From a bacterium (GTDB lineage Bacteria > Armatimonadota > UBA5829): a stretch of DNA of 64,000 bases. The stretch's first letter is position 1. Each line of letters begins with the position of its first letter. The translations under genes and the position numbers were made by a program. The stretch is from the NCBI GenBank assembly GCA_021371935.1, contig JAJFVF010000004.1, positions 62,001 through 126,000 of the forward strand, given 5' to 3'. This document shows, piece after piece, positions 1 through 64,000 of the stretch. Below the pieces are notes generated by a model. The model saw only the letters and a list, made by a program, of their open reading frames with translations, was not told where the DNA came from and searched no databases.

Positions 1-255
1 TCCACCCGTCCCGCAGATCTGCCGCAGCAGGCATGGGGTTATGCCGTGAGCAAAAACAGCAGCATCTATGCACACATTCTCGACAGCTCACTAAACACAA
101 TTACTGTACAGGGGCTCAAGAATGGAGTGAAATCTGTGCAGAACATAGACGGCAGGCCGATAGAATGGAAATATGTGGAAGATGGGCTGCGCATCACTAT
201 ACCGCAGGAGTGCGTCGAGCCGCTGGATACTGTGCTGGAAATTATTAGCGTCTGA
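1..255 (+). CDS. Alpha-L-fucosidase, C-terminal end (partial)
   Basis: The frame is open from the first base to a TGA at 253-255, so this is the last 84 residues of a longer gene that starts before the window. The stretch WGYAVSKNSSIYAHIL followed by an ITVQGL strand and an ITIP strand near the end matches the small C-terminal beta-sandwich domain of family GH29 alpha-L-fucosidases, which remove terminal L-fucose from glycans. The catalytic barrel is outside the window, so the activity cannot be checked here. A GTG inside this frame at 46 could be taken for a start, but the conserved WGY motif lies before it, so it is internal. The identification rests on the terminal domain alone. Confidence 0.75.
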   Translation, partial: STRPADLPQQAWGYAVSKNSSIYAHILDSSLNTITVQGLKNGVKSVQNIDGRPIEWKYVEDGLRITIPQECVEPLDTVLEIISV

Positions 256-276
256 TGGCTTAACCTTGTTCATCTC

Positions 277-364
277 GGGATTTCAAATCCCAAGGGTTCC
301 GCTATATTGCCGGATTCGGAGATCCGGCACTGGCTTTTGGGTAAGGATTCGGAGGTCCTTACCC
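277..364 (+). other. Three consecutive RNA hairpins in the leader of the PEPCK-like gene
   Basis: Three perfect hairpins follow one another between the fucosidase stop and the next start: 277-291 (GGGATT/AATCCC), 309-328 (GCCGGAT/ATCCGGC) and 339-364 (GGGTAAGGA/TCCTTACCC). The second and third share the core GGATTCGGAG around the loop, so one may be a copy of the other. No T-tract follows any of them, so this is not a standard intrinsic terminator. Transcript protection after the fucosidase, a leader structure for the next gene and a small dispersed repeat are all possible. Confidence 0.5.
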
Positions 365-441
365 ATCAACGTATCTGCCTGATTGGCTTGTCATCGGCAG
401 TTTTACGTGGTAAAGTCATGTAGCAGTGTGGAGGTTCACCA

Positions 442-2076
442 TTGGATAAAGCAATTCTGGATGATATAAAACAGATAGCAAGCGGGCTGGGTGCGCAGCC
501 GAATGTCGAGCGCCTGATGCCCGAGGAGATAAAAATGCGCGCGGAGAAGTTCTGCAGGCGCACAGTTTTCGGAAGCTGCAACTATGTATCATCCGTCAAA
601 ACACTCAGCACAGCTCTCACAGTGTACCTGGGCAGCGAGAAAGTCGAGACCGGAGTCTACACCCAAAAGAAGCGCGATATCAATAAAGGCGCGCTGCAGA
701 CTATAAAGTCAGTCCATGAATATCTGAAAAAGGCTCCTATGGTGCATACCTCAGGCACATTGGGCAAGGACAGCGACTTCACTCCGCAGTGTGCGTTTTA
801 CGTCTCCAAATATCGCAGGGACGGTATTCGCGTGGCGCATATGGTGATGGAAAACCTCTTCCCTCCGATTGAAGACCGCGAAGCCGATCTGACAGTCGTT
901 TTTATCCCAGAGTGGCAAGAAAAAGACCGCCAGGTGCTGGTCTTCCCTGAGATTGGGGTCACATATGTGCTGGGCACCGACTATTTCGGCGAGGCCAAGA
1001 ACGCATTCCTGAGAATGGCTATGTGGCGCGCAAAAGAACGTGACATGCTCGGATTGCATGCGGGAACCAAGATATTGAGAGCGCAGAGTATAGAAGGCAA
1101 TATCCGCAGGCTCGGAATGATGATGTTCGGAATCGCCGCAACAGGTAAGACCACTCATTCATGCCACAATCATGATCTCACTGCGCCCGGCGAAGGCATC
1201 GAAATTTTGCAGGATGATGTCGTGTTCTGGAAGCGCGACGGATCAGCTCTCGGCAGCGAAAAGGCTTTCTATATCAAGACCGAGAACCTCAGTCCCGACA
1301 CTCAACCCCTGCTCTATGATGCGGCCGTGCAAGAAGATGCGATCCTTGAAAACGTCATGGTCGACTATTTGGGCAATGTCTATTTCGACGACCGGACCCT
1401 AACGGCCAACGGCCATGGCCTGGTGCAGCGCGGCGCACTTATGCCCTACTGCAGCGACTCGATCAACATGCCCCCCATAGATGAACTCGATGGCCTGGTC
1501 ATGGTTTTCATGACTCGCAGCAACTCCGTTATCCCTGTTGCAAGCAAGCTGACATGCGAACAGGCAGCGGTTGCGTTTATGCTCAGTGAGTCAATTGACG
1601 CATCCGGCAGCGATCAGCAGGGACAAGGCGCACCTACTCGCGGCATCAGCGCCAGCCCGCTCGTGATCGGCGAAGCATCGGAGGACTGCAACAGGTTCTA
1701 TGAAATGCTCAAGGCCAATAGCGACCAGATCGAGTGCTATATGCTCAACACAGGCGGCGTAGGAGAGATAGTCGAGCATGGTCTGGATGGGACCAGGCGT
1801 GTGCTGCAGAGAGTGACGCGAGTGCAGATACCGGAGATGGCCTTGATAATCCGCGGCATCGCCAGGGGCACGATCAAATGGCGCGAAGATGCAAACTGGA
1901 TGGTCCAGACACCCGAATATGTTGACGGACTGGATATTTCCAAATTCGATCTTGCTGAGCACTATTCTCAGGACCGTATTGACGCTTCGATAGCCGCAAT
2001 CAGGCTCGACAGGGCGGAATATGCGGCGCAGCTTCCCGGCCTGGATCCCGCTATCAAGGGTGCCACAGAATTCTAG
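442..2076 (+). CDS. Phosphoenolpyruvate carboxykinase (ATP)-like protein
   Basis: This 544-residue protein resembles ATP-dependent PEP carboxykinase, which interconverts oxaloacetate plus ATP with phosphoenolpyruvate, CO2 and ADP. A YFGEAKNAF segment near residue 181 corresponds to the family's Y-x-G-E-x-K motif. GIAATGKTTHS at 230-240 is the P-loop, and the acidic pair in ILQDDVVF (D258, D259) fits the kinase-2 metal site. A later AVLENV-like segment (AILENVMVDY) and a SKLTCEQAAVAFM helix also follow the family. The P-loop departs from the usual GLSGTGKTTL: A-A replaces S-G and a His follows the two Thr, so this is a divergent clade and may act on another substrate. The TTG start is chosen because GGAGG at 430-434 lies 7 nt upstream and no ATG is near. 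It faces the DUF2795 gene tail to tail. Confidence 0.75.
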   Translation: MDKAILDDIKQIASGLGAQPNVERLMPEEIKMRAEKFCRRTVFGSCNYVSSVKTLSTALTVYLGSEKVETGVYTQKKRDINKGALQTIKSVHEYLKKAPMVHTSGTLGKDSDFTPQCAFYVSKYRRDGIRVAHMVMENLFPPIEDREADLTVVFIPEWQEKDRQVLVFPEIGVTYVLGTDYFGEAKNAFLRMAMWRAKERDMLGLHAGTKILRAQSIEGNIRRLGMMMFGIAATGKTTHSCHNHDLTAPGEGIEILQDDVVFWKRDGSALGSEKAFYIKTENLSPDTQPLLYDAAVQEDAILENVMVDYLGNVYFDDRTLTANGHGLVQRGALMPYCSDSINMPPIDELDGLVMVFMTRSNSVIPVASKLTCEQAAVAFMLSESIDASGSDQQGQGAPTRGISASPLVIGEASEDCNRFYEMLKANSDQIECYMLNTGGVGEIVEHGLDGTRRVLQRVTRVQIPEMALIIRGIARGTIKWREDANWMVQTPEYVDGLDISKFDLAEHYSQDRIDASIAAIRLDRAEYAAQLPGLDPAIKGATEF

Positions 2077-2151
2077 CCCGCATTATTCACGTTTCTCGTG
2101 AATAATGCTCTCAGAGACCCGGATTATGCGGTAAGCACATAATCCGGGCTA
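2074..2151. terminator. Compound inverted repeat between convergent genes
   Basis: An outer arm pair TAGCCCG (2074-2080) and CGGGCTA (2145-2151) encloses two perfect hairpins: a 12-bp stem at 2080-2108 (GCATTATTCACG) and an 11-bp stem at 2118-2148 (CCCGGATTATG). The stop codons of both convergent genes, TAG at 2074 on the plus strand and TAG ending at 2149 on the minus strand, are built into the outer arms. Position suggests a two-way terminator or transcript 3'-end protector. There is no clear T-tract, so it could also be a resident palindromic repeat that now supplies both stop codons. Confidence 0.5.
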
Positions 2152-2346
2152 GACGGGCACCTCGCTGGTGACATCGGCAAGGTTGATATACTCCCTGTCC
2201 GGGAGCTGTTCCAGCCTGCTCATGATATCCTTTGATACCATGTGATCCTCCGCGAGAGTTATTATCTCGTCTTTGCTTGCAGGGTAATCGACATCCTTTA
2301 GAAAGTCCATCAGGTTTGCTGTGCTTTTGACCATTCTGCTTCTCAT
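2149..2346 (-). CDS. DUF2795 family small protein
   Basis: This is a 65-residue protein of unknown function. The segment DVDYPASKDEIITLAEDH followed by LPDREYINLADV is characteristic of DUF2795, a small helical domain found in many bacteria and often annotated only as a DUF. The open frame extends further upstream, but the ATG at 2346 is preferred: GAGGTG lies about 6 nt before it, and the homologous region begins only a few residues later. It ends inside a palindrome shared with the convergent PEPCK-like gene. No transmembrane segment or signal peptide is present, so it should be cytoplasmic. Its role cannot be deduced from the neighbours. Confidence 0.72.
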   Translation of the reverse strand: MRSRMVKSTANLMDFLKDVDYPASKDEIITLAEDHMVSKDIMSRLEQLPDREYINLADVTSEVPV

Positions 2347-2450
2347 AGTACGCACCTCATAAGCCGGAGATGGTTCACGCACAGAGTTGTACCAACCTGG
2401 GTGCAAAAATATGCGAGGCAGACTCAATATTAGCTGAGTGGAAACTTACA

Positions 2451-2537
2451 TGTCATTCCCGACCTGATCGGGAATCCAGAGAGGCTGCACTTTCATACAA
2501 CAATTGTAACTGGATTCCCGCTTTCGCGGGAATGACA
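2451..2537. repeat. Palindromic dispersed repeat, GTCATTCCCG type
   Basis: The left arm (2451-2479) begins TGTCATTCCCGACCTGATCG. The right arm (2510-2537) is its approximate reverse complement and ends GCGGGAATGACA. Each arm can also fold alone (TTCCCGA/TCGGGAA and ATTCCCGC/GCGGGAAT). Elements of this form are widespread REP-like or MITE-like repeats in bacterial genomes. It lies between the DUF2795 promoter side and the thioesterase promoter and does not interrupt a gene. Confidence 0.65.
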
Positions 2538-2574
2538 CATCTCGATCAGGATTGCACGCGCCAAGGCAGCCCAG

Positions 2575-2602
2575 TTGCCTATTCTTTTTACTGTGCTATA
2601 AT
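2575..2602 (+). promoter_or_regulatory. Sigma-70-like promoter of the thioesterase gene
   Basis: TTGCCT at 2575-2580 and a perfect TATAAT at 2597-2602 are separated by 16 nt. Transcription would begin near 2609, only a few bases before the ATG at 2615, and no Shine-Dalgarno sequence is visible. The thioesterase mRNA may therefore be leaderless or nearly so. Confidence 0.5.
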
Positions 2603-2614
2603 AATCACGGTATA

Positions 2615-3031
2615 ATGAGTGAGATTTCGCAGTTAAATAATGACGACGGATGTTTTGCCTGCGGCAAGTCCAACCCCATCGGTCTTCATCTGGAGTTCGA
2701 GCAGGAGGATGGAGAATACGTCACCTACTTCACACCGGCCAAGGAACATCAAGGCTGGCTCGGAATCACACATGGCGGTATTGTCTGCACTGTACTGGAC
2801 GAAGTGATGGCGCGCGCCGTATGTGAGCTTGGTTATGACGCTGTGACGGCTGAGATGACAGTCCGTATGAAACGGCCTGCACCCACAGGTGCACGACTGC
2901 GCTTTGCGGGACAGATAGTCTCTGAAAACCACCGGATAATAGACTGCTCAGCATGCGCGACTGATGAGGATGGTCAAGTTATAGCTGAAGCGACAGGCAG
3001 GATGATGAGAGTAAAGTCAGGAAATAGATAA
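2615..3031 (+). CDS. PaaI-type hotdog-fold thioesterase
   Basis: This 138-residue protein is predicted to hydrolyse an acyl-CoA thioester. The N-terminal FACGKSNPIGLHLEF is typical of the PaaI/YigI branch of hotdog thioesterases, and THGGIVCTVLDE (about residues 52-63) supplies the family HGG turn and the acidic residues D62 and E63 of the catalytic helix. The length is normal for a single hotdog domain. The open frame begins further upstream, but homology starts just after the ATG at 2615, and the promoter places the RNA start close to that codon. The DUF2007 gene follows 69 nt downstream on the same strand and may be co-transcribed. The natural acyl group cannot be inferred. Confidence 0.85.
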   Translation: MSEISQLNNDDGCFACGKSNPIGLHLEFEQEDGEYVTYFTPAKEHQGWLGITHGGIVCTVLDEVMARAVCELGYDAVTAEMTVRMKRPAPTGARLRFAGQIVSENHRIIDCSACATDEDGQVIAEATGRMMRVKSGNR

Positions 3032-3100
3032 CAAACAGTTAGGCTGTGCGTATTTCGTTGACTCTACCATCTGATTGACAAAACCAACGGGAGCACGATT

Positions 3101-3361
3101 ATGAATGCTGAAGAGCATGGTCAGGGCGAAAATCTTGTAGTCGTATTCAGAGCACCGGATGAAATGACGGCCAATATCGTTAAGGGAATACTCGAAGGCG
3201 AAAATATACCCGTGGTGCTGGAATCGCAAATGGTGCCTATGTATGACGGCGTATTCAAGACGAGCGTAGGATATTGGGGGGATGTGGTTGTACCCGAGCA
3301 ATATGCCGAGCGAAGCCGTGAAATTATAGATGCACAGCTCTCTTCAAACGAAAAGGGTTGA
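3101..3361 (+). CDS. DUF2007 family protein
   Basis: This 86-residue protein has the pattern of DUF2007, sometimes called putative signal-transducing protein: a strand LVVVFRAPDE, a helix (ANIVKGILEGENIPVVLES) and a second half centred on GDVVVPEQYAERSREII. Such proteins fold as a ferredoxin-like domain with no known enzymatic activity. GGGAG lies about 8 nt before the ATG. It follows the thioesterase gene with a short gap. There is no signal peptide or membrane segment. Function unknown. Confidence 0.72.
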   Translation: MNAEEHGQGENLVVVFRAPDEMTANIVKGILEGENIPVVLESQMVPMYDGVFKTSVGYWGDVVVPEQYAERSREIIDAQLSSNEKG

Positions 3362-3398
3362 AATATTGGCGTGAGGTAATTGCAAAAGTCCTCAACAC

Positions 3399-3479
3399 TG
3401 TCATTTCGAGCGCAGCGAGAAATCTGCTTTTTGCAACGTTCGGTTCAAAGCAGATTCCTCACATTCGTTCGGAATGACA
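3399..3479. repeat. Palindromic dispersed repeat, GTCATTTCGAGCG type
   Basis: The left arm (3399-3427) begins TGTCATTTCGAGCGCAGCGA and the right arm (3450-3479) ends CGTTCGGAATGACA, with a matching inner pair AATCTGC/GCAGATT. It differs in sequence from the element at 2451-2537 but shares the TGTCATT/AATGACA ends. Directly downstream (about 3521-3560) is low-complexity DNA built on ctttctagctttctagcttt. Both are intergenic and precede the NfnA gene. Confidence 0.6.
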
Positions 3480-3576
3480 AAATTTGAAACGTTTATCGGT
3501 TTTGCAATCAGCATTCTGACTTGCTAACTTTTTGACTTTCTAGCTTTCTAGCTTTTTGACTCTAATGGAGGTATCG

Positions 3577-4470
3577 ATGACAGACCACTCGGACGGTAGC
3601 GTCTGCAGACTTGCGGACCTGACTCCCGACAGCTTAAAAAACACCATAGTCCGCAAAGAGAAGCTCTCGCCGGTGCTGACGCTTCTCGAAATTAGCGCAC
3701 CCCTTATTGCGCGGTCGGCAAAAGCAGGACAGTTCGTAATGATATGGTCCGGCGAAAGGAGCGAAAGGATACCGCTCACTATCTCGGACATGGACCCAGA
3801 TAAGGGCACGATCACGATCATATTCCAGGAAGTCGGGCGGGGAACCATGGAACTGGGCAGCTTTAATGTCGGCGAGGACATACCCAGCATATCCGGTCCG
3901 CTCGGTCACCCCACCCCAATCGAAAACTACGGCACTGCTGTGGTGATTGGCGGAGGTGTCGGAACAGCCATCGCCAGGCCGGTCGCGGCTGCACTGAAAA
4001 AAGCAGGCAATCATCTGATTACGATCATAGGCGCGAGAGAAAAATCGCTCATCATACTCGAAAAAGAGATGGCTGCCATCGCCGACGAGCAGTTCATCAC
4101 CACGGACGACGGTTCATATGGACGCAAGGGTCTGGTAACCAATGCCCTTAAGGACATACTCGATAAGCAGATGGTCAATCTGGTAGTGGCGATAGGTCCA
4201 CTGCCGATGATGAGGTTCGTCGCCAAAACCACGGAGCCATACGGCGTGAAAACAATAGTCTCGCTGGACCCGATCATGATCGACGGCACGGGAATGTGCG
4301 GAGGCTGTCGGGTGACTGTGGGCGGCAAGACTATGTTCACATGCGTTGATGGGCCTGACTTCGATGCTCATCAGGTGGACTGGGACGAACTTAAGGCACG
4401 CAAGGCATTCTACTTTGATAGCGAACAGAAAGACAAGCAGGCATATATATCGGCTGGAGGTGGCAAATAA
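3577..4470 (+). CDS. nfnA: NfnA-like FAD/[2Fe-2S] NAD(P)H oxidoreductase subunit
   Basis: This 297-residue protein belongs to the ferredoxin-NADP reductase-like family that includes NfnA, sulfide dehydrogenase beta and the dihydroorotate dehydrogenase electron-transfer subunit. RIPLTISD near 64-71 lies in the flavin-binding barrel, AVVIGGGVGTAIARP (121-135) is the nucleotide-binding fold, and C241, C244 and C256 in GMCGGC...C are the [2Fe-2S] ligands, with an Asp a few residues earlier. With the next gene it would form a flavoprotein complex coupling NADH, NADPH and ferredoxin. The start at 3577 has GGAGGT 4 nt before it; an upstream in-frame ATG lacks this. The stop overlaps the next start by one base. 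The exact reaction (NfnAB, glutamate synthase-like or SudAB) cannot be settled from sequence. Confidence 0.82.
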   Translation: MTDHSDGSVCRLADLTPDSLKNTIVRKEKLSPVLTLLEISAPLIARSAKAGQFVMIWSGERSERIPLTISDMDPDKGTITIIFQEVGRGTMELGSFNVGEDIPSISGPLGHPTPIENYGTAVVIGGGVGTAIARPVAAALKKAGNHLITIIGAREKSLIILEKEMAAIADEQFITTDDGSYGRKGLVTNALKDILDKQMVNLVVAIGPLPMMRFVAKTTEPYGVKTIVSLDPIMIDGTGMCGGCRVTVGGKTMFTCVDGPDFDAHQVDWDELKARKAFYFDSEQKDKQAYISAGGGK

Positions 4471-5882
4471 TGGCCAAGGGTGGACCCAGAAATCCGATGC
4501 CGCATCAGGACGCGGCCAAACGCATAACCAATTTCGATGAAGTGGCCCTGGGCTATGACGAACAGACCGCTCTCGATGAAGCCGAGCGCTGTCTCAGCTG
4601 CAAGACCAAGCCATGTGTGTCCGGCTGTCCTGTCAATATTGATATCCCGGCCTTTATAGGGCTTATCAAGGCAAAGGACTACATAGCGGCGGCAAATGAG
4701 ATCAAAAAGACCAACTCGCTGCCTGCCATATGCGGGCGTGTGTGCCCTCAGGAGAACCAGTGCGAAAAGTTCTGCGTGCTCGGCAAGAAGGGCGAGCCGG
4801 TGGCCGTGGGTCGCCTGGAACGCTTTTCAGCAGACTATCAGGCTGCGCACTCAAACGGCTCCTCGGCTCGGCAGGAGCCTCGCCCTCCCGCCACACTTGC
4901 TGAGCATAAAGTCGCCGTGATCGGATGCGGACCAGCAGGGCTTACCGTCGCGGGTGACCTCGCCAAAATAGGCTACAAGGTCACCATCTTCGAAGCCCTG
5001 CACAAGACAGGCGGCGTATTACGCTACGGCATCCCGGAGTTCAGGCTCCCGCGCACAATACTTGACCGCGAGGTCGAGTATGTGAAGTCGCTGGGGGTCA
5101 CGATCCTGACCAATATCATCGTCGGACGGACATTCAAACTCGAAGACCTGCTCAAAGAAGGATTCGACGCAGTATTTGTCGGCACCGGAGCGGGAGCTCC
5201 CAAGCTGATGGGTATCCCGGGCGAAAACCTCTCGGGTGTCTATTCGGGCAACGAGTGGCTGACCCGGATCAACCTGATGCGCGCCAACCGTGAAGATTAT
5301 GCAACCCCGATCAAGCTCCCTAAAAAAGCCTGTATCATCGGTGCGGGAAACACGGCTATGGACTGCACTCGAACGGCTCTGAGAGTCGGCGCGGACCAGG
5401 TGACCATCGTCTACCGCAGAGGTCGTGAAGAGATGCCCGCAAGAGCGGAAGAGATAGAAAACGCCGAGGAAGAGGGCGTGATCTTTAAGCTCCTCACCAA
5501 CCCCAAACGCTTCATCGGCGACGAAAACGGTGCGGTGTGCGCAATGGAATGTCTGCGGATGGAACTCGGTGAGCCGGATGACTCGGGCAGGCGCAGACCT
5601 GTGCCTGTCGAAGGTAGCGAATTTGAGATCGAGTGCGACACGGTCATAGTCGCTCTCGGACAAAACCCGAACCCGCTCATCAGAACGACCACCGACGGCC
5701 TTTCTTGTGAAAGATGGGGTGGGATCATCATTGATGCTGAGACCGGCATGACCAGTATCCCCGGAGTGTTCGCAGGCGGCGACGCCGTGACAGGAGAAGC
5801 GACAGTCATATCGGCTATGGGCGCAGGCAAGGTCGCCGCTGCGGGAATCGACCAATATATACGCAAGAAATATAGCCTCTAG
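4470..5882 (+). CDS. nfnB: NfnB / glutamate synthase small-chain-like flavoprotein
   Basis: This 470-residue protein has two four-cysteine clusters at the N-terminus (C41, C44, C49, C53 and C88, C92, C98, C102) that bind [4Fe-4S] centres. A first dinucleotide fold at IGCGPAG (about 151-157) and a second around GAGNTAMD follow, and the C-terminus carries the GVFAGGDAVTG flavin motif. This is the architecture of the GltD/NfnB family. TAATG couples it to the preceding NfnA-like gene, whose presence favours an electron-bifurcating transhydrogenase or sulfide dehydrogenase over a true glutamate synthase; no GltB large subunit is nearby. Such complexes balance NADH, NADPH and reduced ferredoxin, which is mainly useful to anaerobes. 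A good terminator follows the gene. Confidence 0.82.
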   Translation: MAKGGPRNPMPHQDAAKRITNFDEVALGYDEQTALDEAERCLSCKTKPCVSGCPVNIDIPAFIGLIKAKDYIAAANEIKKTNSLPAICGRVCPQENQCEKFCVLGKKGEPVAVGRLERFSADYQAAHSNGSSARQEPRPPATLAEHKVAVIGCGPAGLTVAGDLAKIGYKVTIFEALHKTGGVLRYGIPEFRLPRTILDREVEYVKSLGVTILTNIIVGRTFKLEDLLKEGFDAVFVGTGAGAPKLMGIPGENLSGVYSGNEWLTRINLMRANREDYATPIKLPKKACIIGAGNTAMDCTRTALRVGADQVTIVYRRGREEMPARAEEIENAEEEGVIFKLLTNPKRFIGDENGAVCAMECLRMELGEPDDSGRRRPVPVEGSEFEIECDTVIVALGQNPNPLIRTTTDGLSCERWGGIIIDAETGMTSIPGVFAGGDAVTGEATVISAMGAGKVAAAGIDQYIRKKYSL

Positions 5883-5905
5883 TATTTGCGATTGATTGTT
5901 AGTCT

Positions 5906-5943
5906 GGCCGGGGCAGAATGTTCCGGCCTTTTCGCTTTTTTTT
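5906..5943 (+). terminator. Rho-independent terminator of the nfnAB pair
   Basis: A GGCCGG/CCGGCC stem (5906-5911 with 5923-5928) is followed by TTTTCGCTTTTTTTT. It starts 24 nt after the NfnB stop. Confidence 0.8.
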
Positions 5944-6428
5944 GGCATTTGTGCAAAACGAACTGAGCCTGAAACCCGAATTTTTGAGCGTAGGGAGTTC
6001 GTTTTGGTTGATTTTTTACATCGAAAATTCCTTCCCCTCACTAGAAAGCAAAATTGCTAAGCATGAAAGAATTGGCCATCAGAAAACATCCTCCCATAAT
6101 TATAAGTCAACAACTCGCCCAAAATGTGATGAAATTGGCGGTATACTTTAGTTAAATGTTGTTCATTGATTGTGAATGGTCGCTGGGAATTGCTTCGGCG
6201 GCTTCGACAGCGGGGTTGGTGATAATTGAATGATAATGCGATATTTGCTGCTGCACGAAGTAACAAGATCAACTCTTTGCTATAGGCTGGTTTGTTTCGG
6301 GAATAAAGCCATACCGGGTCTCATTCTATGAGCATCTCAACAAAAGTCAACATCGACATTTTGCAATTACCTATCCATAATCGAGTATAATATCTGAAAA
6401 TGAACTTGTAATACTGGAGGATGGGTAT
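5944..6428. other. Intergenic region without a supported gene
   Basis: About 485 bases hold no frame that looks like a protein. Near the right end TTGCAA (6361-6366) and TATAAT (6386-6391) could be a promoter for the next gene, but the 19-nt spacing is long. Nothing else stands out. Confidence 0.4.
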
Positions 6429-7139
6429 TTGCGGCGTACTAAGGATGTTTCGATTATTATAGCGCTGTTTATTGCAGTGTTATGCTTGGGATGTGGGAAA
6501 GCAGAACGTCATGCTGAAAACAAAATTGCAAAAGCTCTCCAAGAACGACTTGGGCCGGCTGAGTCATACGAAGTAAATATCACCGGCTCTCCTATGAAAC
6601 TGCTCAAAGGAAAAATGGAAAGGCTGGACATAGTCGGCAAAAACGTCAACCTCGAAAAAGGTGTCAAGCTTGCATCACTCAATGTGACTGTCCACGATCT
6701 CGTTTTCAACACCAAAACGCAGGAGATAATGTATGCCAGCAAAACCAGCTTTTCTGCAGCAATAGCCCAGGATGAATTGACAAAATACCTCCATAAGAAT
6801 TATCCAGACGTGCCGGAACTCAAAATTGCACTGCGCACTGGCTACATAGACGTCTCGGCAAAGCCGACTGTCGCGGGGGTGGGTGTAGCTGTCAAGACCG
6901 AAGCTGATATTCATGTAAAAGACCACCATCTGTTGATACTCGACCTTAAAAAAATATCGGCTGCAGGTGTGCCCGTTCCAGAATTTGCGCGTAATTACAT
7001 CGAAACAAAAGTCAATCCGGTATTCGACTCAAAAGACCTTGGGTTCAACGCCACTGTGAACTCGATCAGGATGGCACAAGGGTCGATATGTGTGGCAGGT
7101 AATTTGGACCTGGTACAGGCAGTCCAACTAAATAAATAG
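6429..7139 (+). CDS. DUF2993 (LmeA-like) exported protein
   Basis: This 236-residue protein has an N-terminal signal peptide (residues about 8-23). Its mature part contains KMERLDIVGKNV, VTVHDLVFNT and the late KVNPVFD segment typical of DUF2993, a family that binds phospholipid-like molecules and includes mycobacterial LmeA. A cysteine in LCLGCGK could be lipidated, but the residue at -3 is Cys rather than Leu, so a lipoprotein is not certain. The TTG start is preferred because GGAGG precedes it by about 9 nt; the ATG at 6421 is in another frame and stops quickly. It would act outside the cytoplasmic membrane. The phosphodiester glycosidase gene follows 46 nt later on the same strand. Confidence 0.7.
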   Translation: MRRTKDVSIIIALFIAVLCLGCGKAERHAENKIAKALQERLGPAESYEVNITGSPMKLLKGKMERLDIVGKNVNLEKGVKLASLNVTVHDLVFNTKTQEIMYASKTSFSAAIAQDELTKYLHKNYPDVPELKIALRTGYIDVSAKPTVAGVGVAVKTEADIHVKDHHLLILDLKKISAAGVPVPEFARNYIETKVNPVFDSKDLGFNATVNSIRMAQGSICVAGNLDLVQAVQLNK

Positions 7140-7185
7140 ATCGGCATATAGTTAACTCACACGCTACTTCTGTTGGAGTCAAAGT

Positions 7186-8628
7186 ATGAACAAACATCTT
7201 CGCAGCATTCTTATACTGTTAGCTTGCCTGATTATCTGTCGGGCTGGGTATGCATGGACGACAATCGGAGACGGCATAGAGTATCAGGAATATAAACTGC
7301 CCGATCCAAATAACCTGTTTGTGACACGGATGCTCAGAAGCAACACCAACGCAATCATAGATTGCATCTTCGCAAAAGGTCTATTGGCATCGAACCAGAG
7401 CATACCCGACCAATACAAAGACTATAACGGCGCTCTCTTTTTCGACGGCAAAGACTGGGGACCCCGCTATGAGATTGTCGCAGCCATAAATGGAGACTTT
7501 TACCTGCCGGGTGGTGTGTCCAGAGGGATTCGTATAAACAACGGCTGGTATTCGTCTCAGGTAAATACCGACAAAAACATATTTGCTGCGTTTGGCTGGA
7601 CTGCTGATCGACAGACGATCTTGTCCGGCTCCCCCAACGCAACGCAAACTATGAATGTCAAATTCATGGACACAACAGCGTCGATGACCGTCAATGGAAT
7701 CAATAGAGCACCGGCAGACAATGAGCTATGTATCATCAACCCATATATGGGACTTACAACCGGAACAGACAACACCGTAACGGAAGCGCTGGTGCAGCTT
7801 ACAACACCAAATATGATCTCCCCGCCGCCAAATGGCATCATAGGATTTGTCAAAGATATCCGCACAAACCAGGGTACAATGATAATACCATTTGATTGCA
7901 TAGTCCTGTGCGCAAAAGGCTCGGCTGCCGACGATCTCATTAAAAATGCATCTGATGGTGAACAAATCAGCATTACAACAAAAATCGATTCTTATGAAAC
8001 CGATGGAACCACCTCTATAGGGCACACATGGCAGAATACATTAGCCGGAATATCAGGCAGCCAGGTGATCCTTGAAAAAGGAAACATCAAAACCTATCCC
8101 AAGGTACCTATAATGGTGAAAAATGATCCGCGCACGGCAGTTGCATTCAACGACACTTATGTATTCTTCGTTGTCTGCGACGGCAGAGCGCCGGGCATAA
8201 GCAAAGGTATGACAGGTGTCGAGCTTGCAACGTTCTGCAAAGACACTCTTGGAGCCGAAAATGCCATCAATCTGGACGGCGGTGGGTCTGCAACTATGCT
8301 CGTAAACGGAGTGGTGAAAAACAGACCCTCAGATGGATCGCCACGTGCTGTGGCCAACGGTCTTATCATGGCAAATGTAATGCCCAAACGCATGTCATAC
8401 AGGTTTCATGCCGGTCAGTTCGTCAGTGTAACAGACTCCACTGACGTCAGACGTGGTCCCGGCCAAATCAACCCTGTATTCTCTACTGTGCCTGTCGGCA
8501 GTGTGGGCATAATAGCCGATCATCGTCTTGGAGGAATCATGACAAAAGGCGATTACTGGTGGGATGTGAGATTCGACGAAACCGAAGGCTGGATATGTGA
8601 ATCCGACCTGACAATTCCTCATGATTGA
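7186..8628 (+). CDS. Exported phosphodiester glycosidase family protein with C-terminal SH3-like domain
   Basis: This 480-residue protein has a signal peptide (about 1-23). Its central region belongs to the family of N-acetylglucosamine-1-phosphodiester alpha-N-acetylglucosaminidase (NAGPA, formerly DUF2233): AAINGDFYLPGG near residue 103, RTAVAFND, and the hallmark NLDGGGSATMLVNG late in the domain. The last 85 residues read as a bacterial SH3-like domain (DVRRGPG ... GDYWWDVRFD ... GWICESDL), often used for cell wall binding. The likely role is cleavage of sugar phosphodiesters in extracellular polymers. TGGAG precedes the ATG by 7 nt. It may be co-transcribed with the DUF2993 gene. The substrate is unknown. 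Confidence 0.82.
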   Translation: MNKHLRSILILLACLIICRAGYAWTTIGDGIEYQEYKLPDPNNLFVTRMLRSNTNAIIDCIFAKGLLASNQSIPDQYKDYNGALFFDGKDWGPRYEIVAAINGDFYLPGGVSRGIRINNGWYSSQVNTDKNIFAAFGWTADRQTILSGSPNATQTMNVKFMDTTASMTVNGINRAPADNELCIINPYMGLTTGTDNTVTEALVQLTTPNMISPPPNGIIGFVKDIRTNQGTMIIPFDCIVLCAKGSAADDLIKNASDGEQISITTKIDSYETDGTTSIGHTWQNTLAGISGSQVILEKGNIKTYPKVPIMVKNDPRTAVAFNDTYVFFVVCDGRAPGISKGMTGVELATFCKDTLGAENAINLDGGGSATMLVNGVVKNRPSDGSPRAVANGLIMANVMPKRMSYRFHAGQFVSVTDSTDVRRGPGQINPVFSTVPVGSVGIIADHRLGGIMTKGDYWWDVRFDETEGWICESDLTIPHD

Positions 8629-8640
8629 CAAATCGGTGTT

Positions 8641-8680
8641 GGTCGGGCAAGAGTAAGAGTCACGAACCACTCTACGTTTT
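8641..8680 (+). repeat. Dispersed 35-bp element, copy 1
   Basis: The sequence begins GGTCGGGCAAGAGTAAGAGT and continues CACGAACCACTCTACG. Four further copies occur at 10099, 10991, 11182 and 19547, all intergenic. The core can pair AGAG with CTCT across about 16 nt. It starts 13 nt after the glycosidase stop. Confidence 0.7.
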
Positions 8681-8811
8681 GGACTAACCTTGTTTCTTGC
8701 GTGGTAACGGTGGAGGAAATGTTACATTCACAATCGTTTCAACTCCAAAATCCTGCTTGTTTGAGCATAAACATTTCAGGACGTGAAGCAAATTCAGTCT
8801 TCATCCACGCA

Positions 8812-9888
8812 TTATTGTTTAATATCTGAAAGCGTCTCGAGTACTGCGTCCCACGCCAGTTCGGATGCGAGTATTCCTAGGCTGACATCATCCAACTTCT
8901 TATTCTCGATCTCCTCAGTTGTGGCTGCATAGAGGATGTCGCCATCGTGGATTGTATGGAATGGCTGAATAGCTCTAGCCATCGATGTATGCACCTGCCG
9001 CGCAAATTGATAAAGGTTCGATACTTTCTGATTCGTGACTACAAGCGTTAGAGTGGTATTGTTGGACCTCGACTCTGCTTTTGTTTGATCGGAAATTTGT
9101 TTCTCGACACATTCCAAAGAGCTGAGTCGTTTCCCGGTTTTCTTATCCAGATTACCGCGAACAACCCTTCCTGTTCGGTCAACGATTGCTCCCCAGGCAT
9201 TAACAACGGTAAAGACAGCGATTTTCGTGGGACCGATCTGTCTGAATGCTCCACCTTCTCCTGTAGCCTCTGCACCGAATCCTCCACCGCACCCAGGGGA
9301 ACAACCGACACCTTGCCAACCCATGGGAAACGCTCCAGGACGGACTGCGCGCATAGCTGCTCGACCAAGCTCTTTATCGGGGTAGATCATATTGTTTCGC
9401 CATAGATCCCAGATGATGGCGCCGGATGTCTTATAGACCCGGTTGGCATAGCCACCTTTTGCTAGCAATTCGGCATTCACTCCGGCTATCGCTTCAAGGC
9501 CGAAGATCGAGCCTCCTGCAAAGCAGATAGCATCCAGGTAATCACTCCTCCCATTTTCCATGTTATCCATTAAAAGCGATGCATGGTTTCCACCGCGAAC
9601 ATCTGCGACGGTTCTCGCTTGATCTGGAAAGTAAAAGACCGTACAGCCTGTAGGACCTTCTTCATACCAAGCAGTACCAATGTAGAGTGCAGGCCAATCG
9701 AATTCGAGCTTCGGCTCTCGCGGCGTCGTATTTGGTATAAGCTTCAAGGTGTCGTTCGTTTTTACAGCTTTCGGTATATCTTTATTCTCTACATCCGCTC
9801 TGACAGCATTGCCTATTCCGACCACGACTGCTGTAACCATAATTAGAAACAGAGAACTTCTATATATGAAGTCGCTTCGTTTTGTCAA
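8812..9888 (-). CDS. P1 family (DmpA/NylC-like) peptidase, exported
   Basis: This 358-residue protein carries an N-terminal signal segment (about 10-31) and a P1/S58-type N-terminal nucleophile hydrolase domain. TGCTVFYFPDQARTVADVRGG (80-100) is the family's opening strand pair, CFAGGSIFGLEAIAGV (122-137) the glycine-rich helix, and FTVVNAWG (226-233) the conserved Asn segment. These enzymes self-cleave before a Ser or Thr that becomes the nucleophile. By alignment from memory this is Thr221, which here follows Pro rather than the usual Gly or Asn, so self-processing may differ. The TTG start supplies the basic N-terminus of the signal peptide; the next ATG would remove it. A consensus promoter lies upstream. 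The natural peptide substrate is unknown. Confidence 0.78.
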   Translation of the reverse strand: MTKRSDFIYRSSLFLIMVTAVVVGIGNAVRADVENKDIPKAVKTNDTLKLIPNTTPREPKLEFDWPALYIGTAWYEEGPTGCTVFYFPDQARTVADVRGGNHASLLMDNMENGRSDYLDAICFAGGSIFGLEAIAGVNAELLAKGGYANRVYKTSGAIIWDLWRNNMIYPDKELGRAAMRAVRPGAFPMGWQGVGCSPGCGGGFGAEATGEGGAFRQIGPTKIAVFTVVNAWGAIVDRTGRVVRGNLDKKTGKRLSSLECVEKQISDQTKAESRSNNTTLTLVVTNQKVSNLYQFARQVHTSMARAIQPFHTIHDGDILYAATTEEIENKKLDDVSLGILASELAWDAVLETLSDIKQ

Positions 9889-9960
9889 TTCCTGAGATTC
9901 CTCTTATTATTGTAGATACTCTTGCTGAATATGATGATTCCTACCAACTACTCGTAACGT

Positions 9961-9990
9961 ATTATAGTAACTGAAAATGTTCAGTGTCAA
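9961..9990 (-). promoter_or_regulatory. Consensus promoter of the P1 peptidase gene
   Basis: On the minus strand TTGACA (9990-9985) and TATAAT (9966-9961) are separated by 18 nt. Both hexamers are perfect. Transcription would start near 9954, giving a leader of about 65 nt before the TTG at 9888. Confidence 0.6.
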
Positions 9991-10098
9991 CCTGGAATAC
10001 AATCGCCGAGCTGTTTGGTGGCAGCATGAGCCAAAGTTCTGAGAGGCATTGACAGTGAACTGATTGCAGAGTTCACAACTAATTCTTGGTGGAGGTGA

Positions 10099-10138
10099 TT
10101 GGACAAGAGTCAGAGTCACGAACAGCTCTATGTTTTTG
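10099..10138 (+). repeat. Dispersed 35-bp element, copy 2
   Basis: TTGGACAAGAGTCAGAGTCA followed by CGAACAGCTCTATG aligns with copy 1, with GGAC in place of GGGC and a shortened left end. It lies in the roughly 300-bp gap between the peptidase promoter and the next gene on the minus strand. Confidence 0.6.
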
Positions 10139-10161
10139 CAAAATGAAAGTAAGGGTGTTTC

Positions 10162-10183
10162 AGGCCGGGGTGTGACCCGGCCT
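10162..10183. terminator. GC-rich hairpin after the broken gene at 10189
   Basis: AGGCCGGG (10162-10169) and CCCGGCCT (10176-10183) form a perfect 8-bp stem with a 6-nt loop. It sits 6 nt beyond the minus-strand stop at 10189. No T-tract follows on the minus strand, so termination is only suggested by position. Confidence 0.4.
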
Positions 10184-10188
10184 TGTCG

Positions 10189-10813
10189 TTATTCCACAGG
10201 TTTTATTTCGTGACTGAGCCAGAATACCCGTCCTTCTATCAGGAATTCAACACACACAGCCACAGACTTGTATGAGAGTACCTTCATTATGTCTTCGTTG
10301 AAGGATTTCAACAACCTTACACTTAGGGCAATCTCCTGCTCACAGTGTTGTTGAACTGATATCGGACAGCTATTATTACTGTTTCCAACCGGCTCGAAAC
10401 CGGAGTTTAGCAGCAGGCGACATGTACCTGATATAAGATTATTGCCTTTGTTCGTTAGCCTAATGCAAACCATATTTTCACTACTCTTGTGGATTTCACC
10501 TGGTCCTAAAATCTCAGTTGTGTAGGAAGTATTCTGATCGTTGATTTCAAACCCTGCTACGCCTGGACCATACCCATGGCTGTCGCCCTGACAAGAACCT
10601 CCAGAAAGCAAGATGCTCAGGTGATCGATGTTTATCGGGTCTTGCCAGCAGAGTTTCCATCTGCTGTTTTCTCTGCCAATCAACGATACTTATATCCGGT
10701 TCAGGCCAGGTATAGCTCCCGGGTAATGTGTTATCTCCAAGCAGACTATGTATTACCTGTTCCCCGTGTGCAGATAATGAGTCGAAGTGAACTATTTCAA
10801 TGTTGTTTTTCAT
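10189..10813 (-). pseudogene. Unrecognised protein gene interrupted by a frameshift
   Basis: Two overlapping minus-strand frames appear to be halves of one gene. The first (from ATG 10813) reads naturally through SYTWPEPDISIV. The second (10189-10683) continues with IGRENSRWKLCWQDPINIDH to its end. A one-base change near 10685 would join them; the second frame has a stop just before its TTG, so it has no start of its own of good quality. I do not recognise the family. The joined protein would be about 207 residues without signal peptide or membrane segment, rich in Cys in its second half. It may be a decayed gene or a sequencing error. Confidence 0.45.
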
Positions 10814-10990
10814 TGTATTCCCCTTGTTGTCAGCAAATCATTATAGATTTCACCAAACATTTTGCTAAATCCAAACACAAAACCATAAATAAGGATAGTA
10901 GAAGGGGAATCTTCTGGGGAGGATACTGATGTTTTGGGCGCACTTTGGTCGATATTCACCTATTTTTAGCGATTTTCACGCCCAAAATCT

Positions 10991-11030
10991 GGTCGGGCAA
11001 GAGCTAAAATTACGAACCGCTCTATGAATT
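10991..11030 (+). repeat. Dispersed 35-bp element, copy 3
   Basis: GGTCGGGCAAGAGCTAAAAT then TACGAACCGCTCTATGAATT. It is nearly identical to the copy at 19547. It begins 4 nt after the right arm of the inverted repeat at 10932-10987. Confidence 0.7.
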
Positions 11031-11181
11031 GTTGGTTAACTCGCTTCACATTGATGTCGTTACGCCAACGATCAACTTCGGTCTCAAGATTGCCTGTGGA
11101 AAACTATCACATTGATCTTGACATGTAAGTTCGATGTGTGCAACACCAGAAACCATAGATGGTTTTCGCAACTTTCATTTT

Positions 11182-11221
11182 GGTCAGTTTGAGCAAGAGT
11201 CAGTTCCACGAACTGTTTGTG
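11182..11221 (+). repeat. Dispersed 35-bp element, copy 4 (degenerate)
   Basis: GGTCAGTTTGAGCAAGAGTC then AGTTCCACGAACTGTTTGTG. It keeps GCAAGAGTCAG and CACGAAC but has an insertion after GGTC and a changed right end. Confidence 0.45.
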
Positions 11222-11457
11222 AACACATAATCGTCATCAATGTTGTGGCGACCATTCCGCATCAATCTCCAAGAATTGACTCCCCGCTTTCCTTTTCCTC
11301 GAAACTCTCTCATCCTCTTTCCGAGCCCAGCGCGGTGTCCACTTTGGGTTTCTTCGAACTTCTCGCTGTCTTTCTTATCGTGTTCGAGATTTCCAACTCG
11401 CTTCTTTACTCAGGCATATGTCTTGCAATTACACAATATTGAACAAGATGTTCGACT

Positions 11458-12978
11458 TTACTGTAATGCAATCGATGTAACTGAATCGTTTGACACGGGC
11501 CTGATCATTGCAACTACTACGTCTGTACCGTCTTGAGTTCTGATTGTGCTACAACTGCTGATACCAACAATCTCGACGTAGGTGCCGCTGGCAGGCATTT
11601 CGGTGGAGAACGGCCAGTCAATGTAGACTCCCGTCATTTCTCCACCATCTATTTGCAAAGGCATAGAATCACTTAAGAAAAATGAGCATTCATTGGGTAA
11701 TGTTACCCAACCAGTAACCTTGACTAGGAGTCCTGAGTTGCTGGCACCGCCGTAGACGAATGGTTGTGTAACCCACTGATCGGTCGGAGAGTCCCAGAGC
11801 AGCCGCGAAACGCAGACAGTGTTTTGCAGGGCAGTGGATATGCCACCGAGCGAGCGCACATTCATATACCAGGGCTTAAGAGGAGTGCATTCTGAACCGT
11901 TTATTACGTTGTATGCCGAAAGTAATCTCTCCCCGTCCATTGTTGTCATAATGCCCTCGACGGTCACGCCCAAAGCAGTTGACTGGCATGATCCTAACAC
12001 TCCGATTCCCTGACAACGATCTTGATTCTCCAGATAGAACCTATCGGGTAAACACGCGGTCGAAACAGCAGATGTGATTGATGCGAAAGACCCGTCCGGC
12101 AATGATTTTGCCTGGTGAATGGACGAAAAACCCCTGCAGTACTCGTAGCAACCAATGTCAGCTATCGAAACAGTATCAGCGTTCCCATCCAGCGGTCTCG
12201 GATTATCGTCGAGGTCACGCGGCGGAGCATTTGTGCTGTTTCCGCTATCGATGCATGGTGAATTAGGCATGAGGCGGTAATCTCGAAGTGTGCTGTCAGT
12301 AAACAATGGATCAACGCTTATGTCAGTAGAGTCGGGAGTGGTCACAATATAGTCTGTGGTGTTGCCATATACATTGTTGTGGGACATTTGAATCGTGACA
12401 TCTGATTTTATATGCATTCCCCTATTATTGCCAACAACGATATTGTTGATGGCATTCAGACTTGCTGAACTGCTGTAAACCCCAGCTACTCCGTTGTTTA
12501 CAGTGGTGTTATTGGCCAGCACAATGTTAGTCAATAATCCAGACGTGCCTAAACAGCCAAGTCCGTGCCCAAAGTTATTACAGACGAGATTATTCTGAAC
12601 AGTTACTAAGCCCCCGGTAAATATTCCTGTGCTGCCGGAATCCGAAATTATATTGCTGGATATCATTCCAGACGGGGTTCCATTCACGTTTCCATATATG
12701 CCAAAGTGAGAGGCTTCGGTGATTATGTTATTAGTTATTTGAGCCTCGTCCCAAAATTCGATACCACTGTATCCACCAATTAACGTGAAGCCATCCACTG
12801 AAATTGGAGCAAAGCTCACAATAACGCTACTCGTAGAAAGACCTTCCTGGGATATGACTGTGGTGTATATCTTTGGATCTCTTTCGTCAGATGTTCCAGA
12901 ATAACCACCCTTAAGCACTACCTTTTTAGTGGTGCCTTGGATTCTTATATATTCAGGATAGGTTCCTTCGCGACCCAA
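11458..12978 (-). CDS. Broken exported subtilase, part 3: right-handed beta-helix and C-terminal domain
   Basis: This 506-residue frame is the C-terminal third of the gene that starts at 17507. Its own apparent start is an artefact. EGTYPEYIRIQ and VVLKGGYSG continue the beta-helix entry motif that the preceding frame abandons at DGQEIWVAKE; a single missing base near 12970 separates the frames. Residues about 50-260 are a right-handed beta-helix (N-rich turns such as NNIITEA, NNTTVNN, HNNVYGN), ending DIGCYEY. The last 200 residues start SIHQAKSLPDGS and resemble an OB-like C-terminal domain common in exported proteins of Armatimonadota bins. No anchoring signal is visible. The function is probably carbohydrate or surface binding; this is inference. 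Confidence 0.6.
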   Translation of the reverse strand: MGREGTYPEYIRIQGTTKKVVLKGGYSGTSDERDPKIYTTVISQEGLSTSSVIVSFAPISVDGFTLIGGYSGIEFWDEAQITNNIITEASHFGIYGNVNGTPSGMISSNIISDSGSTGIFTGGLVTVQNNLVCNNFGHGLGCLGTSGLLTNIVLANNTTVNNGVAGVYSSSASLNAINNIVVGNNRGMHIKSDVTIQMSHNNVYGNTTDYIVTTPDSTDISVDPLFTDSTLRDYRLMPNSPCIDSGNSTNAPPRDLDDNPRPLDGNADTVSIADIGCYEYCRGFSSIHQAKSLPDGSFASITSAVSTACLPDRFYLENQDRCQGIGVLGSCQSTALGVTVEGIMTTMDGERLLSAYNVINGSECTPLKPWYMNVRSLGGISTALQNTVCVSRLLWDSPTDQWVTQPFVYGGASNSGLLVKVTGWVTLPNECSFFLSDSMPLQIDGGEMTGVYIDWPFSTEMPASGTYVEIVGISSCSTIRTQDGTDVVVAMIRPVSNDSVTSIALQ

Positions 12979-15524
12979 ATCTCCTGGCCATCCAATGCTG
13001 AGTCTACAGCCTCAGAAATGGTCAGAAATGCAGTGTCCCACGAAAGACCATCGTGAATTGGGCCCGTAGCGGCATAGTTTACATATACAATCTTGTTGAT
13101 GCGTACTCCCAGCACTACAGAGCAAGTTGTGGTTCCATATCCGTTGGTAACGTTGGTAAACGTAACTGTGTCTGAATGTGTACCTCCTGAAAGAGTATTA
13201 GCGTTCAGGTTAATTGACACAGTCACCAAAGCACTTGCTTTCGGTCCCAGTGTTCCAGATGCTGGCGCAATTGAAACCCAGTTTTCCAGATTGGACGCAG
13301 ACCACGATAAGGTTCCGTACCCGACGTTGGCAAGAGTATAGGTCTGAGATTGTGGATCGAACGGACCACCTACGTCGCCTACTGTATTGAAGTCATCTGT
13401 ACTATCCACAGACAAAGCCGGATATTTTATCGATAGGGCTAATTTTCGTCGCACCGAGCCACTACACGCTGTGTTTTTGAATGATACCCACGCAGTGTAG
13501 TCATCTGCCGTCAGGTTGTTGGCATTGCTGTTGATCCAAACGGTCAATGTTGTGGTTTCACCAGGTGCTAGGCTGCCGGTAACTGAAGAAACGCTCGCCC
13601 AAGATTCTGAAGGAGTCGCAGTCCATGTGAAACTTGATGTGCTGCCAACATTTTTCAGTGTGTATTGCACGGATGAAGGGTCGAATGGTCCTCCAGGCGC
13701 GCCGGTATGGCGTGACGTTTCAATATGATCAACAAGCAGGTTGCCCGCAGGAGCGTTCGCTCTGCCGGAAAAATAGCTTGTACGCTGAGGATTGTAGTAT
13801 GGCATAGGCCATTCTAAAGTTCCGGTTTTCCATACAGAGGTCTGATCCCACACATAAGCATAACCGTTGTTATCGTATATGCCGCCTAGAAGCTCGGTAG
13901 CTCCGTTGGCATCTAGGTCTGCCATTGATGAGAAGCAAATGTATGAGTAATTATTATTGATGCTGGACTGAACCTTTGGATCTGCCCCATCTAGATAGAG
14001 TCCAGTGTGGTGCCATGCTGATACGTTACTTGGACAAGACGCGGATATTTCAAGGTCGCCATCACCATCAAGATCTGCAATGGCTCCAACACATGCTGGA
14101 ACACCACCGATTGGGCGAAGCCCTCCGCCACACCAAGACCCGTCGTGATCGAGAACATAGATATTATCCGCTTCATAGCCCGCTCCAAAGATGATCTCAA
14201 GATCGCCATCGCCATCAAGATCGCCGAGTGCTAGGCCGCCTCCATCACACTCGTAATACAGATTTCGCCACGTGTCGCTGTAATATCTGCCGTTCGATTT
14301 AAGGAGAATTATGCGGTCTGTGCCCTGAGCACAGATATCATTGACCTCATAGCCAGTAATTACTATTTCCAGTTCGCCGTCGTCATCAACATCAGCAACT
14401 GCGATATTGGTTGGTCGAGTATCGCTAACAACTTCCGTGTGAATCATAACCGGCCAGCCTGGCTTTATATTTGCCCTGTTGTCTATGGAATAGAGATATG
14501 AGTTACTACCAGTTATTATTTCTAGACTTCCATCTTTGTCCAAGTCAGCAATTGCCAAACCTCTATCTTCTAGCAATGAGGGAGTTTCTTTGCCCTGGCC
14601 TAATGGAGAATCAAATAAGAATGGAAATCCGGGTAAATACTGGCCGTTTTGAGTGAAGACATCCAAACTTGCATAGTTGCCTTGGGTGCCGGTTATATAG
14701 TGTCTTACAAGCGTTACGATTTCAAGTCCAGGAATGCTTGGGTCTATATCAGCAACTGCTGCTTGACAAATAAAAAGACAGTTTGAAATTGTTATTGGCC
14801 AGCCAGGAAGCTCGTTACCATTAAGATCGACAACATCAATGATCTTGTCGTCTCCATACATCGCACCGGTTCCACTATAATCAGCGCATAGGACGATTTC
14901 CATCAGGCCATCACCATTCACATCGCCAAAAGTGAGGTTTGAATACTTGGTGCACGTTCCTTGCGCAAAATCCTTAGGCCAATTGCTATTATAGAGATTT
15001 CCGTGGTCATCATAAATTGCAATCTTAGAATCATCATATAGAATAACTACTTCTTTACGACCGTCACCATCCATATCAACAGGAGTTATATCTTTCGGTA
15101 CGATTCCCTTTGGCCAACCGAATCTTGCTGGTGAACACACATTTAGGCTTACCAGCCGAGTTACAGAGTAGCCGCTGTCTGCGGTTATGGATAACAAGAG
15201 ACTCAGAGTGTGCCCGACAGGCGCTGATGTTGAGACGCTAAAAGTAAAACTGGATGCGGACTCTCCACCCACCGGGATGTCACCGTAGTATCCGGTTTCC
15301 TGCATCACGGTTACATATGGATCCGTACTTGAAAGTGTGGCCGTTACTCCAGTAGCGTCCAGAACCGAATCGTGCAATGTAATATCGAGTGTGATAGTCT
15401 CTCCAGGATCGATCAATCCGTTTGGATTGCCGCCACTGTCCAAAACATCCAGATTTACGACTTGTATATACGGCTTGGGTGAATTACCCAGCGCATTCGA
15501 AGCGCTGACTCTTCCACTTCCCAA
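12945..15524 (-). CDS. Broken exported subtilase, part 2: FG-GAP repeats and BACON-like domains
   Basis: This 859-residue frame is in the same reading frame as the protease at 15570-17507 and is separated from it only by a TGA. The 15 codons between that stop and the first usable codon read TTDNIDDLDPAYAGL, which is the normal continuation of a subtilase domain, so the two were one gene. Contents in order: an Ig-like region, then about seven FG-GAP/VCBS-type calcium repeats (DMDGDGRKEV, DVNGDGLMEI, DLDKDGSLEI and others), then two BACON-like domains with GGPFDP starts, then the beginning of a beta-helix. It ends by running out of frame after WVAKE. Adhesion or polymer binding outside the cell is likely. 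Confidence 0.6.
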   Translation of the reverse strand: MGSGRVSASNALGNSPKPYIQVVNLDVLDSGGNPNGLIDPGETITLDITLHDSVLDATGVTATLSSTDPYVTVMQETGYYGDIPVGGESASSFTFSVSTSAPVGHTLSLLLSITADSGYSVTRLVSLNVCSPARFGWPKGIVPKDITPVDMDGDGRKEVVILYDDSKIAIYDDHGNLYNSNWPKDFAQGTCTKYSNLTFGDVNGDGLMEIVLCADYSGTGAMYGDDKIIDVVDLNGNELPGWPITISNCLFICQAAVADIDPSIPGLEIVTLVRHYITGTQGNYASLDVFTQNGQYLPGFPFLFDSPLGQGKETPSLLEDRGLAIADLDKDGSLEIITGSNSYLYSIDNRANIKPGWPVMIHTEVVSDTRPTNIAVADVDDDGELEIVITGYEVNDICAQGTDRIILLKSNGRYYSDTWRNLYYECDGGGLALGDLDGDGDLEIIFGAGYEADNIYVLDHDGSWCGGGLRPIGGVPACVGAIADLDGDGDLEISASCPSNVSAWHHTGLYLDGADPKVQSSINNNYSYICFSSMADLDANGATELLGGIYDNNGYAYVWDQTSVWKTGTLEWPMPYYNPQRTSYFSGRANAPAGNLLVDHIETSRHTGAPGGPFDPSSVQYTLKNVGSTSSFTWTATPSESWASVSSVTGSLAPGETTTLTVWINSNANNLTADDYTAWVSFKNTACSGSVRRKLALSIKYPALSVDSTDDFNTVGDVGGPFDPQSQTYTLANVGYGTLSWSASNLENWVSIAPASGTLGPKASALVTVSINLNANTLSGGTHSDTVTFTNVTNGYGTTTCSVVLGVRINKIVYVNYAATGPIHDGLSWDTAFLTISEAVDSALDGQEIWVAKEPILNI

Positions 15525-15569
15525 TAGACCGGCATATGCAGGATCAAGGTCGTCTATATTGTCAGTTGT

Positions 15570-17507
15570 TCACAACACCTGTTCTTCTACCTGATCACAC
15601 GTCCAGTCTGGATGTAGTGACCAGACAAGCGCAAGAACTCCTGAAACGTGGGGGCATGCCATGCTTGTTCCGCTGGCTATCATATAGTCTGTGCCGATTG
15701 TATGAGAGCCGTCGCCGTACATATCGGTGTCGCTAGCTCTCAAAGACAGAATGTCGACTCCTGGCGCTGATATGTCAACGCCACTGCCATAGTTTGATGA
15801 TGGAGCCTTCTTTCCCTCATAGTCTGTCGATGCTACCGTAATAACTTTTTCGTAGTTTGCGGGCGATTGGGTGGCAACATCAGTGTTGTCGTTCCCGGCC
15901 GAAGCGACAACAACGCACCCTAGTGAGCACGCGTAATCAATTGCCGCTTCTAAGGTAGGGTCTGAAGTGACTCCGTCTGCGCCCCACGAATTGCTCAGCA
16001 CCTGCGCACCATTTAAAGCGGCGTAGTAAATAGCCTCTGCACCTAACGCACTTGATCCGTGACCTGATGAATTCAGGAACTTGACAGGCATGATCTTGGC
16101 ATGCGGTGCAACACCGATAACACCAATGGTATTGTTTCCAATAGCCGCAATTGTGCCAGAGCAATGAGTTCCATGTCCGAAATCATCGAGAGGATCGCTG
16201 TCAGAATTCGCAAAGTCCCAGCCGTGAATGTCGTCAATGTAGCCGTTTCCATCGTCGTCGATTCCATTGCCCGGAATCTCACCAGGATTTGTCCACACGT
16301 TGTTAGCAAGGTCTATGTGATTATAGTCTACTCCCGTATCGATTACTGCAACTACTACACCCTCGCCTTTAGCGAGGTCCCAGGCATCCGGGCAACCTAT
16401 TTCTTTGAGACCCCACAGATCGGGATATACCTGTCCCCAAGAATATACTGGAGGTGATGCCAAGTCCGTGTTGTAGTAATAATCGTCAGGATCGAATTGA
16501 GCTTGGTAAATATAGTTGGGCTGGGCGTATTCTACGTTTGGATCGGCCTGATACTCACTTACAATCTGTTCAACATTGGCAGTCTCATCAAACGTCAGCT
16601 TGTAAGTTCTTTGGAATCTGCTTTCTATATCAACAATATTCGTCGAGGCTGCTGAAGTTACTCTTTTGCGTAATAAATGCGGAGAACTGTCCACAGGATG
16701 ATTGAGCAGCATCTCCATTTTTCGCAAGCTATGCTTGGCATTAAGTTTGGCAAGTCGGCTAGTTTGAGTATTTGTCAGTGTCCCGTCGCGAACTGATGAG
16801 TCGTACTCCGACCTCATCCTAACAATAATCTGCCCTGGAACAAAGGCAGGTTCCTGAAACCCATCCTTGGATGTCACCGAGTCGTTGGAAATAATATAGT
16901 TGTCCGCCCTACTCACGTAAGAACTGATCTCAGCCGAAACCGGACAAGTGCAGTTGGATATGGCGTTATGCCTTATAACAGGACAGTGCGTTCCTGTGCT
17001 GTCTGGCACATTGGTCGGCTGGAGTGACACTAGATCCATGCCAACTTTGCAGTCAACAATAGTGTTGCTCACGATGACGGAAACAGCATTGCTGCCCCTG
17101 ATGCCACAGGCACCGTTCTTGATAACAAATCCATCAATCGTGGATCCCGAGGATGCATAGACAACGCTGGAATTTGAATCAAGTCCGTCTATTACGGTGG
17201 GATTGGCATTGTGATCACGCTGTGCAAGTGCAGTTTCCATTCCAGAAAATCCGCCATAGAGAGCGACATTGGGTTTTATCAAGAGCGATTCATAATAGAC
17301 TCCTTCAGAAACCCAAACTTGGTCTCCGCTGTTAGCGGAATCTAGGCCTGTCTGAATGTACTCGAACGCAGTAGCCCACGACTTTCCATCTTGCACTCGG
17401 CCACAAGATCTACAGTCTACATAGATCACATTGGACGCCACAACGGACACTACATTCATTACAAGCAGAGCTAAGATTAAGGCGATGCAGAAAAAATGCT
17501 TGTTCAT
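15570..17507 (-). CDS. Broken exported subtilase, part 1: signal peptide, short beta-helix, S8 protease
   Basis: This begins with a signal peptide (about residues 2-26), then a short beta-helix start (DGKSWATAFEYIQ, VALYGGFSG), an I9-like propeptide region (QIIVRMRSEYD to VEYAQPNYIYQ) and a subtilisin domain. The catalytic triad is present: D391 in VIDTGVDYNH, H446 in DFGHGTHC and S616 in ASGTSMACPH (numbered from the upstream ATG). GAGGA lies 5 nt before the second of two ATGs, which I take as the start. The frame stops at a TGA (15572-15570) inside the last helices of the protease domain. A truncated product might still fold, but the downstream half in the same frame argues for a nonsense mutation. 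Confidence 0.7.
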   Translation of the reverse strand: MNKHFFCIALILALLVMNVVSVVASNVIYVDCRSCGRVQDGKSWATAFEYIQTGLDSANSGDQVWVSEGVYYESLLIKPNVALYGGFSGMETALAQRDHNANPTVIDGLDSNSSVVYASSGSTIDGFVIKNGACGIRGSNAVSVIVSNTIVDCKVGMDLVSLQPTNVPDSTGTHCPVIRHNAISNCTCPVSAEISSYVSRADNYIISNDSVTSKDGFQEPAFVPGQIIVRMRSEYDSSVRDGTLTNTQTSRLAKLNAKHSLRKMEMLLNHPVDSSPHLLRKRVTSAASTNIVDIESRFQRTYKLTFDETANVEQIVSEYQADPNVEYAQPNYIYQAQFDPDDYYYNTDLASPPVYSWGQVYPDLWGLKEIGCPDAWDLAKGEGVVVAVIDTGVDYNHIDLANNVWTNPGEIPGNGIDDDGNGYIDDIHGWDFANSDSDPLDDFGHGTHCSGTIAAIGNNTIGVIGVAPHAKIMPVKFLNSSGHGSSALGAEAIYYAALNGAQVLSNSWGADGVTSDPTLEAAIDYACSLGCVVVASAGNDNTDVATQSPANYEKVITVASTDYEGKKAPSSNYGSGVDISAPGVDILSLRASDTDMYGDGSHTIGTDYMIASGTSMACPHVSGVLALVWSLHPDWTCDQVEEQVL

Positions 17508-17761
17508 CATATTCCTCTACGAGGTTACGCTGCCTCACAGGCACATTTTCGAAACATATATGGAGCCGCACGGGCAGCCTCACAAGAATCGTCGTAATGT
17601 CAGCTAAGCTCAAGGGCGGCTATTTCTATGCCTAAGTGCCATAATGGAGTATATTTGGGCATGCTGCAATTGTCAATGAACGTTTCTCTATTTTGTCGCT
17701 TACAGTGATCTCCATTCACAAACCTTATATTCAACTGATCACTTTATGATAGCATGTCAGT

Positions 17762-18830
17762 ATGCTAGAGTTGTTGAATTATGCGTTTGGATTTCTCCGA
17801 GACTGTTTCAAGTCGCGCCACAAACTTGTGCTTGAAAATCTGGCTCTGCGCACCCAGCTTGCGCTGTATCAAGAAAAGCAAGTAAAAGGCATTGTTCGCA
17901 AGCCACGATGCACCCCGGAATTCCGTATGATCTGGATTCTGTTGTCGAAATTCTTCGTCGAATGGAAAGATGCGCTATGCGTCGTGAAACCTGATACTAT
18001 AAGTGCGCTGGCACAAGATGAGATTCAAGAAGTTCTGGCGTCGTAAATCACTACGTAAAAATGGACGTCCCGTTGTCTCGACTGAAATGCGACGACTAAT
18101 CAGGAAGATCAATGCAGATAATCCACTTTGGAGTCCGGGTCGGATACACGATCAGTTGATTGATCTCGGATTCCGTCCTCCGTCACCGAACACAATTCGG
18201 AAGTATCTGCCCAAACCGACAAGAGACATGAGCGCGTCCGCACAAACTTGGAAGACGTTCATCAAGAACCATATGGACGCAACCTGCGCCGCCGACTTCT
18301 TCGTGGTCCCGACACTCACGTTCCGACTCCTTTACGTCTTCATTGCCGTGAACCACGAACGACGCCAGATTGTCCACTTTGGGGTTACCCAACACCCAAC
18401 GATGCTCTGGGTAATCCAGCAGTTGCGCGAAGCGACTGGATTTGGAGATCAACCCGAGTATTTCGTTCGTGATAATGATCGGTGTTATGGCAAAAGCGTT
18501 CTCGTTTTTCTCCAGCGTTGCGGCATAGAAGATGTCCGAACCGCATACCACTGCCCCTGGCAAAATCCATTTGCCGAGAGAATCATTGGAATCCTACGTC
18601 GGGAGCTACTTGATCACATAATCCCTCTAAACGAAGGGCATCTGTACAAGTTGCTCAGGGAATATGTGTATAGCGACTACCACCCAGTCCGAACCCACAG
18701 CAGTCTTGATCACAGCCCGCCACTTGCATTTCCATCGGTTAAGAAACTTCGGCTGTCGCCCGATGCTGTGCTGGAATCCAAGCCAATTCTTGGCGGGCTC
18801 TATCACAACTATCGAGCAAAGGCCGCCTGA
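17762..18830 (+). pseudogene. Integrase-core transposase with a frameshift
   Basis: The first frame (17762-18046) gives a helical N-terminus (SRHKLVLENLALRTQLALYQ, CVVKPDTI). The second (18003-18830) continues with RWHKMRFKKFWRRKS, a GRP segment, a helix-turn-helix-like LWSPGRIHDQL, and an rve-type integrase core with Asp in ADFFVV, Asp in VRDNDRCYG and a catalytic Glu in NPFAERIIG. A single extra A near 18001 would join them as KPDTI-V-RWH. This matches a widespread integrase-core family of solo transposases whose members end GGLYHNY. No terminal inverted repeats were found. The element is probably inactive unless the frameshift is bypassed. Confidence 0.72.
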
Positions 18831-19019
18831 ATTATTTGTCCCAAGATCGCTTCATTTGACCGCTGGTCTGAACCCGGCGATCCCTTGGCCACGTCTGAAA
18901 AGCAAAATCCACGGCTTTCTCGCACTCTGATCATCCCCAGCAGGGTCCTAATCGGCTCGGTCGGCTTGCACAACCCCCACGATTACGGCTCCACAGCCAA
19001 TGTAAACCGCGCGGACCGA

Positions 19020-19187
19020 GTTTTTGCTAGGTACAATCATCCAGTGCGAACTCGCAGCAGCTTGGATCACATGCCGCCGATTGTTGACCTCACGGTCGAG
19101 AAACCGCAGCTTTCGCCCGATATCCCGCTGGAATCAGAACCGATCCTTGGTGGATTATATCACAACTACCAGGCAAAAGCTGCCTGA
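19020..19187 (+). pseudogene. C-terminal remnant of a second integrase copy
   Basis: The last 55 codons repeat the end of the integrase just upstream: NHPVRTRSSLDH, a LSPDIPLESEPILGG segment and GLYHNYQAKAA against YHPVRTHSSLDH and GLYHNYRAKAA. The DNA differs at many third positions, so this is an old diverged paralogue and not a recent tandem duplication. The rest of its gene is missing. The stretch between 18831 and 19020 and from 19188 to 19546 holds no gene that I can support. Confidence 0.65.
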
Positions 19188-19546
19188 TTTTTGACGTCCC
19201 GGTATTTGATTCCAATCACCGGTCTGACTTGGCAATTGCTTAGCCACGTACACTTTTGTGTAATCACAGTAATACGCCGCACATTTTGCCTCCATAGATC
19301 AGTTGCCAGCGACCGAAACGTTGCTTTAGTTACGCAGCCGCTGACAAAATTCCTGCCGAAAATCTGGATTTCAGGCAGTGCAACAGCTCGGACGGACTTT
19401 TTGCAGGGTACAGCCAAACCTCGACCACAGGAATTAATTCGGACAGCACCACCCAAATCCCTGCTTTATGCGCATAAATACGCGAAAACCCTGCCGGAAC
19501 CCCGACAGGGTAAAATCGCATAGAGAAAAGTTTTACTTTAATAATT

Positions 19547-19590
19547 GGTCGGGCAAGAGTTAAAATCACGAACCGCTCTATGAATCATTG
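19547..19590 (+). repeat. Dispersed 35-bp element, copy 5
   Basis: GGTCGGGCAAGAGTTAAAAT then CACGAACCGCTCTATGAATC. It is almost the same as copy 3, 8.5 kb away, and both are followed by ATTGATGTCG within about 20 bases, so the true repeat may be longer. Confidence 0.7.
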
Positions 19591-19712
19591 ATGTCGCGCT
19601 ATGGACAATCAACGGACGTTTATCAGCTTCCCCGTGAGATATGCTTCCTACAACTATAGAAAAGAAAGCTCAAACGCATAAATGCGGAGAAAATTGATCT
19701 GAGATGCGGGCT

Positions 19713-20309
19713 CTATTTTCTATCAGAATAGAGCCCTTTCAAAAAGAATCGAACATGCTGTGTGTTGTCAAAGCTGGTGCTACTATCCCTATCTAACACA
19801 TCCAGAGAATATAGGAAAATAGGACCCATAAACATATAGATAAGCATTTCATCAGTATAGTCTGCATGGTCAATCACTTGTGAACAGTGGCTGATTAGTG
19901 ATTGAGACTTTGCCTTGAACTGATCTCTTATTTTGTCGAACTGCTCTTTGAATTTGCTGTGTTCTTCCAGTTCGGGGAGGACACGCATAAGATGGATGAA
20001 TAGAGAGGATGATATCTGCTTCAAAAGATTATTTGATAATAATAGCAGATCAGCTTCTACATCATCACTTGGCTCAGGAATAACTGAAAGCAGTTGTTCG
20101 CCAAGTTTAGTAATACCTGCGGCAAACAGCTTATCCTTAGAACCATAGTGGCGAAATAGTGTCATCTCAGTTACTCCAGCATCGCTGGCAATGTCGCGAG
20201 TAACCGCTCCACGATACCCTTTCTTTGCTAAGAGATTTAATCCGGATACAAGCAAGCGATCTTTTGTTTCATCAAAACTACCTTTACCACCTTGTTCATT
20301 AGTATTCAT
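19713..20309 (-). CDS. TetR/AcrR family repressor of the divergent efflux operon
   Basis: This 198-residue protein has an N-terminal helix-turn-helix typical of TetR regulators (GYRGAVTRDIASDAGVTEMT then LFRHYGSKDKLF at about residues 30-62) and a helical ligand-binding domain. The start at 20309 has AAGGAGG 6 nt upstream; a longer open frame lacks this. It faces the efflux operon across 239 bp, the usual arrangement for a repressor that controls both directions and is released by a pump substrate. The last codons lie inside a perfect 10-bp hairpin (19708-19736, GGGCTCTATT/AATAGAGCCC) that has no T-tract on the minus strand. The inducer is unknown. Confidence 0.85.
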   Translation of the reverse strand: MNTNEQGGKGSFDETKDRLLVSGLNLLAKKGYRGAVTRDIASDAGVTEMTLFRHYGSKDKLFAAGITKLGEQLLSVIPEPSDDVEADLLLLSNNLLKQISSSLFIHLMRVLPELEEHSKFKEQFDKIRDQFKAKSQSLISHCSQVIDHADYTDEMLIYMFMGPIFLYSLDVLDRDSSTSFDNTQHVRFFLKGLYSDRK

Positions 20310-20421
20310 GAGATCCTCCTTGTAGCCCATCTAACCCATCAATACTATATTCTACACTAATCACCACTCTTTCGGTAAATTGGTCCGGTTGCCAAGCGAA
20401 AAAAACTGCAAAACCGGCCTA

Positions 20422-20450
20422 TTGACAAGTCCAGGATTAAGGCATAATAT
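20422..20450 (+). promoter_or_regulatory. Promoter of the efflux operon
   Basis: A perfect TTGACA (20422-20427) is followed after 17 nt by TAATAT (20445-20450). The start of transcription would be near 20458, about 90 nt before the adaptor gene. Confidence 0.55.
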
Positions 20451-20460
20451 AGAATTAGTT

Positions 20461-20470
20461 AGTGGTCACT
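20461..20470. promoter_or_regulatory. Candidate TetR operator half-palindrome
   Basis: AGTGGTCACT pairs at 8 of 10 positions and lies just downstream of the predicted -10, where a repressor would block transcription. A related CACTAATCACCACT lies at about 20354-20367 on the side of the regulator gene. The similarity is modest. Confidence 0.3.
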
Positions 20471-20548
20471 CACATTATACCACGCATCTACCATTTGGGA
20501 TATCCGAGATACTAGCGGTTACCCATAGTCGCATTAAAGGAGAATGTA

Positions 20549-22129
20549 ATGAGCCAAACTGATAACTCGGAATCTAAAACAGAGAGCCACGTAAAACTAG
20601 GAAAGCCAGGGAAAACCGGACTTAAGAATCCATTTGTCAAGGTTTTAGTATCGGTAGTTGCTATTGTGGCAATACTATTTGGCATTCATTACTGGAGGTA
20701 TGCATCCTCACATGTATCTACCGATGACGCTTATCTAACTGCTGATATTATCACAATAGCTCCCCAAGTAAGCGGAACAGTACAGCATGTATATGTTAAA
20801 GATAATCAGCACGTCGAAGCTGGACAGCTTATCGTGGTTTTGGATGACTCGACATATAAAACTGCAGTTCAGCAGGCCGAGGCAAATCTTGAAGCAGCAG
20901 TTGCTGCTGCTGAAGCGAGTGGAGTCAATGTCGGATTAACCGGCGACACAGGAAATGCTCAGATTCAACAATCAGAAGCGGGTGTTAATCAGGCCGAAAG
21001 TGCTGTCGCCAGTTCAGAAGCTGATGTATATCGTGTCAAAGCTCTTGTAGGACAATCTTCGGCTAATGCACAAAGCGTAAAAGCGAACATCGCAACCACA
21101 AAAGCATCTGTCGTGTCTGCACATGCGCAGAAAATGCGCGCCAATGCTGCGGTAGAAGCTGCCTCATCCCTGGTCGAAACAGCAGAGGCTGACGTTCGGT
21201 CCGCAGGCGCCGAAGTAGAATCAGCCGAGGCAGTATACACCAAAGCAGCCAATGACAACAAGCGCTATCAGAAGTTATTGTCTGACAATGTAATCGGAGC
21301 ACAGGCAGCTGAACAGGCGTCGGTCGGTGAACGAACAGCCAAATCCCAACTGCAGACAGCCAAAGAACATTTGAGTTCTGCCAAATCCGCACTGAACGCA
21401 AGGCAGGCAGATCTGCGCGCCGCCAAGGAACAGGTAACAGCCACTAATGCGGCTATTGAACAGGCTCAAGCTCAGTATTCTGCTGCAAAACAGCAGTATA
21501 CGGCCGCCGTCGCGGGAGTAACACAGGCTCAGGCGCAGTTGCTTGCGACATCGAAAGCCGTTCATCAATCACAAGCTCGTCATCAGCAAGCTCTGGCACA
21601 GCTCACACAGGCAAGGACTGCTCCCCAACAGGTCAAGATGAGTGTGGCCGCAGAACATCAGGCAAAGGCCAGAGTGAGTCAGGCGCGTGCGGCTCTCGTC
21701 GATGCCAAGCTTAGACTTTCATATACAAGAATTGTTGCTCCTGTATCGGGAATTGTCAGTAAGCGAAGTGTTAACGAAGGTATACTCGTTCAACCAGGCA
21801 CTCCGCTTATGGCTATTGTTCCTCCTCCTTCAAAAAACATTTGGGTTGTGGCTAATTTTAAGGAGACTCAGCTTGCTAATGTAAAAGCTGGACAGAGCGC
21901 TGAAATCAAAGTTGATGCGCTGCCTGGAAAACCGTTTAAGGCGAAAGTTGACAGTGTGGCATCCGGTACAGGTGCAACGTTCGCATTGCTCCCACCAGAC
22001 AACGCAACAGGCAACTTTACTAAAGTTGTTCAACGAATACCTGTTAAGCTTCTTATCGATTCTGACCAGTCCAATATTAATCGTTTGCATTCAGGAATGT
22101 CAGTTACAGCAATTATTGCAACTCGATAG
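20549..22129 (+). CDS. EmrA/HlyD-type membrane fusion protein with long coiled-coil hairpin
   Basis: This 526-residue periplasmic adaptor connects an inner-membrane pump to an outer-membrane duct. It has one membrane segment (about residues 29-46), then a lipoyl/barrel-sandwich start (STDDAYLTADIITIAPQVSG), a very long Ala/Gln-rich helical hairpin (about 105-390), and the returning lipoyl half and beta-barrel (LSYTRIVAPVSGIVSKRSVN, then WVVANFKETQLANV). E. coli EmrA is about 390 residues, so the hairpin is greatly extended here and may span a wide periplasm. AAAGGAG sits 6 nt before the ATG. The MFS pump gene starts 9 nt after the stop. Regulation is presumably by the divergent TetR. Confidence 0.88.
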   Translation: MSQTDNSESKTESHVKLGKPGKTGLKNPFVKVLVSVVAIVAILFGIHYWRYASSHVSTDDAYLTADIITIAPQVSGTVQHVYVKDNQHVEAGQLIVVLDDSTYKTAVQQAEANLEAAVAAAEASGVNVGLTGDTGNAQIQQSEAGVNQAESAVASSEADVYRVKALVGQSSANAQSVKANIATTKASVVSAHAQKMRANAAVEAASSLVETAEADVRSAGAEVESAEAVYTKAANDNKRYQKLLSDNVIGAQAAEQASVGERTAKSQLQTAKEHLSSAKSALNARQADLRAAKEQVTATNAAIEQAQAQYSAAKQQYTAAVAGVTQAQAQLLATSKAVHQSQARHQQALAQLTQARTAPQQVKMSVAAEHQAKARVSQARAALVDAKLRLSYTRIVAPVSGIVSKRSVNEGILVQPGTPLMAIVPPPSKNIWVVANFKETQLANVKAGQSAEIKVDALPGKPFKAKVDSVASGTGATFALLPPDNATGNFTKVVQRIPVKLLIDSDQSNINRLHSGMSVTAIIATR

Positions 22130-22138
22130 GAGCTAATT

Positions 22139-23728
22139 ATGAATGATACAAAAGAGCAGTTGATTCCTGAATACATGCGTTATAAGCCGTATCAGCGACT
22201 AGGCGTTTTGATTGGAATTATGCTTGGGTTAATCTTGGTTGCCATTGATGCAACTATTATCAATGTTGCTATCCCGACAATGATGGGCAATCTTGGAGCC
22301 ACGATGGATCAAATCACCTGGGTGTCTATAGGCTATATGCTCACCAATGTCATATTTCTTCCTATGACCGGTTGGTTGGAAGCAAGATATGGACGCCGTA
22401 AGCTACTGGTGTTCTCAGTAATTACATTTACTGTGACTTCGTTTTTGTGTGGAACGGCAACATCACTTGGACTACTGATATTCTATCGTGTTTTACAAGG
22501 AGTTGGTGGTGCAGCTCTTATGTCCACTGGAATGTCGACTATGTTAGATGTCTACCCTTCCGAGAAAGCTGGAATAGTCTCAGCAGTATGTGGAGTAGGA
22601 GTGATGGTCGGCCCTGCACTCGGGCCGATTATAGGTGGATATTTGGTAGATAATTACTCCTGGCCATGGATATTTTATATCAATGTAATTCCAGGCATCA
22701 TTGCGGCAATTATCTTGTGGTCTTTGATAAAGGAACCACAGACTCCTGGAGATACAGACAAGCCAATTGATATATCAGGGATTATCTGGTTATCGATCTG
22801 GTTGGGTTGTTTGCAGATATTGCTGGAAAAAGGCGAGCGCCAAGGCTGGCTGGAATCAGATTTTATTAAATGGCTGGCAATCCTCAGCGTCATAGGGATG
22901 ATCCTCTTTATCCATCGTGTTTTGACTACTCGTTACCCGATAGTTAATCTACGCATACTAAGAAACAAAGCGTTATCGGCTGGATGCGTTTGTTCGTTCA
23001 TTACAGGTGTCGGGCTTTTCAGTACGATGTTTGTGCTGCCGGTCTTTTTGCAAAATCTCCGAGGGTATACCGCACAGCAATCTGGTGTCATTATGCTGGT
23101 CTGGGCTATCTCCTCAACGTTAAGCATGATGATCTCCGGGGTGCTTTCAACTCGCATTTCTGCACGTCTTCTAGTCACTGCCGGAATAATTTGTTGCTTT
23201 ATATCATTGTATGCACTTACTAAAGTTACCTATCTCAGTGGCCCGGAGCACATCTTTCTACCACAGGTTTTTCTGGGAACAGGAATTGGTTTACTGGCTG
23301 CGCCACTTATGACCGCAACTCTCGGAGGTCTGACTGGAAATGATCTTGGTGATGGATCAGGATTGTTTAATATGGTACGTCAACTCGGAGGTACGATCGG
23401 TATATCGCTAATTTCCACAATTCTGACCCAGCGTATGAAGTTTCATACCACAATGATAGCTGAACACGTGACTATATATAATCCAGAGACTCTTTCAAGG
23501 TTCAATATGCTTCAGCATTTCTTTATGGGCAATGGTTCACCAATCGACACCGCTACCCAAAGGGCTCTGGCTGTATTGAACCAATCAATACTCGGGCAGT
23601 CAGTATTAATGTCATATAACGATTTGTTTCTTTTTATAGCATTGGCATTTGCTCTGGCCTTGCCGTTTGTTTTCTTCTTGCGCGACCCGAAACCGGATGA
23701 TTCCAAAGTTCAAGTGAGTATGCATTAA
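22139..23728 (+). CDS. EmrB/QacA-type drug:H+ antiporter (DHA2, MFS)
   Basis: This 529-residue protein is hydrophobic throughout, fits 14 membrane helices, and has MFS landmarks: DATIINVAIPTMMGN in the first helix, WLEARYGRRKLL between helices 2 and 3, and GVGVMVGPALGPIIGGYLVD as the antiporter motif C in helix 5. It would export hydrophobic compounds using the proton gradient. TAGGAG lies 7 nt before the ATG. It lies between its adaptor and a TolC-type gene, so a full tripartite pump is encoded. Because the operon goes on into envelope and lipid genes, its cargo might be a lipid or precursor and not only a drug; that is inference. Confidence 0.9.
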   Translation: MNDTKEQLIPEYMRYKPYQRLGVLIGIMLGLILVAIDATIINVAIPTMMGNLGATMDQITWVSIGYMLTNVIFLPMTGWLEARYGRRKLLVFSVITFTVTSFLCGTATSLGLLIFYRVLQGVGGAALMSTGMSTMLDVYPSEKAGIVSAVCGVGVMVGPALGPIIGGYLVDNYSWPWIFYINVIPGIIAAIILWSLIKEPQTPGDTDKPIDISGIIWLSIWLGCLQILLEKGERQGWLESDFIKWLAILSVIGMILFIHRVLTTRYPIVNLRILRNKALSAGCVCSFITGVGLFSTMFVLPVFLQNLRGYTAQQSGVIMLVWAISSTLSMMISGVLSTRISARLLVTAGIICCFISLYALTKVTYLSGPEHIFLPQVFLGTGIGLLAAPLMTATLGGLTGNDLGDGSGLFNMVRQLGGTIGISLISTILTQRMKFHTTMIAEHVTIYNPETLSRFNMLQHFFMGNGSPIDTATQRALAVLNQSILGQSVLMSYNDLFLFIALAFALALPFVFFLRDPKPDDSKVQVSMH

Positions 23729-23741
23729 TCGGAGGTTACAA

Positions 23742-25055
23742 ATGAAGTTAAGAATAGAACCAAGTATATGTGTGATTCTTTGCATATTACCATCTATTTG
23801 TTCTGGACAGGCACAGATGACGATAGACGAGTGTGTCAATACTGCAATTGCTTATAACAGATCAATTCAATTATCACAACAAGATGCAAACATTGCCGTT
23901 GGTCGGATAAAGGAAGTAAAAGGAGCGGGTAATACGCATCTTAATGTATTCGGTCAGGGCAAAGACAGAAGCGATGTCATAAATCTTCCGCTTGCGGTCG
24001 GAATCGATAATGGAAATTTGATCTTGAGCAGCTTTCCTTATATACCCAAAGCAGCGGCATCATATGGAGTGTCCGTTTCTCAGGTTCTTGATTTCAATGG
24101 AATGATTCGCACCGGAACTAATGTGGCAAAAATCGATGCGCAAACAGCAGGGCTAAACATATCCGGAACTCGTAACGATGTAGTTTTACAGACAAAACTG
24201 GCATATTATGATGTTCTTCGTAGCGAGGAATTGCTGGATGTTGCTAAAGAAGCAATGAAAAATGCCGAGACACGAAAGCATACGGCACAGGCTCTTGTTG
24301 ACACTGGAATTGCATCAAAAGTGGACATCATACGGGCAGATGCCTCAATTTCAGCAGCACAACAGTCTATTATAACAGCTCAGAATGCTATTCAAGTTAC
24401 GAAATCTGTCGTAAACCGCATAATTGGGGTCGATGTAAATACACCTTTCGAAGTAGATAAGCCTAATGAAGACGCACTTAACCTTGCTCCTTACGAGACT
24501 TACCTCAATGAAGCTCTTGCAAAACGCCCTGAAGCAGCAATCGCATCTAAAAACATCAGCGCATCAAAGCTTCGCTATAAGCTGGCAAAGAACGGGATGT
24601 CTCCCAGTTTCGTTTTCAGTGCCGGAGGGCAGGTCGATGCTATTCACGATATCGAGCAAGAGAATTTTGCTTATGTAGGGCTATCTGCAACATTTCCACT
24701 TTCAGATGGCGGCGAAACTAGTGGGAGAAAAGAGCAGGCAAAGGCAGGTATTGAATCAGCAAAGATTGCTGAAGCAGACACAAAAGCTGCAATTACTTTG
24801 CAAGTAAAAACTGCGTATGTCCGTGTTCAGAATGCAGCCGAGAAACTTGCTACTGCAAATAAAGAGCTTGAACAGGCTGCAGAGAGCCTAAGGCTCTCGC
24901 GTGCGCGCTATTCGGAAGGCATGTCGAGTCAGGTTGAACTCAGTGATGCCGAACTGACATTTACACAAGCGCAGACGAATGTAGTCAACGCTCGATATGA
25001 GCAACTTGGATCACAGGCAGAACTGGAACGAGCAATCGGTAAATATGCAAAATAG
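23742..25055 (+). CDS. TolC-family outer-membrane efflux protein
   Basis: This 437-residue protein has a signal peptide (about 1-23) and two repeated halves of the outer-membrane efflux protein family. MTIDECVNTAIAYNRSIQLS opens the first half, and KTAYVRVQNAAEKLATANKE with SLRLSRARYSEGMSSQVELS the second, both long amphipathic helices. Three of these would form the outer-membrane channel and periplasmic tunnel. CGGAGG precedes the ATG by 6-7 nt, and 13 nt separate it from both neighbours. Its presence shows that the organism has an outer membrane. Confidence 0.88.
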   Translation: MKLRIEPSICVILCILPSICSGQAQMTIDECVNTAIAYNRSIQLSQQDANIAVGRIKEVKGAGNTHLNVFGQGKDRSDVINLPLAVGIDNGNLILSSFPYIPKAAASYGVSVSQVLDFNGMIRTGTNVAKIDAQTAGLNISGTRNDVVLQTKLAYYDVLRSEELLDVAKEAMKNAETRKHTAQALVDTGIASKVDIIRADASISAAQQSIITAQNAIQVTKSVVNRIIGVDVNTPFEVDKPNEDALNLAPYETYLNEALAKRPEAAIASKNISASKLRYKLAKNGMSPSFVFSAGGQVDAIHDIEQENFAYVGLSATFPLSDGGETSGRKEQAKAGIESAKIAEADTKAAITLQVKTAYVRVQNAAEKLATANKELEQAAESLRLSRARYSEGMSSQVELSDAELTFTQAQTNVVNARYEQLGSQAELERAIGKYAK

Positions 25056-25068
25056 GAGGCTTCATTAA

Positions 25069-25707
25069 GTGATAAAACAAACACCATTCGTTATCACAAT
25101 AAGCAGGCAACTTGGAAGCGGAGGCTCATACCTGGGCCAGAAACTGGCATCTCGATTTGGTATCTTATATGCAGACAGGGATATTTTACGCCAAGCAGCA
25201 AAGTCATTGAATGTCTCCAGTGAGGTCGCAGAACCAAGTGATGAAAAGGTTACCCCTGTATGGCTATCATTATTGAGAAGTTTTGAAAAAGGGCAGCCAG
25301 AGCTTTGCTATGTTCCGCCTGCAAATTTACCGCCAAATGATGACGAATTTCACACTGCGGAATCTTCAGTTATCAGGCAGATCGCTAAGAGTTGGTCTTC
25401 AGTTATTATCGGCAGAGGTGGATATCATCTGCTGCGAGACAATCCATGGCATTTTGCAGTTTTTCTACACGCCAATGTGGATTTTCGTTCCAAACGCATT
25501 CAGGAGATACATGATTTATCTTCTGAAAATGCAATGAAACTAATCGAAAGAAACGATCAGGATCGCAAACGATATCATCATATTGTATTCGGCAGTGATT
25601 GGACAGACGCAAGGCAATATCATCTTTCAATCGATACAAGCTCAATAGGATTTGACACAGCCGAAGAAATAATTGCTGACAGTGTTCTTGCAAAATTGAA
25701 TGTCTGA
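25069..25707 (+). CDS. Cytidylate kinase-like family protein, copy 1
   Basis: This 212-residue protein belongs to the cytidylate kinase-like family (PF13189 type). ITISRQLGSGGSYLGQKLA (residues 9-27) takes the place of the P-loop, but the Walker Lys is replaced (GSGGS instead of GSGKG), as is usual for this family. RDILRQAA and VIIGRGGYHLL are further landmarks, and RNDQDRKRYH gives a lid-like basic segment. Whether it phosphorylates CMP, another molecule or a protein is not established. It starts with GTG, with GGAGG about 11 nt upstream, 13 nt after the TolC gene. A second copy lies at 29239 in the same cluster. Confidence 0.75.
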   Translation: MIKQTPFVITISRQLGSGGSYLGQKLASRFGILYADRDILRQAAKSLNVSSEVAEPSDEKVTPVWLSLLRSFEKGQPELCYVPPANLPPNDDEFHTAESSVIRQIAKSWSSVIIGRGGYHLLRDNPWHFAVFLHANVDFRSKRIQEIHDLSSENAMKLIERNDQDRKRYHHIVFGSDWTDARQYHLSIDTSSIGFDTAEEIIADSVLAKLNV

Positions 25708-25741
25708 GTATTCGATCTAGTGTCTATCTGCTAATGACAAT

Positions 25742-27322
25742 ATGAAAAAGGCGCTGTCACATGATTCGAGAGAGTCTCAAGACTTTAATCTACATCTGCT
25801 TAATACCTATTGTTATGCAAGTGGATGCGATTATACAAAACAAGATTCATACTCAGCCGTCCGCGTTGAATTTAGAGATTGGAGTGTATTGATGATTAAT
25901 AAGCATTTTTCATTACTTGATTTATGGCATGGAAAGGAAATTGAGTTCTCAGGACCTCTAGCCCGGGTTCTCGGTTCGCGGCTTAAAGACAACGCAGCCA
26001 TAAAGATATATGTGTCAACTATCGGAAAATTCAAAAAAGGTAAACACATCGAACTACTTGGAATGGCAACTCAAATTACTGATGACGGAACTTTCTTGGC
26101 ATCAGCAACCGGTCCAATGTCGAATATTCCTGATGCGAAAAAGGCTATAAAAAGTGTTGAGGATGCTATTCGTCGACGAGGTAAACCTATAATCCGACGA
26201 GATGATGCACTAATATATACTTCATATCAGCCTCCAGTGCCAACGAAGGCTTCGATGAAACTGCTCGGCAATCACCTGGCGCTGGTATTGGATGGCCATC
26301 CTCAGCCGACAGTATGTACGCTTCAGGTTACTACAAAGTGCCAGGCCAATTGTGTCCACTGCAGTGCAGTCAGATACAAGGATCCAGATAAAGTCGAACT
26401 TACAACCGATGAATGGAAGAAAGTGATAACTGATTCCCAGCGACTTGGTGTTGTAAGTATTGTTTTTACAGGTGGCGAGCCCTTGACCAGACCAGACATC
26501 TATGAGCTTATAGATTATGTCGATAAGGATGAGGCTATCGCACTGATGTTCTGTAATGGCCTGCTGCTTAATGATAAGAATGTAAAAAAGCTGGCCGCAT
26601 CAGGTCTGTATGCCATTCATGTCTCCATAGATTCGCCCAATCCTGATGAGCACGACAGTATGCGCCGCGTGCCTGGCTGTTTCCAGAAAGCTGTCGATGG
26701 GCTAAAGCGCTGTAAAGATGCAGGTATAATGACAGGTATCTCCACATATGCCACTCCTGAGCGCCTCCATAATGGCCAGATAGTTGAAATGATTGAACTG
26801 GCAAAAACGATCGGTACAGACGAAATCACAATCTTTGATGTCGTTCCCACAGGCCGCCTGCTTTTGGAAGACAGAAAACACCTGTTGACTGATGAAGACA
26901 AAGCGGAGCTTTGCCGGATCGAAGAAGAGTGCAACATCGGGCATCCGCTTCCGCAAGTTATAACTCAGGCTCATATCAATGGACCTACAGGGAATGGTTG
27001 CTTCGCAGGCTGGTGTCAGTTTTATGTTACAGCTTTCGGAGATGTGACTCCATGTGATTTCACCCCATTGTCTTTCGGCAATGTGAGAAACGGGGAAGTG
27101 GAAGCATCCTGGCAAAAAATCGTTAGTCATGAAAATTATGGCTGTCATAACTCATGCTGCAGAATGCAGAATCCAGAGTTCAGATCACGCTGGATCGATA
27201 AGATTCCTCATTCTGGACCATTCCCATACCCAATAAGTGATGTGGATAAACTGCCTGACCCGTCGGAGAATGAAGTTCTGCAAAATGCCGTAAGCCACTC
27301 ATCAGTTGGAATCAAGCACTAG
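25742..27322 (+). CDS. Radical SAM protein with N-terminal extension and C-terminal cysteine region
   Basis: This 526-residue protein has a radical SAM core beginning with CQANCVHC (C200, C204, C207), which binds the [4Fe-4S] cluster used to split S-adenosylmethionine. VFTGGEPLTRPDIYELI and IHVSIDSPNPDEHDSMR are the next core strands. A C-terminal region with several cysteines (GCFAGWCQFY, DVTPCDF, NSCCRMQ) looks like a SPASM-type auxiliary cluster. The first 190 residues form an unidentified domain. SPASM-like radical SAM enzymes often modify peptides, but lipid and cofactor roles also occur; no precursor peptide is obvious nearby. No good ribosome site precedes the ATG, 34 nt after the kinase-like gene, so translation may be coupled. 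Confidence 0.8.
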   Translation: MKKALSHDSRESQDFNLHLLNTYCYASGCDYTKQDSYSAVRVEFRDWSVLMINKHFSLLDLWHGKEIEFSGPLARVLGSRLKDNAAIKIYVSTIGKFKKGKHIELLGMATQITDDGTFLASATGPMSNIPDAKKAIKSVEDAIRRRGKPIIRRDDALIYTSYQPPVPTKASMKLLGNHLALVLDGHPQPTVCTLQVTTKCQANCVHCSAVRYKDPDKVELTTDEWKKVITDSQRLGVVSIVFTGGEPLTRPDIYELIDYVDKDEAIALMFCNGLLLNDKNVKKLAASGLYAIHVSIDSPNPDEHDSMRRVPGCFQKAVDGLKRCKDAGIMTGISTYATPERLHNGQIVEMIELAKTIGTDEITIFDVVPTGRLLLEDRKHLLTDEDKAELCRIEEECNIGHPLPQVITQAHINGPTGNGCFAGWCQFYVTAFGDVTPCDFTPLSFGNVRNGEVEASWQKIVSHENYGCHNSCCRMQNPEFRSRWIDKIPHSGPFPYPISDVDKLPDPSENEVLQNAVSHSSVGIKH

Positions 27323-27346
27323 ATAGTTGAAAGAATAGGTGTTTTG

Positions 27347-27931
27347 ATGATGTTTTGGAATGAAGACGGTATTCGCTTGGCATTGTTCGTTCTAGCTCTA
27401 TTGCTGATTCCAGGATCTGCTTTATGTATCGAGCGCGACCTTGGCTTCCATCAGCGTGGTGACGTGCAGTGGACACAGTGGCTTGGAACCGGCGAGAACC
27501 ATCGAATACCGAGTGGTACCCATGTGCCTCATTTTTGCTTCGATGGTCTTGGCGTTGAGTATGGGAAGTTTATATCACCAAGGAAAAGCCTCGGCTGTGA
27601 GTTGTTTCTATCAGAGCAGATTGGCAGTGGAAACAACAATGCCGGTGCGATTCTAGGCGACTACAGAAACTACTTTTTCGTTCACGGACGGTTCGCAGCA
27701 GACTATACCGCAGGAATTGGCGTGATGCATATGCGTGACAAAGTAAGCGGACAGGCAACAAAGAACAACTTCTGTGAGCGACTGTCTGTGGGCTTGCATT
27801 ATGCCACCGGTCCAAACAACGCCGTGAGTTTGGAATACAGATTCTACCACGCGTCAAATGCTGGTATCGAGCGACCAAACCATGGGATCAATGCGACCAC
27901 GGTTGTCATAGGCTATAGCTGGTACAGATAA
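27347..27931 (+). CDS. PagL-like acyloxyacyl hydrolase / lipid A 3-O-deacylase
   Basis: This protein of about 194 residues has a signal peptide (to about residue 27) and outer-membrane beta-barrel character. RFYHASNAGIERPNHGI matches the PagL active-site region. His169 and Ser171 (counting from the TTG two codons upstream of the listed start) fit the catalytic His and Ser. The Glu that completes the Pseudomonas triad would align, from memory, with an Asn just after HGI, so catalysis may differ. PagL removes the 3-O-acyl chain of lipid A, which changes outer-membrane surface properties. Three possible starts (TTG, ATG, ATG) follow in series; the first ATG is chosen. The gene sits 24 nt after the radical SAM gene and 15 nt before the next. 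Confidence 0.75.
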   Translation: MMFWNEDGIRLALFVLALLLIPGSALCIERDLGFHQRGDVQWTQWLGTGENHRIPSGTHVPHFCFDGLGVEYGKFISPRKSLGCELFLSEQIGSGNNNAGAILGDYRNYFFVHGRFAADYTAGIGVMHMRDKVSGQATKNNFCERLSVGLHYATGPNNAVSLEYRFYHASNAGIERPNHGINATTVVIGYSWYR

Positions 27932-27946
27932 TTGGAGGATGAACAG

Positions 27947-28732
27947 ATGAGCGCAACAGACCCGTTGAGAAAACTGCTAACTATCGTAGTGACGCTGGTC
28001 ATGCTTTCGGCATCTCTCCCCGAGTATGCAGCCGAAATCGTGCTGGCTGACAAAAATGGCGGCTGTGACACATTACGTAACAGAATGAAACAGGAGCACA
28101 TCAATCTCGAAGACTTGACGGCAACATTAGTTGTCGATTACAGGAATGACCAAGTGCTGAAAAAGATGGGTGAAGGCCGTGTGATTGAGTATGGAATCAA
28201 GAATGCCCAGGTGCGTTTCAAGGTGCCGGATTGCAGCCGCATCGAGGGTACTGCCCACCGTCTGCGGGTCATCTCCATCACCAATCACGACTATAGTATA
28301 TTCAGAATCAAGTCATTAGGCTATCAGAAGACGAAACCGCTCGGTGAAAACGCCAAATATAGGCCGTTCGCCATGCTTCTCGGACTGGTGACTCCAGAGA
28401 TTTGGGATCAGTTTGCCATCAATGATGTCGGAATTCTGAACGAGGGCACTGATGAATTCTACGTGTTCGATCTATTACGCATTGACAGTTCGCGCAAACT
28501 TTACCGCATAACAATCGACATGAAAACGCTCACGCTCCACGAATGCGACACCTACAGATCGGAAGGAGACACACTCAGGCTGACTTGTCGTTATCTGGAA
28601 CCGATGCAGGTGAATGGACTATGGGTTCCTACTAAAGTGGAAATGCGCTCGGCTGATAGTGAACTGGCGGCCGTTTTCAAGCTTAGCAATATCGCAGTCA
28701 ATACCAACTTGGACGATGCTCTCTTTCACTAG
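27947..28732 (+). CDS. Exported LolA-like (outer-membrane lipoprotein-sorting) protein
   Basis: This protein of about 261 residues has a signal peptide (roughly 8-29) and a beta-rich mature part. The segments FYVFDLLRIDSSRKLYRIT, DMKTLTLHECDTY and LEPMQVNGLWVPTKVEM resemble LolA/LolB-type and outer-membrane lipoprotein-sorting proteins, which shield lipid chains in a half-barrel. The ATG at 27947 has GGAGG 8 nt upstream; an earlier TTG in frame would leave no room for a ribosome site. Directly after the PagL-like gene, it probably works in the envelope, perhaps carrying lipids or lipoproteins. Sequence similarity is loose, so the family call is tentative. Confidence 0.6.
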   Translation: MSATDPLRKLLTIVVTLVMLSASLPEYAAEIVLADKNGGCDTLRNRMKQEHINLEDLTATLVVDYRNDQVLKKMGEGRVIEYGIKNAQVRFKVPDCSRIEGTAHRLRVISITNHDYSIFRIKSLGYQKTKPLGENAKYRPFAMLLGLVTPEIWDQFAINDVGILNEGTDEFYVFDLLRIDSSRKLYRITIDMKTLTLHECDTYRSEGDTLRLTCRYLEPMQVNGLWVPTKVEMRSADSELAAVFKLSNIAVNTNLDDALFH

Positions 28733-28798
28733 TCGACACCTTTACAGCAATTTGTAATAGTGTAGCCTACTGCAGTGTGCTGGTGGCGGGAGGAATGA

Positions 28799-29017
28799 AT
28801 GAGAACGCTGACAATAGATGTTGTAGCCGATGATCTGGTTATCGGCCAACTGGAGCACACTGAGAGTTACTTTGCCGACTGGGACGAGTTGGCCCGCAAA
28901 GCTAGACAAATGGCCAGAGAACTATGCCCTGGGTGTAGGAAGCTGCAACTGTGGGCGGCGGACATCTGCTTGCTTGACTTGATATTGCAAGACGAATCGG
29001 CGTTACGCAACATGTGA
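28799..29017 (+). CDS. Small protein of unknown function (72 residues)
   Basis: This short acidic protein begins MRTLTIDVVADDLVIGQLEH, with a helical middle (DWDELARKARQMARELCPG) and a CPGCRK cysteine pair plus another Cys in ADICLLDLIL. I do not recognise the family. Support comes from a good ribosome site (GGGAGGAATGA before the ATG) and from its position 66 nt after the LolA-like gene in a run of same-strand genes. A still smaller frame begins directly after its stop. Confidence 0.55.
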   Translation: MRTLTIDVVADDLVIGQLEHTESYFADWDELARKARQMARELCPGCRKLQLWAADICLLDLILQDESALRNM

Positions 29018-29182
29018 ATGCTATTGTGTAGGTTCTTTTGGGATCAGTTAATGGCTGGCTTTATGATATCCGACATGGGGTTGCCCCAGCGCTTGTTTAG
29101 ACTTGTAAGGCAATCGCAACACGAACTATATGAGCGCATGGGAGACATCGACACCATCGATGTGGTTAATCACCAACAGTAG
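29018..29182 (+). CDS. Very small protein of unknown function (54 residues)
   Basis: The sequence TGAATG places this ATG directly after the stop of the 72-residue gene, so translation could pass from one to the other. The product begins MLLCRFFWDQLMAGFMISDM and continues with an amphipathic basic helix (RLFRLVRQSQHELYERMGD). No ribosome site of its own is visible. The composition looks protein-like and the frame is clean for 55 codons, but I recognise no family. Confidence 0.4.
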   Translation: MLLCRFFWDQLMAGFMISDMGLPQRLFRLVRQSQHELYERMGDIDTIDVVNHQQ

Positions 29183-29238
29183 AAAAGAAAACGACGACGG
29201 CCGCCAAACGCGGCAGTGTCTGAAGGAGTATTCATATC

Positions 29239-29886
29239 ATGTCAACGCAGACACCGTTTGTCATTACAATAAGCAGACAGTTCGGAAGTGGTGGAGCGTT
29301 TCTCGGACAGCGTATCGCCGCTCGTTTGCACATATATTATGTAGACAGAGAAATAATAGGCAAGGCTGCCGAAATAATACATCCGCCGGAAGACAACAAG
29401 AAAGCGATGAGCAAGAGTTCTATCAACAGATTAGAGTCATTGCTTAAATCATTCGAGCATACCGAGCCGAGGAGTTGCTGTAAGCCACTCGCTGATCTAC
29501 CTCCACCGGACGATGAATCTTATGTTATGGAAGCCCCGATTGTGACTTGGATCGCACAACACTGGCATTCAGTAATAGTTGGGCGAGGCGGCTATCACCT
29601 GTTGCGGCATAACCCAAGGCATCTTGCTGTTTATATACATGCAGATATGGACTTTCGATTAGAGCGCATCCAGAGCATCTACGGCGTATCTCCGGCACAA
29701 GCATTGAAGCTGATAGAAGCAAGTGACAGAGATCGCAAACTGTTTATCTACAACACAACAGGATCAACCTGGGAGAATACACAGCAATATCACCTTTCTA
29801 TCGATACAAGCGCACTAGGCTTTACACTTCCCGAGGAGATGATCCTGGACTCTATGCTCGCACGGCTTGAGAATAGCCTTGACTAG
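29239..29886 (+). CDS. Cytidylate kinase-like family protein, copy 2
   Basis: This 215-residue paralogue of the protein at 25069 repeats the same landmarks: ITISRQFGSGGAFLGQRIA in place of a P-loop, VDREIIGKAAEII, VIVGRGGYHLLRHNPRHLAV and YHLSIDTSALGF near the end. Both copies carry a Cys- and Pro-rich loop in the middle (CYVPPANLPPNDDE in copy 1, CCKPLADLPPPDDE in copy 2) and the same HLSIDTS strand. AAGGAG lies about 10 nt before the ATG. Two related proteins in one envelope cluster could form a heterodimer or serve different substrates. Their reaction is not known. Confidence 0.75.
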   Translation: MSTQTPFVITISRQFGSGGAFLGQRIAARLHIYYVDREIIGKAAEIIHPPEDNKKAMSKSSINRLESLLKSFEHTEPRSCCKPLADLPPPDDESYVMEAPIVTWIAQHWHSVIVGRGGYHLLRHNPRHLAVYIHADMDFRLERIQSIYGVSPAQALKLIEASDRDRKLFIYNTTGSTWENTQQYHLSIDTSALGFTLPEEMILDSMLARLENSLD

Positions 29887-30085
29887 AACAACGGAAACAA
29901 AAAAGCTTAAGTCAATAATCGCAAACGATGCGATGATCCTATTTGCAGGGAGATTGAGATAGCGGTTTAGACAACAGAATTCAAATAAGCGAATTGGATT
30001 GCCAGAACGACCGCAGCTTTGTCGTAGCCATATCTAGCGATAGTATATGCAAAAAATAGCACACTACTTTTCATGGAGAAATAAA

Positions 30086-30844
30086 ATGTATCCAGAACTT
30101 TCAGGAAAACACGCACTGGTGACGGGCGCAGCCCGAGGCTTTGGCCGATCAATTGCCATAAGACTGGCGGCTGAGGGGAGCACGGTCATTGTCAACTATC
30201 GAAGAAGCAAGATCGACGCTCAGAGCGTAGTTGCCGAGATAGAAGCTGCCGGAGGCCGAGCAATCGCACTGCGCGGTGACATGGGTAGCGAGGAGAGCCT
30301 GGATCGGCTCTTCAAGGAGATTGCGTCCGAACTTGGAAGTCTCGATATCCTGGTTGCAAATGCCGCATTTGGGATACCGGGTCCTTTGATGAACTCGTCC
30401 ACCAAGCATTGGGATGTCACGATGTCATCGTCGGCACGCTCACTTCTTGATCTAGCAAAACGCGCGGTCCCGTTGATGACTTCTGATTACAAGCGGATTA
30501 TTAGTATCACCAGTTCGGGCGGACACAGAGTGTTGGCGCAATACGGGCTGATGGGCGTGGCAAAAGGCGCCATGGAATCGCTTACCCGAAGCCTGGCTGT
30601 CGAACTCGCCCCTCAAGGAATTCTCGTGAACGGCGTGCTGGCAGGGGTGGCGGATACCAAATCGCTCCGCGCCATTTCTGGAGTCGAGGATCTGCTAACG
30701 AGCGCGAAAGGCCGCACTCCGCTCGGACGTCTGGTGGAACCGCAAGACATCGCAGATGTGGTGGCTTTTCTTGTTTCGGAACAGGCTCGGATGATTTGTG
30801 GTCAGTTCGTAGTTGTCGACGGCGGGTTTGAGGTTCTCGCTTAG
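30086..30844 (+). CDS. Short-chain dehydrogenase/reductase, FabL-like
   Basis: This 252-residue protein has the NADP(H) motif TGAARGFG (about residues 10-17), VNYRRSK and a late SRxxGRLVEPQDIADVVAFL-like tail. The catalytic Tyr and Lys lie in YGLMGVAK, that is Tyr-x6-Lys in place of the standard Tyr-x3-Lys. This wider spacing is the mark of FabL, enoyl-ACP reductase III, which carries out the last reduction of each fatty acid elongation cycle. The ATG at 30086 has GGAG about 8 nt upstream; the frame opens earlier without a site. It converges on the patatin gene across a 9-bp hairpin. Proximity to PlsX and patatin fits lipid synthesis, although other SDR roles are possible. Confidence 0.75.
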   Translation: MYPELSGKHALVTGAARGFGRSIAIRLAAEGSTVIVNYRRSKIDAQSVVAEIEAAGGRAIALRGDMGSEESLDRLFKEIASELGSLDILVANAAFGIPGPLMNSSTKHWDVTMSSSARSLLDLAKRAVPLMTSDYKRIISITSSGGHRVLAQYGLMGVAKGAMESLTRSLAVELAPQGILVNGVLAGVADTKSLRAISGVEDLLTSAKGRTPLGRLVEPQDIADVVAFLVSEQARMICGQFVVVDGGFEVLA

Positions 30845-30864
30845 GATTTGGATTCTACTTCTGA

Positions 30865-30887
30865 GAAGGAAGTCACAGACTTCCTTC
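30865..30887. terminator. Hairpin between convergent SDR and patatin genes
   Basis: GAAGGAAGT (30865-30873) and ACTTCCTTC (30879-30887) form a perfect 9-bp stem with loop CACAG, 20 nt after the SDR stop. No T-tract follows on either strand. Its place between convergent genes suggests a terminator. Confidence 0.45.
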
Positions 30888-30976
30888 CACAACCTTAACG
30901 TTCTTTTATGATCGCATGGTGGATTGACAGCTTCAGCGATAGAGACATAGGCGGCACTTGCAAGCACGAGGCTATT

Positions 30977-31774
30977 TCATATAGACTGAGGATGCGCTCG
31001 AAGCTTTGCCAGCAGCATGCCTACGTTCTCTGAAGCATCCCTTCTACCAAGCCGCAATATCTCCGCCACCCGGTCAAAGTCGTACCACCGGTATGTCTCC
31101 ACGGGCGGCTGGAAGCAGAAGTCGCACAGTTTGATCTGCTGTAAGGACATCTCAAGTTCCATTATCTCTAAAGCCCTTAAAGCCACTTCTACCCGGCTCA
31201 GGCGTGGCTTGCCCCTGTTGTATTTGACCTCTGGCACACGATAGAGCGAGGAGCCAATAACGAAGTCCGCGCCGGACTTGCGAACGATATCGGCCGGAAG
31301 ATTTCTGGTGATTCCGCCATCTACGAGGTAATGGCCACTGACCCGTTGGATAGCAAACACGCCTGGATAGGCAGCCGAGGCTTTGACGGCTGCTACCGGG
31401 TCCCCGGAATCGATGACTACTGGAGCACCTGTAACAATGTCGGTAGCGACGCAAGAGAATGGCACCTGCAGATCCTCAAACGACCGGGCCTCAACGCACA
31501 TCGACAGCGCCTCGCCCACCAGCGTCCATATCTTCTCCGGTGTTCGCGCCAGTAGTCCCAACGGGCTCCTAATCAGTCCGTCTGTCTCCAGCAGTTTCAG
31601 GAAGCGGAAGATAGCATCGATTCCACCGTCTGCGTATAGCAGGCCTACAATCGCACCTGCAGATGTCCCACAGATAGAGTCCGGATGCACGCGGTGTTCC
31701 TCAATCTGCTCCAACACCCCTATGTGGGCAGCGCCAATCGCCCCACCACCGCTGAGTGCAAGTCCTATATGCAT
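30977..31774 (-). CDS. Patatin-like phospholipase
   Basis: This 265-residue protein has the full patatin signature: LALSGGGAIGAAHIG (oxyanion hole, 5-19), GTSAGAIVG with the nucleophile Ser (about 36-43), and the catalytic Asp in LVDGGITRNLP. It would cleave acyl chains from glycerolipids. It has the size of RssA/YchK-type cytoplasmic patatins and no signal peptide. GGAGG lies 8 nt before the ATG. It is the last gene of a minus-strand run that also holds PlsX, so the operon has both acyl-transfer and acyl-removal functions. Confidence 0.88.
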   Translation of the reverse strand: MHIGLALSGGGAIGAAHIGVLEQIEEHRVHPDSICGTSAGAIVGLLYADGGIDAIFRFLKLLETDGLIRSPLGLLARTPEKIWTLVGEALSMCVEARSFEDLQVPFSCVATDIVTGAPVVIDSGDPVAAVKASAAYPGVFAIQRVSGHYLVDGGITRNLPADIVRKSGADFVIGSSLYRVPEVKYNRGKPRLSRVEVALRALEIMELEMSLQQIKLCDFCFQPPVETYRWYDFDRVAEILRLGRRDASENVGMLLAKLRAHPQSI

Positions 31775-31848
31775 GTCTCATGCCTCCTCTATTATTATTT
31801 AGCTAGCCCCGTTGTCAGACCAGTCGTGTCACATTACATCATTCCATC

Positions 31849-33522
31849 CTAGAGCCGCCCATGGCGCAGCATCGATATGAGAAGATAGAACCCCAACAGT
31901 GAGGCGGTAACGAAGCCCACAATTCCGAGGACTGGCCAGCCATGAAGCAGCGGTCCCACTCCGGCTTGAACGATCAGAGAAGAGCCGACAATGATCGCTG
32001 CTACGACAACACTAAACGATAGGCGGTTTGTCATCTGGTGCAGATGTGAGATAGGTTTATCTATCTTGGTCGGTTCAAACCTCACGGTCAGCCTGCCCGA
32101 GTTGAGCGAATCGAGCAGGTTGGCGAAATCCTGCGGGGCGGAACGAAGTAGCCGGTGTGCGCCTTGCACATCATTCAGCATGTCAACAATAAACCGGACG
32201 GGTGAGAACCTGCGCCGGATCATCTCGCGTGCGAAAGGCTGAGCTACCTCGAAGATGTTGAAAGTGGGATCAATGCCACGGCCGATTCCATCCAGAATCA
32301 CAACTGTCTTCGTTGCAAGTGTAAAGTCGGCAGGGATGCGTATGCTGTACTTTCGGGCGAGTGCCATCTGCTTGCTGACAATCTCTGCGGCACGTAGTTG
32401 TTGGATTGGTAGGCCATAGTATTTGCTGACTGTCCGCGAGATGTCTCTGGCCATTGCGGCGCGATCAACGTCGTTTGGTGCAATGCCGATTGTCAGAAGC
32501 GCGTCTATGATGGCTTTGATATCGCGGTGGACGATAGCCAAAAAGAGATCGGTAATCTGCTCGCGCAAGTCTTCATCAATACGCCCGACTGCACCGAAAT
32601 CTACAAATGCAATTCGACCGTTCTCTTCGATGAAAATATTACCTGCATGGGGGTCCGCGTGAAAGAAACCATCTTCAAGGACTTGTTTCAAATACAGCTT
32701 TGCACCAAGTTTTGCGATCCCTTTGCGGTCAACCAGTTTTGTGTCAATTGTCATAAGGTCATTCAGCTTGATGCCTGTGATGCGCTCCATTGTGAGCACC
32801 CGTTTAGTTGTATATTTCCAATAGATTCTCGGAATGTGAACTCCCGGTTCTTCGGCAAAGCTGTCACGGAAGCGGTCGGCATTGTGTCCCTCCAGCGTGA
32901 AATCCATCTCTTCGCGTGTTGCTTCCATGATCTGACGCACTATGTCGACCACGCCCTGTTGTCTTGCCCAAGACGTACTTCGCTCAAGCAGCTTTGCTAG
33001 ATTGAGCAAGATCTCGAAGTCGGTCTCCATTTCGTCCTCTATGTGTGGCCGCTGCACTTTCACTGCCACTTCATCACCAGTGTGCAATGTCGCAAAGTGG
33101 ACTTGTGCGATAGATGCTGCGGCGACCGGATTGTGTTCAAAGGTAGCGAATAACTCTTCAGGATCAGCGCCCATCTCTTCCTCGATTACCTGCCTGACCT
33201 TTGAATAGTGAAGAAACGGAACTTCATCTTGAAGCTTCTCCAGTTCGTCCACTAGCTCATCAGGTAATAAGTCACGCCGGGTACTCAGTATCTGCCCCAA
33301 CTTAATGAACGTGCCACCTAATTCCTCCAGCGCAAGCCGAACTCTACGCCATGTGGTTCGCCCTGGAAACTCGGCTTCAGTCTCATTACTTCGACGCCAT
33401 CTTCGTGGCAACAATCTTGCGAGCCCCGCTTGGTCCAGCAGATAGCCTAGATGATGATGCGCCGCAACGACGCCGATTTGTCTATAACGTTTTGTGTGTC
33501 TACTTATCGCCTCAAACTGCAT
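31849..33522 (-). CDS. AarF/UbiB (ABC1) family atypical kinase
   Basis: This 557-residue protein is of the UbiB type. The family-specific KxGQ motif is in FIKLGQILSTRRDLLP (about residues 78-93), the Ala-rich loop in VAAASIAQVH, the ATP-binding Lys in VAVKVQRP, and the catalytic region in DGFFHADPHAGNIF and FVDFGAVG. Two membrane helices end the chain (LSFSVVVAAIIVGSSLIV and IVGFVTASLLGFYLLISML). UbiB proteins bind and extract prenyl lipids such as quinone precursors from membranes. No ubiquinone or menaquinone genes are nearby, so here the link is to general lipid handling. ATG 33522 is preferred, with GAGGA 7 nt upstream, over an earlier TTG. Confidence 0.87.
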   Translation of the reverse strand: MQFEAISRHTKRYRQIGVVAAHHHLGYLLDQAGLARLLPRRWRRSNETEAEFPGRTTWRRVRLALEELGGTFIKLGQILSTRRDLLPDELVDELEKLQDEVPFLHYSKVRQVIEEEMGADPEELFATFEHNPVAAASIAQVHFATLHTGDEVAVKVQRPHIEDEMETDFEILLNLAKLLERSTSWARQQGVVDIVRQIMEATREEMDFTLEGHNADRFRDSFAEEPGVHIPRIYWKYTTKRVLTMERITGIKLNDLMTIDTKLVDRKGIAKLGAKLYLKQVLEDGFFHADPHAGNIFIEENGRIAFVDFGAVGRIDEDLREQITDLFLAIVHRDIKAIIDALLTIGIAPNDVDRAAMARDISRTVSKYYGLPIQQLRAAEIVSKQMALARKYSIRIPADFTLATKTVVILDGIGRGIDPTFNIFEVAQPFAREMIRRRFSPVRFIVDMLNDVQGAHRLLRSAPQDFANLLDSLNSGRLTVRFEPTKIDKPISHLHQMTNRLSFSVVVAAIIVGSSLIVQAGVGPLLHGWPVLGIVGFVTASLLGFYLLISMLRHGRL

Positions 33523-33566
33523 AGCTAATTCCTCTTCGAACAAGAGCAGGACTGTAGAAAACAGGT

Positions 33567-33597
33567 GTTCGGACGGGCATACCTTACCCGTCCGAAC
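33567..33597. terminator. Strong hairpin between phasin and UbiB genes
   Basis: GTTCGGACGGG (33567-33577) and CCCGTCCGAAC (33587-33597) form a perfect 11-bp stem. On the minus strand it is followed by ACCTGTTTT, a weak T-run. It may partly terminate transcription coming from the phasin gene or protect the upstream message. Confidence 0.5.
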
Positions 33598-33639
33598 ATC
33601 CGAGCACGCTTGATCGCTCCTGAACCCGTATTATGTCCA

Positions 33640-33951
33640 TCAGGAGCTAATGGAGAGTGATTCCAGTTCTCTTTCAAGAGAAGCAATCCTGTCCTCCAAT
33701 CGTTGAATATCCGATTTTGTCACCATACCCGTCTCTGCTAACAGCTTCTGCACGTGCTTCTCGACCACGGGGCGAATTTGTGCTCTCTCCTTATCTCCTC
33801 GTGCGATCAGTTCATTTACCAATTCCTTCGCCTGATCCTCGGTCAATTCTCCCTTCTTGGTTAAGTCTGCTGTGAATTTCTCAGCAGTCTCTTTAGTCAG
33901 AGAGAGCGTTCCAATACTTATTAACATTGCTTTCCTTACTAACTCAAACAT
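33640..33951 (-). CDS. Phasin-like (PHA granule / phasin family) small protein
   Basis: This 103-residue, almost wholly helical protein begins FELVRKAMLISIGTLSLTKE, then runs through KGELTEDQAKELVNELIARG to a C-terminal coiled coil (TKSDIQRLEDRIASLERELE). This is the pattern of the polyhydroxyalkanoate synthesis regulator phasin family. Such proteins coat granules or associate with hydrophobic surfaces. No PHA synthase is present in the window, so here it may sit on lipid droplets or membranes, or form a scaffold with its neighbours. GGAGGT lies 8 nt before the ATG. Confidence 0.72.
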   Translation of the reverse strand: MFELVRKAMLISIGTLSLTKETAEKFTADLTKKGELTEDQAKELVNELIARGDKERAQIRPVVEKHVQKLLAETGMVTKSDIQRLEDRIASLERELESLSISS

Positions 33952-34066
33952 GTGCTATTACCTCCATAAACTGTTTGTGAAGAACATTCTAGCGGTCGCT
34001 TACCGCCGCAGCGCATGCGAACAGCGTGTCCAATCACCTCGTTTCTGATATTGTGCTCCAGTTGAT

Positions 34067-35170
34067 TCAGGGAATTGTATCGTCAGCCCCTTCTGTCGTT
34101 GTTGTCGAGAGACTCTCCGTGAGTTGGGGTATCAACCCAGCGTGGTGATATCGAACAGCGGCGGCAATCGCATTGCTAATTCCCTTCGCTCTCGAGTTCC
34201 CCCGGCACTTGATGCAGAGGCCTTTGACTCCCAGCAAGGTTGCACCTCCATGGTGAGCTGAACTAAGATCATTACGAAGGTGTGACATGGCCATCATGGT
34301 GAATGGGTATCCGGGCCAAAGCAAAGGGTTCCTACTCAGACGATTCCCCAACATTGCGAGTAATGCCTGTGACCACGCCTCCGTATGTTTAAGAACAACA
34401 TTGCCGACGTATCCGTCACACACGATAACGTCGGCCCATCCTTCTGCGATATCGTTGCCTTCGACATTGCCGATGAAGTTCAATTGAGACCCGGCTAATA
34501 GCTCATAAGCTTCTAGTAAGGTCGATCCCCCTTTGGTAATCTCTGGCCCCACGTTGAGCAATCCAACCCTAGGTTCGCAAACTTCCAAGTTGCATCTGGC
34601 GAAAGCACTTCCGAGCAGTGCAAATTGCAGCAACTGCTGTGCTGTCGCACTGATGTTGGCACCAGCATCGAGGAGGATCACTTGGTGCTCAGGCGTCGGG
34701 ATCATAATAGTTATTGCCGGCCGTTTGATACCCTCCAACCGACCCAGAATAAGGCAAGCCGCCGTTACCATCGCGCCCGTACTGCCTGCGGTGACGAGCG
34801 CGTCGGCTTTGCCTTGAGCGAGTAAGCTCATGGCAACGGCAATTGAAGAATCGGGCTTGGAACGAAATGCTTGAAGTGGCTTCTCGTCCATCTCAATTAC
34901 ACTATGTACGGGGATAACGGAGACGCATGCCCGTCGACATGAAATACGCTTCAGCTCTTCGTCCACCCGGTCCGGATCGCCTACCAGCAGTACGTGTGCA
35001 CCGACAGCGCAAGAAGCTTGTGTGGCTCCTCTCACGATTTCCGCTGGAGCATAATCTCCCCCCATGGCATCCACGACTACACGTACTGGCCGTAGTGAAC
35101 CTGGTATTGCCGAGGCCTGAATTATATGGTCGCGACTACTCATCATTGCTGCCAACGCATCGTCTGCCAT
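34067..35170 (-). CDS. plsX: Phosphate acyltransferase PlsX
   Basis: This 367-residue enzyme converts acyl-ACP and phosphate to acyl-phosphate, the donor for the first acylation of glycerol-3-phosphate. VVVDAMGGDYAP (about 32-43) is the classical N-terminal motif; DALVTAGSTGAMV, LLDAGANI, LLNVGPEITKG and VVCDGYVGNVVLK-like strands follow. About 30 residues precede the usual PlsX start, which may be extra or may point to an internal start at one of the ATGs 8-10 codons in. Neither PlsY nor FabD/FabH is next to it, so this may be a second, specialised copy inside a lipid-modifying operon. The genome would have to be checked for another plsX. Confidence 0.9.
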   Translation of the reverse strand: MADDALAAMMSSRDHIIQASAIPGSLRPVRVVVDAMGGDYAPAEIVRGATQASCAVGAHVLLVGDPDRVDEELKRISCRRACVSVIPVHSVIEMDEKPLQAFRSKPDSSIAVAMSLLAQGKADALVTAGSTGAMVTAACLILGRLEGIKRPAITIMIPTPEHQVILLDAGANISATAQQLLQFALLGSAFARCNLEVCEPRVGLLNVGPEITKGGSTLLEAYELLAGSQLNFIGNVEGNDIAEGWADVIVCDGYVGNVVLKHTEAWSQALLAMLGNRLSRNPLLWPGYPFTMMAMSHLRNDLSSAHHGGATLLGVKGLCIKCRGNSRAKGISNAIAAAVRYHHAGLIPQLTESLSTTTTEGADDTIP

Positions 35171-35257
35171 TATGGTGTTCTCCCAGTCTGCATGTTCGTT
35201 TCACTTGCCCTTCTTCTTATGATGAGACATACCTCTAGTCTCACATCAATGATGTGC

Positions 35258-36658
35258 TTACTCTCCCCGACTCACCATGGTCTTGTCTTCGGGCAACCTA
35301 CCAGGTACCCGTAGTTGCCCCTGGAGTTTCTCCCACATAGGATCGGTAAGATGCTCCATCTCCTCTGCGTAGCGGTCCAGCGTCGGAGCCAGTTCGGTGA
35401 TAAGGCTTTCTGCACCCTCATGTGTCGCGTAGGCTCCACTCTCTGCCACTGCTTCTCGCAAAACATGGGGATTGTCTAAAAACATACATGGCTTAAGTTG
35501 GTTATCCGTCCAGGGGTAACGATTCCGTATTGCTTGGAAGAAAGAAGAATTGAGGCCTTCGCTCAGACTTTTCTCTTTGATGTTATCCACTGCGAAGTGA
35601 ACAAATGCACAAGGTTCTACATCACCATTACTGTTGATATGTGCGTAGAGCCGGGCAGCCATACACCCATTTGTTGTCCATCCATCGTTCCAGAAGTCCG
35701 CAACGAAGATAGGCTTGGTTGCTCTGATATGCTGGACACGTTCCCGCTGACACTCGCGCTCCGCTGGAGTCAGCATCTGCGAGGGATCGGGATTCATGCC
35801 AATGGGGACATATGTGAAATACCACCCGAAGAGGCACCCTTTCTCGATCAGCATATCAACGAATTCATCGCTTGCTACTACATCGACGTTCTTACGGGCT
35901 GTCATACTGGAAAAACCGAAAGGCACTTGTTTTCGCCGGAGAGTATCCATTGCTTCCATAAGCTGTGCAAATGTACCCCGTCCACGACGATCATCAGTCT
36001 GTTCTTCGAAGCCTTCGATACTGATCGCCGGCACGACATTTCCCAGTTCTGCAAGTTTTCGAGCTATGCTGTCATTGATCAGTGTGCCATTGGTGTAGAC
36101 CTGGAAGTAGACGTCATTGTGTTTGGCATAAATGTCAAACAGGTCCTTCCTAATAAAAGGTTCACCTCCTGTAATTGTAAAAAAGTAAATGCCCATCTCT
36201 TTGGCTTCAGTGATTATCCTGTCCAATAGTTCCAGAGGCATATCACTGTCCTTTCGATACTTTGCCGCCCAGCACCCGCGGCAGTGCAGGTTACACCTCT
36301 CGGTCGGGCTAATTACTAGAAGAAAAGGCGCTGCCTGATCATTGGCCATCAATTCATCGCGGCGTTCTGCGCCGAAGTAGATCGCGTTCAGGCCCAGGTT
36401 CTCCACGAGTTTGCGCCTGCATTTAGGATTGATCTCTCGCAGTACTCTGCGGCCGAGTGTCAAGGCAGGATGCTTCTGCTGAAACAGCCCTCGCAACTGC
36501 CGCATTTGCACCTTGTGTACTTCTTGCAGCGCGATCCCTTCCAATACTCGCGTCAATCTGATCAGGTTAGCATCCGAACTCCTCGCCAAAAGGCGCGGCA
36601 GTACCCGTGCTGCTTCCGTGGCTGCATAGCGCTTCGTTGATTGTGTGATATCCATCAT
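35258..36658 (-). CDS. Radical SAM enzyme of the lipid-type operon, SPASM-like C-terminus
   Basis: This 466-residue protein has a radical SAM core starting CNLHCRGC (C122, C126, C129), with FTITGGEPFIRKDLF and VVPAISIEGFEEQTDDRRG strands. The C-terminal half contains NGCMAARLYAHINSNGDVEP, CAFVHFAVDN and PCMFLDNPHVLREAV, where cysteines may hold a second cluster. The first 110 residues are helical. I have seen this type next to lipid genes, and bacterial tetraether or membrane-spanning lipid synthases are radical SAM enzymes too, but I cannot confirm membership. GAGGAG lies 5 nt before the first ATG. PlsX follows 87 nt downstream and the HTH regulator is upstream. Confidence 0.8.
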   Translation of the reverse strand: MMDITQSTKRYAATEAARVLPRLLARSSDANLIRLTRVLEGIALQEVHKVQMRQLRGLFQQKHPALTLGRRVLREINPKCRRKLVENLGLNAIYFGAERRDELMANDQAAPFLLVISPTERCNLHCRGCWAAKYRKDSDMPLELLDRIITEAKEMGIYFFTITGGEPFIRKDLFDIYAKHNDVYFQVYTNGTLINDSIARKLAELGNVVPAISIEGFEEQTDDRRGRGTFAQLMEAMDTLRRKQVPFGFSSMTARKNVDVVASDEFVDMLIEKGCLFGWYFTYVPIGMNPDPSQMLTPAERECQRERVQHIRATKPIFVADFWNDGWTTNGCMAARLYAHINSNGDVEPCAFVHFAVDNIKEKSLSEGLNSSFFQAIRNRYPWTDNQLKPCMFLDNPHVLREAVAESGAYATHEGAESLITELAPTLDRYAEEMEHLTDPMWEKLQGQLRVPGRLPEDKTMVSRGE

Positions 36659-36703
36659 AGTTACTCCTCTCGTTTAATCACAGCAATGGATCTCCTTGCG
36701 AAT

Positions 36704-36820
36704 CCCAAAAGACCCAAAAACGATCCCGTAAAAAAGGATCGCTTCCACTCGATCCTTCTAGGCTGCTTCTATTGTCAGCCAATGAAATTTGTTCGTTGGC
36801 CCCAAAAGACCAAAAAACCG
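36704..36820 (-). promoter_or_regulatory. Two repeated operator-like motifs (CCCAAAAGACC) and a terminator-like hairpin
   Basis: CCCAAAAGACCCAAAAACG (36704-36722) and CCCAAAAGACCAAAAAACC (36801-36819) are direct repeats 97 bp apart. Each is followed by a similar stretch ending in CGATCC. A third motif stands before the regulator gene at 37562. On the minus strand CGATCC and GGATCG around 36721-36742 form a hairpin followed by TTTTT, which could end the regulator transcript. The motifs are candidate binding sites of the HTH protein encoded between them. Confidence 0.5.
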
Positions 36821-36841
36821 GACAACTAAAAAGGACCTTGT

Positions 36842-37552
36842 CTACCCGATCCCTCCAAGGCGTTCCATTACCGTGCCAAGAAAGCCCAGCAGAGCTCGCT
36901 GCCTTGCTGCCTCCATTTGGTCGATTAGGGTATCATGTCGGCGAAGAAACTCTTCCAGCCGGTCGCGCAACTCAACGCTGCTCAAGTTGTTCCTTGGTAG
37001 ACTTCCCCCAACTTCAGCCAGCGCTAAGAGTCGTGCCCGTGCCGAGCGTACCCGCAACAAGATGTCCCGGAGTAACGGAATCTCTTGGATTTTATGTTGG
37101 GCATCTTTTACAGTCAGCAGTAGCGCGGTCATCGTTACTGCCCAGTACGCCAGCGTTGAAGTTTGGGAATCCAGCGTCTGAAGCAGTTCTTCTGCAAGAG
37201 CCCGATATTCATCCTGCGGATGTCCCTCAACTGCGGCAAGTATCCTCCTCTTGGTTTCCTCCCATTCTTCATCGTCGAAGCGCCCACCAGCCAGATCTAC
37301 CAACATAGATCTTCCCTTATCCGTAGGTCTGAACATTACGTGTGAGCGTCCCCCATCAGACGCGCGCTCACCAAGTGCGTATTCCCGCGTTATAGCACCC
37401 CTTTTCTCAAGCACACTCATCATATCATAGGCAGTCCACTTGCTGACTCCGAGTCTTGCGGCGAGGTCGACATAGTGCACAGGTTTGTCCTGTTCGCGGT
37501 AAATATCGACCAGTGTGCCAAGGAACTCAGTTTGTCGTGACGTTAATTGCAT
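36842..37552 (-). CDS. HTH transcriptional regulator of the lipid-type operon
   Basis: This 236-residue protein has an N-terminal winged-helix domain (RQTEFLGTLVDIYREQDKPV, DLAARLGVSKWTAYDMMSVL, TREYALGERASDGG wing) like DtxR- or MarR-type regulators. A helical C-terminal domain of about 150 residues follows that I do not recognise. It heads the minus-strand operon of radical SAM, PlsX, phasin, UbiB and patatin genes. The recognition motif may be the CCCAAAAGACC repeat found 10 nt upstream of its ATG and twice after its 3' end, which would give autoregulation. No good ribosome site is present (GAAGAGAA). Confidence 0.7.
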   Translation of the reverse strand: MQLTSRQTEFLGTLVDIYREQDKPVHYVDLAARLGVSKWTAYDMMSVLEKRGAITREYALGERASDGGRSHVMFRPTDKGRSMLVDLAGGRFDDEEWEETKRRILAAVEGHPQDEYRALAEELLQTLDSQTSTLAYWAVTMTALLLTVKDAQHKIQEIPLLRDILLRVRSARARLLALAEVGGSLPRNNLSSVELRDRLEEFLRRHDTLIDQMEAARQRALLGFLGTVMERLGGIG

Positions 37553-37561
37553 TTCTCTTCA

Positions 37562-37580
37562 CCCAAAAGACCAAATAACC
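37562..37580 (-). promoter_or_regulatory. Third CCCAAAAGACC motif, upstream of the HTH regulator
   Basis: CCCAAAAGACCAAATAACC lies 10 nt before the regulator's start codon and matches the two motifs at 36704 and 36801 over at least 11 leading bases. Binding here would block the regulator's own expression. Confidence 0.5.
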
Positions 37581-37808
37581 AACTCGAGTATACCAGTGGC
37601 TTCTACCTCTGTCAAGTGCCCTGGTGAGCCGCATTCAGAGGATGTTAAGTATGCTCCCGGCAACTGCATGGTTGGAGTCATCGTCACAAGAAGACTCTGC
37701 TAGAATAGCCAACCACATCGATGTGACCTAGGCAATGGATTTCTTCATCGTTTCAATTTTAACGTTTCGGCTGCTATCGGACGAGGTTTTTGCTGAGCAC
37801 GCGCAGGT

Positions 37809-38051
37809 TTATTCGGAGATCATCAGTTCCGCCTCGGCTGCGGCAATCAAGGTCGAAAGAGGCATCTTAAGACCTCCCGCTATAACGAGCAGGTTCTTGA
37901 GAGTGACATTGCGCTCACCGCGCTCAACCGACCCGACATAGGTTCTATGCACGCCAATGGCATCGGCAAAAGATTCCTGGCTGTATCCAAGTTTACTTCG
38001 GCGCGCTTGGATAATCTTGCCCAAGCGCTGCTGCATCAGTTTTGTGTCCAT
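37809..38051 (-). CDS. XRE-family HTH regulator
   Basis: This 80-residue protein is a single Cro/CI-type helix-turn-helix domain: KIIQARRSKLGYSQESFADA, IGVHRTYVGSVERGERNVTL and LLVIAGGLKMPLSTL. Its gene lies 71 nt after the cyclotransferase gene on the same strand but has its own promoter inside a 9-bp inverted repeat. It has no visible ribosome site, and the RNA may start close to the ATG. It probably represses itself and may also control the amidoligase operon upstream. The small size without an oligomerisation domain is common in restriction-modification controllers and phage regulators. Confidence 0.85.
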   Translation of the reverse strand: MDTKLMQQRLGKIIQARRSKLGYSQESFADAIGVHRTYVGSVERGERNVTLKNLLVIAGGLKMPLSTLIAAAEAELMISE

Positions 38052-38056
38052 AATGC

Positions 38057-38093
38057 AGAGTGTAGCCGCATGAGATTTATACGTCTACACTCT
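38057..38093 (-). promoter_or_regulatory. Inverted-repeat operator and -10 box of the XRE gene
   Basis: AGAGTGTAG (38057-38065) and CTACACTCT (38085-38093) form a perfect 9-bp inverted repeat with a 19-nt spacer. On the minus strand TATAAA (38081-38076) lies in the spacer and is a likely -10. A dimeric repressor on both arms would cover the promoter. Confidence 0.65.
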
Positions 38094-38122
38094 ATGAGTA
38101 GCATTGTGGCTGCATCATATCC

Positions 38123-38641
38123 TTATGACCAGCTTATCTTGTTTGTTGGCCGCGCCTTTCGGATCAGACTTCCACCATCAATGTAGCACCAAGCAGACTG
38201 CACAACACTGCCGGAAGTCATTACCGGAACCAGCACACGACGATATATGCAGGATTGCCCAAGACGGAAACCCTCAAGCTGATCAATCTTGGGTAGCGAT
38301 TGGCATGGGTCGGGAAAGGTTACCAGTTCGCCGTATATCATCTGCCAGGATGCTTTTTCACAGATAGCATCTGAAGTCCTATCCGAGAAGCGTTCCTGTG
38401 TTGCGACATCCGCCAAAGGATCCGATGTTCCGACAGCAATAATGCAGCTATCAGGCACCTGCAGAACCGGGATTCGTGATGGCAGTTCATAAAGCCGCCC
38501 TTGCACGACGGCCTCTTCTATACTGAGCGCAGTCTGGCAAAACCTGTCGTGGTTCCAATACCCCCGTTTGAGTGTACCGTATACAAATATCGAAAGTGTG
38601 CCTGTGCCAACCGAAATCTGATCATTATTAGTTTGTTTCAT
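38123..38641 (-). CDS. Gamma-glutamylcyclotransferase-like protein (GGCT/AIG2 family)
   Basis: This 172-residue protein has the family signature FVYGTLKRGYWNHDRF (residues about 19-34) for the oxyanion/glycine loop, and a catalytic Glu candidate in DQLEGFRLG. GGCT enzymes split gamma-glutamyl amides to 5-oxoproline and a free amine. In amidoligase operons they are thought to remove or recycle the gamma-glutamyl groups. ATG 38641 has GGAGGT 5 nt upstream. It follows the glutamine amidotransferase gene by 52 nt. The substrate is not known. Confidence 0.8.
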   Translation of the reverse strand: MKQTNNDQISVGTGTLSIFVYGTLKRGYWNHDRFCQTALSIEEAVVQGRLYELPSRIPVLQVPDSCIIAVGTSDPLADVATQERFSDRTSDAICEKASWQMIYGELVTFPDPCQSLPKIDQLEGFRLGQSCIYRRVLVPVMTSGSVVQSAWCYIDGGSLIRKARPTNKISWS

Positions 38642-38693
38642 ACTTACCTCCATATCTTATTGATCAGAGCGGATCTTCGTCCAACCGAGCTTG

Positions 38694-39485
38694 TTAGCCA
38701 GCGAAGCGTTGGAAACCCGAACGCCCTCTGCCAGCCAGTCTGAATGGCTGAGATGCAAATTTTGGAAGACTATCGCAATCGAGAGTCATTAGACTCATTG
38801 CTTGTGTTGGTATCTCCTGCCAGCCGGTATCAGATTGAAGAACGACATCGAGATGTGCAGGGTCAGATGCATAAATCATTACGTTGTGCTCCGGGTGGTA
38901 TCGAAATTCCAAAGGCTTGTTGCCTTTGATGACAATCACATTCTTCGGATCGAGCTTCGACGCCATTACCGCACTTATCAGCCCTCGACAAAGTGCAAGA
39001 CGCTTCTTGAACTCAATAAGGTCTATTCGTCCTTCGTTCAATGTGGCATCAGCCATTCTGAAGATGACCTCGCTGTCCACTTCAGCGAAACGAGGTAGAT
39101 CGAAGCGCATAAACAGATCGTCCGCATTGAGGATAGTGCCGTTGTGTGTTCCTAGAATCGCTCCGGCTCGAATTGGATGCGCGTTTGCGAGCACATTTAC
39201 ATCGCCACGGGTTGGCCAGCGAGTATGTCCGGCGAGCCACGTCGTTGCATTGTCGACCTCGGATATCACTTCGATAAACTCCTTTTCTTTGATAAACCTG
39301 GTCGCCGACAGTGGACGCTTGAAAATAGAGTGGCTACCGTTGTCTTTGAGCCAACTGATGCCGGTCGCGTAAGGACCACACTTCTCATTCAGGAGCAGTA
39401 AAAACATGAACAGCCACTTCAGATAGCTGCGTTCCTCCGGCTGCCTCTCCTTCGTGCCAAAAATCACTCCAAGTTGGCCACACAT
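38694..39485 (-). CDS. Class II glutamine amidotransferase domain protein
   Basis: This 263-residue Ntn-hydrolase starts with MCGQLGVIFG, so Cys2 becomes the N-terminal nucleophile after Met removal. GHTRWPTRGDVNVLANAHPI and GAILGTHNGTILNADDL are the standard glutaminase landmarks (as in PurF, GlmS and AsnB). There is no synthetase domain, so ammonia from glutamine would go to a partner, most likely the amidoligase in the same operon, or the enzyme may hydrolyse glutamyl amides itself. Its ATG shares one base with the TGA of the DUF5049 gene (TGATG), so the two are translationally coupled. Confidence 0.85.
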   Translation of the reverse strand: MCGQLGVIFGTKERQPEERSYLKWLFMFLLLLNEKCGPYATGISWLKDNGSHSIFKRPLSATRFIKEKEFIEVISEVDNATTWLAGHTRWPTRGDVNVLANAHPIRAGAILGTHNGTILNADDLFMRFDLPRFAEVDSEVIFRMADATLNEGRIDLIEFKKRLALCRGLISAVMASKLDPKNVIVIKGNKPLEFRYHPEHNVMIYASDPAHLDVVLQSDTGWQEIPTQAMSLMTLDCDSLPKFASQPFRLAGRGRSGFQRFAG

Positions 39486-39703
39486 CAGATATCACCTCCC
39501 TCAACTTCAAAGCCCGTGAATATACCGAGCCTGTATAAGTCCGGATTATCCTCCATCCAGACAATGGTCTCGAAATACTCCATATCAAAGGCCAATTTCT
39601 GCACCATCGGAGCATCGAACATGTTGGTCTTGCCTGATGCTCGGACTGCCTCGATGCCTCGCCATACCGACTCAGGAATCTTGACAGAACTAGTGTGTTC
39701 CAT
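39485..39703 (-). CDS. DUF5049 family small protein
   Basis: This 72-residue protein contains SSVKIPESVWRGIEAVRASG, TNMFDAPMVQKLAFDM and NPDLYRLGIFTGF, the pattern of DUF5049, a small family seen in phages and mobile DNA and often encoded beside amidoligases. The start at 39703 has GGAGG 7 nt upstream and lies one base after the amidoligase stop; the longer open frame is the shadow of that gene. It may be a peptide substrate or a partner of the amidoligase, although no conserved C-terminal acceptor motif is evident. Function unknown. Confidence 0.75.
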   Translation of the reverse strand: MEHTSSVKIPESVWRGIEAVRASGKTNMFDAPMVQKLAFDMEYFETIVWMEDNPDLYRLGIFTGFEVEGGDI

Positions 39704-39704
39704 G

Positions 39705-40634
39705 TCAAACCTCCGCAGGCTCCCGGCTTTCGCCGGGTTGATTCTTGGGTTTCGGTCTGCCTCTTTTGAACGCGGCGTCGCCGGGCATCGCATGCAAGAG
39801 GTGCATTCTAGCGGTCTTGAATTCGTCTCCGTTCAAACCCAGGTGAATGAGGAAAATCCTGAAGTCGTATTTAGCTGAGTTCGGGTCGAACTCTCGTTTT
39901 CGGCTGGAGGCTGCGCGGCTGTTAAGCGCCTTGGCTGCTATGGCAAGCACGAATTGGACGGCGGCTTTCACCTTGCCGGCATGCAGTGTCGCCTCAAACA
40001 TTCTGAACTCAACGGTCCCTCTATACCAGACGTTGTGCAAGTTCAGGCAGTTGTAACGAGTATTGTCATAATGAGTAGGACAGGTGTTCAGGTGGCCATA
40101 CCACAGGCGATTGACCTGCTCAAGCGTCCTAGGGCGGCTGTGTTCAAGCTTTGCTATGAACTCGGCGCTGATAGGTTTCGTATACTGATGCAGTCGCCGC
40201 TCGCTTACGCCAAGAGCTGTCAGAATGAGTGGCTCCTGTTTAAACATTATCTTCGCGAGGTTTGCCAGCGTCTTGCCAGTAAATGCACTCGAATCAGCAT
40301 GGATATGCATTCCGCAGTTCTGGTCAACTCGCAGGCCGCATTTGCGCAGCGCACGAACCACTTCCTGCAGCACTGGCAGGTCTTCGTAACTTAGTACCGG
40401 GCTTACTACTTCTGCACGCAGGTTGGAAGCTACACTCGTAAGCGAGGCATCGGCAACGACTTTCCATATTCTGCTGTGTGCATCTTTAACTTCCCATGGG
40501 TCGTAGCTGCTCGGACTTGCCACATGGCTGACTTCTCCGCCTACCACCGACTGGATGGCTTTAGCAGCCGTTTCGCGCGTTTTGCCTATTGTTTCAATCT
40601 CAACACCGAACTTCAGGTCTCTTAGATCAGTCAC
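39705..40634 (-). CDS. Putative amidoligase (glutamine-synthetase-like COOH-NH2 ligase)
   Basis: This 309-residue protein belongs to the putative amidoligase family (PF12224 type). [19 protein letters not shown] (9-27) carries the metal-binding Glu pair, [17 protein letters not shown] the His segment, and [18 protein letters not shown] the late Glu/Arg motif. The family is related to glutamine synthetase and is predicted to form amide bonds between a carboxylate and an amine using ATP, possibly on peptides or proteins. The GTG start has GAGGA about 7 nt upstream. With DUF5049, a class II amidotransferase and GGCT it makes a four-gene operon predicted for such ligases by comparative genomics. 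The C-terminus is basic and Pro-rich. Confidence 0.85.
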
Positions 40635-40665
40635 TTGGTATCCTCTTTTCTGGGCTGCAGGATGT

Positions 40666-40682
40666 GTTCATCATTAATGAAC
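40666..40682. promoter_or_regulatory. Short palindrome upstream of the amidoligase operon
   Basis: GTTCATCATTAATGAAC consists of GTTCAT and ATGAAC arms with a 5-nt spacer, 32 nt before the amidoligase start. It could be a regulator site, but it does not resemble the XRE operator at 38057. No convincing -35/-10 pair was found around it. Confidence 0.3.
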
Positions 40683-40892
40683 ATACCTCGAACCCGGAGG
40701 AACATCAAGTCAATTCGCTAGAGATCAGGAAAGAATCTCGGGGTTTCCACGTTCGCGAATAATAGCTGGAAGTAGTAGCCAGAAAGACTCACAGACTGAT
40801 CGTACCAGGCGAACATCGTGATCTACAGTGCAACTACCGATAATAGTTCTGATATGATTCACAATCAGCAAATATAGGAAAGGATCCTTGTC

Positions 40893-41243
40893 TTGAGAAA
40901 ACTACATCTGTTTGCCATTGCCACAGTACTTCCAGTAATGCTACTTACAGGTTGCGGGAGCAGTGGTACCAAAATAACCCAGGCCGAATATGGAGATAAA
41001 TGGCCGTTTACTGTAAACGAAGGAACCCTCTCTTGCAGAGAGACCGGCAGGGTTGTCGGCACCACTAAAATGGTTGAAGTAACGTTCACTGCCAATGGCA
41101 TCACCTACGCCCTGAATGGCACGGCTAAGCAAAACAACAGCTATGCCAATGTAGATTCCATATGGGCTAAAGATACTTCTTTGCCTGGGACAAAGAAAGA
41201 TATTGGTCCGATAATTGACCGTGGTCTGGCACTTGCTAATTAA
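40893..41243 (+). CDS. DUF2511 family lipoprotein
   Basis: This 116-residue protein has a lipoprotein signal peptide ending LLTGC (Cys21), then TQAEYGDKWPFTVNEGTLSC and VTFTANGITYALNGTA. These match DUF2511 (YebY-like), small periplasmic proteins that are often found in prophages and plasmids. A Cys in GTLSC may be structural. The TTG start is supported by AAAGGA about 9 nt upstream and by the basic N-terminus MRK. Its stop overlaps that of the convergent tail gene. It is the only plus-strand gene between the amidoligase operon and the tail module. Confidence 0.75.
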   Translation: MRKLHLFAIATVLPVMLLTGCGSSGTKITQAEYGDKWPFTVNEGTLSCRETGRVVGTTKMVEVTFTANGITYALNGTAKQNNSYANVDSIWAKDTSLPGTKKDIGPIIDRGLALAN

Positions 41244-41521
41244 TAATCGGCATCGTCTGTCACATTCAAGTTCACGCTTTCACTCCCCAATAGCGCCTCG
41301 TTGAGCCGATGCACGTGAGCTTCTTCGCGAATAATCAGAGTCATAGTGTCGGCAAACGAATCAGCGAGATCGCTTGGTAGATTGGCGACAGCCTCGATCC
41401 TCCTCAGCCTTGCATCCAAATTGGAAAGCAGATCAAGCACATGATTTCGAATAACACCGTCTCTTTTTTCCGAAGGCGACGGAATGAACTCAGTCATCCC
41501 GCCGCGTCGTTTGACCAACAT
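41240..41521 (-). CDS. Small protein at the end of the tail module
   Basis: This 93-residue, mostly helical protein (NHVLDLLSNLDARLRRIEAV then DSFADTMTLIIREEAHVHRL) has an acidic C-terminus. I do not recognise it. It starts 10 nt after the DUF4815 gene with GGTGG about 7 nt upstream, so it belongs to the tail operon. It could be a fibre-assembly helper or an unrelated helper; nothing decides. Confidence 0.55.
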   Translation of the reverse strand: MLVKRRGGMTEFIPSPSEKRDGVIRNHVLDLLSNLDARLRRIEAVANLPSDLADSFADTMTLIIREEAHVHRLNEALLGSESVNLNVTDDADY

Positions 41522-41531
41522 CTTATGCCAC

Positions 41532-44500
41532 CTAACTCAGCGTTGCACCCAGGGAATGAATGCGAGGATAGACGAGGTTATTGCCTGTAATAACAGCCTT
41601 GTAGCGAACCCGATTGCCGGCAGGATTTGTGAATGTCCGCAAGTAGATGTATTCCGTCCAGGTCTGGTCGACCTCACGGGTTGAATCAAGCGTCATCGGT
41701 TCCCACGTCGCGCCGCCGTCATTGGAAGCAAACCAGTTGAGAGAGCACCCGCTGGGAATGTTCATCTGAGCATATACCTTGCTCGATTCCACTCCCTGGG
41801 TCAGTTCGTTCTCCCGGCTGATATAGACGCCATTGGGATTATTCAAGTAGCCAATCAGGTTCACATCCTTGTAATTGAGCGCGGGAGTATCATTTGCAGT
41901 GCTGCTCGAGAGCTTCGCTCGGATAATAATCTGCGCGGCGATATTTGGCAGGCTTTCCTCCTCTTCCGGCACAATCGCGTCCCAGGTGACCCCGCTGTCT
42001 GTTGAATAATCCCATGTCATGCCAGTTCCCTGTGGTATCGCCGAATACTCGTCAATGTTAAGCTCGGAGAACTGCACGCCGGTTATTGCCTTAAAACGCA
42101 CCTCGCCAGCGGGGACGAAGTCGTAGCCGTAAATCTTCATTGCCAGATCAGAGCCGTTCAGAGGAGTCCATGTCTCGGCGTTGGAGCTTTCGAGCAGCAC
42201 GCCTGTAGTATAGGTCTGCTTTGTGATGACACCGTTCTGGCCCAGTTGTCCCAGAGTCGCCACGCGCACCCTATAGTTCGTGCTATCGGTAAGGATCACA
42301 ACCGCGTAACTGGTGTTTGCCTCGGCATTGAACGGGTCATTGAATACGACCTTTGTCTCCGCATTGAGATTAATCTCGCCCGGAGAGACCACCTGCTGGG
42401 CGTATATGACATCATTTGGCAGGCCGGTAGTGACGCCTCGAATTTGGACCGTCACCGGGATAGACAGGTCTTTCTTCGTGAAGAACAGTCCAATCGCGGA
42501 AATAATCCTGCTTTCCGTAAAGCTGAACGTCTGTGCGAGCGGGTCCCACCTGTTCCAACCCCACCACCATCGCCATACAGTCCGGTATACGGGAACGCGG
42601 ATGATCTGTTGTTGTATGATGGTTTGCTTCTGAATTATTGTGTTCGTGACCTCGACCCGCTCGACTCGAGTCACGACCAGCGGATCATTTATCTGCAGAT
42701 TGGTCTGGGCAGAGTAAGTGCCATCAGTGACCTCAACAATCCGGTTTCCATTGCTTGCACTCTCAGGTATCACGAACGATGAGACCACACGTCCTGCCGA
42801 ATCAGCATGAACATCACTTGCGACAACCTGACCATCGCAGCGGATTGTGATGTGCTGAGCCTCGGTCAGGAAGTTCGAGCCAGTCACTGCAATGCCGGTT
42901 TGTCCCCGACGTCCTATATTGGGTGTTACTTCGACACTCGCCGGCGGTTTCTCGAACACGGCGTAAGGGTTGATGTTCTTCTCTTCCGACCAATCGAGTT
43001 GCTGAACAAGTACCTTCTCATTTCCGGGCAAGAGAACAAGACTGCCTTTGAAAAGGGCGCTGCTCTTTGCAATATCTACCTCCAGAACACGAGACGACGA
43101 CGCTCGCGCCGGTGCAACAAATTTGTGGATGCTGTCAATGCGCGCACTCCACTCAGTATGAAATGTATCAGATTGAGCCTCATTGGAGAAGTCGTCGGAG
43201 TAAATGCCTTTCTTGGTCTGAGCGTCCCGGTTCTGTAAATCGTTGTTCATTTGGTACTGCGCATCGTTATATTTCAGGTCTTCAACATCCTTAATAATAC
43301 GGTGGATCTGGTCCATTGTGATTCGGGTGAGGCCAAAGTTATGCACAATCATCGAGACGGAGTTTGCCGGGCAGTCGACGCTTGCGAGGGCAAGGGTGCC
43401 TTCAGGCACAACCGGAAGTTTCGGAAAGTCGGATGGCGCGCCCTCCAGCCGCTTTATTTCTCTGGCTGTCGCATAGATGATGTCTTTGCGGCCGAGATAA
43501 TAGTCATAATCAATGCTGCAATTCGAGCCGTTTACAGGGTCGCTGCCGACACCGCTTTTGCCGAAGTTGATGATGCTGGCATTTCCGGCACCTATAGTCG
43601 GCACAGGCTGCGATAGCCCGCTCGAGTTTGATGCAGGCGGGTTTGCGGTTGTCGTATCATCCGCACCATCGTCAATATATGATACAACCGCCGAACCGAC
43701 TTCCTTGAGCCTCCTGAAGCTGGCACGCTCTGAGTTCGGAGAGGCGCGGTAGACACGATAACTGGTCGCGCCGCTGACGGGCCTCCATGTAATGAGGTTT
43801 GTCTCGCCCGCGGCGGTTTGACACGATACCACTCGACCGCTGATATATTCCGTCTCACCGGACGCCGAGAGTGCTGTGACCACATAGAAGTATTCACCGG
43901 CAGCAGGATAACCTGGTTGGCCGAACCACCCGCCATCGACATAATCCGTACCTTTCACCATCTGCTTCACATATGTCCAGCGGACAGTGTATGTGGTTCC
44001 TATGGCGGGTTCACTGCCGGTACCTGTCCAGTCGACATAATTGCCCGATTGCATCCAGTCAGTGCCTTCGATAAAAACAGTTGCACCCTGGCTGACCTCA
44101 ATGATATCGACGACTGGATTCGGTGCAAGCAGGTCTTCTCCGCCGCCGACCGATCCGCGGGTAATGTTGGAGACGATCTCAACAATAGCTTCCACCTGCG
44201 TCGTTGCCTTGAGCGGAGTGCAGTTCAGAGCGTAACTGCGCTGACCGGTGACATAAGTCTTCTGCTCGCCGCGCACACTCTTCGTCGCGACTGCTCTGGG
44301 AACCAGAGTGGTTGTCGGTAAGTCCTTCTGAAGACGATAGCCCTGGATGTATGCCCGGCCTGCGTTGGTAATGACACGCACATTTGCACCGTCAGTCGCG
44401 CCGAGAAAGCTGTCGAAACCCTTGACGAGGTAGCTGCCCGCTTGGTCGTAGGTCCTTTCGGCAAGGTTATTGAGGAGTGAGTTGAGACCCTCGGCAGCAG

Positions 44501-45116
44501 CGAAGGATAATTGGTCTTCCGTGATGGATGCGACAGTAATCCGGCTACCGGGAAGAGTGCCAAGGAAGTCACTAAGATAGATACTGGACTTCTCCTGAAC
44601 CGTTGCCGCCACATCGCCAGTTTCGCGGTCGAATTTGTATATCGCGACGACCTTGCGCTCGGTTACATTATTGGGTAGGCTATCGCCGCTCGTATCGTGA
44701 TCCTTGAGCGACAGGACCCACTTCTCACGCTCTGCTGTCGGCTCTCCGGTAGCAGGGTTGATAAGTCCGGCATCCTGGTTGTAGCCGTAGTTATACTTGA
44801 GGAGTTCGACATACACGTAGTCGAAACCGGATGTCTTTGCCGGGTCATAAGTGAGTGTCGCGCCAGAAATGACCTCGATATGACCATCGATGTAGGTGAC
44901 ACCTGCAGAGATATTGAGGACATTGGCTGCAACCGATATGAGGAGACCGGATATGATTGCACCCTCCTTGAAGAGCAAATCGGCTATCTTCTTTTGCTCA
45001 TGGATTGCGATATCCTGCTGCTCATTAAGTTCCGAGTCCAGCAGATCCCGATCCTGATGATATCTCACCCGTTTGTAGTTTCTGGACGGGTCGAACGTGT
45101 CTCTGGAAATCGTCAT
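41532..45116 (-). CDS. DUF4815 tail-fibre-like protein (1,194 residues)
   Basis: The N-terminus (TFDPSRNYKRVRYHQDRDLLDSEL to ISAGVTYIDGHIEV) is the DUF4815 domain found at the start of fibre-like proteins in contractile-tail phages. Further along are a fibronectin-like pair (GQPGYPAAGEYFYVVTALSA, GATSYRVYRASPNSERASF), an IPT/TIG-like Ig domain (ASVEVTPNIGRRGQTGIAVT) and repeated beta modules near the C-terminus with SGVTWDAIVP and GGATWEPM. This is the longest gene of the module and probably the host-contacting appendage. GGAGA lies upstream of the ATG. Confidence 0.78.
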   Translation of the reverse strand: MTISRDTFDPSRNYKRVRYHQDRDLLDSELNEQQDIAIHEQKKIADLLFKEGAIISGLLISVAANVLNISAGVTYIDGHIEVISGATLTYDPAKTSGFDYVYVELLKYNYGYNQDAGLINPATGEPTAEREKWVLSLKDHDTSGDSLPNNVTERKVVAIYKFDRETGDVAATVQEKSSIYLSDFLGTLPGSRITVASITEDQLSFAAAEGLNSLLNNLAERTYDQAGSYLVKGFDSFLGATDGANVRVITNAGRAYIQGYRLQKDLPTTTLVPRAVATKSVRGEQKTYVTGQRSYALNCTPLKATTQVEAIVEIVSNITRGSVGGGEDLLAPNPVVDIIEVSQGATVFIEGTDWMQSGNYVDWTGTGSEPAIGTTYTVRWTYVKQMVKGTDYVDGGWFGQPGYPAAGEYFYVVTALSASGETEYISGRVVSCQTAAGETNLITWRPVSGATSYRVYRASPNSERASFRRLKEVGSAVVSYIDDGADDTTTANPPASNSSGLSQPVPTIGAGNASIINFGKSGVGSDPVNGSNCSIDYDYYLGRKDIIYATAREIKRLEGAPSDFPKLPVVPEGTLALASVDCPANSVSMIVHNFGLTRITMDQIHRIIKDVEDLKYNDAQYQMNNDLQNRDAQTKKGIYSDDFSNEAQSDTFHTEWSARIDSIHKFVAPARASSSRVLEVDIAKSSALFKGSLVLLPGNEKVLVQQLDWSEEKNINPYAVFEKPPASVEVTPNIGRRGQTGIAVTGSNFLTEAQHITIRCDGQVVASDVHADSAGRVVSSFVIPESASNGNRIVEVTDGTYSAQTNLQINDPLVVTRVERVEVTNTIIQKQTIIQQQIIRVPVYRTVWRWWWGWNRWDPLAQTFSFTESRIISAIGLFFTKKDLSIPVTVQIRGVTTGLPNDVIYAQQVVSPGEINLNAETKVVFNDPFNAEANTSYAVVILTDSTNYRVRVATLGQLGQNGVITKQTYTTGVLLESSNAETWTPLNGSDLAMKIYGYDFVPAGEVRFKAITGVQFSELNIDEYSAIPQGTGMTWDYSTDSGVTWDAIVPEEEESLPNIAAQIIIRAKLSSSTANDTPALNYKDVNLIGYLNNPNGVYISRENELTQGVESSKVYAQMNIPSGCSLNWFASNDGGATWEPMTLDSTREVDQTWTEYIYLRTFTNPAGNRVRYKAVITGNNLVYPRIHSLGATLS

Positions 45117-45125
45117 AGTCTTCTC

Positions 45126-45659
45126 CTATATCTTGATGACCCCTACAAGCTCGACACGTGTGTCGGAGGTCTTGTTGAAGTCGGGGATGTTCTTAACTTC
45201 ATAGAGATAGCCCGGTGCAAGCACCTGTCCGCCTGGGTTGGTGATGGCTTGGAACACGCCGCCCACCGCATAGTCGGACTGAATGCCACTGACATATGTG
45301 ACATTTCCACCAAAGAAGCCATACTCGCGGATTGTGATGCCGTTTGCCTCGCATTCTTCGAACCTGAAGAAGACACCAATGATATTTGTCTCCTGGCTGG
45401 TCTCGGAGTAGTGGATGCCATTTACAACAAGCACACCCTCCGGGTCTTCAGCAAGAAACCTGCGTTTATATTGCTTCTTCCGGGCACACTCATGCTTAAG
45501 TGTATTCTGCTCTATTGTAGGCGCAGGCGGGTTAAGCGGATCGACAAACGTTACATCTCCGTCGCCTATAGCACAGTGCGTGATACCATCGATAGAATCA
45601 CCCATCAAGAGCTTTGCAGTAAGCACGCGGCCGCTGGCTGTTATAAGTCCAAGGGACAT
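45126..45659 (-). CDS. Tail-collar/fibre-like protein
   Basis: This 177-residue beta-rich protein begins SLGLITASGRVLTAKLLMGD and has IGDGDVTFVDP and a C-terminal VELVGVIKI strand. The N-terminal pattern is like phage tail-collar fibre N-domains (DUF3751 type), which attach to the baseplate. It lies between two other tail genes, with GGAG before the ATG and only 9 nt to the DUF4815 gene. The assignment is by resemblance and context. Confidence 0.6.
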   Translation of the reverse strand: MSLGLITASGRVLTAKLLMGDSIDGITHCAIGDGDVTFVDPLNPPAPTIEQNTLKHECARKKQYKRRFLAEDPEGVLVVNGIHYSETSQETNIIGVFFRFEECEANGITIREYGFFGGNVTYVSGIQSDYAVGGVFQAITNPGGQVLAPGYLYEVKNIPDFNKTSDTRVELVGVIKI

Positions 45660-45670
45660 TATCTTCTCCT

Positions 45671-46132
45671 CTAAACCTGTATCTCATGGCTCTCTCGGAA
45701 GAGATACACATAGATGCTTTGCTTAATGTCTGAATTTGACATCAGCCGGTGTATGACAATCAGTTCGCAGTCAGGATGTCTTTCAAGCGGACCGAAGACG
45801 GCTTCACGGGCATCCGGTCGCAAATTCAGCACGTGGTATATCGTCATATGCAAATTGTTGCCGACAGACACCGGCCGAACAACCAGCATTCTGACATCTA
45901 GTGCTGTGCTCACCGGACCGACTACAACTGCACGCAGATCCGGTTCTACGCTAACACTCCGGATTGTGACAGTGGATACATCGATCACTCGTGCAATAGT
46001 TCGAACGCTGCTCGTAGCCTTCGGCAACTCAAGCACGATAGCTTTACCTATCGGACCCAAGACACGGTTCGTCGGAATAACAGTGCCTCTTGCAAGGCCG
46101 ATAGTATTCTTGCGACTTTTACGGACAGCCAC
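45671..46132 (-). CDS. Tail module protein of unknown function (153 residues)
   Basis: The chain is basic and rich in Val and Ile. Repeated beta-like segments such as IDVSTVTIRSVSVEPDLRAV, SVSVGNNLHM-like and LRPDAREAVFGP suggest a small beta protein. It opens with MAVRKSRKN on a GTG codon and overlaps the 43-residue gene before it by 14 nt; both begin MAVR plus basic residues. No family is recognised. Context makes it part of the tail operon. Confidence 0.5.
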   Translation of the reverse strand: MAVRKSRKNTIGLARGTVIPTNRVLGPIGKAIVLELPKATSSVRTIARVIDVSTVTIRSVSVEPDLRAVVVGPVSTALDVRMLVVRPVSVGNNLHMTIYHVLNLRPDAREAVFGPLERHPDCELIVIHRLMSNSDIKQSIYVYLFRESHEIQV

Positions 46133-46250
46133 GCTTCAGTCTCCCTCTGATGACATATGGTCTGCCGGTAGTCTTGAACGGCTTGAACCGAGGTCTGACA
46201 ATTGCTATCAAGTTTCGTATGTTGGGCTTCTTTGCCTGCCTTACTGCCAT
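46119..46250 (-). CDS. Very small basic protein (43 residues)
   Basis: ATG at 46250 follows a strong AAGGAGTAAGTT site directly after the previous gene's stop. The product begins MAVRQAKKPNIRNLIAIVRP and ends LKRGCP. With about a quarter Arg or Lys it may bind nucleic acid or a larger tail protein. The next gene begins inside its 3' end. Its N-terminus resembles that of the following protein, which hints at a duplication. No known family. Confidence 0.55.
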   Translation of the reverse strand: MAVRQAKKPNIRNLIAIVRPRFKPFKTTGRPYVIRGRLKRGCP

Positions 46251-46253
46251 AAC

Positions 46254-47243
46254 TTACTCCTTAATCGCACACCAGCCGCCACCGGAAAGATAGAACATCT
46301 TGTACGTGCCGGTACCCAGGTCGAGAAGATCTTCTGAATCACCGGCACCTGAACCGACGCAGTAGACCTCGATAAGCTCTCCCCGTAACTCCTCCGTACC
46401 CGTTGCAGTCATCGCAACCAACCAGGGAAACATGATTGTCAAGCCATAACGCACATCGGGGTCGGAATAGCTTGCAAACCCGCCGCTTGCAGCTCCACAG
46501 CTTCCGGTCTGACCTGTTGTGTTTGCATAGCCATTCCACTTGTTCAGGGCATAAAATGTACCTGGCATATTGTTCCGACCTATGATGACCGGCTGTGGAT
46601 CTTCACCAACTTTCGCTCCACTTGCATAAGCTGCCGCGAGTGTTGCAACTGTGATCGTGTTTGGTGTAGTTGTAGTGTCTCGTGCTGTAACCTGCACACG
46701 CTCTATGTTTGCGTCATCCTTTATGATGTAGTAGTTGCCGGCAGTGAGTAATGAGGCATCGTTTACCTGTATCACAACGCTGCTTCCGGCAGTAACCGCC
46801 GCCTGGGTTATCGCCATGGCTCCTGACCAATAACGCTTGATGATCCCGCTGTAATTGAGATAATAAGTAGCTGTTATCTTGGTCACCACACACATATGAT
46901 CGAGATCGCCATACAACCAATAGAGAAACTGAGCTGAATCCTTGGTCGATATCATGGTTGCTCCAGAGGAATAGGCGCCCTTGACACCAGCATGCGTAGT
47001 AGCATTCCAATAGAGATAGCCTCTCACTGTAATGCAGTCTGTGCTTGCGGTATCGTTTATAAGCTGGATGTAAATATCTTCCATACCCGACTCGCCAATA
47101 GACTTCAGGACATAATAAGGTTCAGTCAGAGCAGAGCCATCGTCATGTAGCGTCCAGCCGCAGGTCGTTACAAGAAAATCCTTGACCTTGGCGAGCAGGT
47201 CAGCGGTGTTGTTGGCCGTGCCAGATGTGCTGTGATATGCCAT
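46254..47243 (-). CDS. Tail module structural protein of unknown function (329 residues)
   Basis: The N-terminus (GTANNTADLLAKVKDFLVTT CGW, then YYVLKSIGESG) resembles the start of several uncharacterised phage tail proteins. The middle (AVTAGSSVVIQVNDASLLTA and NIERVQVTARDTTTTPNTIT) is beta-rich and Thr-rich like fibre domains. The C-terminus has a Gly-rich segment (GCAAS-like) ending LSGGGWCAIKE. AGGAGG lies upstream of the ATG. It lies 9 nt after the 197-residue tail gene. Probably a fibre or baseplate decoration protein, by context. Confidence 0.6.
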   Translation of the reverse strand: MAYHSTSGTANNTADLLAKVKDFLVTTCGWTLHDDGSALTEPYYVLKSIGESGMEDIYIQLINDTASTDCITVRGYLYWNATTHAGVKGAYSSGATMISTKDSAQFLYWLYGDLDHMCVVTKITATYYLNYSGIIKRYWSGAMAITQAAVTAGSSVVIQVNDASLLTAGNYYIIKDDANIERVQVTARDTTTTPNTITVATLAAAYASGAKVGEDPQPVIIGRNNMPGTFYALNKWNGYANTTGQTGSCGAASGGFASYSDPDVRYGLTIMFPWLVAMTATGTEELRGELIEVYCVGSGAGDSEDLLDLGTGTYKMFYLSGGGWCAIKE

Positions 47244-47252
47244 TTCTTCCTC

Positions 47253-47846
47253 CTACAGGATGGGATACTCAGTGCCGAGAATCTTCAGCTTGATGTCGAT
47301 CTTGTTCTGAACAGGTGTTCCGGCTGGCACGGCTATCCGCCGCCAGAACGAGAGCTTTGCCGCATGCGCCTTGTCGCCGAGAATTAGCTGTGCACCCGGC
47401 GTTGCCGAATCCAGATCGGTCTGGGTAGCAGCGAGCCTGCACCATGAAGACTCGTCACTGTCCGTGGTATCGAGAACCTGAACGACGAGGCCCGTATAGT
47501 CATAACCTGAGTAAACCTTTGTGCCGGAGCTGTGGCTGGTCGGAGTCGTGCCGCCATAGCCGCGCTCAACGGTAAGATTCGTCGTGCCACCGCCGCTCAG
47601 GATCCTCATCTGCTCACTGCCGATGATGATTGCTTCGTCGTTTATAAACCTGGGATAGGAAAGCTGAACATCAATTTGAGAGGAGTTCATTGCAGTAGCA
47701 AGTGCTGTCTGTTCGTTGGCGATGAACAACTCTCGGTCTTTGGACTCTCCATCAGAGCCGTTGTAGATATCCGAGTCGGGATTAGCCATTGTGCCCTCGG
47801 ATATCTGGTCTGTCAGGTCTGTATTTCTATATAAATGTATAGACAT
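47253..47846 (-). CDS. Tail module structural protein of unknown function (197 residues)
   Basis: This protein is beta-rich, with GSEQMRILSGGGTTNLTVER, a YGGTTPTSHSSGTKVY turn and a C-terminal segment (QNKIDIKLKILGTEYPIL). The middle resembles short tail-attached beta domains. GGAG precedes the ATG by 8 nt, and the gene follows the gpI gene by 9 nt. No exact family match is known to me. Context places it among fibre proteins. Confidence 0.55.
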   Translation of the reverse strand: MSIHLYRNTDLTDQISEGTMANPDSDIYNGSDGESKDRELFIANEQTALATAMNSSQIDVQLSYPRFINDEAIIIGSEQMRILSGGGTTNLTVERGYGGTTPTSHSSGTKVYSGYDYTGLVVQVLDTTDSDESSWCRLAATQTDLDSATPGAQLILGDKAHAAKLSFWRRIAVPAGTPVQNKIDIKLKILGTEYPIL

Positions 47847-47855
47847 GATGTGCTC

Positions 47856-48905
47856 CTAGTCTGTCGGCCACTGCAGAACCGTATAAAGATTCGCTGCGCG
47901 TGTGAAGCCAGTATGCACAAACGCATAGAAGTCCTTTTGTTTGAAGATCACGTGACAGGCCAACTGTGCATGATTGAATCCTGCTCTGTTGAGATGCTGC
48001 CCGCAAGTCTTCAGAACAGTGTGTGCAGGCCCGCGATATGAGCCGGTATCTACCTCACAGGTGAATCCGGCTTTGCCCTCGCTTATCCACAGGTTTGCGA
48101 GGTTCTCTGAGTTGAGTGTTCCGGCATTGAGCTTGAATCCGGATGTTCGCCTCAGCCATCGCAGCACACGAGTACCGGCGCGCTCAATGTCCGTAAGCAG
48201 CGTGAAGTGGCAGGAGATCTCACAGACTCCCCAAGTCTTTTCTTTGTATGTGAGCTTATAACCCGAATTAAGCCTGTTGTGTCTTACAACAAATGTCTCA
48301 TGGAGATGCCCCATCATCACCATTTCCACGAATTTTGCAAGTGTAGTGGTGAAGTTGTCTGTTGATTCAAAGGTTTGCAGCCACTGCAGGAAGTAGGTCT
48401 TCATTCCTGCCGGATGGTGTGACTTGAGTGCTTCACGCAGCCTGGAAACCAGGTTATCGCATTCGACGCGATAGACTCCGAGGCTATAGATGCGACCCGG
48501 GAGTTTCGCACCGCTCACATGAGACCTCTTATTGAGCCGAAGAGCTGAGCGAAATGTCTCGTCTATCTTGCCTGCCCAGCCGACATTCACAAGCGAACGG
48601 TGAATGGCTGGAATGCTTCCCTTGCGACGGTAGAACTCGATTGCCTCGAGTATTTCCCGCCGCTGCATGTTCGGGTCACGGGTAGGATCGAAGTTGCAGC
48701 CGACAATGTTTGCGAGCAGCGGAATGAATCTGACATCACAATTGTCAATATCGAAAATGCTGGGCAGCCGATCAATAAGTTCCTTGAGTTCGTCCAGCGT
48801 TACGGCAGGCACACTCAGGAATGCTTGAAGATCGCCGTTTGCATCCTGCTCACGGTAGACCGGCGGCAGGAGATCGATGAGTTTTTCCTCGAAGTATCCA
48901 GCCAT
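47856..48905 (-). CDS. Phage tail protein I (gpI-like baseplate component)
   Basis: This 349-residue protein has the gpI family pattern: LLPPVYREQDANGDLQAFL, IDNCDVRFIPLLANIVG and EILEAIEFYRRKGSIPAIHR in the first 110 residues. Tail protein I joins baseplate wedges to tail fibres. The second half is longer than in P2 gpI and contains two similar beta segments (FVVRHNRLNSGYKLTYKEKT and LACHVIFKQKDFYAFVHTGF) that may be fibre-docking domains. GGAGGACG precedes the ATG, which overlaps the TGA of the gpJ gene. Confidence 0.8.
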   Translation of the reverse strand: MAGYFEEKLIDLLPPVYREQDANGDLQAFLSVPAVTLDELKELIDRLPSIFDIDNCDVRFIPLLANIVGCNFDPTRDPNMQRREILEAIEFYRRKGSIPAIHRSLVNVGWAGKIDETFRSALRLNKRSHVSGAKLPGRIYSLGVYRVECDNLVSRLREALKSHHPAGMKTYFLQWLQTFESTDNFTTTLAKFVEMVMMGHLHETFVVRHNRLNSGYKLTYKEKTWGVCEISCHFTLLTDIERAGTRVLRWLRRTSGFKLNAGTLNSENLANLWISEGKAGFTCEVDTGSYRGPAHTVLKTCGQHLNRAGFNHAQLACHVIFKQKDFYAFVHTGFTRAANLYTVLQWPTD

Positions 48906-50314
48906 CAGGTCGTCCTCCGAATATCTAGGTGGACTTCACCCAGCGCCGCGATCTGACCCGGCTTAATTTCAACATCCACTTGCGGAGAGAACATCGTCAC
49001 GTGACTCACGCCCTGGATACCATCGATAAGCGAGACGATATCGGAGAAATATACGGACTGGCCAAAGGTCAACTTGTCGAACGAGAAGAATTCCTGCAGA
49101 GCAGCTTCAATGCGTCTTCGCACTGTCTCAATGTCCTCAGTCTGATAAACATAGACTTCTGCGTCAATGGAAATCGAGCGGTAGCAGGGGTCAAAGAGGT
49201 TCACCTCAATGGTAATTACCTTACGAGACTCGATGAAGTCGGCAAGCTGCTGCTTAAGTAATGCTGATGGAAGCCCGCCGCCGTTCGGAGCGACAGCCAT
49301 GTTAACCTGATAATATCGAATATTGACGCAGTCGTTTGAATCAAGCACCTGCGCTTTGGCCACACCGGGGAAGCCTTCTGCCAGAGCCTTGTAATCATCT
49401 TTCGTGATGGCTTTCCAAAGTGATCTGAGTTCCGCCGGAGCCTGCAGCTTTGCGTGTTCAAGTGTCTCCCTATCCGAGCCGTTTGTCGAAGGAATGACGT
49501 TATTAACACGAAGCTGCACTACTTCTCCGTCGTGATAGATTGGAGTCACCAGCTCGGTCACCAGTCCGCGCCCAATGTTGCCCTTCGCGCCAAGGGTTTC
49601 AAGATAATCGACGGTGATCGTCTCACCTGCGGTCGGAACCGCGCCGTGGATTCCGTCGCTGAAGATGATCCACATGACATCCAGCCCGTTGGTCTCAACC
49701 TGGAAATGCTTCGAGTCTGGCGCGCTGTCGATGAAGAACCGTGTCTCTTCCCAGTCGGAGTCGCCGACGCGAACACGGACACTTCCCTGGGCGATGCTGG
49801 TGGAGGAAAGCGCAAACTTCTGAGCGCGATCACCGGTACCAACGAATTCTTCACTCTTCCGGGTTCCCTGCCGCGTGCCGACATCAACCGACAATTTCCC
49901 TCTGGCGAGCACTTTATCTTCAATGGTCTCAAAGTCGACATTGCCATCATCAAGCCTTGCACTACAGATAGTCTTTGCGGGGATAGTGAGGTCGCCATCA
50001 AGTGCCGTTAAAAGACTAAAGCGAATGGTTGTTGTAGCTGCAACTGGAGTATCAAGCCTGTAGTTTATTAGCTTGCAGAGGTTGATGACGTTCTGACGCT
50101 GACGTGCGGTGGGAAGAAACGCCTCCGCAGCCTGGGCATCGAGATAATATGCGAGCATGTCGCCGACACCACAGAAAAGCTCAAGAAGCACTACTCCCAA
50201 GTCGGACTCATTGAAGTCGGTCCAACGGTCGGTAAGCTGCGGCACCCGCGCAAGAAGTTCCTGCCTAAGCGACTCGTAATCCTTATTCGTATATGAAATG
50301 CTCGCTCTACCCAA
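48905..50314 (-). CDS. Baseplate J-like protein (gpJ)
   Basis: This 469-residue baseplate wedge protein begins ISYTNKDYESLRQELLARVP and WTDFNESDLGVVLLELFCGV, the N-terminal pattern of the baseplate J family. ALAEGFPGVAKAQVLDSND and the late SLIDGIQGVSHVTMF are characteristic of its middle and C-terminal parts. With gp25 and gpI it forms the wedge that triggers sheath contraction. A TTG start is used, with GGAG 8-9 nt upstream, overlapping the end of the gp25 gene by 8 nt. Confidence 0.85.
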   Translation of the reverse strand: MGRASISYTNKDYESLRQELLARVPQLTDRWTDFNESDLGVVLLELFCGVGDMLAYYLDAQAAEAFLPTARQRQNVINLCKLINYRLDTPVAATTTIRFSLLTALDGDLTIPAKTICSARLDDGNVDFETIEDKVLARGKLSVDVGTRQGTRKSEEFVGTGDRAQKFALSSTSIAQGSVRVRVGDSDWEETRFFIDSAPDSKHFQVETNGLDVMWIIFSDGIHGAVPTAGETITVDYLETLGAKGNIGRGLVTELVTPIYHDGEVVQLRVNNVIPSTNGSDRETLEHAKLQAPAELRSLWKAITKDDYKALAEGFPGVAKAQVLDSNDCVNIRYYQVNMAVAPNGGGLPSALLKQQLADFIESRKVITIEVNLFDPCYRSISIDAEVYVYQTEDIETVRRRIEAALQEFFSFDKLTFGQSVYFSDIVSLIDGIQGVSHVTMFSPQVDVEIKPGQIAALGEVHLDIRRTT

Positions 50315-50762
50315 TTTCCACTCTCCTTGTGCCGATATCCGATGACTCGGTCAGCTCTTCACGACAAAACGGCCACACCAAATTGTCCTCTACCTGTGTA
50401 TCAATCACTCGATAGGATATGCGAACTGAAAGCATATTTGCGTCTATAACTTCAGCCGACTCGTTAAATGAGACATCAGTGACGACCACACGCTTTTCCC
50501 AACGCTCGACATCATCAGTGATGTAGTGGCGCAACAGCCCCTTGAGCACATCATTATTCGGCTCAAAGACAAGATCGCGGACATGTGAGCCGAACTCTGG
50601 ATTCATAAACCGCTCACCCGGCCGCGTCCCAAGTATCTGCAGAATGCTCTCATGTATATGCGCATGATCTATCGATGTGATTGTTGAGACCTGAGCACCG
50701 CCTGAGCGTCTGGCAAATGCAAACGGAAATCGAAGTCCTTTGCCAAGGAAATCAGTGCTCAT
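50307..50762 (-). CDS. GPW/gp25-like baseplate wedge protein
   Basis: This protein of about 151 residues has ESILQILGTRPGERFMNPEFG followed by VRDLVFEPNNDVLKGLLRHY, the conserved centre of the gp25/GPW family that initiates sheath assembly on the baseplate. The ATG at 50762 overlaps the stop of the preceding gene (TGATG); a GTG one codon earlier is less likely. The length is normal for the family. Confidence 0.88.
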   Translation of the reverse strand: MSTDFLGKGLRFPFAFARRSGGAQVSTITSIDHAHIHESILQILGTRPGERFMNPEFGSHVRDLVFEPNNDVLKGLLRHYITDDVERWEKRVVVTDVSFNESAEVIDANMLSVRISYRVIDTQVEDNLVWPFCREELTESSDIGTRRVEIG

Positions 50763-51682
50763 CACTCAGGCTCCTGGCAGTTAAAGCACACTGCGCCGGT
50801 GTCATCATCACCATCATCACTGCCACTTTCGGGGAAGTGGAACACAAGATCCAAGCCGTCTGAGAGGGAAAGGTGAATTGTGCCATCGGACTCGATCATC
50901 CCTGCATGTCCGGTTTCCAGTGCCTTGAAGTTTTTTGCGCCACCGGATATATTGCGGGACTGCACCTCTTCACCGATTCCGTAGATGTGCGCGATACCGA
51001 GGACATCAATCGTGCTGTTCGGGTTAGCAACCGCAATAGTCTTCTCATTTTGATAGACATCAATTCGTGTTCCATCCGGCAGCACGACCGTGTATCTGCT
51101 TGGCGAGGCAAGAACTGGTTCAACACCATCCGGCAGACCGTCGATTCCCGCAGCTTCATGAGTCACCTTGATCGCATTGCTCACAAGCGTGAGTTCACGA
51201 CCATCAGGCAGTGTGACCTTACCTCCGGATGCAGGCGTAATAGCCGCTGGAGTTCCGTTTTCACCAATGGCGATCATCGAACCGTCAGGGAACACTCGCA
51301 GAAATGCACCGTCAGTAAAGCCGAAGAGTCTTCCGCCGTCCGGCAGATCGCGGATGGTGGTTCCTGTAGGCATTGATGTAAATGGATGGTAGTCAACCGG
51401 CACTGGTTCTTCGACTTGCCGAATATACTCCTGCGCGCTCTGAGCGTGCATATTGAGCACGCTTTGCACTTCCTGCCGAAGCTGTTCAGTCGCAGCCCAA
51501 CTCTGCTCCATCAATATCCGTATCTCGTGCAGATCTTCGGTCATCTGCTCAAGATACGGCTTTTCTCTGTTGAGACCGAACCATTCCCAGGAAGCCTGCG
51601 CAATCGCCATCAGCTCATAATGGTTCTCCGAAGAGCTGGTCTGCTCTATAAGCGGCTGCGGTGTTGTCTCATTGTCTGCCAT
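50762..51682 (-). CDS. Tail protein with repeated PDG beta motifs (unknown)
   Basis: This protein of about 306 residues has a helical N-terminal half (MEQSWAATEQLRQEVQSVLN) and a C-terminal repeat region in which strands are punctuated by PDG or DGG turns: LPDGGRLFGFTDG, VFPDGSMIAIGENG, LPDGRELTLVS, LPDGTRIDVYQNE and LSDGLDLVFHFP. Such repeats form beta-solenoids or prisms in spike and fibre proteins. The last residues are acidic and end with a CFNC pair. ATG 51682 has GGGGGA 6 nt upstream. It lies between the Ig-like genes and gp25. No named family recognised. Confidence 0.6.
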   Translation of the reverse strand: MADNETTPQPLIEQTSSSENHYELMAIAQASWEWFGLNREKPYLEQMTEDLHEIRILMEQSWAATEQLRQEVQSVLNMHAQSAQEYIRQVEEPVPVDYHPFTSMPTGTTIRDLPDGGRLFGFTDGAFLRVFPDGSMIAIGENGTPAAITPASGGKVTLPDGRELTLVSNAIKVTHEAAGIDGLPDGVEPVLASPSRYTVVLPDGTRIDVYQNEKTIAVANPNSTIDVLGIAHIYGIGEEVQSRNISGGAKNFKALETGHAGMIESDGTIHLSLSDGLDLVFHFPESGSDDGDDDTGAVCFNCQEPE

Positions 51683-51683
51683 A

Positions 51684-52436
51684 TCAAATCCCCCAGGGTG
51701 GAGCAAGCCTTATATTGCCGACGTACCAGCCGTCGAACATCTGATAGAGTGCATCCTGCGTATCCCACACAAAGCGCACTGTAACCGACCGACCGATAAA
51801 CTCCCACAGATCCACCCACTCGGTGCGCCTCGGAATAACATACGGCTGGTTCCATGCCGGATAGATTGCAGGCGTTGTCGGATTGAAATTGCGTTTCCAC
51901 GTGTTATTGAAGTACAGGTCCAGCGTATCGTGATTGCGGACGCCCATGCTCTCTATCTCGCCCCATACATCAAAATAGAGCCGGTAGTGCTTATCAAGGT
52001 CAAGTATTATTGCAAGCTCACCTTGTACGCGGACGTTTCCTCCCCACTGATCGAACCAGTCGGTGAAATACCTGAAGTGCCAAACACCATCCGGCAATTC
52101 CTCGACGTAGCCGCTTGGCACTATCTCACGTATTGCGGGCGGAGCCACCGGCTGCTGCACTTCTGTTCCTATGTCAATCTGCACGTAGCGACGGGACACC
52201 ACTATGCTGTCTCGTACTGCTTCCACGACAATCACCGCCGCGCCCGCGTTTGCTCCACATGTGAGCTGTTCGTCCGACACAAAAGCTATGCTCGGGTCCG
52301 TTGACATAAAGATCACATCGCCGCTGGGCACACCGAGTATGTCAACGGGAAATGACTTCGACACTTGGTCATACGGCAGCACTATCTGTCTGGGCCGAAC
52401 ATCCCAGTATGGAATGACAAGTCCGCTCTCAGGCAT
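51684..52436 (-). CDS. Ig-like tail protein, larger paralogue
   Basis: This protein of about 250 residues starts with an Ig-like (BIG2-type) domain: YWDVRPRQIVLPYDQVSKSF, GVPSGDVIFMSTDPSIAFVS and RRYVQIDIGTE. A C-terminal beta domain of about 130 residues follows (DGVWHFRYFTDWFDQWGGNV, LDLYFNNTWKRNF, VRFVWDTQDALYQMFDGWYV) that looks like a jelly-roll or carbohydrate-binding module. The first domain repeats that of the next protein upstream. ATG 52436 has GGTGG just before it and overlaps the preceding stop. It could decorate the tail tip or bind a host glycan. Confidence 0.6.
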   Translation of the reverse strand: MPESGLVIPYWDVRPRQIVLPYDQVSKSFPVDILGVPSGDVIFMSTDPSIAFVSDEQLTCGANAGAAVIVVEAVRDSIVVSRRYVQIDIGTEVQQPVAPPAIREIVPSGYVEELPDGVWHFRYFTDWFDQWGGNVRVQGELAIILDLDKHYRLYFDVWGEIESMGVRNHDTLDLYFNNTWKRNFNPTTPAIYPAWNQPYVIPRRTEWVDLWEFIGRSVTVRFVWDTQDALYQMFDGWYVGNIRLAPPWGI

Positions 52437-52719
52437 CTGCCACCGCCGCTGCAACGCTTACAACCTCGACCTGCACATAGCGCACGCTAGTGCGGTCCTC
52501 GTTGTCGTAAGCGTAAATGACCGTCGCTCCGATGTTGTAGCCGAGTGATACAATACCATCTTCGCTCACAGTAGCTATGGCCCAGTTTGAAGAATCGAAG
52601 CATACCCTGCCTCTGGGATTGCCACGCACAGACAGCGGCACCGTCATGTTAAGCGATCCATGTGAGACTTTTATCGACTTGGGAAAGACATCCCAATATT
52701 GGACCTGCAGATCATTCAT
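52429..52719 (-). CDS. Ig-like tail protein, smaller paralogue
   Basis: This 96-residue single Ig-like domain reads LQVQYWDVFPKSIKVSHGSL, RGNPRGRVCFDSSNWAIATV, EDGIVSLGYNIGATVIYAYD and RYVQVEVV. It aligns along its length with the first domain of the protein encoded just downstream (YWDV, then SxxWAIA/TDPSIAFVS, then RYVQ), so the two are tandem duplicates. The ATG at 52719 follows the PAAR stop closely; the longer open frame covers PAAR coding DNA and is not used. Confidence 0.6.
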   Translation of the reverse strand: MNDLQVQYWDVFPKSIKVSHGSLNMTVPLSVRGNPRGRVCFDSSNWAIATVSEDGIVSLGYNIGATVIYAYDNEDRTSVRYVQVEVVSVAAAVADA

Positions 52720-52726
52720 AGCTTTC

Positions 52727-52993
52727 TTAATCCACCATAGTGTCCAAGCTGCCGCCAACAATGACAGCGCCGCAGCCGGTGACATCTCCCATCCTTGCAT
52801 TCGGCCTGCCGTCAGTGCATGTCTTGAGACTACCGGTAACAATAGGCGTTACACCGTGATGAGGGATGGGACACACATGCATATCACCCATTCGGGCTGC
52901 GGGTCTGCCGTTGACCATTGTTGTAAGCGAGCCGGTAATGATTGTCCCTCCATGGCTAGACACATCTCCAAGTCTTGCCTGTGGTCTTGCCAT
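52727..52993 (-). CDS. PAAR-domain tail spike tip
   Basis: This 88-residue protein is made of PAAR-type repeats: RPQARLGDVSSHGG, NGRPAARMGDMHVCP and DGRPNARMGDVTGCG, with His and Cys positioned to hold a metal ion at the point. PAAR proteins sharpen the spike of contractile tails and type VI secretion systems. The gp5 spike gene is two genes upstream, so the two would join as the puncturing tip. No toxin domain is attached. Confidence 0.85.
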   Translation of the reverse strand: MARPQARLGDVSSHGGTIITGSLTTMVNGRPAARMGDMHVCPIPHHGVTPIVTGSLKTCTDGRPNARMGDVTGCGAVIVGGSLDTMVD

Positions 52994-52997
52994 ATAT

Positions 52998-53375
52998 TTA
53001 GTACCTCGTAAAATAGTTTATGACTGCGCTAATAATGCCGCTGATGATTCCACCGACAGCGACCACAAGTCCGGCGACTTTCCACATAGTTTCGACGCCG
53101 ACCTTGCTCTCAACATTCGTATGCAGGCTCTTTATCTCCTCGGCATGCCGTGCAAGTTCATCATTGATTCCACGAACGATAAGATCGACGTTTTCCTTGT
53201 CGCTCTTCTTCTCTATCTCCCGCTCGATCTTTTCAAGCCGCCCCTGAATGTCCCGTCGATGCTCTTCAAGGATCATGCGAAACTCGGCACGCCAGGTATC
53301 AAAGGTCTTTGCAAGGAGCCTTTCACTTTCGACCCAACCGCACTTTCCCGGTCCCTGGCATTCGTTTTCAGCCAT
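52998..53375 (-). CDS. XhlA-like coiled-coil protein with C-terminal membrane helix
   Basis: This 125-residue protein has a long coiled coil (RMILEEHRRDIQGRLEKIER to LHTNVESKV, about 35-92) followed by one hydrophobic segment (WKVAGLVVAVGGIISGIISA). This is the layout of XhlA/hemolysin-type phage proteins that accompany holins. Two Cys near the N-terminus (NECQGPGKCGW) are unexplained. It lies between the gp5 spike and PAAR genes, an unusual place for a lysis gene, so a membrane-anchoring or tail-tip role is also possible. Confidence 0.55.
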   Translation of the reverse strand: MAENECQGPGKCGWVESERLLAKTFDTWRAEFRMILEEHRRDIQGRLEKIEREIEKKSDKENVDLIVRGINDELARHAEEIKSLHTNVESKVGVETMWKVAGLVVAVGGIISGIISAVINYFTRY

Positions 53376-53390
53376 TTCGGGCTACTCCTG

Positions 53391-54476
53391 TCATGGATTT
53401 ATGAGCACCTTTCCGCTGGAACGAACTATGATATGCCCCATAACACCGTCCATCGTGAGCTTGCTTCCCACCTTGTCCGTTACCTGGATTCTCTCTCTGC
53501 CGGAAGCAGAGCTGAGGACAAGTGTTTGTCCGGCTTTGTCAGTAAGACGGACTTGTTCTTTTCCGGCAGTAGAGCAGATTTGAATCTCCTGCGTGCCGCC
53601 GAGTCCCCAGAGATGAATTATCTCGTGACCTTTGGTTGTGTCGATAAGTATCTTCTGCCAGCGGGAACGCGTCTTGTTCGACGACTGGATATGAATCTTC
53701 TCCTTATCCTGCCACGCCTCAAGACATAGGAACTGGCGGCAGGCGTCCGTCAGCCGAACAAACGCTTTGCTGTCTTTGATATCGCGCGAGATATCGATTT
53801 GTTGGCCGCCCGAACCAGTACCCGCTTTGCTGTCTGCCGAGTCTGTTTCAGAATCGTACGTCCCACGCCTCCGAGTATTTTCACTTTGAACCTCCGCCTT
53901 AACCGGACAATGCATGTGCAGGATCTGCCCGGCCCTGTCTATGATCTTGAGAAACTCCTCTTCATCTCTGTCGTCGAACACAATCGTGTGCCCAGTCTCT
54001 GTTTTGATGAGCACCTTTCGACGCGGGCAGTAATAAGGCGGGTGAGCGTGATACTTGTGATGCTCGGAGTTATCCGCCATGTCCGAAGCATGCTCGCACT
54101 TGTCCTCGCAGTCCTTGCATGTAGCCGATGAGCACAACCTTTTTGATTCTTCCGGCTGCTCTCCTGGATTGCTCATCGCGAGCCATACACCGGTCCAGAT
54201 AGGATACTGAGGATCGCCGCCTTCGAACTCCGCCCATACGCTTGCACCCTCTTCTGGAATGAGAAACATTCCTATGTCGTCATTACCGCCGTAGGGAAAG
54301 CAGGGCCATGCCCAGTCCGACCAGTTCTCATTTCCGATCCCGAGCACTGCAGGCACTTCGAGACGGCATCTGCCCAGCCGCTCCGGGTCGTTATTGTCAC
54401 GCACGAAGGCTCGGTACTTACCATACCATTTGTCCTTGTAGCGCTCTTCGTGCTGCTGATCTTGGAACTCGAGCAT
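53391..54476 (-). CDS. gp5/gpV-like baseplate spike protein
   Basis: This 361-residue protein starts with an OB-fold domain (KYRAFVRDNNDPERLGRCRL, then FLIPEEGASVWAEFEGGDPQ, PIWTGVW) as in phage gpV and VgrG/gp5. The C-terminal half contains repeating strands (VRLTDKAGQTLVLSSASGRE, IQVTDKVGSKLTMDGVMGH) of the triple-stranded beta-helix that forms the needle. A middle insertion is rich in Cys and His (CSSATCKDCEDKCEH, HHKYHAHPPYYC) and may bind metal. The protein would form the trimeric spike under the hub. Confidence 0.82.
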   Translation of the reverse strand: MLEFQDQQHEERYKDKWYGKYRAFVRDNNDPERLGRCRLEVPAVLGIGNENWSDWAWPCFPYGGNDDIGMFLIPEEGASVWAEFEGGDPQYPIWTGVWLAMSNPGEQPEESKRLCSSATCKDCEDKCEHASDMADNSEHHKYHAHPPYYCPRRKVLIKTETGHTIVFDDRDEEEFLKIIDRAGQILHMHCPVKAEVQSENTRRRGTYDSETDSADSKAGTGSGGQQIDISRDIKDSKAFVRLTDACRQFLCLEAWQDKEKIHIQSSNKTRSRWQKILIDTTKGHEIIHLWGLGGTQEIQICSTAGKEQVRLTDKAGQTLVLSSASGRERIQVTDKVGSKLTMDGVMGHIIVRSSGKVLINP

Positions 54477-54494
54477 GGTCTGCTTTTCCTCGCC

Positions 54495-54806
54495 TTAAAG
54501 CACCCGAAAGACTTCTTTGAGAAACCGGACTACGGCGCTCTTTGGAGTCTTCTTCGGGTCGGCTTTCGCAACAGAGTTCTGAACTGCATCCCTGGCAGCA
54601 GACGACAGGTTCGTTTCTTCCTTAGCAACTCTGCTCTTGATTTCACCTGCGCCGATCCGTTCAATGATGCCGGTAATGACATCCAGCGCAGAGGCTTGAG
54701 CCTTGCCCCAGGCCGTGAGCTTGATAATCGCTATGAGAGACACAAGAAACGTTACAAACAGTTCTTTGTTCTCAATGATGGTTTTGATAATCTGATCCCA
54801 ATGCAC
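54495..54806 (-). CDS. Small membrane protein in the tail module
   Basis: This 103-residue protein has one membrane helix (KELFVTFLVSLIAIIKLTAW, about 14-33) and a basic helical C-terminal domain (TNLSSAARDAVQNSVAKADP, KTPKSAVVRFLKEVF). It could be a holin-like or a tail-anchoring protein. No holin family is recognised. A GTG start is used, with GGAGG 9 nt upstream. It lies between the gpD-like and gp5-like genes. Confidence 0.5.
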   Translation of the reverse strand: MHWDQIIKTIIENKELFVTFLVSLIAIIKLTAWGKAQASALDVITGIIERIGAGEIKSRVAKEETNLSSAARDAVQNSVAKADPKKTPKSAVVRFLKEVFRVL

Positions 54807-54824
54807 TGATATTGCCTCCTCACT

Positions 54825-56150
54825 TTAGTTGCCTAATATCCGGCCTGTGTTGGCGTCGATTCGAACCATCTTCGGCTTTGGTTTCACCGGCCGGGACTGC
54901 TTTGATGATGCTGATCGTTTGGACGAACCAGCTATCTGCCGTTTCGGGTGCCGCGGGGCTTCCTGTTTATTCTGCTTGCCTTTGACTTCCGCAGCCTTGC
55001 TTCCCGCTCCCTTGCCAAGCGCATTCCTCTTGAGCTTGAGTTCACAGGAGTAACCGTCTTGAAAAATGTGACGAACGGAAGTGCAGTAATAAGTACCTGA
55101 AAACTTTGTCCCGACACCGCGAACCTCCAAATTCTGCTTGGCCACGAGAGTTGGAATGCCGATAGTCGCCGCCGTCGCTTCAATCTGTTTCATCTCGGCA
55201 TTTTTGAAATTGCTCTCAGCCTTGTCCTGAGCCGGTTCCTGGCGAGGCTCCTCGTGATAGCTTTCCGAACGTTCTGAACTCGGCACAATCTTACCGGATT
55301 CCTGCTTCCCGAACTTACCCTCGCCGCTGTTTCCATCGACCAGGTATGTCTTCTTACCAAGTGATGTCCTATCCGGCGTTGTGGCATTGTTCGCTGCGTG
55401 TTCAATGTGTTTCTTCTTCCGGGGATCCACGCCCACGGCTTTTGTTTCTGTCCCCGCACCTTTCACCGATTGCGACTGAGTCGACGGCTTAAATGACCTC
55501 AGCACTCCCTCGCGGTCGGTGAAGTACTCCAGAATAAGGGCGGGCCTCGCATGAAGAGCACGGGGATGAAAGTGCAGTTCATCGTCCTGAATGTAGAACA
55601 CATAGCCTGTCACTCCTTTGCCGTCGCGATCTCTGGACTTGCTCGCGAGTTCCTTTAGGAACGCCGCGTCAGACTTATTTCCCTGCGCCACACGAAGATG
55701 CCGACCAACTGTCTTGGTCACCACCGGCCTAAGCCCGTGCTCTCTGGCGATCTGCTCGGCAATCTCCGAGTAGAAGATGCCGGGAGCAGGCTTCTGCCAG
55801 ATACGCTGGATCTGCTTGCCGGTGAGCTTATGGCCCTTGTCATACGCCTTCAACTGTATGGTTGGGTCGCCGCCATCAGGAAAGTCATAATCGATCTCCT
55901 TAATGACAGCGACCTTTTTGGGTGAGAGGTTGTCGACATAACCGAAGCGGGCGACGATCTCATTACCTTCCTGAAAAAGCGGATCGTCTACAAACTGAAG
56001 ATACCTGTCCGTGATAGTGAGTTCCATCACATCGAGTTCCTCTTCGTTGTCTTCGAAAACGAACGAGGTAATCTCGTGTGTAATGTCTTTCGAGAACTTC
56101 TTGCCCTCTATCTCTATCACGAATACTGGCTGATATACATCCATTTGCAT
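54825..56150 (-). CDS. gpD-like tail hub protein (late control D family)
   Basis: This 441-residue protein opens with IEIEGKKFSKDITHEITSFV and FEDNEEELDVMELTITDRYL, and includes IWQKPAPGIFYSEIAEQIAR, AFLKELASKSRD and VFYIQDDELHFHPR, as in P2 gpD, T4 gp27 and VgrG N-domains. A long polar linker (about 230-330) precedes a domain with LEVRGVGTKFSGTYYCTSVR and a Lys-rich tail. The hub connects the tube to the spike. GGAG lies 7 nt before the ATG at 56150. The first gene after a 375-bp gap, it may have its own promoter there. Confidence 0.78.
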   Translation of the reverse strand: MQMDVYQPVFVIEIEGKKFSKDITHEITSFVFEDNEEELDVMELTITDRYLQFVDDPLFQEGNEIVARFGYVDNLSPKKVAVIKEIDYDFPDGGDPTIQLKAYDKGHKLTGKQIQRIWQKPAPGIFYSEIAEQIAREHGLRPVVTKTVGRHLRVAQGNKSDAAFLKELASKSRDRDGKGVTGYVFYIQDDELHFHPRALHARPALILEYFTDREGVLRSFKPSTQSQSVKGAGTETKAVGVDPRKKKHIEHAANNATTPDRTSLGKKTYLVDGNSGEGKFGKQESGKIVPSSERSESYHEEPRQEPAQDKAESNFKNAEMKQIEATAATIGIPTLVAKQNLEVRGVGTKFSGTYYCTSVRHIFQDGYSCELKLKRNALGKGAGSKAAEVKGKQNKQEAPRHPKRQIAGSSKRSASSKQSRPVKPKPKMVRIDANTGRILGN

Positions 56151-56364
56151 CTGCTAGCTCCGGCTTGGTCATACAAGCACCTCTACTTAGTTATTTACTA
56201 CTAGAAACCACGAAGTGTCGGAATAAGTTGCCGTCTCATTCCTAGTAACCCTGCCAGTTTTACCGGCATGGCGTCAAACAGGCACGTTATTTGCACATCG
56301 TATTACTGAGGTATTGTATGAAAGGGCAATACAGACCAATTGCATAATTGAAAGGAGATGTCCA

Positions 56365-56430
56365 ATGGACATGCTGGAGAAGATTATCTTGATCTTGCAG
56401 TTGCTGGTAATGCTGAAAGCCAGCAATTAA
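56365..56430 (+). CDS. Tiny hydrophobic peptide (21 residues)
   Basis: An ATG at 56365 has AGGAG 7 nt upstream and encodes a 21-residue peptide beginning MDMLEKIILILQLLVMLKAS, then stops. It lies in the only large gap of the tail module, on the strand opposite to all tail genes. The peptide is one amphipathic or membrane-crossing helix. Short hydrophobic peptides of this kind occur as type I toxins and holin-like peptides, but no antisense RNA is identified. It is immediately followed by an imperfect 10-bp hairpin (56444-56471). Confidence 0.4.
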   Translation: MDMLEKIILILQLLVMLKASN

Positions 56431-56443
56431 ATGCAGAATCAGT

Positions 56444-56471
56444 CTCCCGCTTCATTCGTAGGAAGCGAGAG
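56444..56471. other. Hairpin after the tiny peptide gene
   Basis: CTCCCGCTTC (56444-56453) and GAAGCGAGAG (56462-56471) pair at 9 of 10 positions with an 8-nt loop. No T-tract follows. It could end the peptide transcript or act in regulation. The rest of the 56151-56525 gap holds no supported gene. Confidence 0.4.
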
Positions 56472-56525
56472 TAGGTATCTGAACTAGCTAGTACAACAAT
56501 TGGGTATCTAATCCAGGCAACCTGC

Positions 56526-56816
56526 TCATCCAAGAATGCGCATCTGTACATGCTCGGCTGATGGCAGCCGCAGAACACTCCCTGGCTCTAGTTTGAGAGG
56601 GAAGAAGATGTCATTATAATCGCAAATTACCCACCATAGTGAGGCGTTGCTGAGGTAGTGATAGGCTATGAGATCGATGCGGTCACTCTCGACAACTGTG
56701 TAAAATGTATCATCCGGCTGCGGTGTTGTATCTATCGTCGTTCGCGTGCCCAGGAATTCCTCCTTATTATCAACATAGAGCACACACGCTGCGTATCTGG
56801 AATCCAGTCCAATCAT
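56526..56816 (-). CDS. LysM-like tail protein X
   Basis: This 96-residue protein has FYTVVESDRIDLIAYHYLSN, WWVICDYNDIFFPLKLEPGS and VLRLPSAEHVQMRIL, the LysM-like pattern of tail protein X (gpX). These proteins sit at the tail hub in contractile tails and may touch peptidoglycan. The first 25 residues are an added strand pair (DSRYAACVLYVDN). Its ATG overlaps the stop of the preceding gene. Confidence 0.75.
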   Translation of the reverse strand: MIGLDSRYAACVLYVDNKEEFLGTRTTIDTTPQPDDTFYTVVESDRIDLIAYHYLSNASLWWVICDYNDIFFPLKLEPGSVLRLPSAEHVQMRILG

Positions 56817-57286
56817 TTCTTCCTCACCTCTGTGTAATCAACTGACTTTGTCACTATTTCTTCAAGCGTAAGCTCGACCTCGGCATGCTGCGGCAGAAGA
56901 CTATCCTTATCGAACATGTTGAAGTAGCGCGTTCTCACCTGGCGCACGATGCAGATTACTCCAGGATAAAGATCCCCCAGGAAGAAAAGCACCTTGTGCG
57001 GAGCGTTCTTGAGCATAGTCTTTGCGTGCTGAGGATAGAGAAGCGACTGCAACCAGGCCACTTTCTTCTTCACAGGGCCTTTGAAGAACACTATTTTGAA
57101 TGCGATCTTTCTCGCCTCTCCAGCCACATACTGATAACGCGGGTGACTCATGCCTGGTATCTTAATAGTCGCAAAGTCGGTGCTCTTCTCGTCCGTGATC
57201 TCGTCCGGATTATACTGAAACTCAAGCCGCTCGTGAGTCACGACATCCACAATGCAGCCGGTTGTTTTCTTCAGGTCTTTGCGCAA
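56813..57286 (-). CDS. Contractile tail tube/terminator-like protein (CIS tube N-domain type)
   Basis: This 157-residue protein reads VVTHERLEFQYNPDEITDEK, IPGMSHPRYQYVAGEARKIA and AWLQSLLYPQHAKTMLKNAP, with a final VELTLEEI strand. This matches the N-terminal domain of contractile injection system tube proteins (Afp7/gp53-like) that connect the tube to the baseplate hub and are often fused to LysM. Here the LysM protein is the next gene. A TTG start is used, with GGAGGTG directly upstream, overlapping the previous gene by 16 nt. Confidence 0.7.
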   Translation of the reverse strand: MRKDLKKTTGCIVDVVTHERLEFQYNPDEITDEKSTDFATIKIPGMSHPRYQYVAGEARKIAFKIVFFKGPVKKKVAWLQSLLYPQHAKTMLKNAPHKVLFFLGDLYPGVICIVRQVRTRYFNMFDKDSLLPQHAEVELTLEEIVTKSVDYTEVRKK

Positions 57287-57621
57287 AACTGCACCTCCCG
57301 AATTACCACAATGGTCTTTCCGAGCAGGCGTGCATGCGCAATTTCCCGTCGCATACCATCCGAGATACCGTTACCGATATAAATCCAGACCTCGTCACAG
57401 GCTTCCATGAATCGCAACCCCAGCGAGATGCCTAGATTACGCTGGACCGGATCGCTCTCGTCCAGAAACTGCATGTAAAGAAGATGTGGGGCTAGAGGCG
57501 CACAGCCAGCTTCCACAGCTATTCGGCAGAGTGTCTGAGCAATCTCGACATTGTGTTCGATATCGGTGGCATATCGGCTGCAGATGAATACTCGTTTTAT
57601 GGTGGACTCACATGGTCTCAT
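57271..57621 (-). CDS. DUF4406/DUF7768-type nucleoside deoxyribosyltransferase-like protein
   Basis: This 116-residue protein reads RVFICSRYATDIEHNVEIAQ, PLAPHLLYMQFLDESDPVQR, LRFMEACDEVWIYI and EIAHARLLGKTIVV, the fold of the nucleoside 2-deoxyribosyltransferase-like family (DUF4406, DUF7768) common in phages. Key residues SRY, P-H-L and the D-E pair are kept. The start chosen (57621) overlaps the tape measure stop by 14 nt; the longer frame upstream is shadow. An enzyme between tape measure and tube-terminator genes is odd, since it is not a tail part. It may act on nucleotides or ADP-ribose signals. Confidence 0.7.
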   Translation of the reverse strand: MRPCESTIKRVFICSRYATDIEHNVEIAQTLCRIAVEAGCAPLAPHLLYMQFLDESDPVQRNLGISLGLRFMEACDEVWIYIGNGISDGMRREIAHARLLGKTIVVIREVQFCAKT

Positions 57622-60600
57622 AGTTCTTGATCTTCTGCTCCCGCATATCTTTGTAAACGGCTCGTGCAATCTGCCGACCATCGAGCTTCGTTGTAACATC
57701 CACCTCAATTGGCCGGTCAGAGAGACCATCAAGTTTCACCAATATTGCTTCAAGGAGCGGTCGCAGCTCTTCAGACCGGGCAGTAACACCAGCGATCTGC
57801 TCAGACGCAAGTGTGCCGCGTGTGACAGCCAACAACCGCGATCTCTCGACAGTTTGACCGACATGTTCAACAGGAGCAATACCAGGCACGGCACCTGCAA
57901 CCACCGGCGTCAAGGCCAGAGTCGCCGCAAGTGCGCTTGTGGGTAGACCAACGCTCATAAGGTTTCGAGCCGTTCCCAAGCTACGATGAAGAGCGCGTGC
58001 TGGCAGCTCAGAGGCACGAGTGATACCGGCGCTGAATGCCTCCAGCATCGCAGCGCCACTTCGGGTAAGTGTTGAGAGTGGGCCTTCCTGCGCATCTGAA
58101 AACGGCAATAACCTTCTGAGTCGTGAAAGCGCCGATCTTGCCGCTTCATATGGAGCAGCAACAGCCGAGCGGATACCACTCGCGATGGTAGTCATCACGG
58201 ATCGTCCACTCTGGAACGCAGAGGATATCAAGCTGGATGAACTGGAGAGAATATAGGAGAATGCATTTGATGCCGCACCTCGAACAACCGACCATGCAGA
58301 TGATGCTCCGCTTGCGAGGGCAGTAAACGGCGCTCGCAGCCAGCCCGCAGCATTCGATGCCATTAACGTTATACTCGACCACGCGGACGCCGCGGATCCA
58401 CGAACGCGTGACCATGTGGATCCGGCGATGCTACCTATCTGTGAAAATGCGCTGGAGACGGTGGAGACAAGACCCGCCCCAAGAGCACGCATCTCATCCC
58501 AAACCCAGTTTGTGGCATTAAGCATGCTTCTGAACACAGTGCTCAGAACCTGTCCGGGAAGTGAGATTAGTGACAGCATGCCCTGAGCAAGTGTGCGCAG
58601 GATGGCTGCACCGGAAGCTGTGAGAGTCGAAAGCGGTCCCTCCTGAGCATCCGAGAATGGAAGAAGTCTTCTAAGCCACCCCAGTGCGCGTTTCATTACA
58701 TCGAACGGATATATCACTGCCGACCAAATTCCACGACCAAGCGTAATGAGTATTTGCTTCCCAGCCTCGGTCAAATTTATTCGCCCCGAGACGAGCGAGC
58801 GAATTGTGCTCAAAACTTTGCTGATCGTAGTGACCACCGGCAGACTCTGGAATGCTGAAAGTAGCGTCGTTCCTGCCGACCTAAAAAATCCACCGAAGCC
58901 GGAAAACAGATTCCGCAGCCAATTCCACGTTGAAGATGCTATATCGCGTATCCATAGAAACGGCGTGGACAGAAAACCGAATATCGCACTGCCTATTGTC
59001 TTCAGTCCATCCACCACTGAGATGTCGCCGGTAATCATCCGCCAGACTGTATACGCAACGCGGCCCACTGTAAGTAGTGCCTGAATCAGCATTCTTAGAG
59101 GTAAATAAAAGCGATATACATAAGGAGCAGCAGCAACAAAGGCTGTGATTATGACTTTACCGAACCACACAGCAGCCTGGACGACCGCTGCGATAATCCG
59201 AATGACCCACGAGAGCGGATAGACAATAAACTTGATGATATATGCCGCCACCTGCGCAATGATGCCGAGAACAGTGCCGAGCGTCTGGCCGAAACTTTTG
59301 AACGAAGATGCATCAACTGCAGTTGTCGCCAGTCCGAATGCTGCAAAAATCGAACCGAGTGCCTTACCCAACTCGCCGAAAGCTCCCATCAGCGCGCGCA
59401 CCGCAGGCTCAAGGATCGACCGTATCTTGTCGAAGACCGATGAGAACGCCTGCCACAGCCCTGACAGAAACTGTCGCACCCGGTAGTAGACCTGGAACAC
59501 AGTAGTGACGAACTTCATGAGGCCTGCTGCCTGCAGCTTCTGGGCAAGCTCTGCCGACATCTGGCCTGACCCGCCTCGAATCGAACTGATGAGCGCCCAT
59601 ACTCCTTGAAAGGCAAGTTTTGTACGGTTCCATGCTCCCATCACCACATCCCGTATCCCGGCAAAGTTCGTTTCCCATGCACGTTTAAGAAGCACTACCG
59701 CAATTACGACTGCGGCTATCACGGCGACCACCGGCCAGAAGTAAGCTGAAACCGTCGATCCGACTCCAGCAAGCATCGGCCCCATTGCCACAAGCCCAGC
59801 CTTAAGCGCCGGTAAGACTATCCCTATTGTGCCAATGGCAGAAACAACTGCACCAACCACGACAAGTATTGCACCCAGCGCGGCACATAAAGTGAGGACC
59901 TTTCGAGTGATATCCGGCATGCTTTTCGCCATGCTTTGAAGATGCAGAATGAAACGGGAGAACATTTGAAAAAGAGGGATCACCACAGGCAGCATCGTTC
60001 GACCGAGTATTTCGAAAAGATTGGTAAGCTGCTGTTTTACAAGCCCGTATTGCGAGCCTATATCCTGGTTCATAGCTTTAGCCATTTGCTCGGTAGTCAC
60101 GGTGCCTGACTTCATGGCCTGCTCGACGCTCTTGATGTTGCCTTCTAGCTGATCCATTCCCATAGACATCTGCAGCAGGAATCGCACTGCCTCGTCTGAA
60201 CCAAATGCTTTTTTGAGCTTCACCTGCGCGGCGGCCTGGGAAAGATCCGGAAAGCCGCGCTTCACTTCCTGAAGGATCGGGAGAATGCCCTTAAGTCTGC
60301 CGCTCGTATCCACGAATGACAGGCCAAGTTCGTCACCGGCCTCGGCAACCTTTAGCATGAATGCCTTGTAAAGCGTGCCTGCCTCGGAGCCGGGCATAGT
60401 TGTCTGAAGCTGGCCGAGGATTGCCATCTGCTCCTGCAGTGGCACGTTCGACGCAGCCGCAATCGCGCCGATGTTCTTTATTGCTTCCGCCATCTGTGGA
60501 CCTGTGGTCTTGAAAACACCTACCGTCTGGGAGAGCGCGCCGGAGAACATCTTCGCCCACTCGATGTCGGACATGTCCTTTGCAAGTGGCTTGAATATGC

Positions 60601-61081
60601 CGTAGGCAGTCGTGAATGTCTCGACCATCTCCTGGGTCGTTGCTTTGGTTGCTTTGGCGGTAAGAGCAGCCATCGCAGCGAATGTGCCGACCGCCTGATC
60701 TGAGAGGTTGGCAAGGGCCGATTTTACGTCATATGCAGCCGTAATGAACTCAGCCTTATTGGTTCCAGCCCACTGGTTCGTGAACGACTCAGCGGCGTCT
60801 TCCATCGCACGGAAGTCTTTAACGCCGACAGAGGCAAGTTCACCCAGGGCTGTCTGAGTTGCGACAGTCGATGCTACAAGACCTGTCGGTATTGCAAGCA
60901 GCGCCAGTCCCGCACCAACCATCGTTGTGCCTTTTTCAATAAGGCCAAGGTTGCGGGTCATGTTCAAACCAGCGGCTTCGACCGATGCATCCAGAGACTG
61001 CATCGACGACTGGACGCGAGTCGCGTTTTGAGTAAATGCGTCTTTGAGACTGACGATTATGCCGAGGCCGAGATCATTCAT
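57608..61081 (-). CDS. Tail tape measure protein
   Basis: This 1,157-residue protein has the TP901-type tape measure core: TTMVGAGLALLAIPTGLVAS, ALGELASVGVKDFRAMEDAA and AEAIKNIGAIAAASNVPLQE, then several membrane-like helices (KVLTLCAALGAILVVVGAVV and VVAVIAAVVIAVVLLKRAW) and a long helical remainder. Two C-terminal copies of RRLLPFSDAQEGPLSTL (about 790 and 1020) mark a duplication. The family rule of about 1.5 Angstrom per residue would give a tail near 170 nm (inference). Its ATG overlaps the stop of the frameshifted chaperone extension (ATGA). Confidence 0.88.
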   Translation of the reverse strand: MNDLGLGIIVSLKDAFTQNATRVQSSMQSLDASVEAAGLNMTRNLGLIEKGTTMVGAGLALLAIPTGLVASTVATQTALGELASVGVKDFRAMEDAAESFTNQWAGTNKAEFITAAYDVKSALANLSDQAVGTFAAMAALTAKATKATTQEMVETFTTAYGIFKPLAKDMSDIEWAKMFSGALSQTVGVFKTTGPQMAEAIKNIGAIAAASNVPLQEQMAILGQLQTTMPGSEAGTLYKAFMLKVAEAGDELGLSFVDTSGRLKGILPILQEVKRGFPDLSQAAAQVKLKKAFGSDEAVRFLLQMSMGMDQLEGNIKSVEQAMKSGTVTTEQMAKAMNQDIGSQYGLVKQQLTNLFEILGRTMLPVVIPLFQMFSRFILHLQSMAKSMPDITRKVLTLCAALGAILVVVGAVVSAIGTIGIVLPALKAGLVAMGPMLAGVGSTVSAYFWPVVAVIAAVVIAVVLLKRAWETNFAGIRDVVMGAWNRTKLAFQGVWALISSIRGGSGQMSAELAQKLQAAGLMKFVTTVFQVYYRVRQFLSGLWQAFSSVFDKIRSILEPAVRALMGAFGELGKALGSIFAAFGLATTAVDASSFKSFGQTLGTVLGIIAQVAAYIIKFIVYPLSWVIRIIAAVVQAAVWFGKVIITAFVAAAPYVYRFYLPLRMLIQALLTVGRVAYTVWRMITGDISVVDGLKTIGSAIFGFLSTPFLWIRDIASSTWNWLRNLFSGFGGFFRSAGTTLLSAFQSLPVVTTISKVLSTIRSLVSGRINLTEAGKQILITLGRGIWSAVIYPFDVMKRALGWLRRLLPFSDAQEGPLSTLTASGAAILRTLAQGMLSLISLPGQVLSTVFRSMLNATNWVWDEMRALGAGLVSTVSSAFSQIGSIAGSTWSRVRGSAASAWSSITLMASNAAGWLRAPFTALASGASSAWSVVRGAASNAFSYILSSSSSLISSAFQSGRSVMTTIASGIRSAVAAPYEAARSALSRLRRLLPFSDAQEGPLSTLTRSGAAMLEAFSAGITRASELPARALHRSLGTARNLMSVGLPTSALAATLALTPVVAGAVPGIAPVEHVGQTVERSRLLAVTRGTLASEQIAGVTARSEELRPLLEAILVKLDGLSDRPIEVDVTTKLDGRQIARAVYKDMREQKIKNYETM

Positions 61082-61247
61082 CGCTTATGCCTGTCCAATT
61101 CCTCTCGCTCGAAGTCGAGTTGCCGTTCAAGTGCATCGACGAAATCATGCCGCGTCCTGATCGGCAGCTTTGCGACCTCAGCATACTCCCAGTGCAGCCC
61201 TCCATAGGCGAGGAAGAAAACATCCTTCAGGAGCGAACTCCGGGGAA
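61078..61247 (-). CDS. Frameshift extension of the tail assembly chaperone
   Basis: This frame has no start codon of its own. It follows in the -1 frame from the slippery site in the upstream gene and gives 56 residues: IPRSSLLKDVFFLAYGGLHW, EYAEVAKLPIRTRHDFVDAL and ERQLDFEREELDRHKR. The AYGGLHWEYAEV segment is the kind of short W/Y helix seen in small proteins before tape measure genes in contractile tails. It ends at TGA 61080-61078, overlapping the tape measure start. Such extended chaperones bind the tape measure while the tube polymerises around it. Confidence 0.65.
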
Positions 61248-61904
61248 TAAAAAAGACGGTTCAGCCTCAAGTTTGGTATGAATACGTGCGCCGCAGGATT
61301 CACACTCGCACTCGATATTGGTGTCAATACCTGCGTCGACGCGAAGCATCTCAGCGCGCAGCGCGGTCCGATCCCGCATCGACATTTCGACAAGCGCTTT
61401 CTTGCTCGGAGCCGAGTCGTCTATCTCCAGAATACGAATGAGCATCGCAGCAGAAATGTTCGGCTCCTGCATCTGAGCCAGGCGCTTCTCCTTGTTGCCG
61501 TCGAGATGAACGAACTGCACTTTCCTGCCGGAGCTGGGCAGCGTGTATACAAACTCACGTGCTTCGCCATATGGCGTCACAGGCAGGTCAGTGAGGTTTA
61601 TGATGATGTGATTCTTTGCCCGACATGCCGTGTTCGAACAGACCAGATCGAGTTCGACTTCATCACCCAGCGACACTTGTCGAAGCCGCACAAGTGTAAA
61701 CAGCCGGTCGCCGGAAAGCATATTCAGCACATCACTCACACTCGGCTCCGAATTTTCGCCCAATCGCAGAATGCAGTTAGCAAGCACGCGGTTCACGGCG
61801 TCGCCGTTTCGGATAAGCCGCTGGTTGGTGAGCAGTTCTTCCTCCGCGCCGGTCATTTCCCTCAGCTCTATTTCAGGCCCGCTGGGTAGCTCAAACATAT
61901 ACAT
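61227..61904 (-). CDS. Tail assembly chaperone-like protein (gp51/gpG position)
   Basis: This 225-residue protein reads LPSGPEIELREMTGAEEELL, then NRVLANCILRLGENSEPSVS and DVLNMLSGDRLFTLVRLRQV, and carries two cysteine pairs (CSNTAC about 89-94 and CECESC about 199-204) that suggest a zinc ribbon, as in T4-like baseplate hub and tail chaperones. It sits between tube and tape measure genes, the fixed position of tail assembly chaperones. Near its 3' end it has an in-frame T TTT TTA slippery heptamer that would give a longer product. GGAG lies 7 nt before the ATG. Confidence 0.78.
   Translation of the reverse strand: MYMFELPSGPEIELREMTGAEEELLTNQRLIRNGDAVNRVLANCILRLGENSEPSVSDVLNMLSGDRLFTLVRLRQVSLGDEVELDLVCSNTACRAKNHIIINLTDLPVTPYGEAREFVYTLPSSGRKVQFVHLDGNKEKRLAQMQEPNISAAMLIRILEIDDSAPSKKALVEMSMRDRTALRAEMLRVDAGIDTNIECECESCGARIHTKLEAEPSFLFPGVRS
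61234..61254 (-). promoter_or_regulatory. Programmed -1 frameshift site T TTT TTA with downstream hairpin
   Basis: On the minus strand T TTT TTA spans 61254-61248 and is in register with the zero frame (TCT TTT TTA TTC). Six nucleotides later GGAG-TTCG-CTCC (61241-61230) can form a short tetraloop hairpin, the usual spacing for a stimulator. A -1 slip continues for 56 codons. The zero-frame stop is at 61229-61227. Programmed frameshifting at this place is conserved in tailed phages. Confidence 0.72.
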
Positions 61905-61913
61905 GTGCGTCTC

Positions 61914-62372
61914 CTAAATCCAGTATTGATAGCAGATCGTGATTTTCTCAATTGTGTTGTCGGAGCTTCCACCTTCAAGATCGTCATATTCAAGCGACTT
62001 CACCCACGCTCCGACAAGCGTCCATCTGCGCGTTTCGTTACCTGCACGATCATACCGAACGATGTCGATGTCGCGCATATACTCTTCCGGCAGCGCGCCG
62101 ACACCGGAGTTCACATCGGCCTGGATTCTCACCCAGTCACGTGCCGCTTCGTCAGATCCATCAGCGAGCACACCCTTCTCGAGAGTGACATCGCCAAACT
62201 TCATACGGCCCGCGACTTTCTGGTCGAACATCGAGCCAGCTGGAGCGAACGCCACTTCCTCAAACTCAGTCTTTGGCTCCTGACCTTTCTTAAAGAGAGC
62301 CACATCGAACCCGTTCACTTCGATGGCGAACTGCCAGTTCTGGTAAAGGCTCTGAGGCATCATCACTTCCAT
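61914..62372 (-). CDS. gp19-like tail tube protein
   Basis: This 152-residue protein reads YQNWQFAIEVNGFDVALFKK, GQEPKTEFEEVAFAPAGSMF and DQKVAGRMKFGDVTLEKGVL, then TRRWTLVGAWVKSLEYDDLE and EKITICYQYW. It is the T4 gp19-type tube fold (Hcp-like), with the KxGxVTLEKG-type strand and final ITICYQY strand. Hexamers stack inside the sheath to form the tube. GGAGG lies before the ATG. It follows the sheath gene by 11 nt. Confidence 0.9.
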   Translation of the reverse strand: MEVMMPQSLYQNWQFAIEVNGFDVALFKKGQEPKTEFEEVAFAPAGSMFDQKVAGRMKFGDVTLEKGVLADGSDEAARDWVRIQADVNSGVGALPEEYMRDIDIVRYDRAGNETRRWTLVGAWVKSLEYDDLEGGSSDNTIEKITICYQYWI

Positions 62373-62383
62373 GCGGCCACCTC

Positions 62384-64000
62384 CTAAAATATCTCACTGA
62401 AGTCCGCGCCGGTTGCGGTGAGGACGAAATTCAGTTCCACGAACTCAGCGGTCTTCGTAGGTTTCACGAACACCCGGCAGACCATCTGGTTCTGGTCTAT
62501 CATCTGCGCGGTGTTAGTCTCATCGTCACACTGCACTCTGAAGTCATAGAAACCGCCCTTGCTCTTGATGTTCGAAAGAAACGGAGTGATAAGGCGCACC
62601 AGCGCCCGCCATGTCTGCGAGTTGTTCGGCTCGAAGACTACGAAGCGCGACGACTGCGAAACCGCTTCTTCGACATACATCATCAGGCGGCGAACGTTGA
62701 TTCGGTCGAGCGCGGAAGACTGAGACTGGAGAGTCTTCTGCCCCCAAACATTAATGCCGGTATCTGGGAAGCTCGCTATTACATTAATGCCTTCGGAATA
62801 AAGAGTGTCTCGCTCACCGCGGTTGGTCTTGTAGGCAAGAGACAGCACATTGTAGATTCGCCCTCTATCGATTCCAGCAGGCGCATACCACACGTCCGTT
62901 TTCTGATCAGATCTGGCGATGCATCCGGCCACCGCTCCGGTCGGAGGAACAAGCTTGCTCTTTCTCGTGAGCGGATCTGAAATTTCAAGCCAGGGATAGT
63001 AGAGTGCTGCATAGGATGAATTGAATGCGGCATGGGTGTAGGTACCTTGACCTTTTCGGAAATCGATGACTTCAAGCGGCTCAAGATGGATCGGTGGTTC
63101 GGTGATGAATAGCAGGTCTTTGCGATTCTCAGCATAAGTGATCCCGCCAGCAATGACCTGCGCTGTCGTAACACCCGGTGCGAGCACGATATTCAGTGCA
63201 TCTATCTCGTCGAATGCATAGAAACCGGTGTGTTGGGATGCATCACCGATATAATCCGCATCGGCAAGGCCGCTGATTCCGTTATCACCAGCCGTCAGCG
63301 AGAATGCTCCTACGGCGGGTCTGTCCTGGGCAGCGTTTGATGCAACAGAAAGATCGTCGACTGTGATGAATTCCGACACCTCATTAACAACGATTTCCAC
63401 ATGATTCGACTTTGATTCGTCCATCGAAAGGTTCCTGAACACTTCAACAGTCTCGCCTTTATATCGGACGATAAGGTCGAACTCGTTTGCGGCATCCTGT
63501 GTGCTGTCAGTGACTTGAACAGAGAGCGCATCACCCCACGTACCCTCATTTATCGCGCTAACTTTCAATGTGTCCTGCGGATCCTGTCCACCGGCCAGAT
63601 GTGTAGATGCAGCGGGTGTAACCACGCCAGTATCCGTTGAGGACGCCTGAATCAACGCCGATGTACCGGCATGTGCAACAACTGCTGCTACTACCTGTGC
63701 GGTTGTGCTTGTCGTATCGCCAGTAGCGTTAGTCGCCAGATGAATAGTAATTGCCTGGCCAGTTACCTCGATTGAAAGCGGCGTATCGTTGCCGGATTTG
63801 ACAAGTGCGATTGTGATAGAATTGCCAGCCGCACCTGCAGCCTTTGTGGTCCAGAGGATTCTGTCTGTGCCAATGATGCCCGTGTTCAAACTGGCTGCGG
63901 CTGATCGCCGATTCTTTAGTGAAATGGTTGAGCATTTTGCAGTAAGCGTTGCCCGGTCATCAGGATCAGTGTAGTGCGCCACTCGGTTTACATAGAGGAC
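62384..64000 (-). CDS. Contractile tail sheath protein, N-terminus outside the window
   Basis: This frame is open to the right edge: before the GTG at 63982 it reads VLYVNR in the same frame, which continues naturally into VAHYTDPDDRATLTA, so the N-terminal part lies outside. Inside are an inserted beta domain (about the first 150 residues, Thr/Ala-rich, with a SIEVTGQAITIHLATNATGD strand), the core (ALNIVLAPGVTTAQVIAGGI, DFRKGQGTYTHAAFNSSYAA) and the C-terminal attachment region (DRINVRRLMMYVEEAVSQSS, RFVVFEPNNSQTWRALVRLI). These are hallmarks of myophage sheaths. The sheath contracts to drive the tube through the target envelope. Confidence 0.88.
   Translation of the reverse strand, partial: VLYVNRVAHYTDPDDRATLTAKCSTISLKNRRSAAASLNTGIIGTDRILWTTKAAGAAGNSITIALVKSGNDTPLSIEVTGQAITIHLATNATGDTTSTTAQVVAAVVAHAGTSALIQASSTDTGVVTPAASTHLAGGQDPQDTLKVSAINEGTWGDALSVQVTDSTQDAANEFDLIVRYKGETVEVFRNLSMDESKSNHVEIVVNEVSEFITVDDLSVASNAAQDRPAVGAFSLTAGDNGISGLADADYIGDASQHTGFYAFDEIDALNIVLAPGVTTAQVIAGGITYAENRKDLLFITEPPIHLEPLEVIDFRKGQGTYTHAAFNSSYAALYYPWLEISDPLTRKSKLVPPTGAVAGCIARSDQKTDVWYAPAGIDRGRIYNVLSLAYKTNRGERDTLYSEGINVIASFPDTGINVWGQKTLQSQSSALDRINVRRLMMYVEEAVSQSSRFVVFEPNNSQTWRALVRLITPFLSNIKSKGGFYDFRVQCDDETNTAQMIDQNQMVCRVFVKPTKTAEFVELNFVLTATGADFSEIF

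Follow-up and report, generated by a model that had tools for sequence, protein, structure and literature searches.

What does a radical SAM enzyme do in the midst of genes for acyl lipids? The question is raised by a stretch of 64,000 nucleotides, hereafter the window, from the 3.54-Mb draft genome of a bacterium of the Armatimonadota. There, genes for a winged-helix (HTH) regulator, a radical SAM enzyme (P0001), PlsX, a phasin-like protein, a UbiB-family protein and a patatin lie collinear on the minus strand, separated by gaps of 74-183 bp. An earlier note on this DNA had read them as a possible lipid-remodelling operon, in which the radical SAM enzyme might join acyl chains carbon to carbon, as in membrane-spanning lipids. 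All six genes are present as it described them; the interval that it gave (31849 to 37552) holds those from HTH to UbiB, and the patatin gene falls outside. The explanation that we find best, and to which as a whole we give about an even chance, sees in the locus an accessory cassette for lipid remodelling that has been transferred horizontally, probably with a coupling enzyme of the type of Mss, the bacterial membrane-spanning lipid synthase.

Genes and expression signals of the run

Table 1. Features of the locus, in window coordinates, from the upstream end of the minus-strand run to the gene that converges on it.
Feature	Coordinates	Strand	Remarks
Promoter-like site, TTGACA-17-TATACT, TG-extended, sigma-70-like	37587..37615	-	Upstream of HTH; 11/12 consensus positions; consensus match only
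Winged-helix (HTH) regulator, 236 aa	36842..37552	-	Weak Pfam HTH_IclR/HrcA matches; kin adjoin the radical SAM gene on the same strand in 9 loci
Stem-loop, 13 pairs, possible terminator or attenuator	36715..36747	-	HTH-radical SAM gap
Radical SAM enzyme P0001, 466 aa	35258..36658	-	PF04055 89 bits, PF13186 32 bits
PlsX (phosphate acyltransferase), second copy in the genome	34067..35170	-	TIGR00182 305.4 bits, cut-off 243.4
Phasin-like protein, 103 aa	33640..33951	-	PF05597 28.1 bits, cut-off 28.8; ortholog at locus L096 passes with 36.5
Stem-loop, 14 pairs, possible terminator or attenuator	33566..33598	-	Phasin-UbiB gap
UbiB-family protein, second copy in the genome	31849..33543	-	PF03109 278 bits; KLGQ, AAASIAQV, HADPHAGN and DFG motifs
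Patatin-like lipase, last gene of the run	30977..31774	-	PF01734; GxSxG and DGG motifs
Converging SDR reductase, FabL-like	30047..30844	+	Best NCBIfam match FabL NF005975, 269.8 bits, cut-off 328

The cassette genes may be co-transcribed from the promoter-like site ahead of HTH, which is a strong one, but stem-loops sit in two gaps of the run. The lipid reading of the earlier note finds support in part, through the recurrent linkage of the radical SAM gene to lipid genes. The UbiB-family protein, which ends in two transmembrane-like segments, misses the cut-off of the UbiB equivalog TIGR01982 (450.7 bits against 487.55) and belongs to the wider ABC1/UbiB family PF03109. The reductase that had been said to converge on the run does so, and FabL is its best match, below the FabL cut-off. 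No SDR was found near the corresponding cassette of a genome from the same family (G011), nor any conserved link to the radical SAM family, and the gene probably lies outside the cassette.

The radical SAM enzyme and known lipid-coupling enzymes

P0001 carries its RS motif, CX3CX2C, at residues 122-129, and a SPASM-type start from C332 to C350. In an alignment of 67 relatives the only invariant cysteines outside the RS motif are C332, C350 and C391; the SPASM domain is thus a shortened one with three invariant auxiliary cysteines. This pattern suggests a single auxiliary Fe-S cluster with three Cys ligands, of which one site may hence be open or labile. In an AlphaFold2 model built with these relatives as input (pLDDT 91, pTM 0.90), residues 4-105 fold into five helices, and strands are absent ahead of residue 113. 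Amphipathic N-terminal helices were considered as a sign of lipid binding, and here the amphipathicity is not significant.

Comparison with the archaeal tetraether synthase, as the earlier note had proposed, gave a clear answer: P0001 is not Tes, scoring 34.7 bits on NF045702 against a cut-off of 450 that three control archaea pass. The radical SAM core is common to P0001 and Tes, or GDGT-MAS (PMC8941075, PMC9433317), and sequence similarity is limited to it; unlike Tes, P0001 has neither rubredoxin nor N-terminal Fe-S domain. Tes binds two lipids, and the auxiliary cluster at its reaction site has a labile Met ligand (PMC9433317), with which the putative three-Cys cluster of P0001 may be compared. 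Gms, the GMGT synthase, has according to its published description a helical N-terminal domain of six helices, RS cysteines at 123 and 127, and two auxiliary clusters, each with four Cys (PMC11186832). The likeness of P0001 to it lies in the succession of a helical N-terminal domain (here five helices), RS core, bridging region and SPASM-type domain, and in the near-identical start of the RS motif (residue 122 against 123). Three invariant auxiliary cysteines against eight nevertheless separate the two. By the features tested, P0001 is neither Tes nor Gms, the latter being set apart by description.

Work on a bacterial membrane-spanning lipid synthase, Mss, was reportedly published by Sahonero-Canavesi et al. 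in 2022. Our picture of this enzyme comes from three other papers (PMC11868695, PMC13274423, PMC11604127). According to these, membership in Mss is set at 30% identity or more, with E < 1e-30, to an experimentally tested Mss (PMC11868695, PMC13274423), the enzyme is partnered in genomes with Ger (PMC11868695), and sp3 C-C coupling of acyl tails is reported for bacterial Mss as for archaeal Tes. Ger is a relative of PlsA (PMC8788747, PMC11868695). The family of P0001 is likened to Mss by reported phyla and gene company, not by sequence: its spread over phyla is nearly that reported for Mss, and it adjoins or co-occurs with PlsA/Ger-like genes as Mss does with Ger.

Spread, gene company and probable movement of the cassette

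The family is widespread among anaerobes. Relatives 44-82% identical to P0001 are found in records labelled Armatimonadota, Atribacterota, Omnitrophota, Cloacimonadota, Synergistota, Actinomycetota (including Humimicrobium), Deltaproteobacteria, Brocadiaceae, Bacillota and Woesearchaeota, among others; a Woesearchaeota bin of 0.6 Mb is one of the sources. These phyla closely match the list that PMC11868695 gives for Mss in the Black Sea, with Humimicrobiia, Brocadiia, Omnitrophota, Cloacimonadota and Woesearchaeia common to both, a circumstantial likeness. The Clostridia were represented by 291 genomes, of which 85 gave a match at E 1e-25 and about 60 a full-length one; this fits the abundance of Mss in Bacillota that PMC13274423 reports.

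The commonest setting of these relatives is a solitary gene. Neighbours that do recur begin with the HTH regulator, which lies within 3 kb of the radical SAM gene in seven named loci against 0.24 expected. UbiB and phasin genes adjoin it in four loci (L096, L100, L109 and L129) from separate parts of the radical SAM tree, in varying order and always on the same strand; for UbiB, three loci stand against 0.24 expected (P 0.002), in a count that leaves out L096. Since the HTH-radical SAM and radical SAM-phasin-UbiB associations recur in other phyla, the neighbourhood exceeds chance. These two are all that recurs of the six-gene order, whose conservation had been an open question of the earlier note and which is not a conserved unit. 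Of the linkages that it had singled out, that to UbiB, with phasin, is kept in distant lineages, whereas that to PlsX is seen only in the window's family (the window and G011) and that to patatin in the same family and one weak case (L153).

Other lipid genes are found in the company of the family. Lipid A-type acyltransferases stand near the radical SAM gene in six loci, and BadF-DUF2229 (PlsA/Ger-like) genes, the most telling of the neighbours, directly 3' of it in two deltaproteobacterial loci (L133 and L142) and in one of the Armatimonadota (L091). In the two former the order is radical SAM, DUF2229/HGD-D, DUF2229, BadF ATPase, lipid A acyltransferase and acyl transferase. B12-binding radical SAM genes lie beside several relatives, and TetR genes occur at L091, at L094 and on a Methanosphaera plasmid. 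Among 291 Armatimonadota genomes, with a match at E < 1e-100 taken as presence of the radical SAM enzyme, DUF2229 is found in 28 of the 31 that bear it and in 69 of the 260 others (Fisher P 4e-12, kinship ignored). The window's genome has one DUF2229, within a BadF-DUF2229 protein of 1496 aa. PlsA and Ger are proteins of the BadF-DUF2229 kind, a kind that also takes in DUF2229 proteins other than these two.

The genome has a further copy of two cassette genes, one of PlsX in a fab cluster and one of UbiB with a phasin-like gene upstream. Because UbiB-phasin pairs without the radical SAM gene are common in the phylum, the pair of the cassette looks like a dedicated duplicate. Between genomes, cassette genes are overall 73-90% identical and housekeeping genes 34-70%. 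Against Zipacnadum (G290, locus L095), the radical SAM enzyme is 82% and the HTH regulator 78% identical, and housekeeping PlsX, UbiB and FabH 44%, 34% and 50%; against G235 (locus L096), the radical SAM enzyme reaches 77% and the cassette UbiB 73%, with FabH at 50%. Within the family, G011 shares cassette PlsX, UbiB, phasin and patatin at 83%, 90%, 89% and 88%, and housekeeping PlsX and FabH at 65% and 70%. The excess of cassette over housekeeping identity argues that the cassette probably moved horizontally, spread of the module being the simplest reading of these sequences. The G011 contig breaks off shortly after entering the radical SAM gene from its 3' end, and its assembly yielded no other copy as similar as the cassette genes are, so that the presence of the enzyme there is likely, not certain. 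Base composition leaves undecided whether the cassette belongs to a neighbouring prophage. As phage cargo it found no close counterpart: viral_contigs, scanned with the radical SAM enzyme, UbiB and PlsX, returned distant kin of the first (at most 32% identity), no UbiB and no PlsX, and the phages collection returned unannotated faecal contigs at 34-43%.

Competing readings and a proposed route

By sequence and fold, the solved proteins closest to P0001 are the peptide-modifying radical SAM/SPASM enzymes SkfB (VIA Z 26.5) and SuiB (Z 24.7), at about 20% identity, with the Tes structure at Z 17.9. P0001 might then mature a peptide (RiPP), its lipid neighbours being incidental. Because the ranking of solved structures reflects the shared core, it is without information on the substrate and does not discriminate between a lipid and a peptide enzyme. 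Unlike SkfB and SuiB, P0001 has a shortened SPASM domain, and its confident model lacks their RRE-like N-terminal domain, a winged helix with strands; its scores against NCBIfam equivalogs, peptide maturases included, are all far under the cut-offs; and no precursor-like family recurs among the neighbours of at least 80 aa. Peptide maturation is quite improbable in this light, and the all-helical N-terminus and equivalog scores speak generally against a place in the peptide-modifying or cofactor families that the earlier note had set against its own proposal. UbiB has long been linked with the making of ubiquinone, and if it marked a quinone pathway here, P0001 could act on an isoprenoid quinone or a similar cofactor. 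We regard this as improbable: the cassette UbiB is a second copy that falls short of the UbiB equivalog, acyl-lipid genes are the commonest lipid neighbours, and quinones are unlikely in a 0.6-Mb Woesearchaeota bin and in the many Clostridia that hold relatives. The near-confinement of PlsX and patatin linkage to one family, the solitary majority of relatives and the stem-loops between genes would suit a chance neighbourhood of six genes with no joint function. That is highly improbable given UbiB-phasin linkage in four lineages, shuffled in order and constant in strand, the extra copies of PlsX and UbiB, and a G011 block conserved above housekeeping level.

It is quite likely, then, that P0001 acts on lipid alkyl chains, since PlsA/Ger-like, lipid A-type acyltransferase and UbiB-phasin neighbours recur. 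The explanation as a whole is weakened by solitary relatives, the nearness of SkfB and SuiB, the stem-loops that interrupt the supposed operon, UbiB-phasin pairs that occur without the enzyme, and helices that are not significantly amphipathic. Coupling of the chains in the Mss way we judge an evenly poised proposition. The explanation as a whole also draws support from the matching phyla, the three auxiliary cysteines, the second PlsX and UbiB, and cassette identity above that of housekeeping genes. The same lipid neighbours would also fit if the enzyme altered chains otherwise than tail to tail, for instance by linking chains inside a single lipid, by desaturation or by some other C-H change; the gross architecture is like that of Gms, an enzyme that joins two chains of the same lipid molecule, and the neighbouring B12-binding radical SAM genes hint at further chain modification. 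Such chemistry is unlikely, though well short of negligible, since the phyla fit Mss better than the reported bacterial Gms homologues and the eight auxiliary cysteines of Gms are missing.

Under Mss-type coupling, the following route may be proposed. The dedicated winged-helix regulator placed ahead of the radical SAM gene would control the cassette. A second PlsX would supply acyl-phosphate, the patatin would trim acyl chains and, together with PlsX, alter the acyl supply, while the second UbiB-phasin pair would extract lipid at the membrane or present it there to the radical SAM enzyme. The latter would take hydrogen first from one acyl tail, then from a second, and join the two by sp3 C-C coupling, its candidate three-Cys auxiliary cluster holding the first tail radical, as proposed for Tes. 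A bolder picture, and a distinctly doubtful one, is that of a transmissible membrane-monolayer module with its own coupling radical SAM enzyme, UbiB-phasin pair and acyl supply, spreading between families of Armatimonadota, possibly as prophage-adjacent cargo, and revealing UbiB and phasin as partners in the synthesis of membrane-spanning lipids.

If the enzyme is Mss, which itself is known, what would be new is the cassette setting with UbiB, phasin and PlsX, not found in the papers covered here. Palaeoclimate studies make wide use of bacterial branched tetraether lipids as a proxy, and debate continues over the biological sources of these lipids. The cassette described here, regulated and transferable, offers a concrete candidate source of bacterial membrane-spanning lipids in the little-studied Armatimonadota, and the recurring tie of its radical SAM family to UbiB and phasin suggests a way for a soluble radical enzyme to get hold of the tails of membrane lipids, a step otherwise unexplained.

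Neighbours of the cassette

A set of three genes, coding for a GGCT, a glutamine amidotransferase and an amidoligase, lies upstream of the cassette's HTH gene in the window and inside the cassette, between patatin and UbiB, in the same-family genome G011; the set therefore travels with the cassette. Further upstream, and on the same strand, a prophage region ends just before the cassette; it codes for tail proteins, among them those of the sheath, the tape measure and the baseplate, and has a serine-recombinase-like ORF about 100 kb from the window start. The cassette is possibly prophage cargo, a candidate reading on which base composition favours neither side.

Features in the window and at compared loci
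Feature	Locus	Coordinates	Strand	Remark
Radical SAM/SPASM, PagL-like, LolA-like, two cytidylate-kinase-like genes	window	25069-29886	+	gene group
Second radical SAM/SPASM gene	window	25742-27322	+	
PagL-like lipid A deacylase gene	window	27344-27931	+	
GGCT, glutamine amidotransferase, amidoligase genes	window	38123-40634	-	upstream of HTH gene
Same three genes	L290	8232-10719		G011, between patatin and UbiB
Contractile-tail prophage region	window	41532-63982	-	tail genes; continues into L304 and L305
HTH gene and rSAM with an AhbD-like radical SAM/SPASM gene between them	L039	6664-10361		also L097, L082
rSAM cluster	L133	9992-20311		deltaproteobacterial
rSAM relative	L191	2254-3633		IncF-type plasmid record
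rSAM relative	L193	8037-9338		IncF-type plasmid record
TetR gene and shorter rSAM relative	L192	5200-6912		Methanosphaera plasmid

Relatives on plasmids

Relatives of rSAM, the radical SAM enzyme of the cassette, are carried by plasmids of Escherichia albertii and Klebsiella pneumoniae (36-37% identity, about 90% covered); the E. coli genomes searched were without a near match. On the Methanosphaera plasmid, the shorter relative (34% identity) is found 1 bp downstream of the TetR gene.

Further radical SAM and lipid genes

The plus-strand group of the window, in which the second radical SAM and PagL-like genes are joined by one LolA-like and two cytidylate-kinase-like genes, is possibly a further envelope-lipid cluster. 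Its radical SAM/SPASM and PagL-like genes are also present on the G011 contig, and contig C19 of the window's own genome carries a radical SAM paralogue (63% identical). In three Armatimonadota genomes, an extra AhbD-like gene separates the HTH gene from rSAM. The deltaproteobacterial cluster is a candidate for a more complete version of a locus that makes an unusual membrane lipid: besides rSAM it has PlsA/Ger-like subunits in split form, along with acyltransferases and B12 radical SAM genes.

Follow-up and report, generated by a model that had tools for sequence, protein, structure and literature searches.

Several podoviruses, phiEco32, LUZ24 and tf among them, carry together an amidoligase, a class II (Ntn) glutamine amidotransferase (GATase) and a gamma-glutamyl cyclotransferase (GGCT), and with them an enzyme of the ATP-grasp type and one more ligase (PMC5498523; PMC11253131; PMC3890496). 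This set has been proposed to alter peptidoglycan and so to block superinfection, with peptidoglycan as its predicted target (PMC5498523; PMC11253131); the 'peptidoglycan modification cassette' of LUZ24, phiEco32, UFV-P2 and PSA-HP1 is traced to Iyer 2009 (as cited in PMC11253131; also PMC5498523). Pairs of an amidoligase and an AIG2/GGCT protein also occur in Firmicutes, in Tn6164 (PMC3485107), Terrisporobacter phage TPDSL_ph1 (PMC11253131) and Ca. Heliusvirales. We found no experimental test of the podoviral-type prediction in the literature surveyed. In LUZ24 the gene order is ligase, GATase, a 73-amino-acid protein, ATP-grasp enzyme and GGCT. The underlying enzymology is established, in that gamma-glutamyl amides are made by ligases such as glutamate-cysteine ligase and YbdK and cleaved by GGCTs; in the case of butirosin, the ligase BtrJ adds a gamma-glutamyl group that the GGCT-fold enzyme BtrG removes.

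The locus described here lies in a 64,000-nucleotide stretch of DNA (the window) from a bacterium of the Armatimonadota. On its minus strand, from 40634 down to 38123, stand genes for an amidoligase of the Amidoligase_2 family (39705-40634; 309 amino acids, GTG start; PF12224, 1e-62, 212.6 bits against a cut-off of 22), a small DUF5049 protein (39485-39703; 72 amino acids; PF16468, 8e-14, 51.8 bits against a cut-off of 28.7), a free-standing class II GATase domain (38694-39485; 263 amino acids; PF13522, 1e-13) and a GGCT of the GGACT/AIG2 type with the motif YGTLKRGxxNH (38123-38641; 172 amino acids; PF06094, 1.5e-14). Stops and starts overlap or lie close together at the junctions, ribosome-binding sites precede the DUF5049, GATase and GGCT genes, and the four genes form a real operon. 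Profile matches thus recovered every gene that the original prediction had named, with two corrected starts: that of DUF5049 is most likely at 39703, with a GGAGG site in front, and that of GGCT is at 38641, preceded by GGAGGT. (A promoter scan of the sequence returned sites no more numerous than in shuffled sequence.)

The operon resembles the podoviral cassette of LUZ24 and UFV-P2 in the order of its Amidoligase_2, GATase_6 and GGACT-type GGCT enzymes and in including a small protein (about 73 amino acids in the podoviral set). It differs in having neither the ATP-grasp enzyme nor the PF14395 ligase. A profile search for PF14395 (COOH-NH2_lig) found none in the operon or in the window's genome, whereas the LUZ24 positive control was detected; no RimK-like ATP-grasp gene is present in the operon, and a genome search with R2K_2 gave no match, though no positive control was detected in that search and LUZ24's own match is weak. 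Furthermore, the ligases are only distantly related, such that our ligase profile misses LUZ24 gp18, and the window cassette sits at the tail end of a temperate myovirus rather than in the early region of a podovirus. The small proteins differ as well: we considered LUZ24 gp20 (73 amino acids) as a homologue of DUF5049 and rejected it, as it belongs to DUF7195. Judged by its genes and their sequences, the window cassette is a reduced, remodelled relative of the podoviral cassette, which bears out the earlier statement that comparative genomics had predicted related systems (PMC5498523; PMC11253131). What is new is the reduced four-gene form, DUF5049 as a modular partner, a linked gain of the GATase and switch of GGCT subtype, and a site beside a slot that is occupied by BREX and restriction systems in related phages.

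The amidoligase retains the residues expected at its metal and ATP sites. In particular, G10xE12xE14, H110xH112 and E209xR211 are invariant in an alignment of 56 sequences, so that the metal-binding glutamates, whose loss would have spoken against the original prediction, are all in place. A sequence search against solved ligases gave no match, and an AF2 model (pLDDT 94.5) assigns the protein to the glutamine-synthetase/glutamate-cysteine-ligase type of fold. The nearest structure to the model is the plant glutamate-cysteine ligase 2gwc (Z 13.8, rmsd 4.0 over 251 residues), followed by YbdK (Z 13.7), which Foldseek ranked first; glutamine synthetase and Dop/PafA rank lower. The Pup ligase PafA and the depupylase Dop do share the fold superfamily (Z 10.6-11.4), but the amidoligase model is nearer in fold to glutamate-cysteine ligase, and the C-terminus of DUF5049 is not conserved as that of a Pup-like tag would be. 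The substrate of the amidoligase is not fixed by such similarity of a model to known folds.

The GATase has the glutaminase domain of GlmS (1xff) as its closest solved structure by sequence, and the glutamine pocket of GlmS (M1-C2, GHTR, N115-G116 and D137-S138-E139) is retained both in the window protein and in nearly all of the 19 relatives compared. The GATase has a complete glutamine site and no synthase domain of its own. In the GGCT, Y25-G26, Glu127 within LEGF (the expected catalytic glutamate) and Y137 are invariant in 21 sequences. (A cysteine, C39 in the window GGCT, is invariant in both ligase-linked GGCT subtypes and absent from LUZ24 gp22.) Taken together, the sequences and fold of the enzymes support the formation and removal of gamma-glutamyl-type amides, and such make-and-break chemistry is likely the best reading of the cassette.

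The cassette is the tail-end cargo of a prophage, lying behind its tail-fibre genes. A small conserved gene that closes the tail module (P93; 41240-41521, minus) and stands directly upstream of the cassette in Kiritimatiellota and in phages is preceded, further upstream, by genes for a DUF4815 tail-fibre/baseplate protein (41532-45116, minus; 1194 amino acids; PF16075, 3.5e-101) and a contractile-tail module with PHROG matches to baseplate, tape measure, tube and sheath (45126-63982, minus). Beyond the window are genes for a major head protein, a MuF-like minor head protein, portal, terminase, primase and recombination functions, whereas the opposite flank of the cassette consists of chromosomal genes syntenic with those of a relative of the same family, G011. 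Phage genes on one side and syntenic chromosomal genes on the other indicate that a myovirus prophage is integrated in a chromosome here. A DUF2511 lipoprotein-like gene (40893-41243, plus) with the lipobox LLTGC stands in the opposite orientation between the amidoligase and the last tail gene; it may be a separate cargo gene expressed in lysogeny. An open reading frame matching nucleoside 2-deoxyribosyltransferase (57271-57732; 2.5e-24) overlaps the end of the tape-measure gene. Outside the window, contig L023 encodes two large proteins. One, a prophage protein of 1282 amino acids in the head-gene region (4437-8285), combines a domain of the adenine DNA methyltransferase type with a long second portion; the other (10154-14857; 1567 amino acids) has an N-terminus resembling MuF-like minor head proteins and a very long stretch that matches a phage family of uncharacterised function.

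Linkage of the cassette to phages extends well beyond the window. The order ligase, DUF5049, GATase, GGCT recurs in Armatimonadota relatives, in Kiritimatiellota and in many phage contigs, so that the conservation of gene order on which the original prediction had been staked is found. Among 101 related genomes, 10 encode PF12224 and 8 encode DUF5049, all 8 within those 10 (hypergeometric P = 2e-10, a value that ignores shared ancestry), and at 9 of 10 sites in relatives the amidoligase is at most 0.5 kb from DUF5049. The same tail fibre is present in 23 phage contigs, one of which ends too early to judge; in 20 of the 22 informative contigs an amidoligase lies downstream of the fibre, and the remaining two have type I restriction genes where the cassette would be. 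Conversely, G011 has the four genes with no phage genes around them: they form a clean chromosomal insertion of 2,744 bp between two genes that are adjacent in the window, which indicates that they are a unit able to stand apart from a phage. (Ligase, GATase and DUF5049 of G011 are 75-89% identical to those of the window, a level similar to the 83-90% of the flanking host genes, but the GGCT is only 48% identical.) Together these findings uphold the view of a mobile, phage-linked cassette. Two relatives also contain three consecutive open reading frames of about 450, 320 and 335 amino acids (L042, 10045-13383; L048, 13228-16531), which separate the tail from the amidoligase in one relative and amidoligase pieces from DUF5049 in the other; their lengths are reminiscent of a recombinase trio.

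A GGCT follows the ligase in nearly all phage and conjugative-element loci, being absent or undetected in a few. Of the loci with a GATase, 22 have a GGCT of the YGT subtype and one of the YGS subtype, whereas the other loci comprise 52 YGS and one YGT. In the ligase tree, the rows that bear a GATase fall in about one clade (SH-aLRT 82), with one very divergent row apart. These sequence patterns suggest that the gain of the GATase and the switch of the GGCT from YGS to YGT were linked and occurred almost together on the ligase tree. The pairing of two GGCT subtypes with a single ligase family speaks clearly for the two enzymes working on the same bond, and the proposed logic of a ligase plus a remover is strengthened accordingly by the comparison. 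In the Firmicutes prophages and conjugative elements a related ligase, at about 35-40% identity, precedes a GGCT of the YGS subtype; DUF5049 is often close by, the GATase is lacking, and the genes are sited either ahead of the terminase or within the transfer genes. A second, divergent ligase is often present upstream; in Firmicutes phages such as those of contigs L104, L115, L177 and L197 it is short and frequently accompanied by DUF5049.

DUF5049 had been put forward as either a substrate or a specificity factor, and the two halves of that proposal fared differently. Its core, AxRxxGxTNMxD, is invariant in the alignment. A single-sequence AF2 model reached a pLDDT of only 46 and gave no confident structure, and a sequence search revealed no solved relative. 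We rejected the idea that DUF5049 is a RiPP substrate or a tag like Pup, since it has no invariant lysine or cysteine and its C-termini vary; a conserved CAGK/CADK tail of the Kiritimatiellota small protein was dismissed as a peptide core because it results from reading the overlapping GATase start, MCGQV, out of frame. Nor is DUF5049 an obligate partner of the amidoligase, as 20 phage records, halovirus HCTV-1 among them, have it with no detected amidoligase (a count for which the control genomes gave no signal, several of the records being fragments). Between ligase and GATase lies a modular slot, which holds DUF5049 alone in the window, an unnamed N-terminal domain plus DUF5049 in Kiritimatiellota and that domain alone elsewhere. 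In one contig (L192, 4938-6038), directly behind an amidoligase, a 366-amino-acid protein joins an N-terminal part with no assigned family to a GGCT (residues 163-262) and DUF5049 (residues 305-360). In five other contigs DUF5049 comes directly after the GGCT, and in still others it is fused behind DUF4314. An adaptor or targeting role fits this modularity, the GGCT and DUF4314 fusions and the occurrence with no detected amidoligase, and a substrate role does not; by these sequence comparisons an adaptor is the more likely. The GGCT-DUF5049 fusion is a physical clue to the function of DUF5049.

Adjacent to the operon is a gene for an XRE-type regulator (37809-38051, minus; PF01381, 1e-12), which is probably a neighbour outside the cassette. 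It had been taken for the controller of the operon, a role that we discarded: the gene starts 71 bp beyond GGCT with no visible ribosome-binding site, it lies behind the cassette only in a few close relatives, and its best match among the PADLOC models is a restriction-modification control protein (4e-18). Its closeness to restriction control proteins among these models suggests that it may be a leftover of restriction-type cargo. In related phages, the slot behind fibre and cassette is occupied by type I restriction-modification genes, BREX BrxC, a C5-methylase with an SNF2 helicase or a PLD-helicase (variable slot seen in L058, L222, L224, L227, L229, L230, L231, L010 and L038). None of the four cassette proteins matched a PADLOC model. 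The suggestion of a defensive or conflict-related cassette is therefore borne out as to its neighbourhood in related phages and not as to the cassette proteins themselves.

The explanation that we favour, tentatively and with rather less than even confidence, is that the operon is temperate-phage cargo whose enzymes form and cleave amide bonds of the gamma-glutamyl type in the lysogen, with DUF5049 as adaptor and phage exclusion as its likeliest role. Support for a gamma-glutamyl cassette comes from the conserved catalytic residues of all three enzymes, from the proximity of the ligase fold to glutamate-cysteine ligase and YbdK together with the near-constant GGCT, from the confinement of GATase gain and GGCT-subtype change to essentially one ligase clade, from the fusion or adjacency of GGCT and DUF5049, the near-fixed site behind the fibre and the clean four-gene insertion, and from the published podoviral prediction (PMC5498523; PMC11253131). 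As to activity, substrate, direction of the chemistry and role, we infer the following. The amidoligase would link an amine, at the expense of ATP, to the side carboxylate of either glutamate or a residue resembling it; the GATase domain would split glutamine, supplying glutamate or ammonia; the GGCT would take off gamma-glutamyl groups as 5-oxoproline, which would make the mark reversible or clear wrong products; and DUF5049 would be a small adaptor that tethers or targets the cassette enzymes. By analogy with the podoviral cassette, a cell-envelope peptide or other host amine might be changed such that competing phages are excluded. Against this, the operon is missing the two further podoviral enzymes, the ATP-grasp enzyme and the PF14395 ligase, so that a peptidoglycan pathway would be incomplete, and in the conjugative elements that also carry the family superinfection exclusion is only one possible benefit. 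The same chemistry could instead serve reversible gamma-glutamyl tagging that DUF5049 aims at a host protein or the envelope, in a prophage immunity or counter-immunity module that is the constant neighbour of the variable defence slot; this variant we consider fairly unlikely.

The GATase has a whole glutamine site with no synthase domain and, throughout one clade, adjoins the ligase, which shares the glutamine-synthetase fold. These features raise the possibility of a split glutamine-dependent amidotransferase: as in GatD/MurT, the GATase would feed ammonia to the ligase for the amidation of a carboxylate, for instance that of a cofactor or a cell-wall peptide, and the GGCT would act on a side product. 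This is unlikely, since most relatives of the ligase have a GGCT and no GATase, implying that the wider family needs no such ammonia source, and since the nearest folds are glutamate-cysteine ligases. The defence genes in the slot behind the cassette, the two phages with type I restriction-modification genes in its place and the cassette-type genes near DNA methylases in Firmicutes phages and elements would all suit an anti-defence or defence module, which would act by modifying some component of the phage or the host, whether protein, nucleotide or DNA-related. However, besides the lack of PADLOC matches, the cassette is nearly fixed whereas the defence genes vary, and methylases or ParB-like genes are present in the Firmicutes setting also in phages with no GGCT-linked ligase nearby; we regard such a module as fairly unlikely. 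Still less probable is a small-molecule pathway for lysogen metabolism, in which amines are used or metabolites protected by gamma-glutamylation in the style of PuuA/PuuD or BtrJ/BtrG. Ligase and cyclotransferase do follow the BtrJ/BtrG logic, and the window GGCT is of the YGTxxxGxxNH type, but no transporter, oxidase or biosynthetic family is prominent among the conserved neighbours. BtrJ itself is an ATP-grasp enzyme acting on a carrier-bound substrate, and the window cassette has no carrier protein. In this lineage 20 of 22 phages have the cassette behind the fibre and the last tail gene, which might suggest that the enzymes modify or cross-link the adjoining fibre during virion maturation. 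We consider this very improbable, given that ligase-GGCT pairs of Firmicutes phages are distant from tail genes and others lie inside conjugative-transfer genes, that the four genes stand alone in the G011 chromosome, and that two phages with the same fibre have no cassette.

Amidoligase-GGCT pairs are widespread, occurring across several phyla in phages as well as in conjugative elements. The compact four-gene form, glutaminase included, offers a tractable unit for the 2009 prediction, as given in papers that cite it, that phages rewrite an amide-bonded host structure.

Follow-up and report, generated by a model that had tools for sequence, protein, structure and literature searches.

Does the gene between the tail tube and tape measure genes of this Armatimonadota contig encode one protein, or are a short and a long product made from a single start by a programmed -1 ribosomal frameshift? 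A sequence-only reading of the window (i.e. the whole 64,000-nucleotide stretch analysed here) had proposed the latter, describing a tail-chaperone frameshift at a T TTT TTA heptamer. The features on which the question turns are listed in Table 1. Our analysis favours a programmed -1 frameshift in a PF12322-family tail assembly chaperone gene, to which we assign a probability of about 93%; this assessment draws on a conserved signal, selection on the second frame, the lack of a second start, gene order, family membership and a predicted fold, all of them read from sequence.

Table 1. Features of the chaperone locus, in window coordinates
Feature	Position	Strand	Remarks
Tail sheath gene (contractile tail)	62384-63982	minus	Phage_sheath_1C; PHROG 23, E 2.1e-72
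Tail tube gene (T4 gp19 family)	61914-62372	minus	PF06841, E 3.5e-28
Zero-frame gene, short tail assembly chaperone (TAC-N)	61904-61227	minus	225 aa; PF12322 / PHROG 150
Shine-Dalgarno-like GAGG	61265-61268	minus	Candidate stimulator; spacing to the heptamer exactly 10 nt
Slippery heptamer T TTT TTA	61254-61248	minus	-1 register
Hairpin GGAG-TTCG-CTCC	61230-61241	minus	Present here, not conserved
Zero-frame stop TGA	61229-61227	minus	
-1 frame, putative C-terminal domain of the long chaperone (TAC-NC)	61078-61254	minus	58 codons from the heptamer, plus stop
Tape measure protein gene	57608-61081	minus	1157 aa; PhageMin_Tail, 1.1e-24; PHROG 28, E 1.3e-62

The genes run in the order sheath-tube-chaperone-tape measure, the chaperone gene occupying the place between tube and tape measure genes that characterizes lambda G/GT-type loci. 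Because head, portal, terminase and replication genes, followed by a serine integrase, continue in the same direction beyond the window (by-eye reading of translations), the locus looks by eye like a complete temperate contractile-tailed prophage spanning roughly 41.5-102 kb in window coordinates. A contractile injection system was considered and was ruled out by the upstream portal, terminase, replication and serine integrase proteins recognized in the same by-eye reading. Just beyond the tail-fibre end of the prophage, three neighbouring genes (window 38123-40634, minus strand) resemble, by eye, a gamma-glutamylcyclotransferase, a class II glutamine amidotransferase and an amidoligase-like protein. 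Within the tape measure protein, the motif RRLLPFSDAQEGPLSTLT.SGAA occurs two times.

The heptamer lies in the register X XXY YYZ (codons TCT TTT TTA), as had been claimed, and is separated from the zero-frame stop by 18 nt, one base fewer than the 19 nt given previously; the zero-frame protein ends in ...LEAEPSFLFPGVRS*. Conservation of this arrangement was examined in 72 unique intact relatives from phage contigs and prophages of many phyla, the loci being drawn from viral contigs and from one genome per bacterial species. Record titles of the relatives named Armatimonadota, Desulfosarcina and other sulfate reducers, Anaerolineales, Ectothiorhodospira, Acidobacteriota, Planctomycetota and Halanaerobium. 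Two of the closest named homologs (83-84% identity) were in Armatimonadota assemblies, and within the host family the gene was present in four of 14 other genomes, each with T TTT TTA. Alignment of relatives, the check suggested in the sequence-only reading, found the slippery site and the -1 frame kept in the 72 unique sequences, with the heptamer in register as T TTT TTG (38 sequences), T TTT TTA (31) or T TTT TTC (3). The distance from the first heptamer base to the zero-frame stop was 25 nt in 67 relatives, 22 nt in four and 19 nt in one.

Among the same 72 sequences, the first heptamer codon varied between Ala, Gly, Ser, Thr, Val and Asp, its final base being T in all. The Phe codon at the slip site was TTT without exception, as compared to 47 of the 166 Phe codons in the rest of the gene, and the third codon, when Leu, was always TTA or TTG, as compared to 83 of 738 Leu codons elsewhere. 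At background codon usage, the joint probability of T TTT TTN in all 27 clusters is about 1e-61, a figure that overstates independence because the relatives share ancestry and the clusters are not independent. These patterns indicate that, at the heptamer, selection is acting on the DNA word rather than on the peptide. One locus (L190, Hydrogenedentes, 5' of 4675) had lost the T heptamer and carried, in register and one codon closer to the gene start, C CCT TTC beside an intact -1 domain; the comparison identifies it as a natural swap of one slippery site for another. Loss of the heptamer with retention of both frames had been named beforehand as evidence against a frameshift, and L190 bears this substitute site. 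Otherwise, the T heptamer was missing only from the damaged locus L162 and from the distant loci L058, L163 and L164. Both chaperone frames of L162 (4001-4690) are broken, with an early stop and a deletion in the -1 domain, and this locus is either a decayed prophage or an assembly error.

Beyond the heptamer, the -1 frame continues for 56 codons (IPRSSLLKDVFFLAYGGLHW...RHKR), as previously described, to a TGA (61080-61078) that overlaps the tape measure ATG (61081-61079) as ATGA. Openness of this frame is, by itself, weak evidence, being expected by chance at 4-18%. Past the zero-frame stop, the -1 frame exhibited a dN/dS of 0.19 (pN/pS 0.37) over 27 clusters, as compared to dN/dS values of 1.46-1.57, with ratios above 1.3, for the two remaining frames of this DNA, indicating that the -1 frame is evolving under protein-level selection and agreeing with the earlier description of a credible protein. 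At the core of the domain is a nearly invariant DAFFLAYGGLHW, and the predicted model of the domain (pLDDT 70, moderate confidence) contains a long C-terminal helix. Searches with the 58-aa C-terminal domain produced no Pfam, PHROG or NCBIfam family and no tblastn match among 50,697 phage records, and the PHROG 150 profile, when run on the window fusion, did not reach into it; gene callers would easily miss the domain because it is without a start codon. DUF6760 (PF20546) was rejected as the identity of the domain, with a score of 13.4 bits against a gathering cut-off of 27; only four of 27 members matched it at E<=1, and its sole match in the host genome was weak and lay elsewhere. No paper on DUF6760 was found in the literature. 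In two loci (L008 and L011), an extra stretch, possibly another small gene, is present between the -1 stop and the tape measure ATG.

The hairpin starting 6 nt past the heptamer is present in the window as the sequence-only reading had reported, but it is not conserved and a stimulatory role is unsupported: all four pairs were retained in only 4 of the 27 clusters, and alifold energies (z of -1.6 and +0.4) were not clearly better than those of column-shuffled controls. The hairpin was rejected as a stimulator on both counts. A GAGG or GGAGG ending exactly 10 nt upstream of the heptamer was found in 66 of 72 relatives, in most cases as GGAGG, and the 3' end of the host 16S rRNA bears the matching CACCTCCTTT. 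The Glu codon within this element was GAG in 26 of 27 clusters, the highest proportion among 14 conserved Glu positions; the Glu two codons later was GAG in only six. The element follows in part from a conserved Leu-Glu-Ala. Its position and conservation make the GAGG a candidate for, and probably the site of, frameshift stimulation. At E. coli dnaX, the heptamer A AAA AAG is accompanied by a strong downstream stem-loop and by a Shine-Dalgarno-like stimulator ~10 nt upstream. The present locus resembles dnaX in having a Shine-Dalgarno-like element ~10 nt before the heptamer and differs from it in lacking a conserved stem-loop.

Expression of the second frame as a separate small gene, through re-initiation or a non-canonical start coupled to the upstream stop, would account for the ATGA overlap with the tape measure gene, which is typical of coupled genes, for the upstream GAGG and for the annotation of part of this region as a separate small ORF in some distant phages. 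Start codons are, however, nearly absent, as the sequence-only reading had noted for the window. The first ATG, GTG or TTG of the -1 frame is at codon 52, and such codons occur within the first 12 -1 codons of only five of the 72 relatives, mostly at differing positions, making separate initiation very unlikely; a second frame with its own start had been regarded in advance as an observation that would speak against a frameshift. The slip site is followed by ATT, GTT or CTT, depending on the relative, and so no alternative start has been kept. The GAGG is ~16 nt from this post-slip codon, a spacing that is too far for initiation from a Shine-Dalgarno sequence. Nor would a separate gene preserve a slippery heptamer across amino acid changes in the upstream codon, and we consider this explanation highly improbable.

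Transcriptional slippage on the run of six T, generating mRNAs with altered numbers of U for translation in the second frame, is held to be just as improbable. The site is indeed a homopolymeric T run, but six T make a short run for polymerase slippage, which usually needs eight or more. The whole heptamer, including the A, G or C after the six T, is moreover kept in the ribosomal register, and the C CCT TTC of L190 is slippery for tandem tRNAs and contains no long homopolymer. That the gene encodes one full-length protein, with the -1 step arising from a sequencing or assembly error or from decay, finds a parallel in the broken frames of L162, but is refuted by recurrence of the same frame relation in 72 unique sequences, which come from numerous independent genomes and metagenomes, and deserves almost no credence. 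The conserved heptamer, register and -1 protein, with the near absence of second-frame starts, argue instead for the tail-chaperone frameshift as originally proposed; neither of the two observations named beforehand as counting against it was made.

The zero-frame protein matched PF12322 (T4_baseplate; E 7.6e-13; 49.1 bits against a gathering cut-off of 24.5; residues 3-214) and PHROG 150 (E 8.5e-18). Four Cys residues, arranged as the zinc-ribbon-like pairs C89-x4-C94 and C201-x2-C204, were invariant across 31 sequences and form a putative zinc site; with the PF12322 membership, they uphold the earlier description of a zinc-ribbon type chaperone, zinc binding being putative. An AlphaFold model of this protein (pLDDT 93) resembles many predicted T4-type baseplate-hub proteins. 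The best solved match of the model was the HK97 tail assembly chaperone (2ob9), with an absolutely weak Z of 4.8 over 88 residues; the next unrelated chain after 2ob9 had a Z of 2.5; Foldseek E was 2.2. A search of solved structures by sequence gave no match.

With a programmed -1 frameshift, the majority of ribosomes would terminate at 61227, yielding the short chaperone of 225 aa, while a minority, whose P and A sites contain the tRNAs paired with TTT TTA (Phe, Leu), would slip back one base onto TTT TTT. These slipped ribosomes would read 56 further codons to give a long form of 275 aa (...EPSFL-IPRSSLLKDVFFLAYGGLHW...). The GAGG 10 nt upstream, and not the downstream hairpin, would probably pause or pull back the ribosome in a dnaX-like manner. 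By analogy with lambda G/GT and P2 E/E+E', the short form would coat the tape measure protein, and tail tube subunits may be recruited by the C-terminal domain of the long form; neither form would be expected in the finished tail. We infer slippage itself, its rate, the part played by the GAGG in stimulation and what each of the two products does.

Production of P2 E/E+E' involves a -1 frameshift at T TTT TTG for which no downstream structure is needed (PMC3091744). The present locus is like P2 in having a -1 site of the form T TTT TT(N) between the tube and tape measure genes of a contractile tail, but P2 E is a protein of 91 aa whereas the short form here is a 225-aa PF12322 protein with four conserved Cys. 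At the present locus, a conserved GAGG is found 10 nt upstream of the heptamer. The slippery site of lambda is G GGA AAG. Short and long lambda chaperones (G/GT) share one start and are produced by a -1 frameshift immediately ahead of the tape measure gene (PMC5009743), an arrangement shared by the proposed short and long forms of the present locus, also directly before the tape measure gene. Unlike lambda, whose tail is non-contractile, the proteins here belong to other families by sequence.

A further comparison is with T4, whose gp26/gp51 family includes the zero-frame protein. Matches to PF12322 were obtained for gp26 (208 aa; 8.8e-64) and for gp51 (3.9e-52), the latter consisting of a gp26-like domain and a 48-residue C-terminal extension, and these two proteins mirror the short and long forms. 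T4 differs in having two separate genes, 26 and 51, on opposite strands (L204 303-1729 = T4 115802-117228), in place of one gene with a frameshift. Comparison of the gp51 C-terminal extension with the -1 domain gave a score of 13, not significant and within the shuffled range. Vladimirov et al. reportedly identified the T4-like tail chaperone genes in 2022 and are said to have made the case that T4-like phages use a mechanism other than frameshifting. The standard example of a phage without the tail-chaperone frameshift is T4 (PMC5009743), and the Adele paper cites Vladimirov et al. 2022 for poly-T signals in T4-like chaperone genes (PMC12846349).

Second-frame domains starting at the same Phe-(Phe) site were also detected in the PF12322/PHROG 150 genes of SP-15, LIS04, GXN1, immuto, Mel-JY01, Atu_ph07 and RAS14 (the Mel-JY01 and Atu_ph07 genes by tblastn only), and at a Phe-rich site in L163, in L164 and in two uncultured jumbo phages. 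In SP-15, LIS04 and immuto, the annotation places the gene immediately ahead of the tape measure gene. The second frame is -1, at T TTT TTC/T, in Atu_ph07, RAS14 and LR756511, and +1 (or -2) in SP-15, LIS04, GXN1, immuto, Mel-JY01, LR756508, L163 and L164, where the sites are TTT TTT C, TTT C or similar. Distant PF12322 loci with a +1 (or -2) second domain comprise L196, L197, L198, L199, L200, L206, L163 and L164. For the +1 group, movement of Phe-tRNA by +1, from UUU to UUU/UUC, would fit better than movement by -2. Comparison of the -1 domain with the distant second-frame domains by hhalign gave a probability of 96% and a score of 45, as compared to <=13 in 60 column shuffles, indicating that these domains are related.

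The frameshift trick of tail chaperones is already known in phages; the present locus adds a new and very well conserved case, set in the PF12322 family. Across many phage lineages, PF12322 'baseplate hub' genes look, from their sequences, like frameshifted tail assembly chaperones, and a large PF12322 set with a conserved slippery site supports the reading of this family as tail assembly chaperones. A wider proposal, to which we would give slightly less than even odds, is that the family is frameshifted throughout the contractile phages carrying it, that slippage has changed repeatedly between -1 and +1 at the same Phe site, and that the two-gene layout of T4 (26 and 51) is derived, having replaced an ancestral frameshift. 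The natural series of -1 site, +1 site and two genes could be used to study how the proportion of short to long chaperone is set in phages. The T4 gp26/gp51 family continues to carry the annotation 'baseplate hub', and the present reading offers a corrected annotation for many prophages. Records of the distant phages describe the gene as 'baseplate hub', 'baseplate protein' or 'hypothetical', with no annotated frameshift. The LIS04 record has a 230-nt unannotated gap at the second-frame domain.
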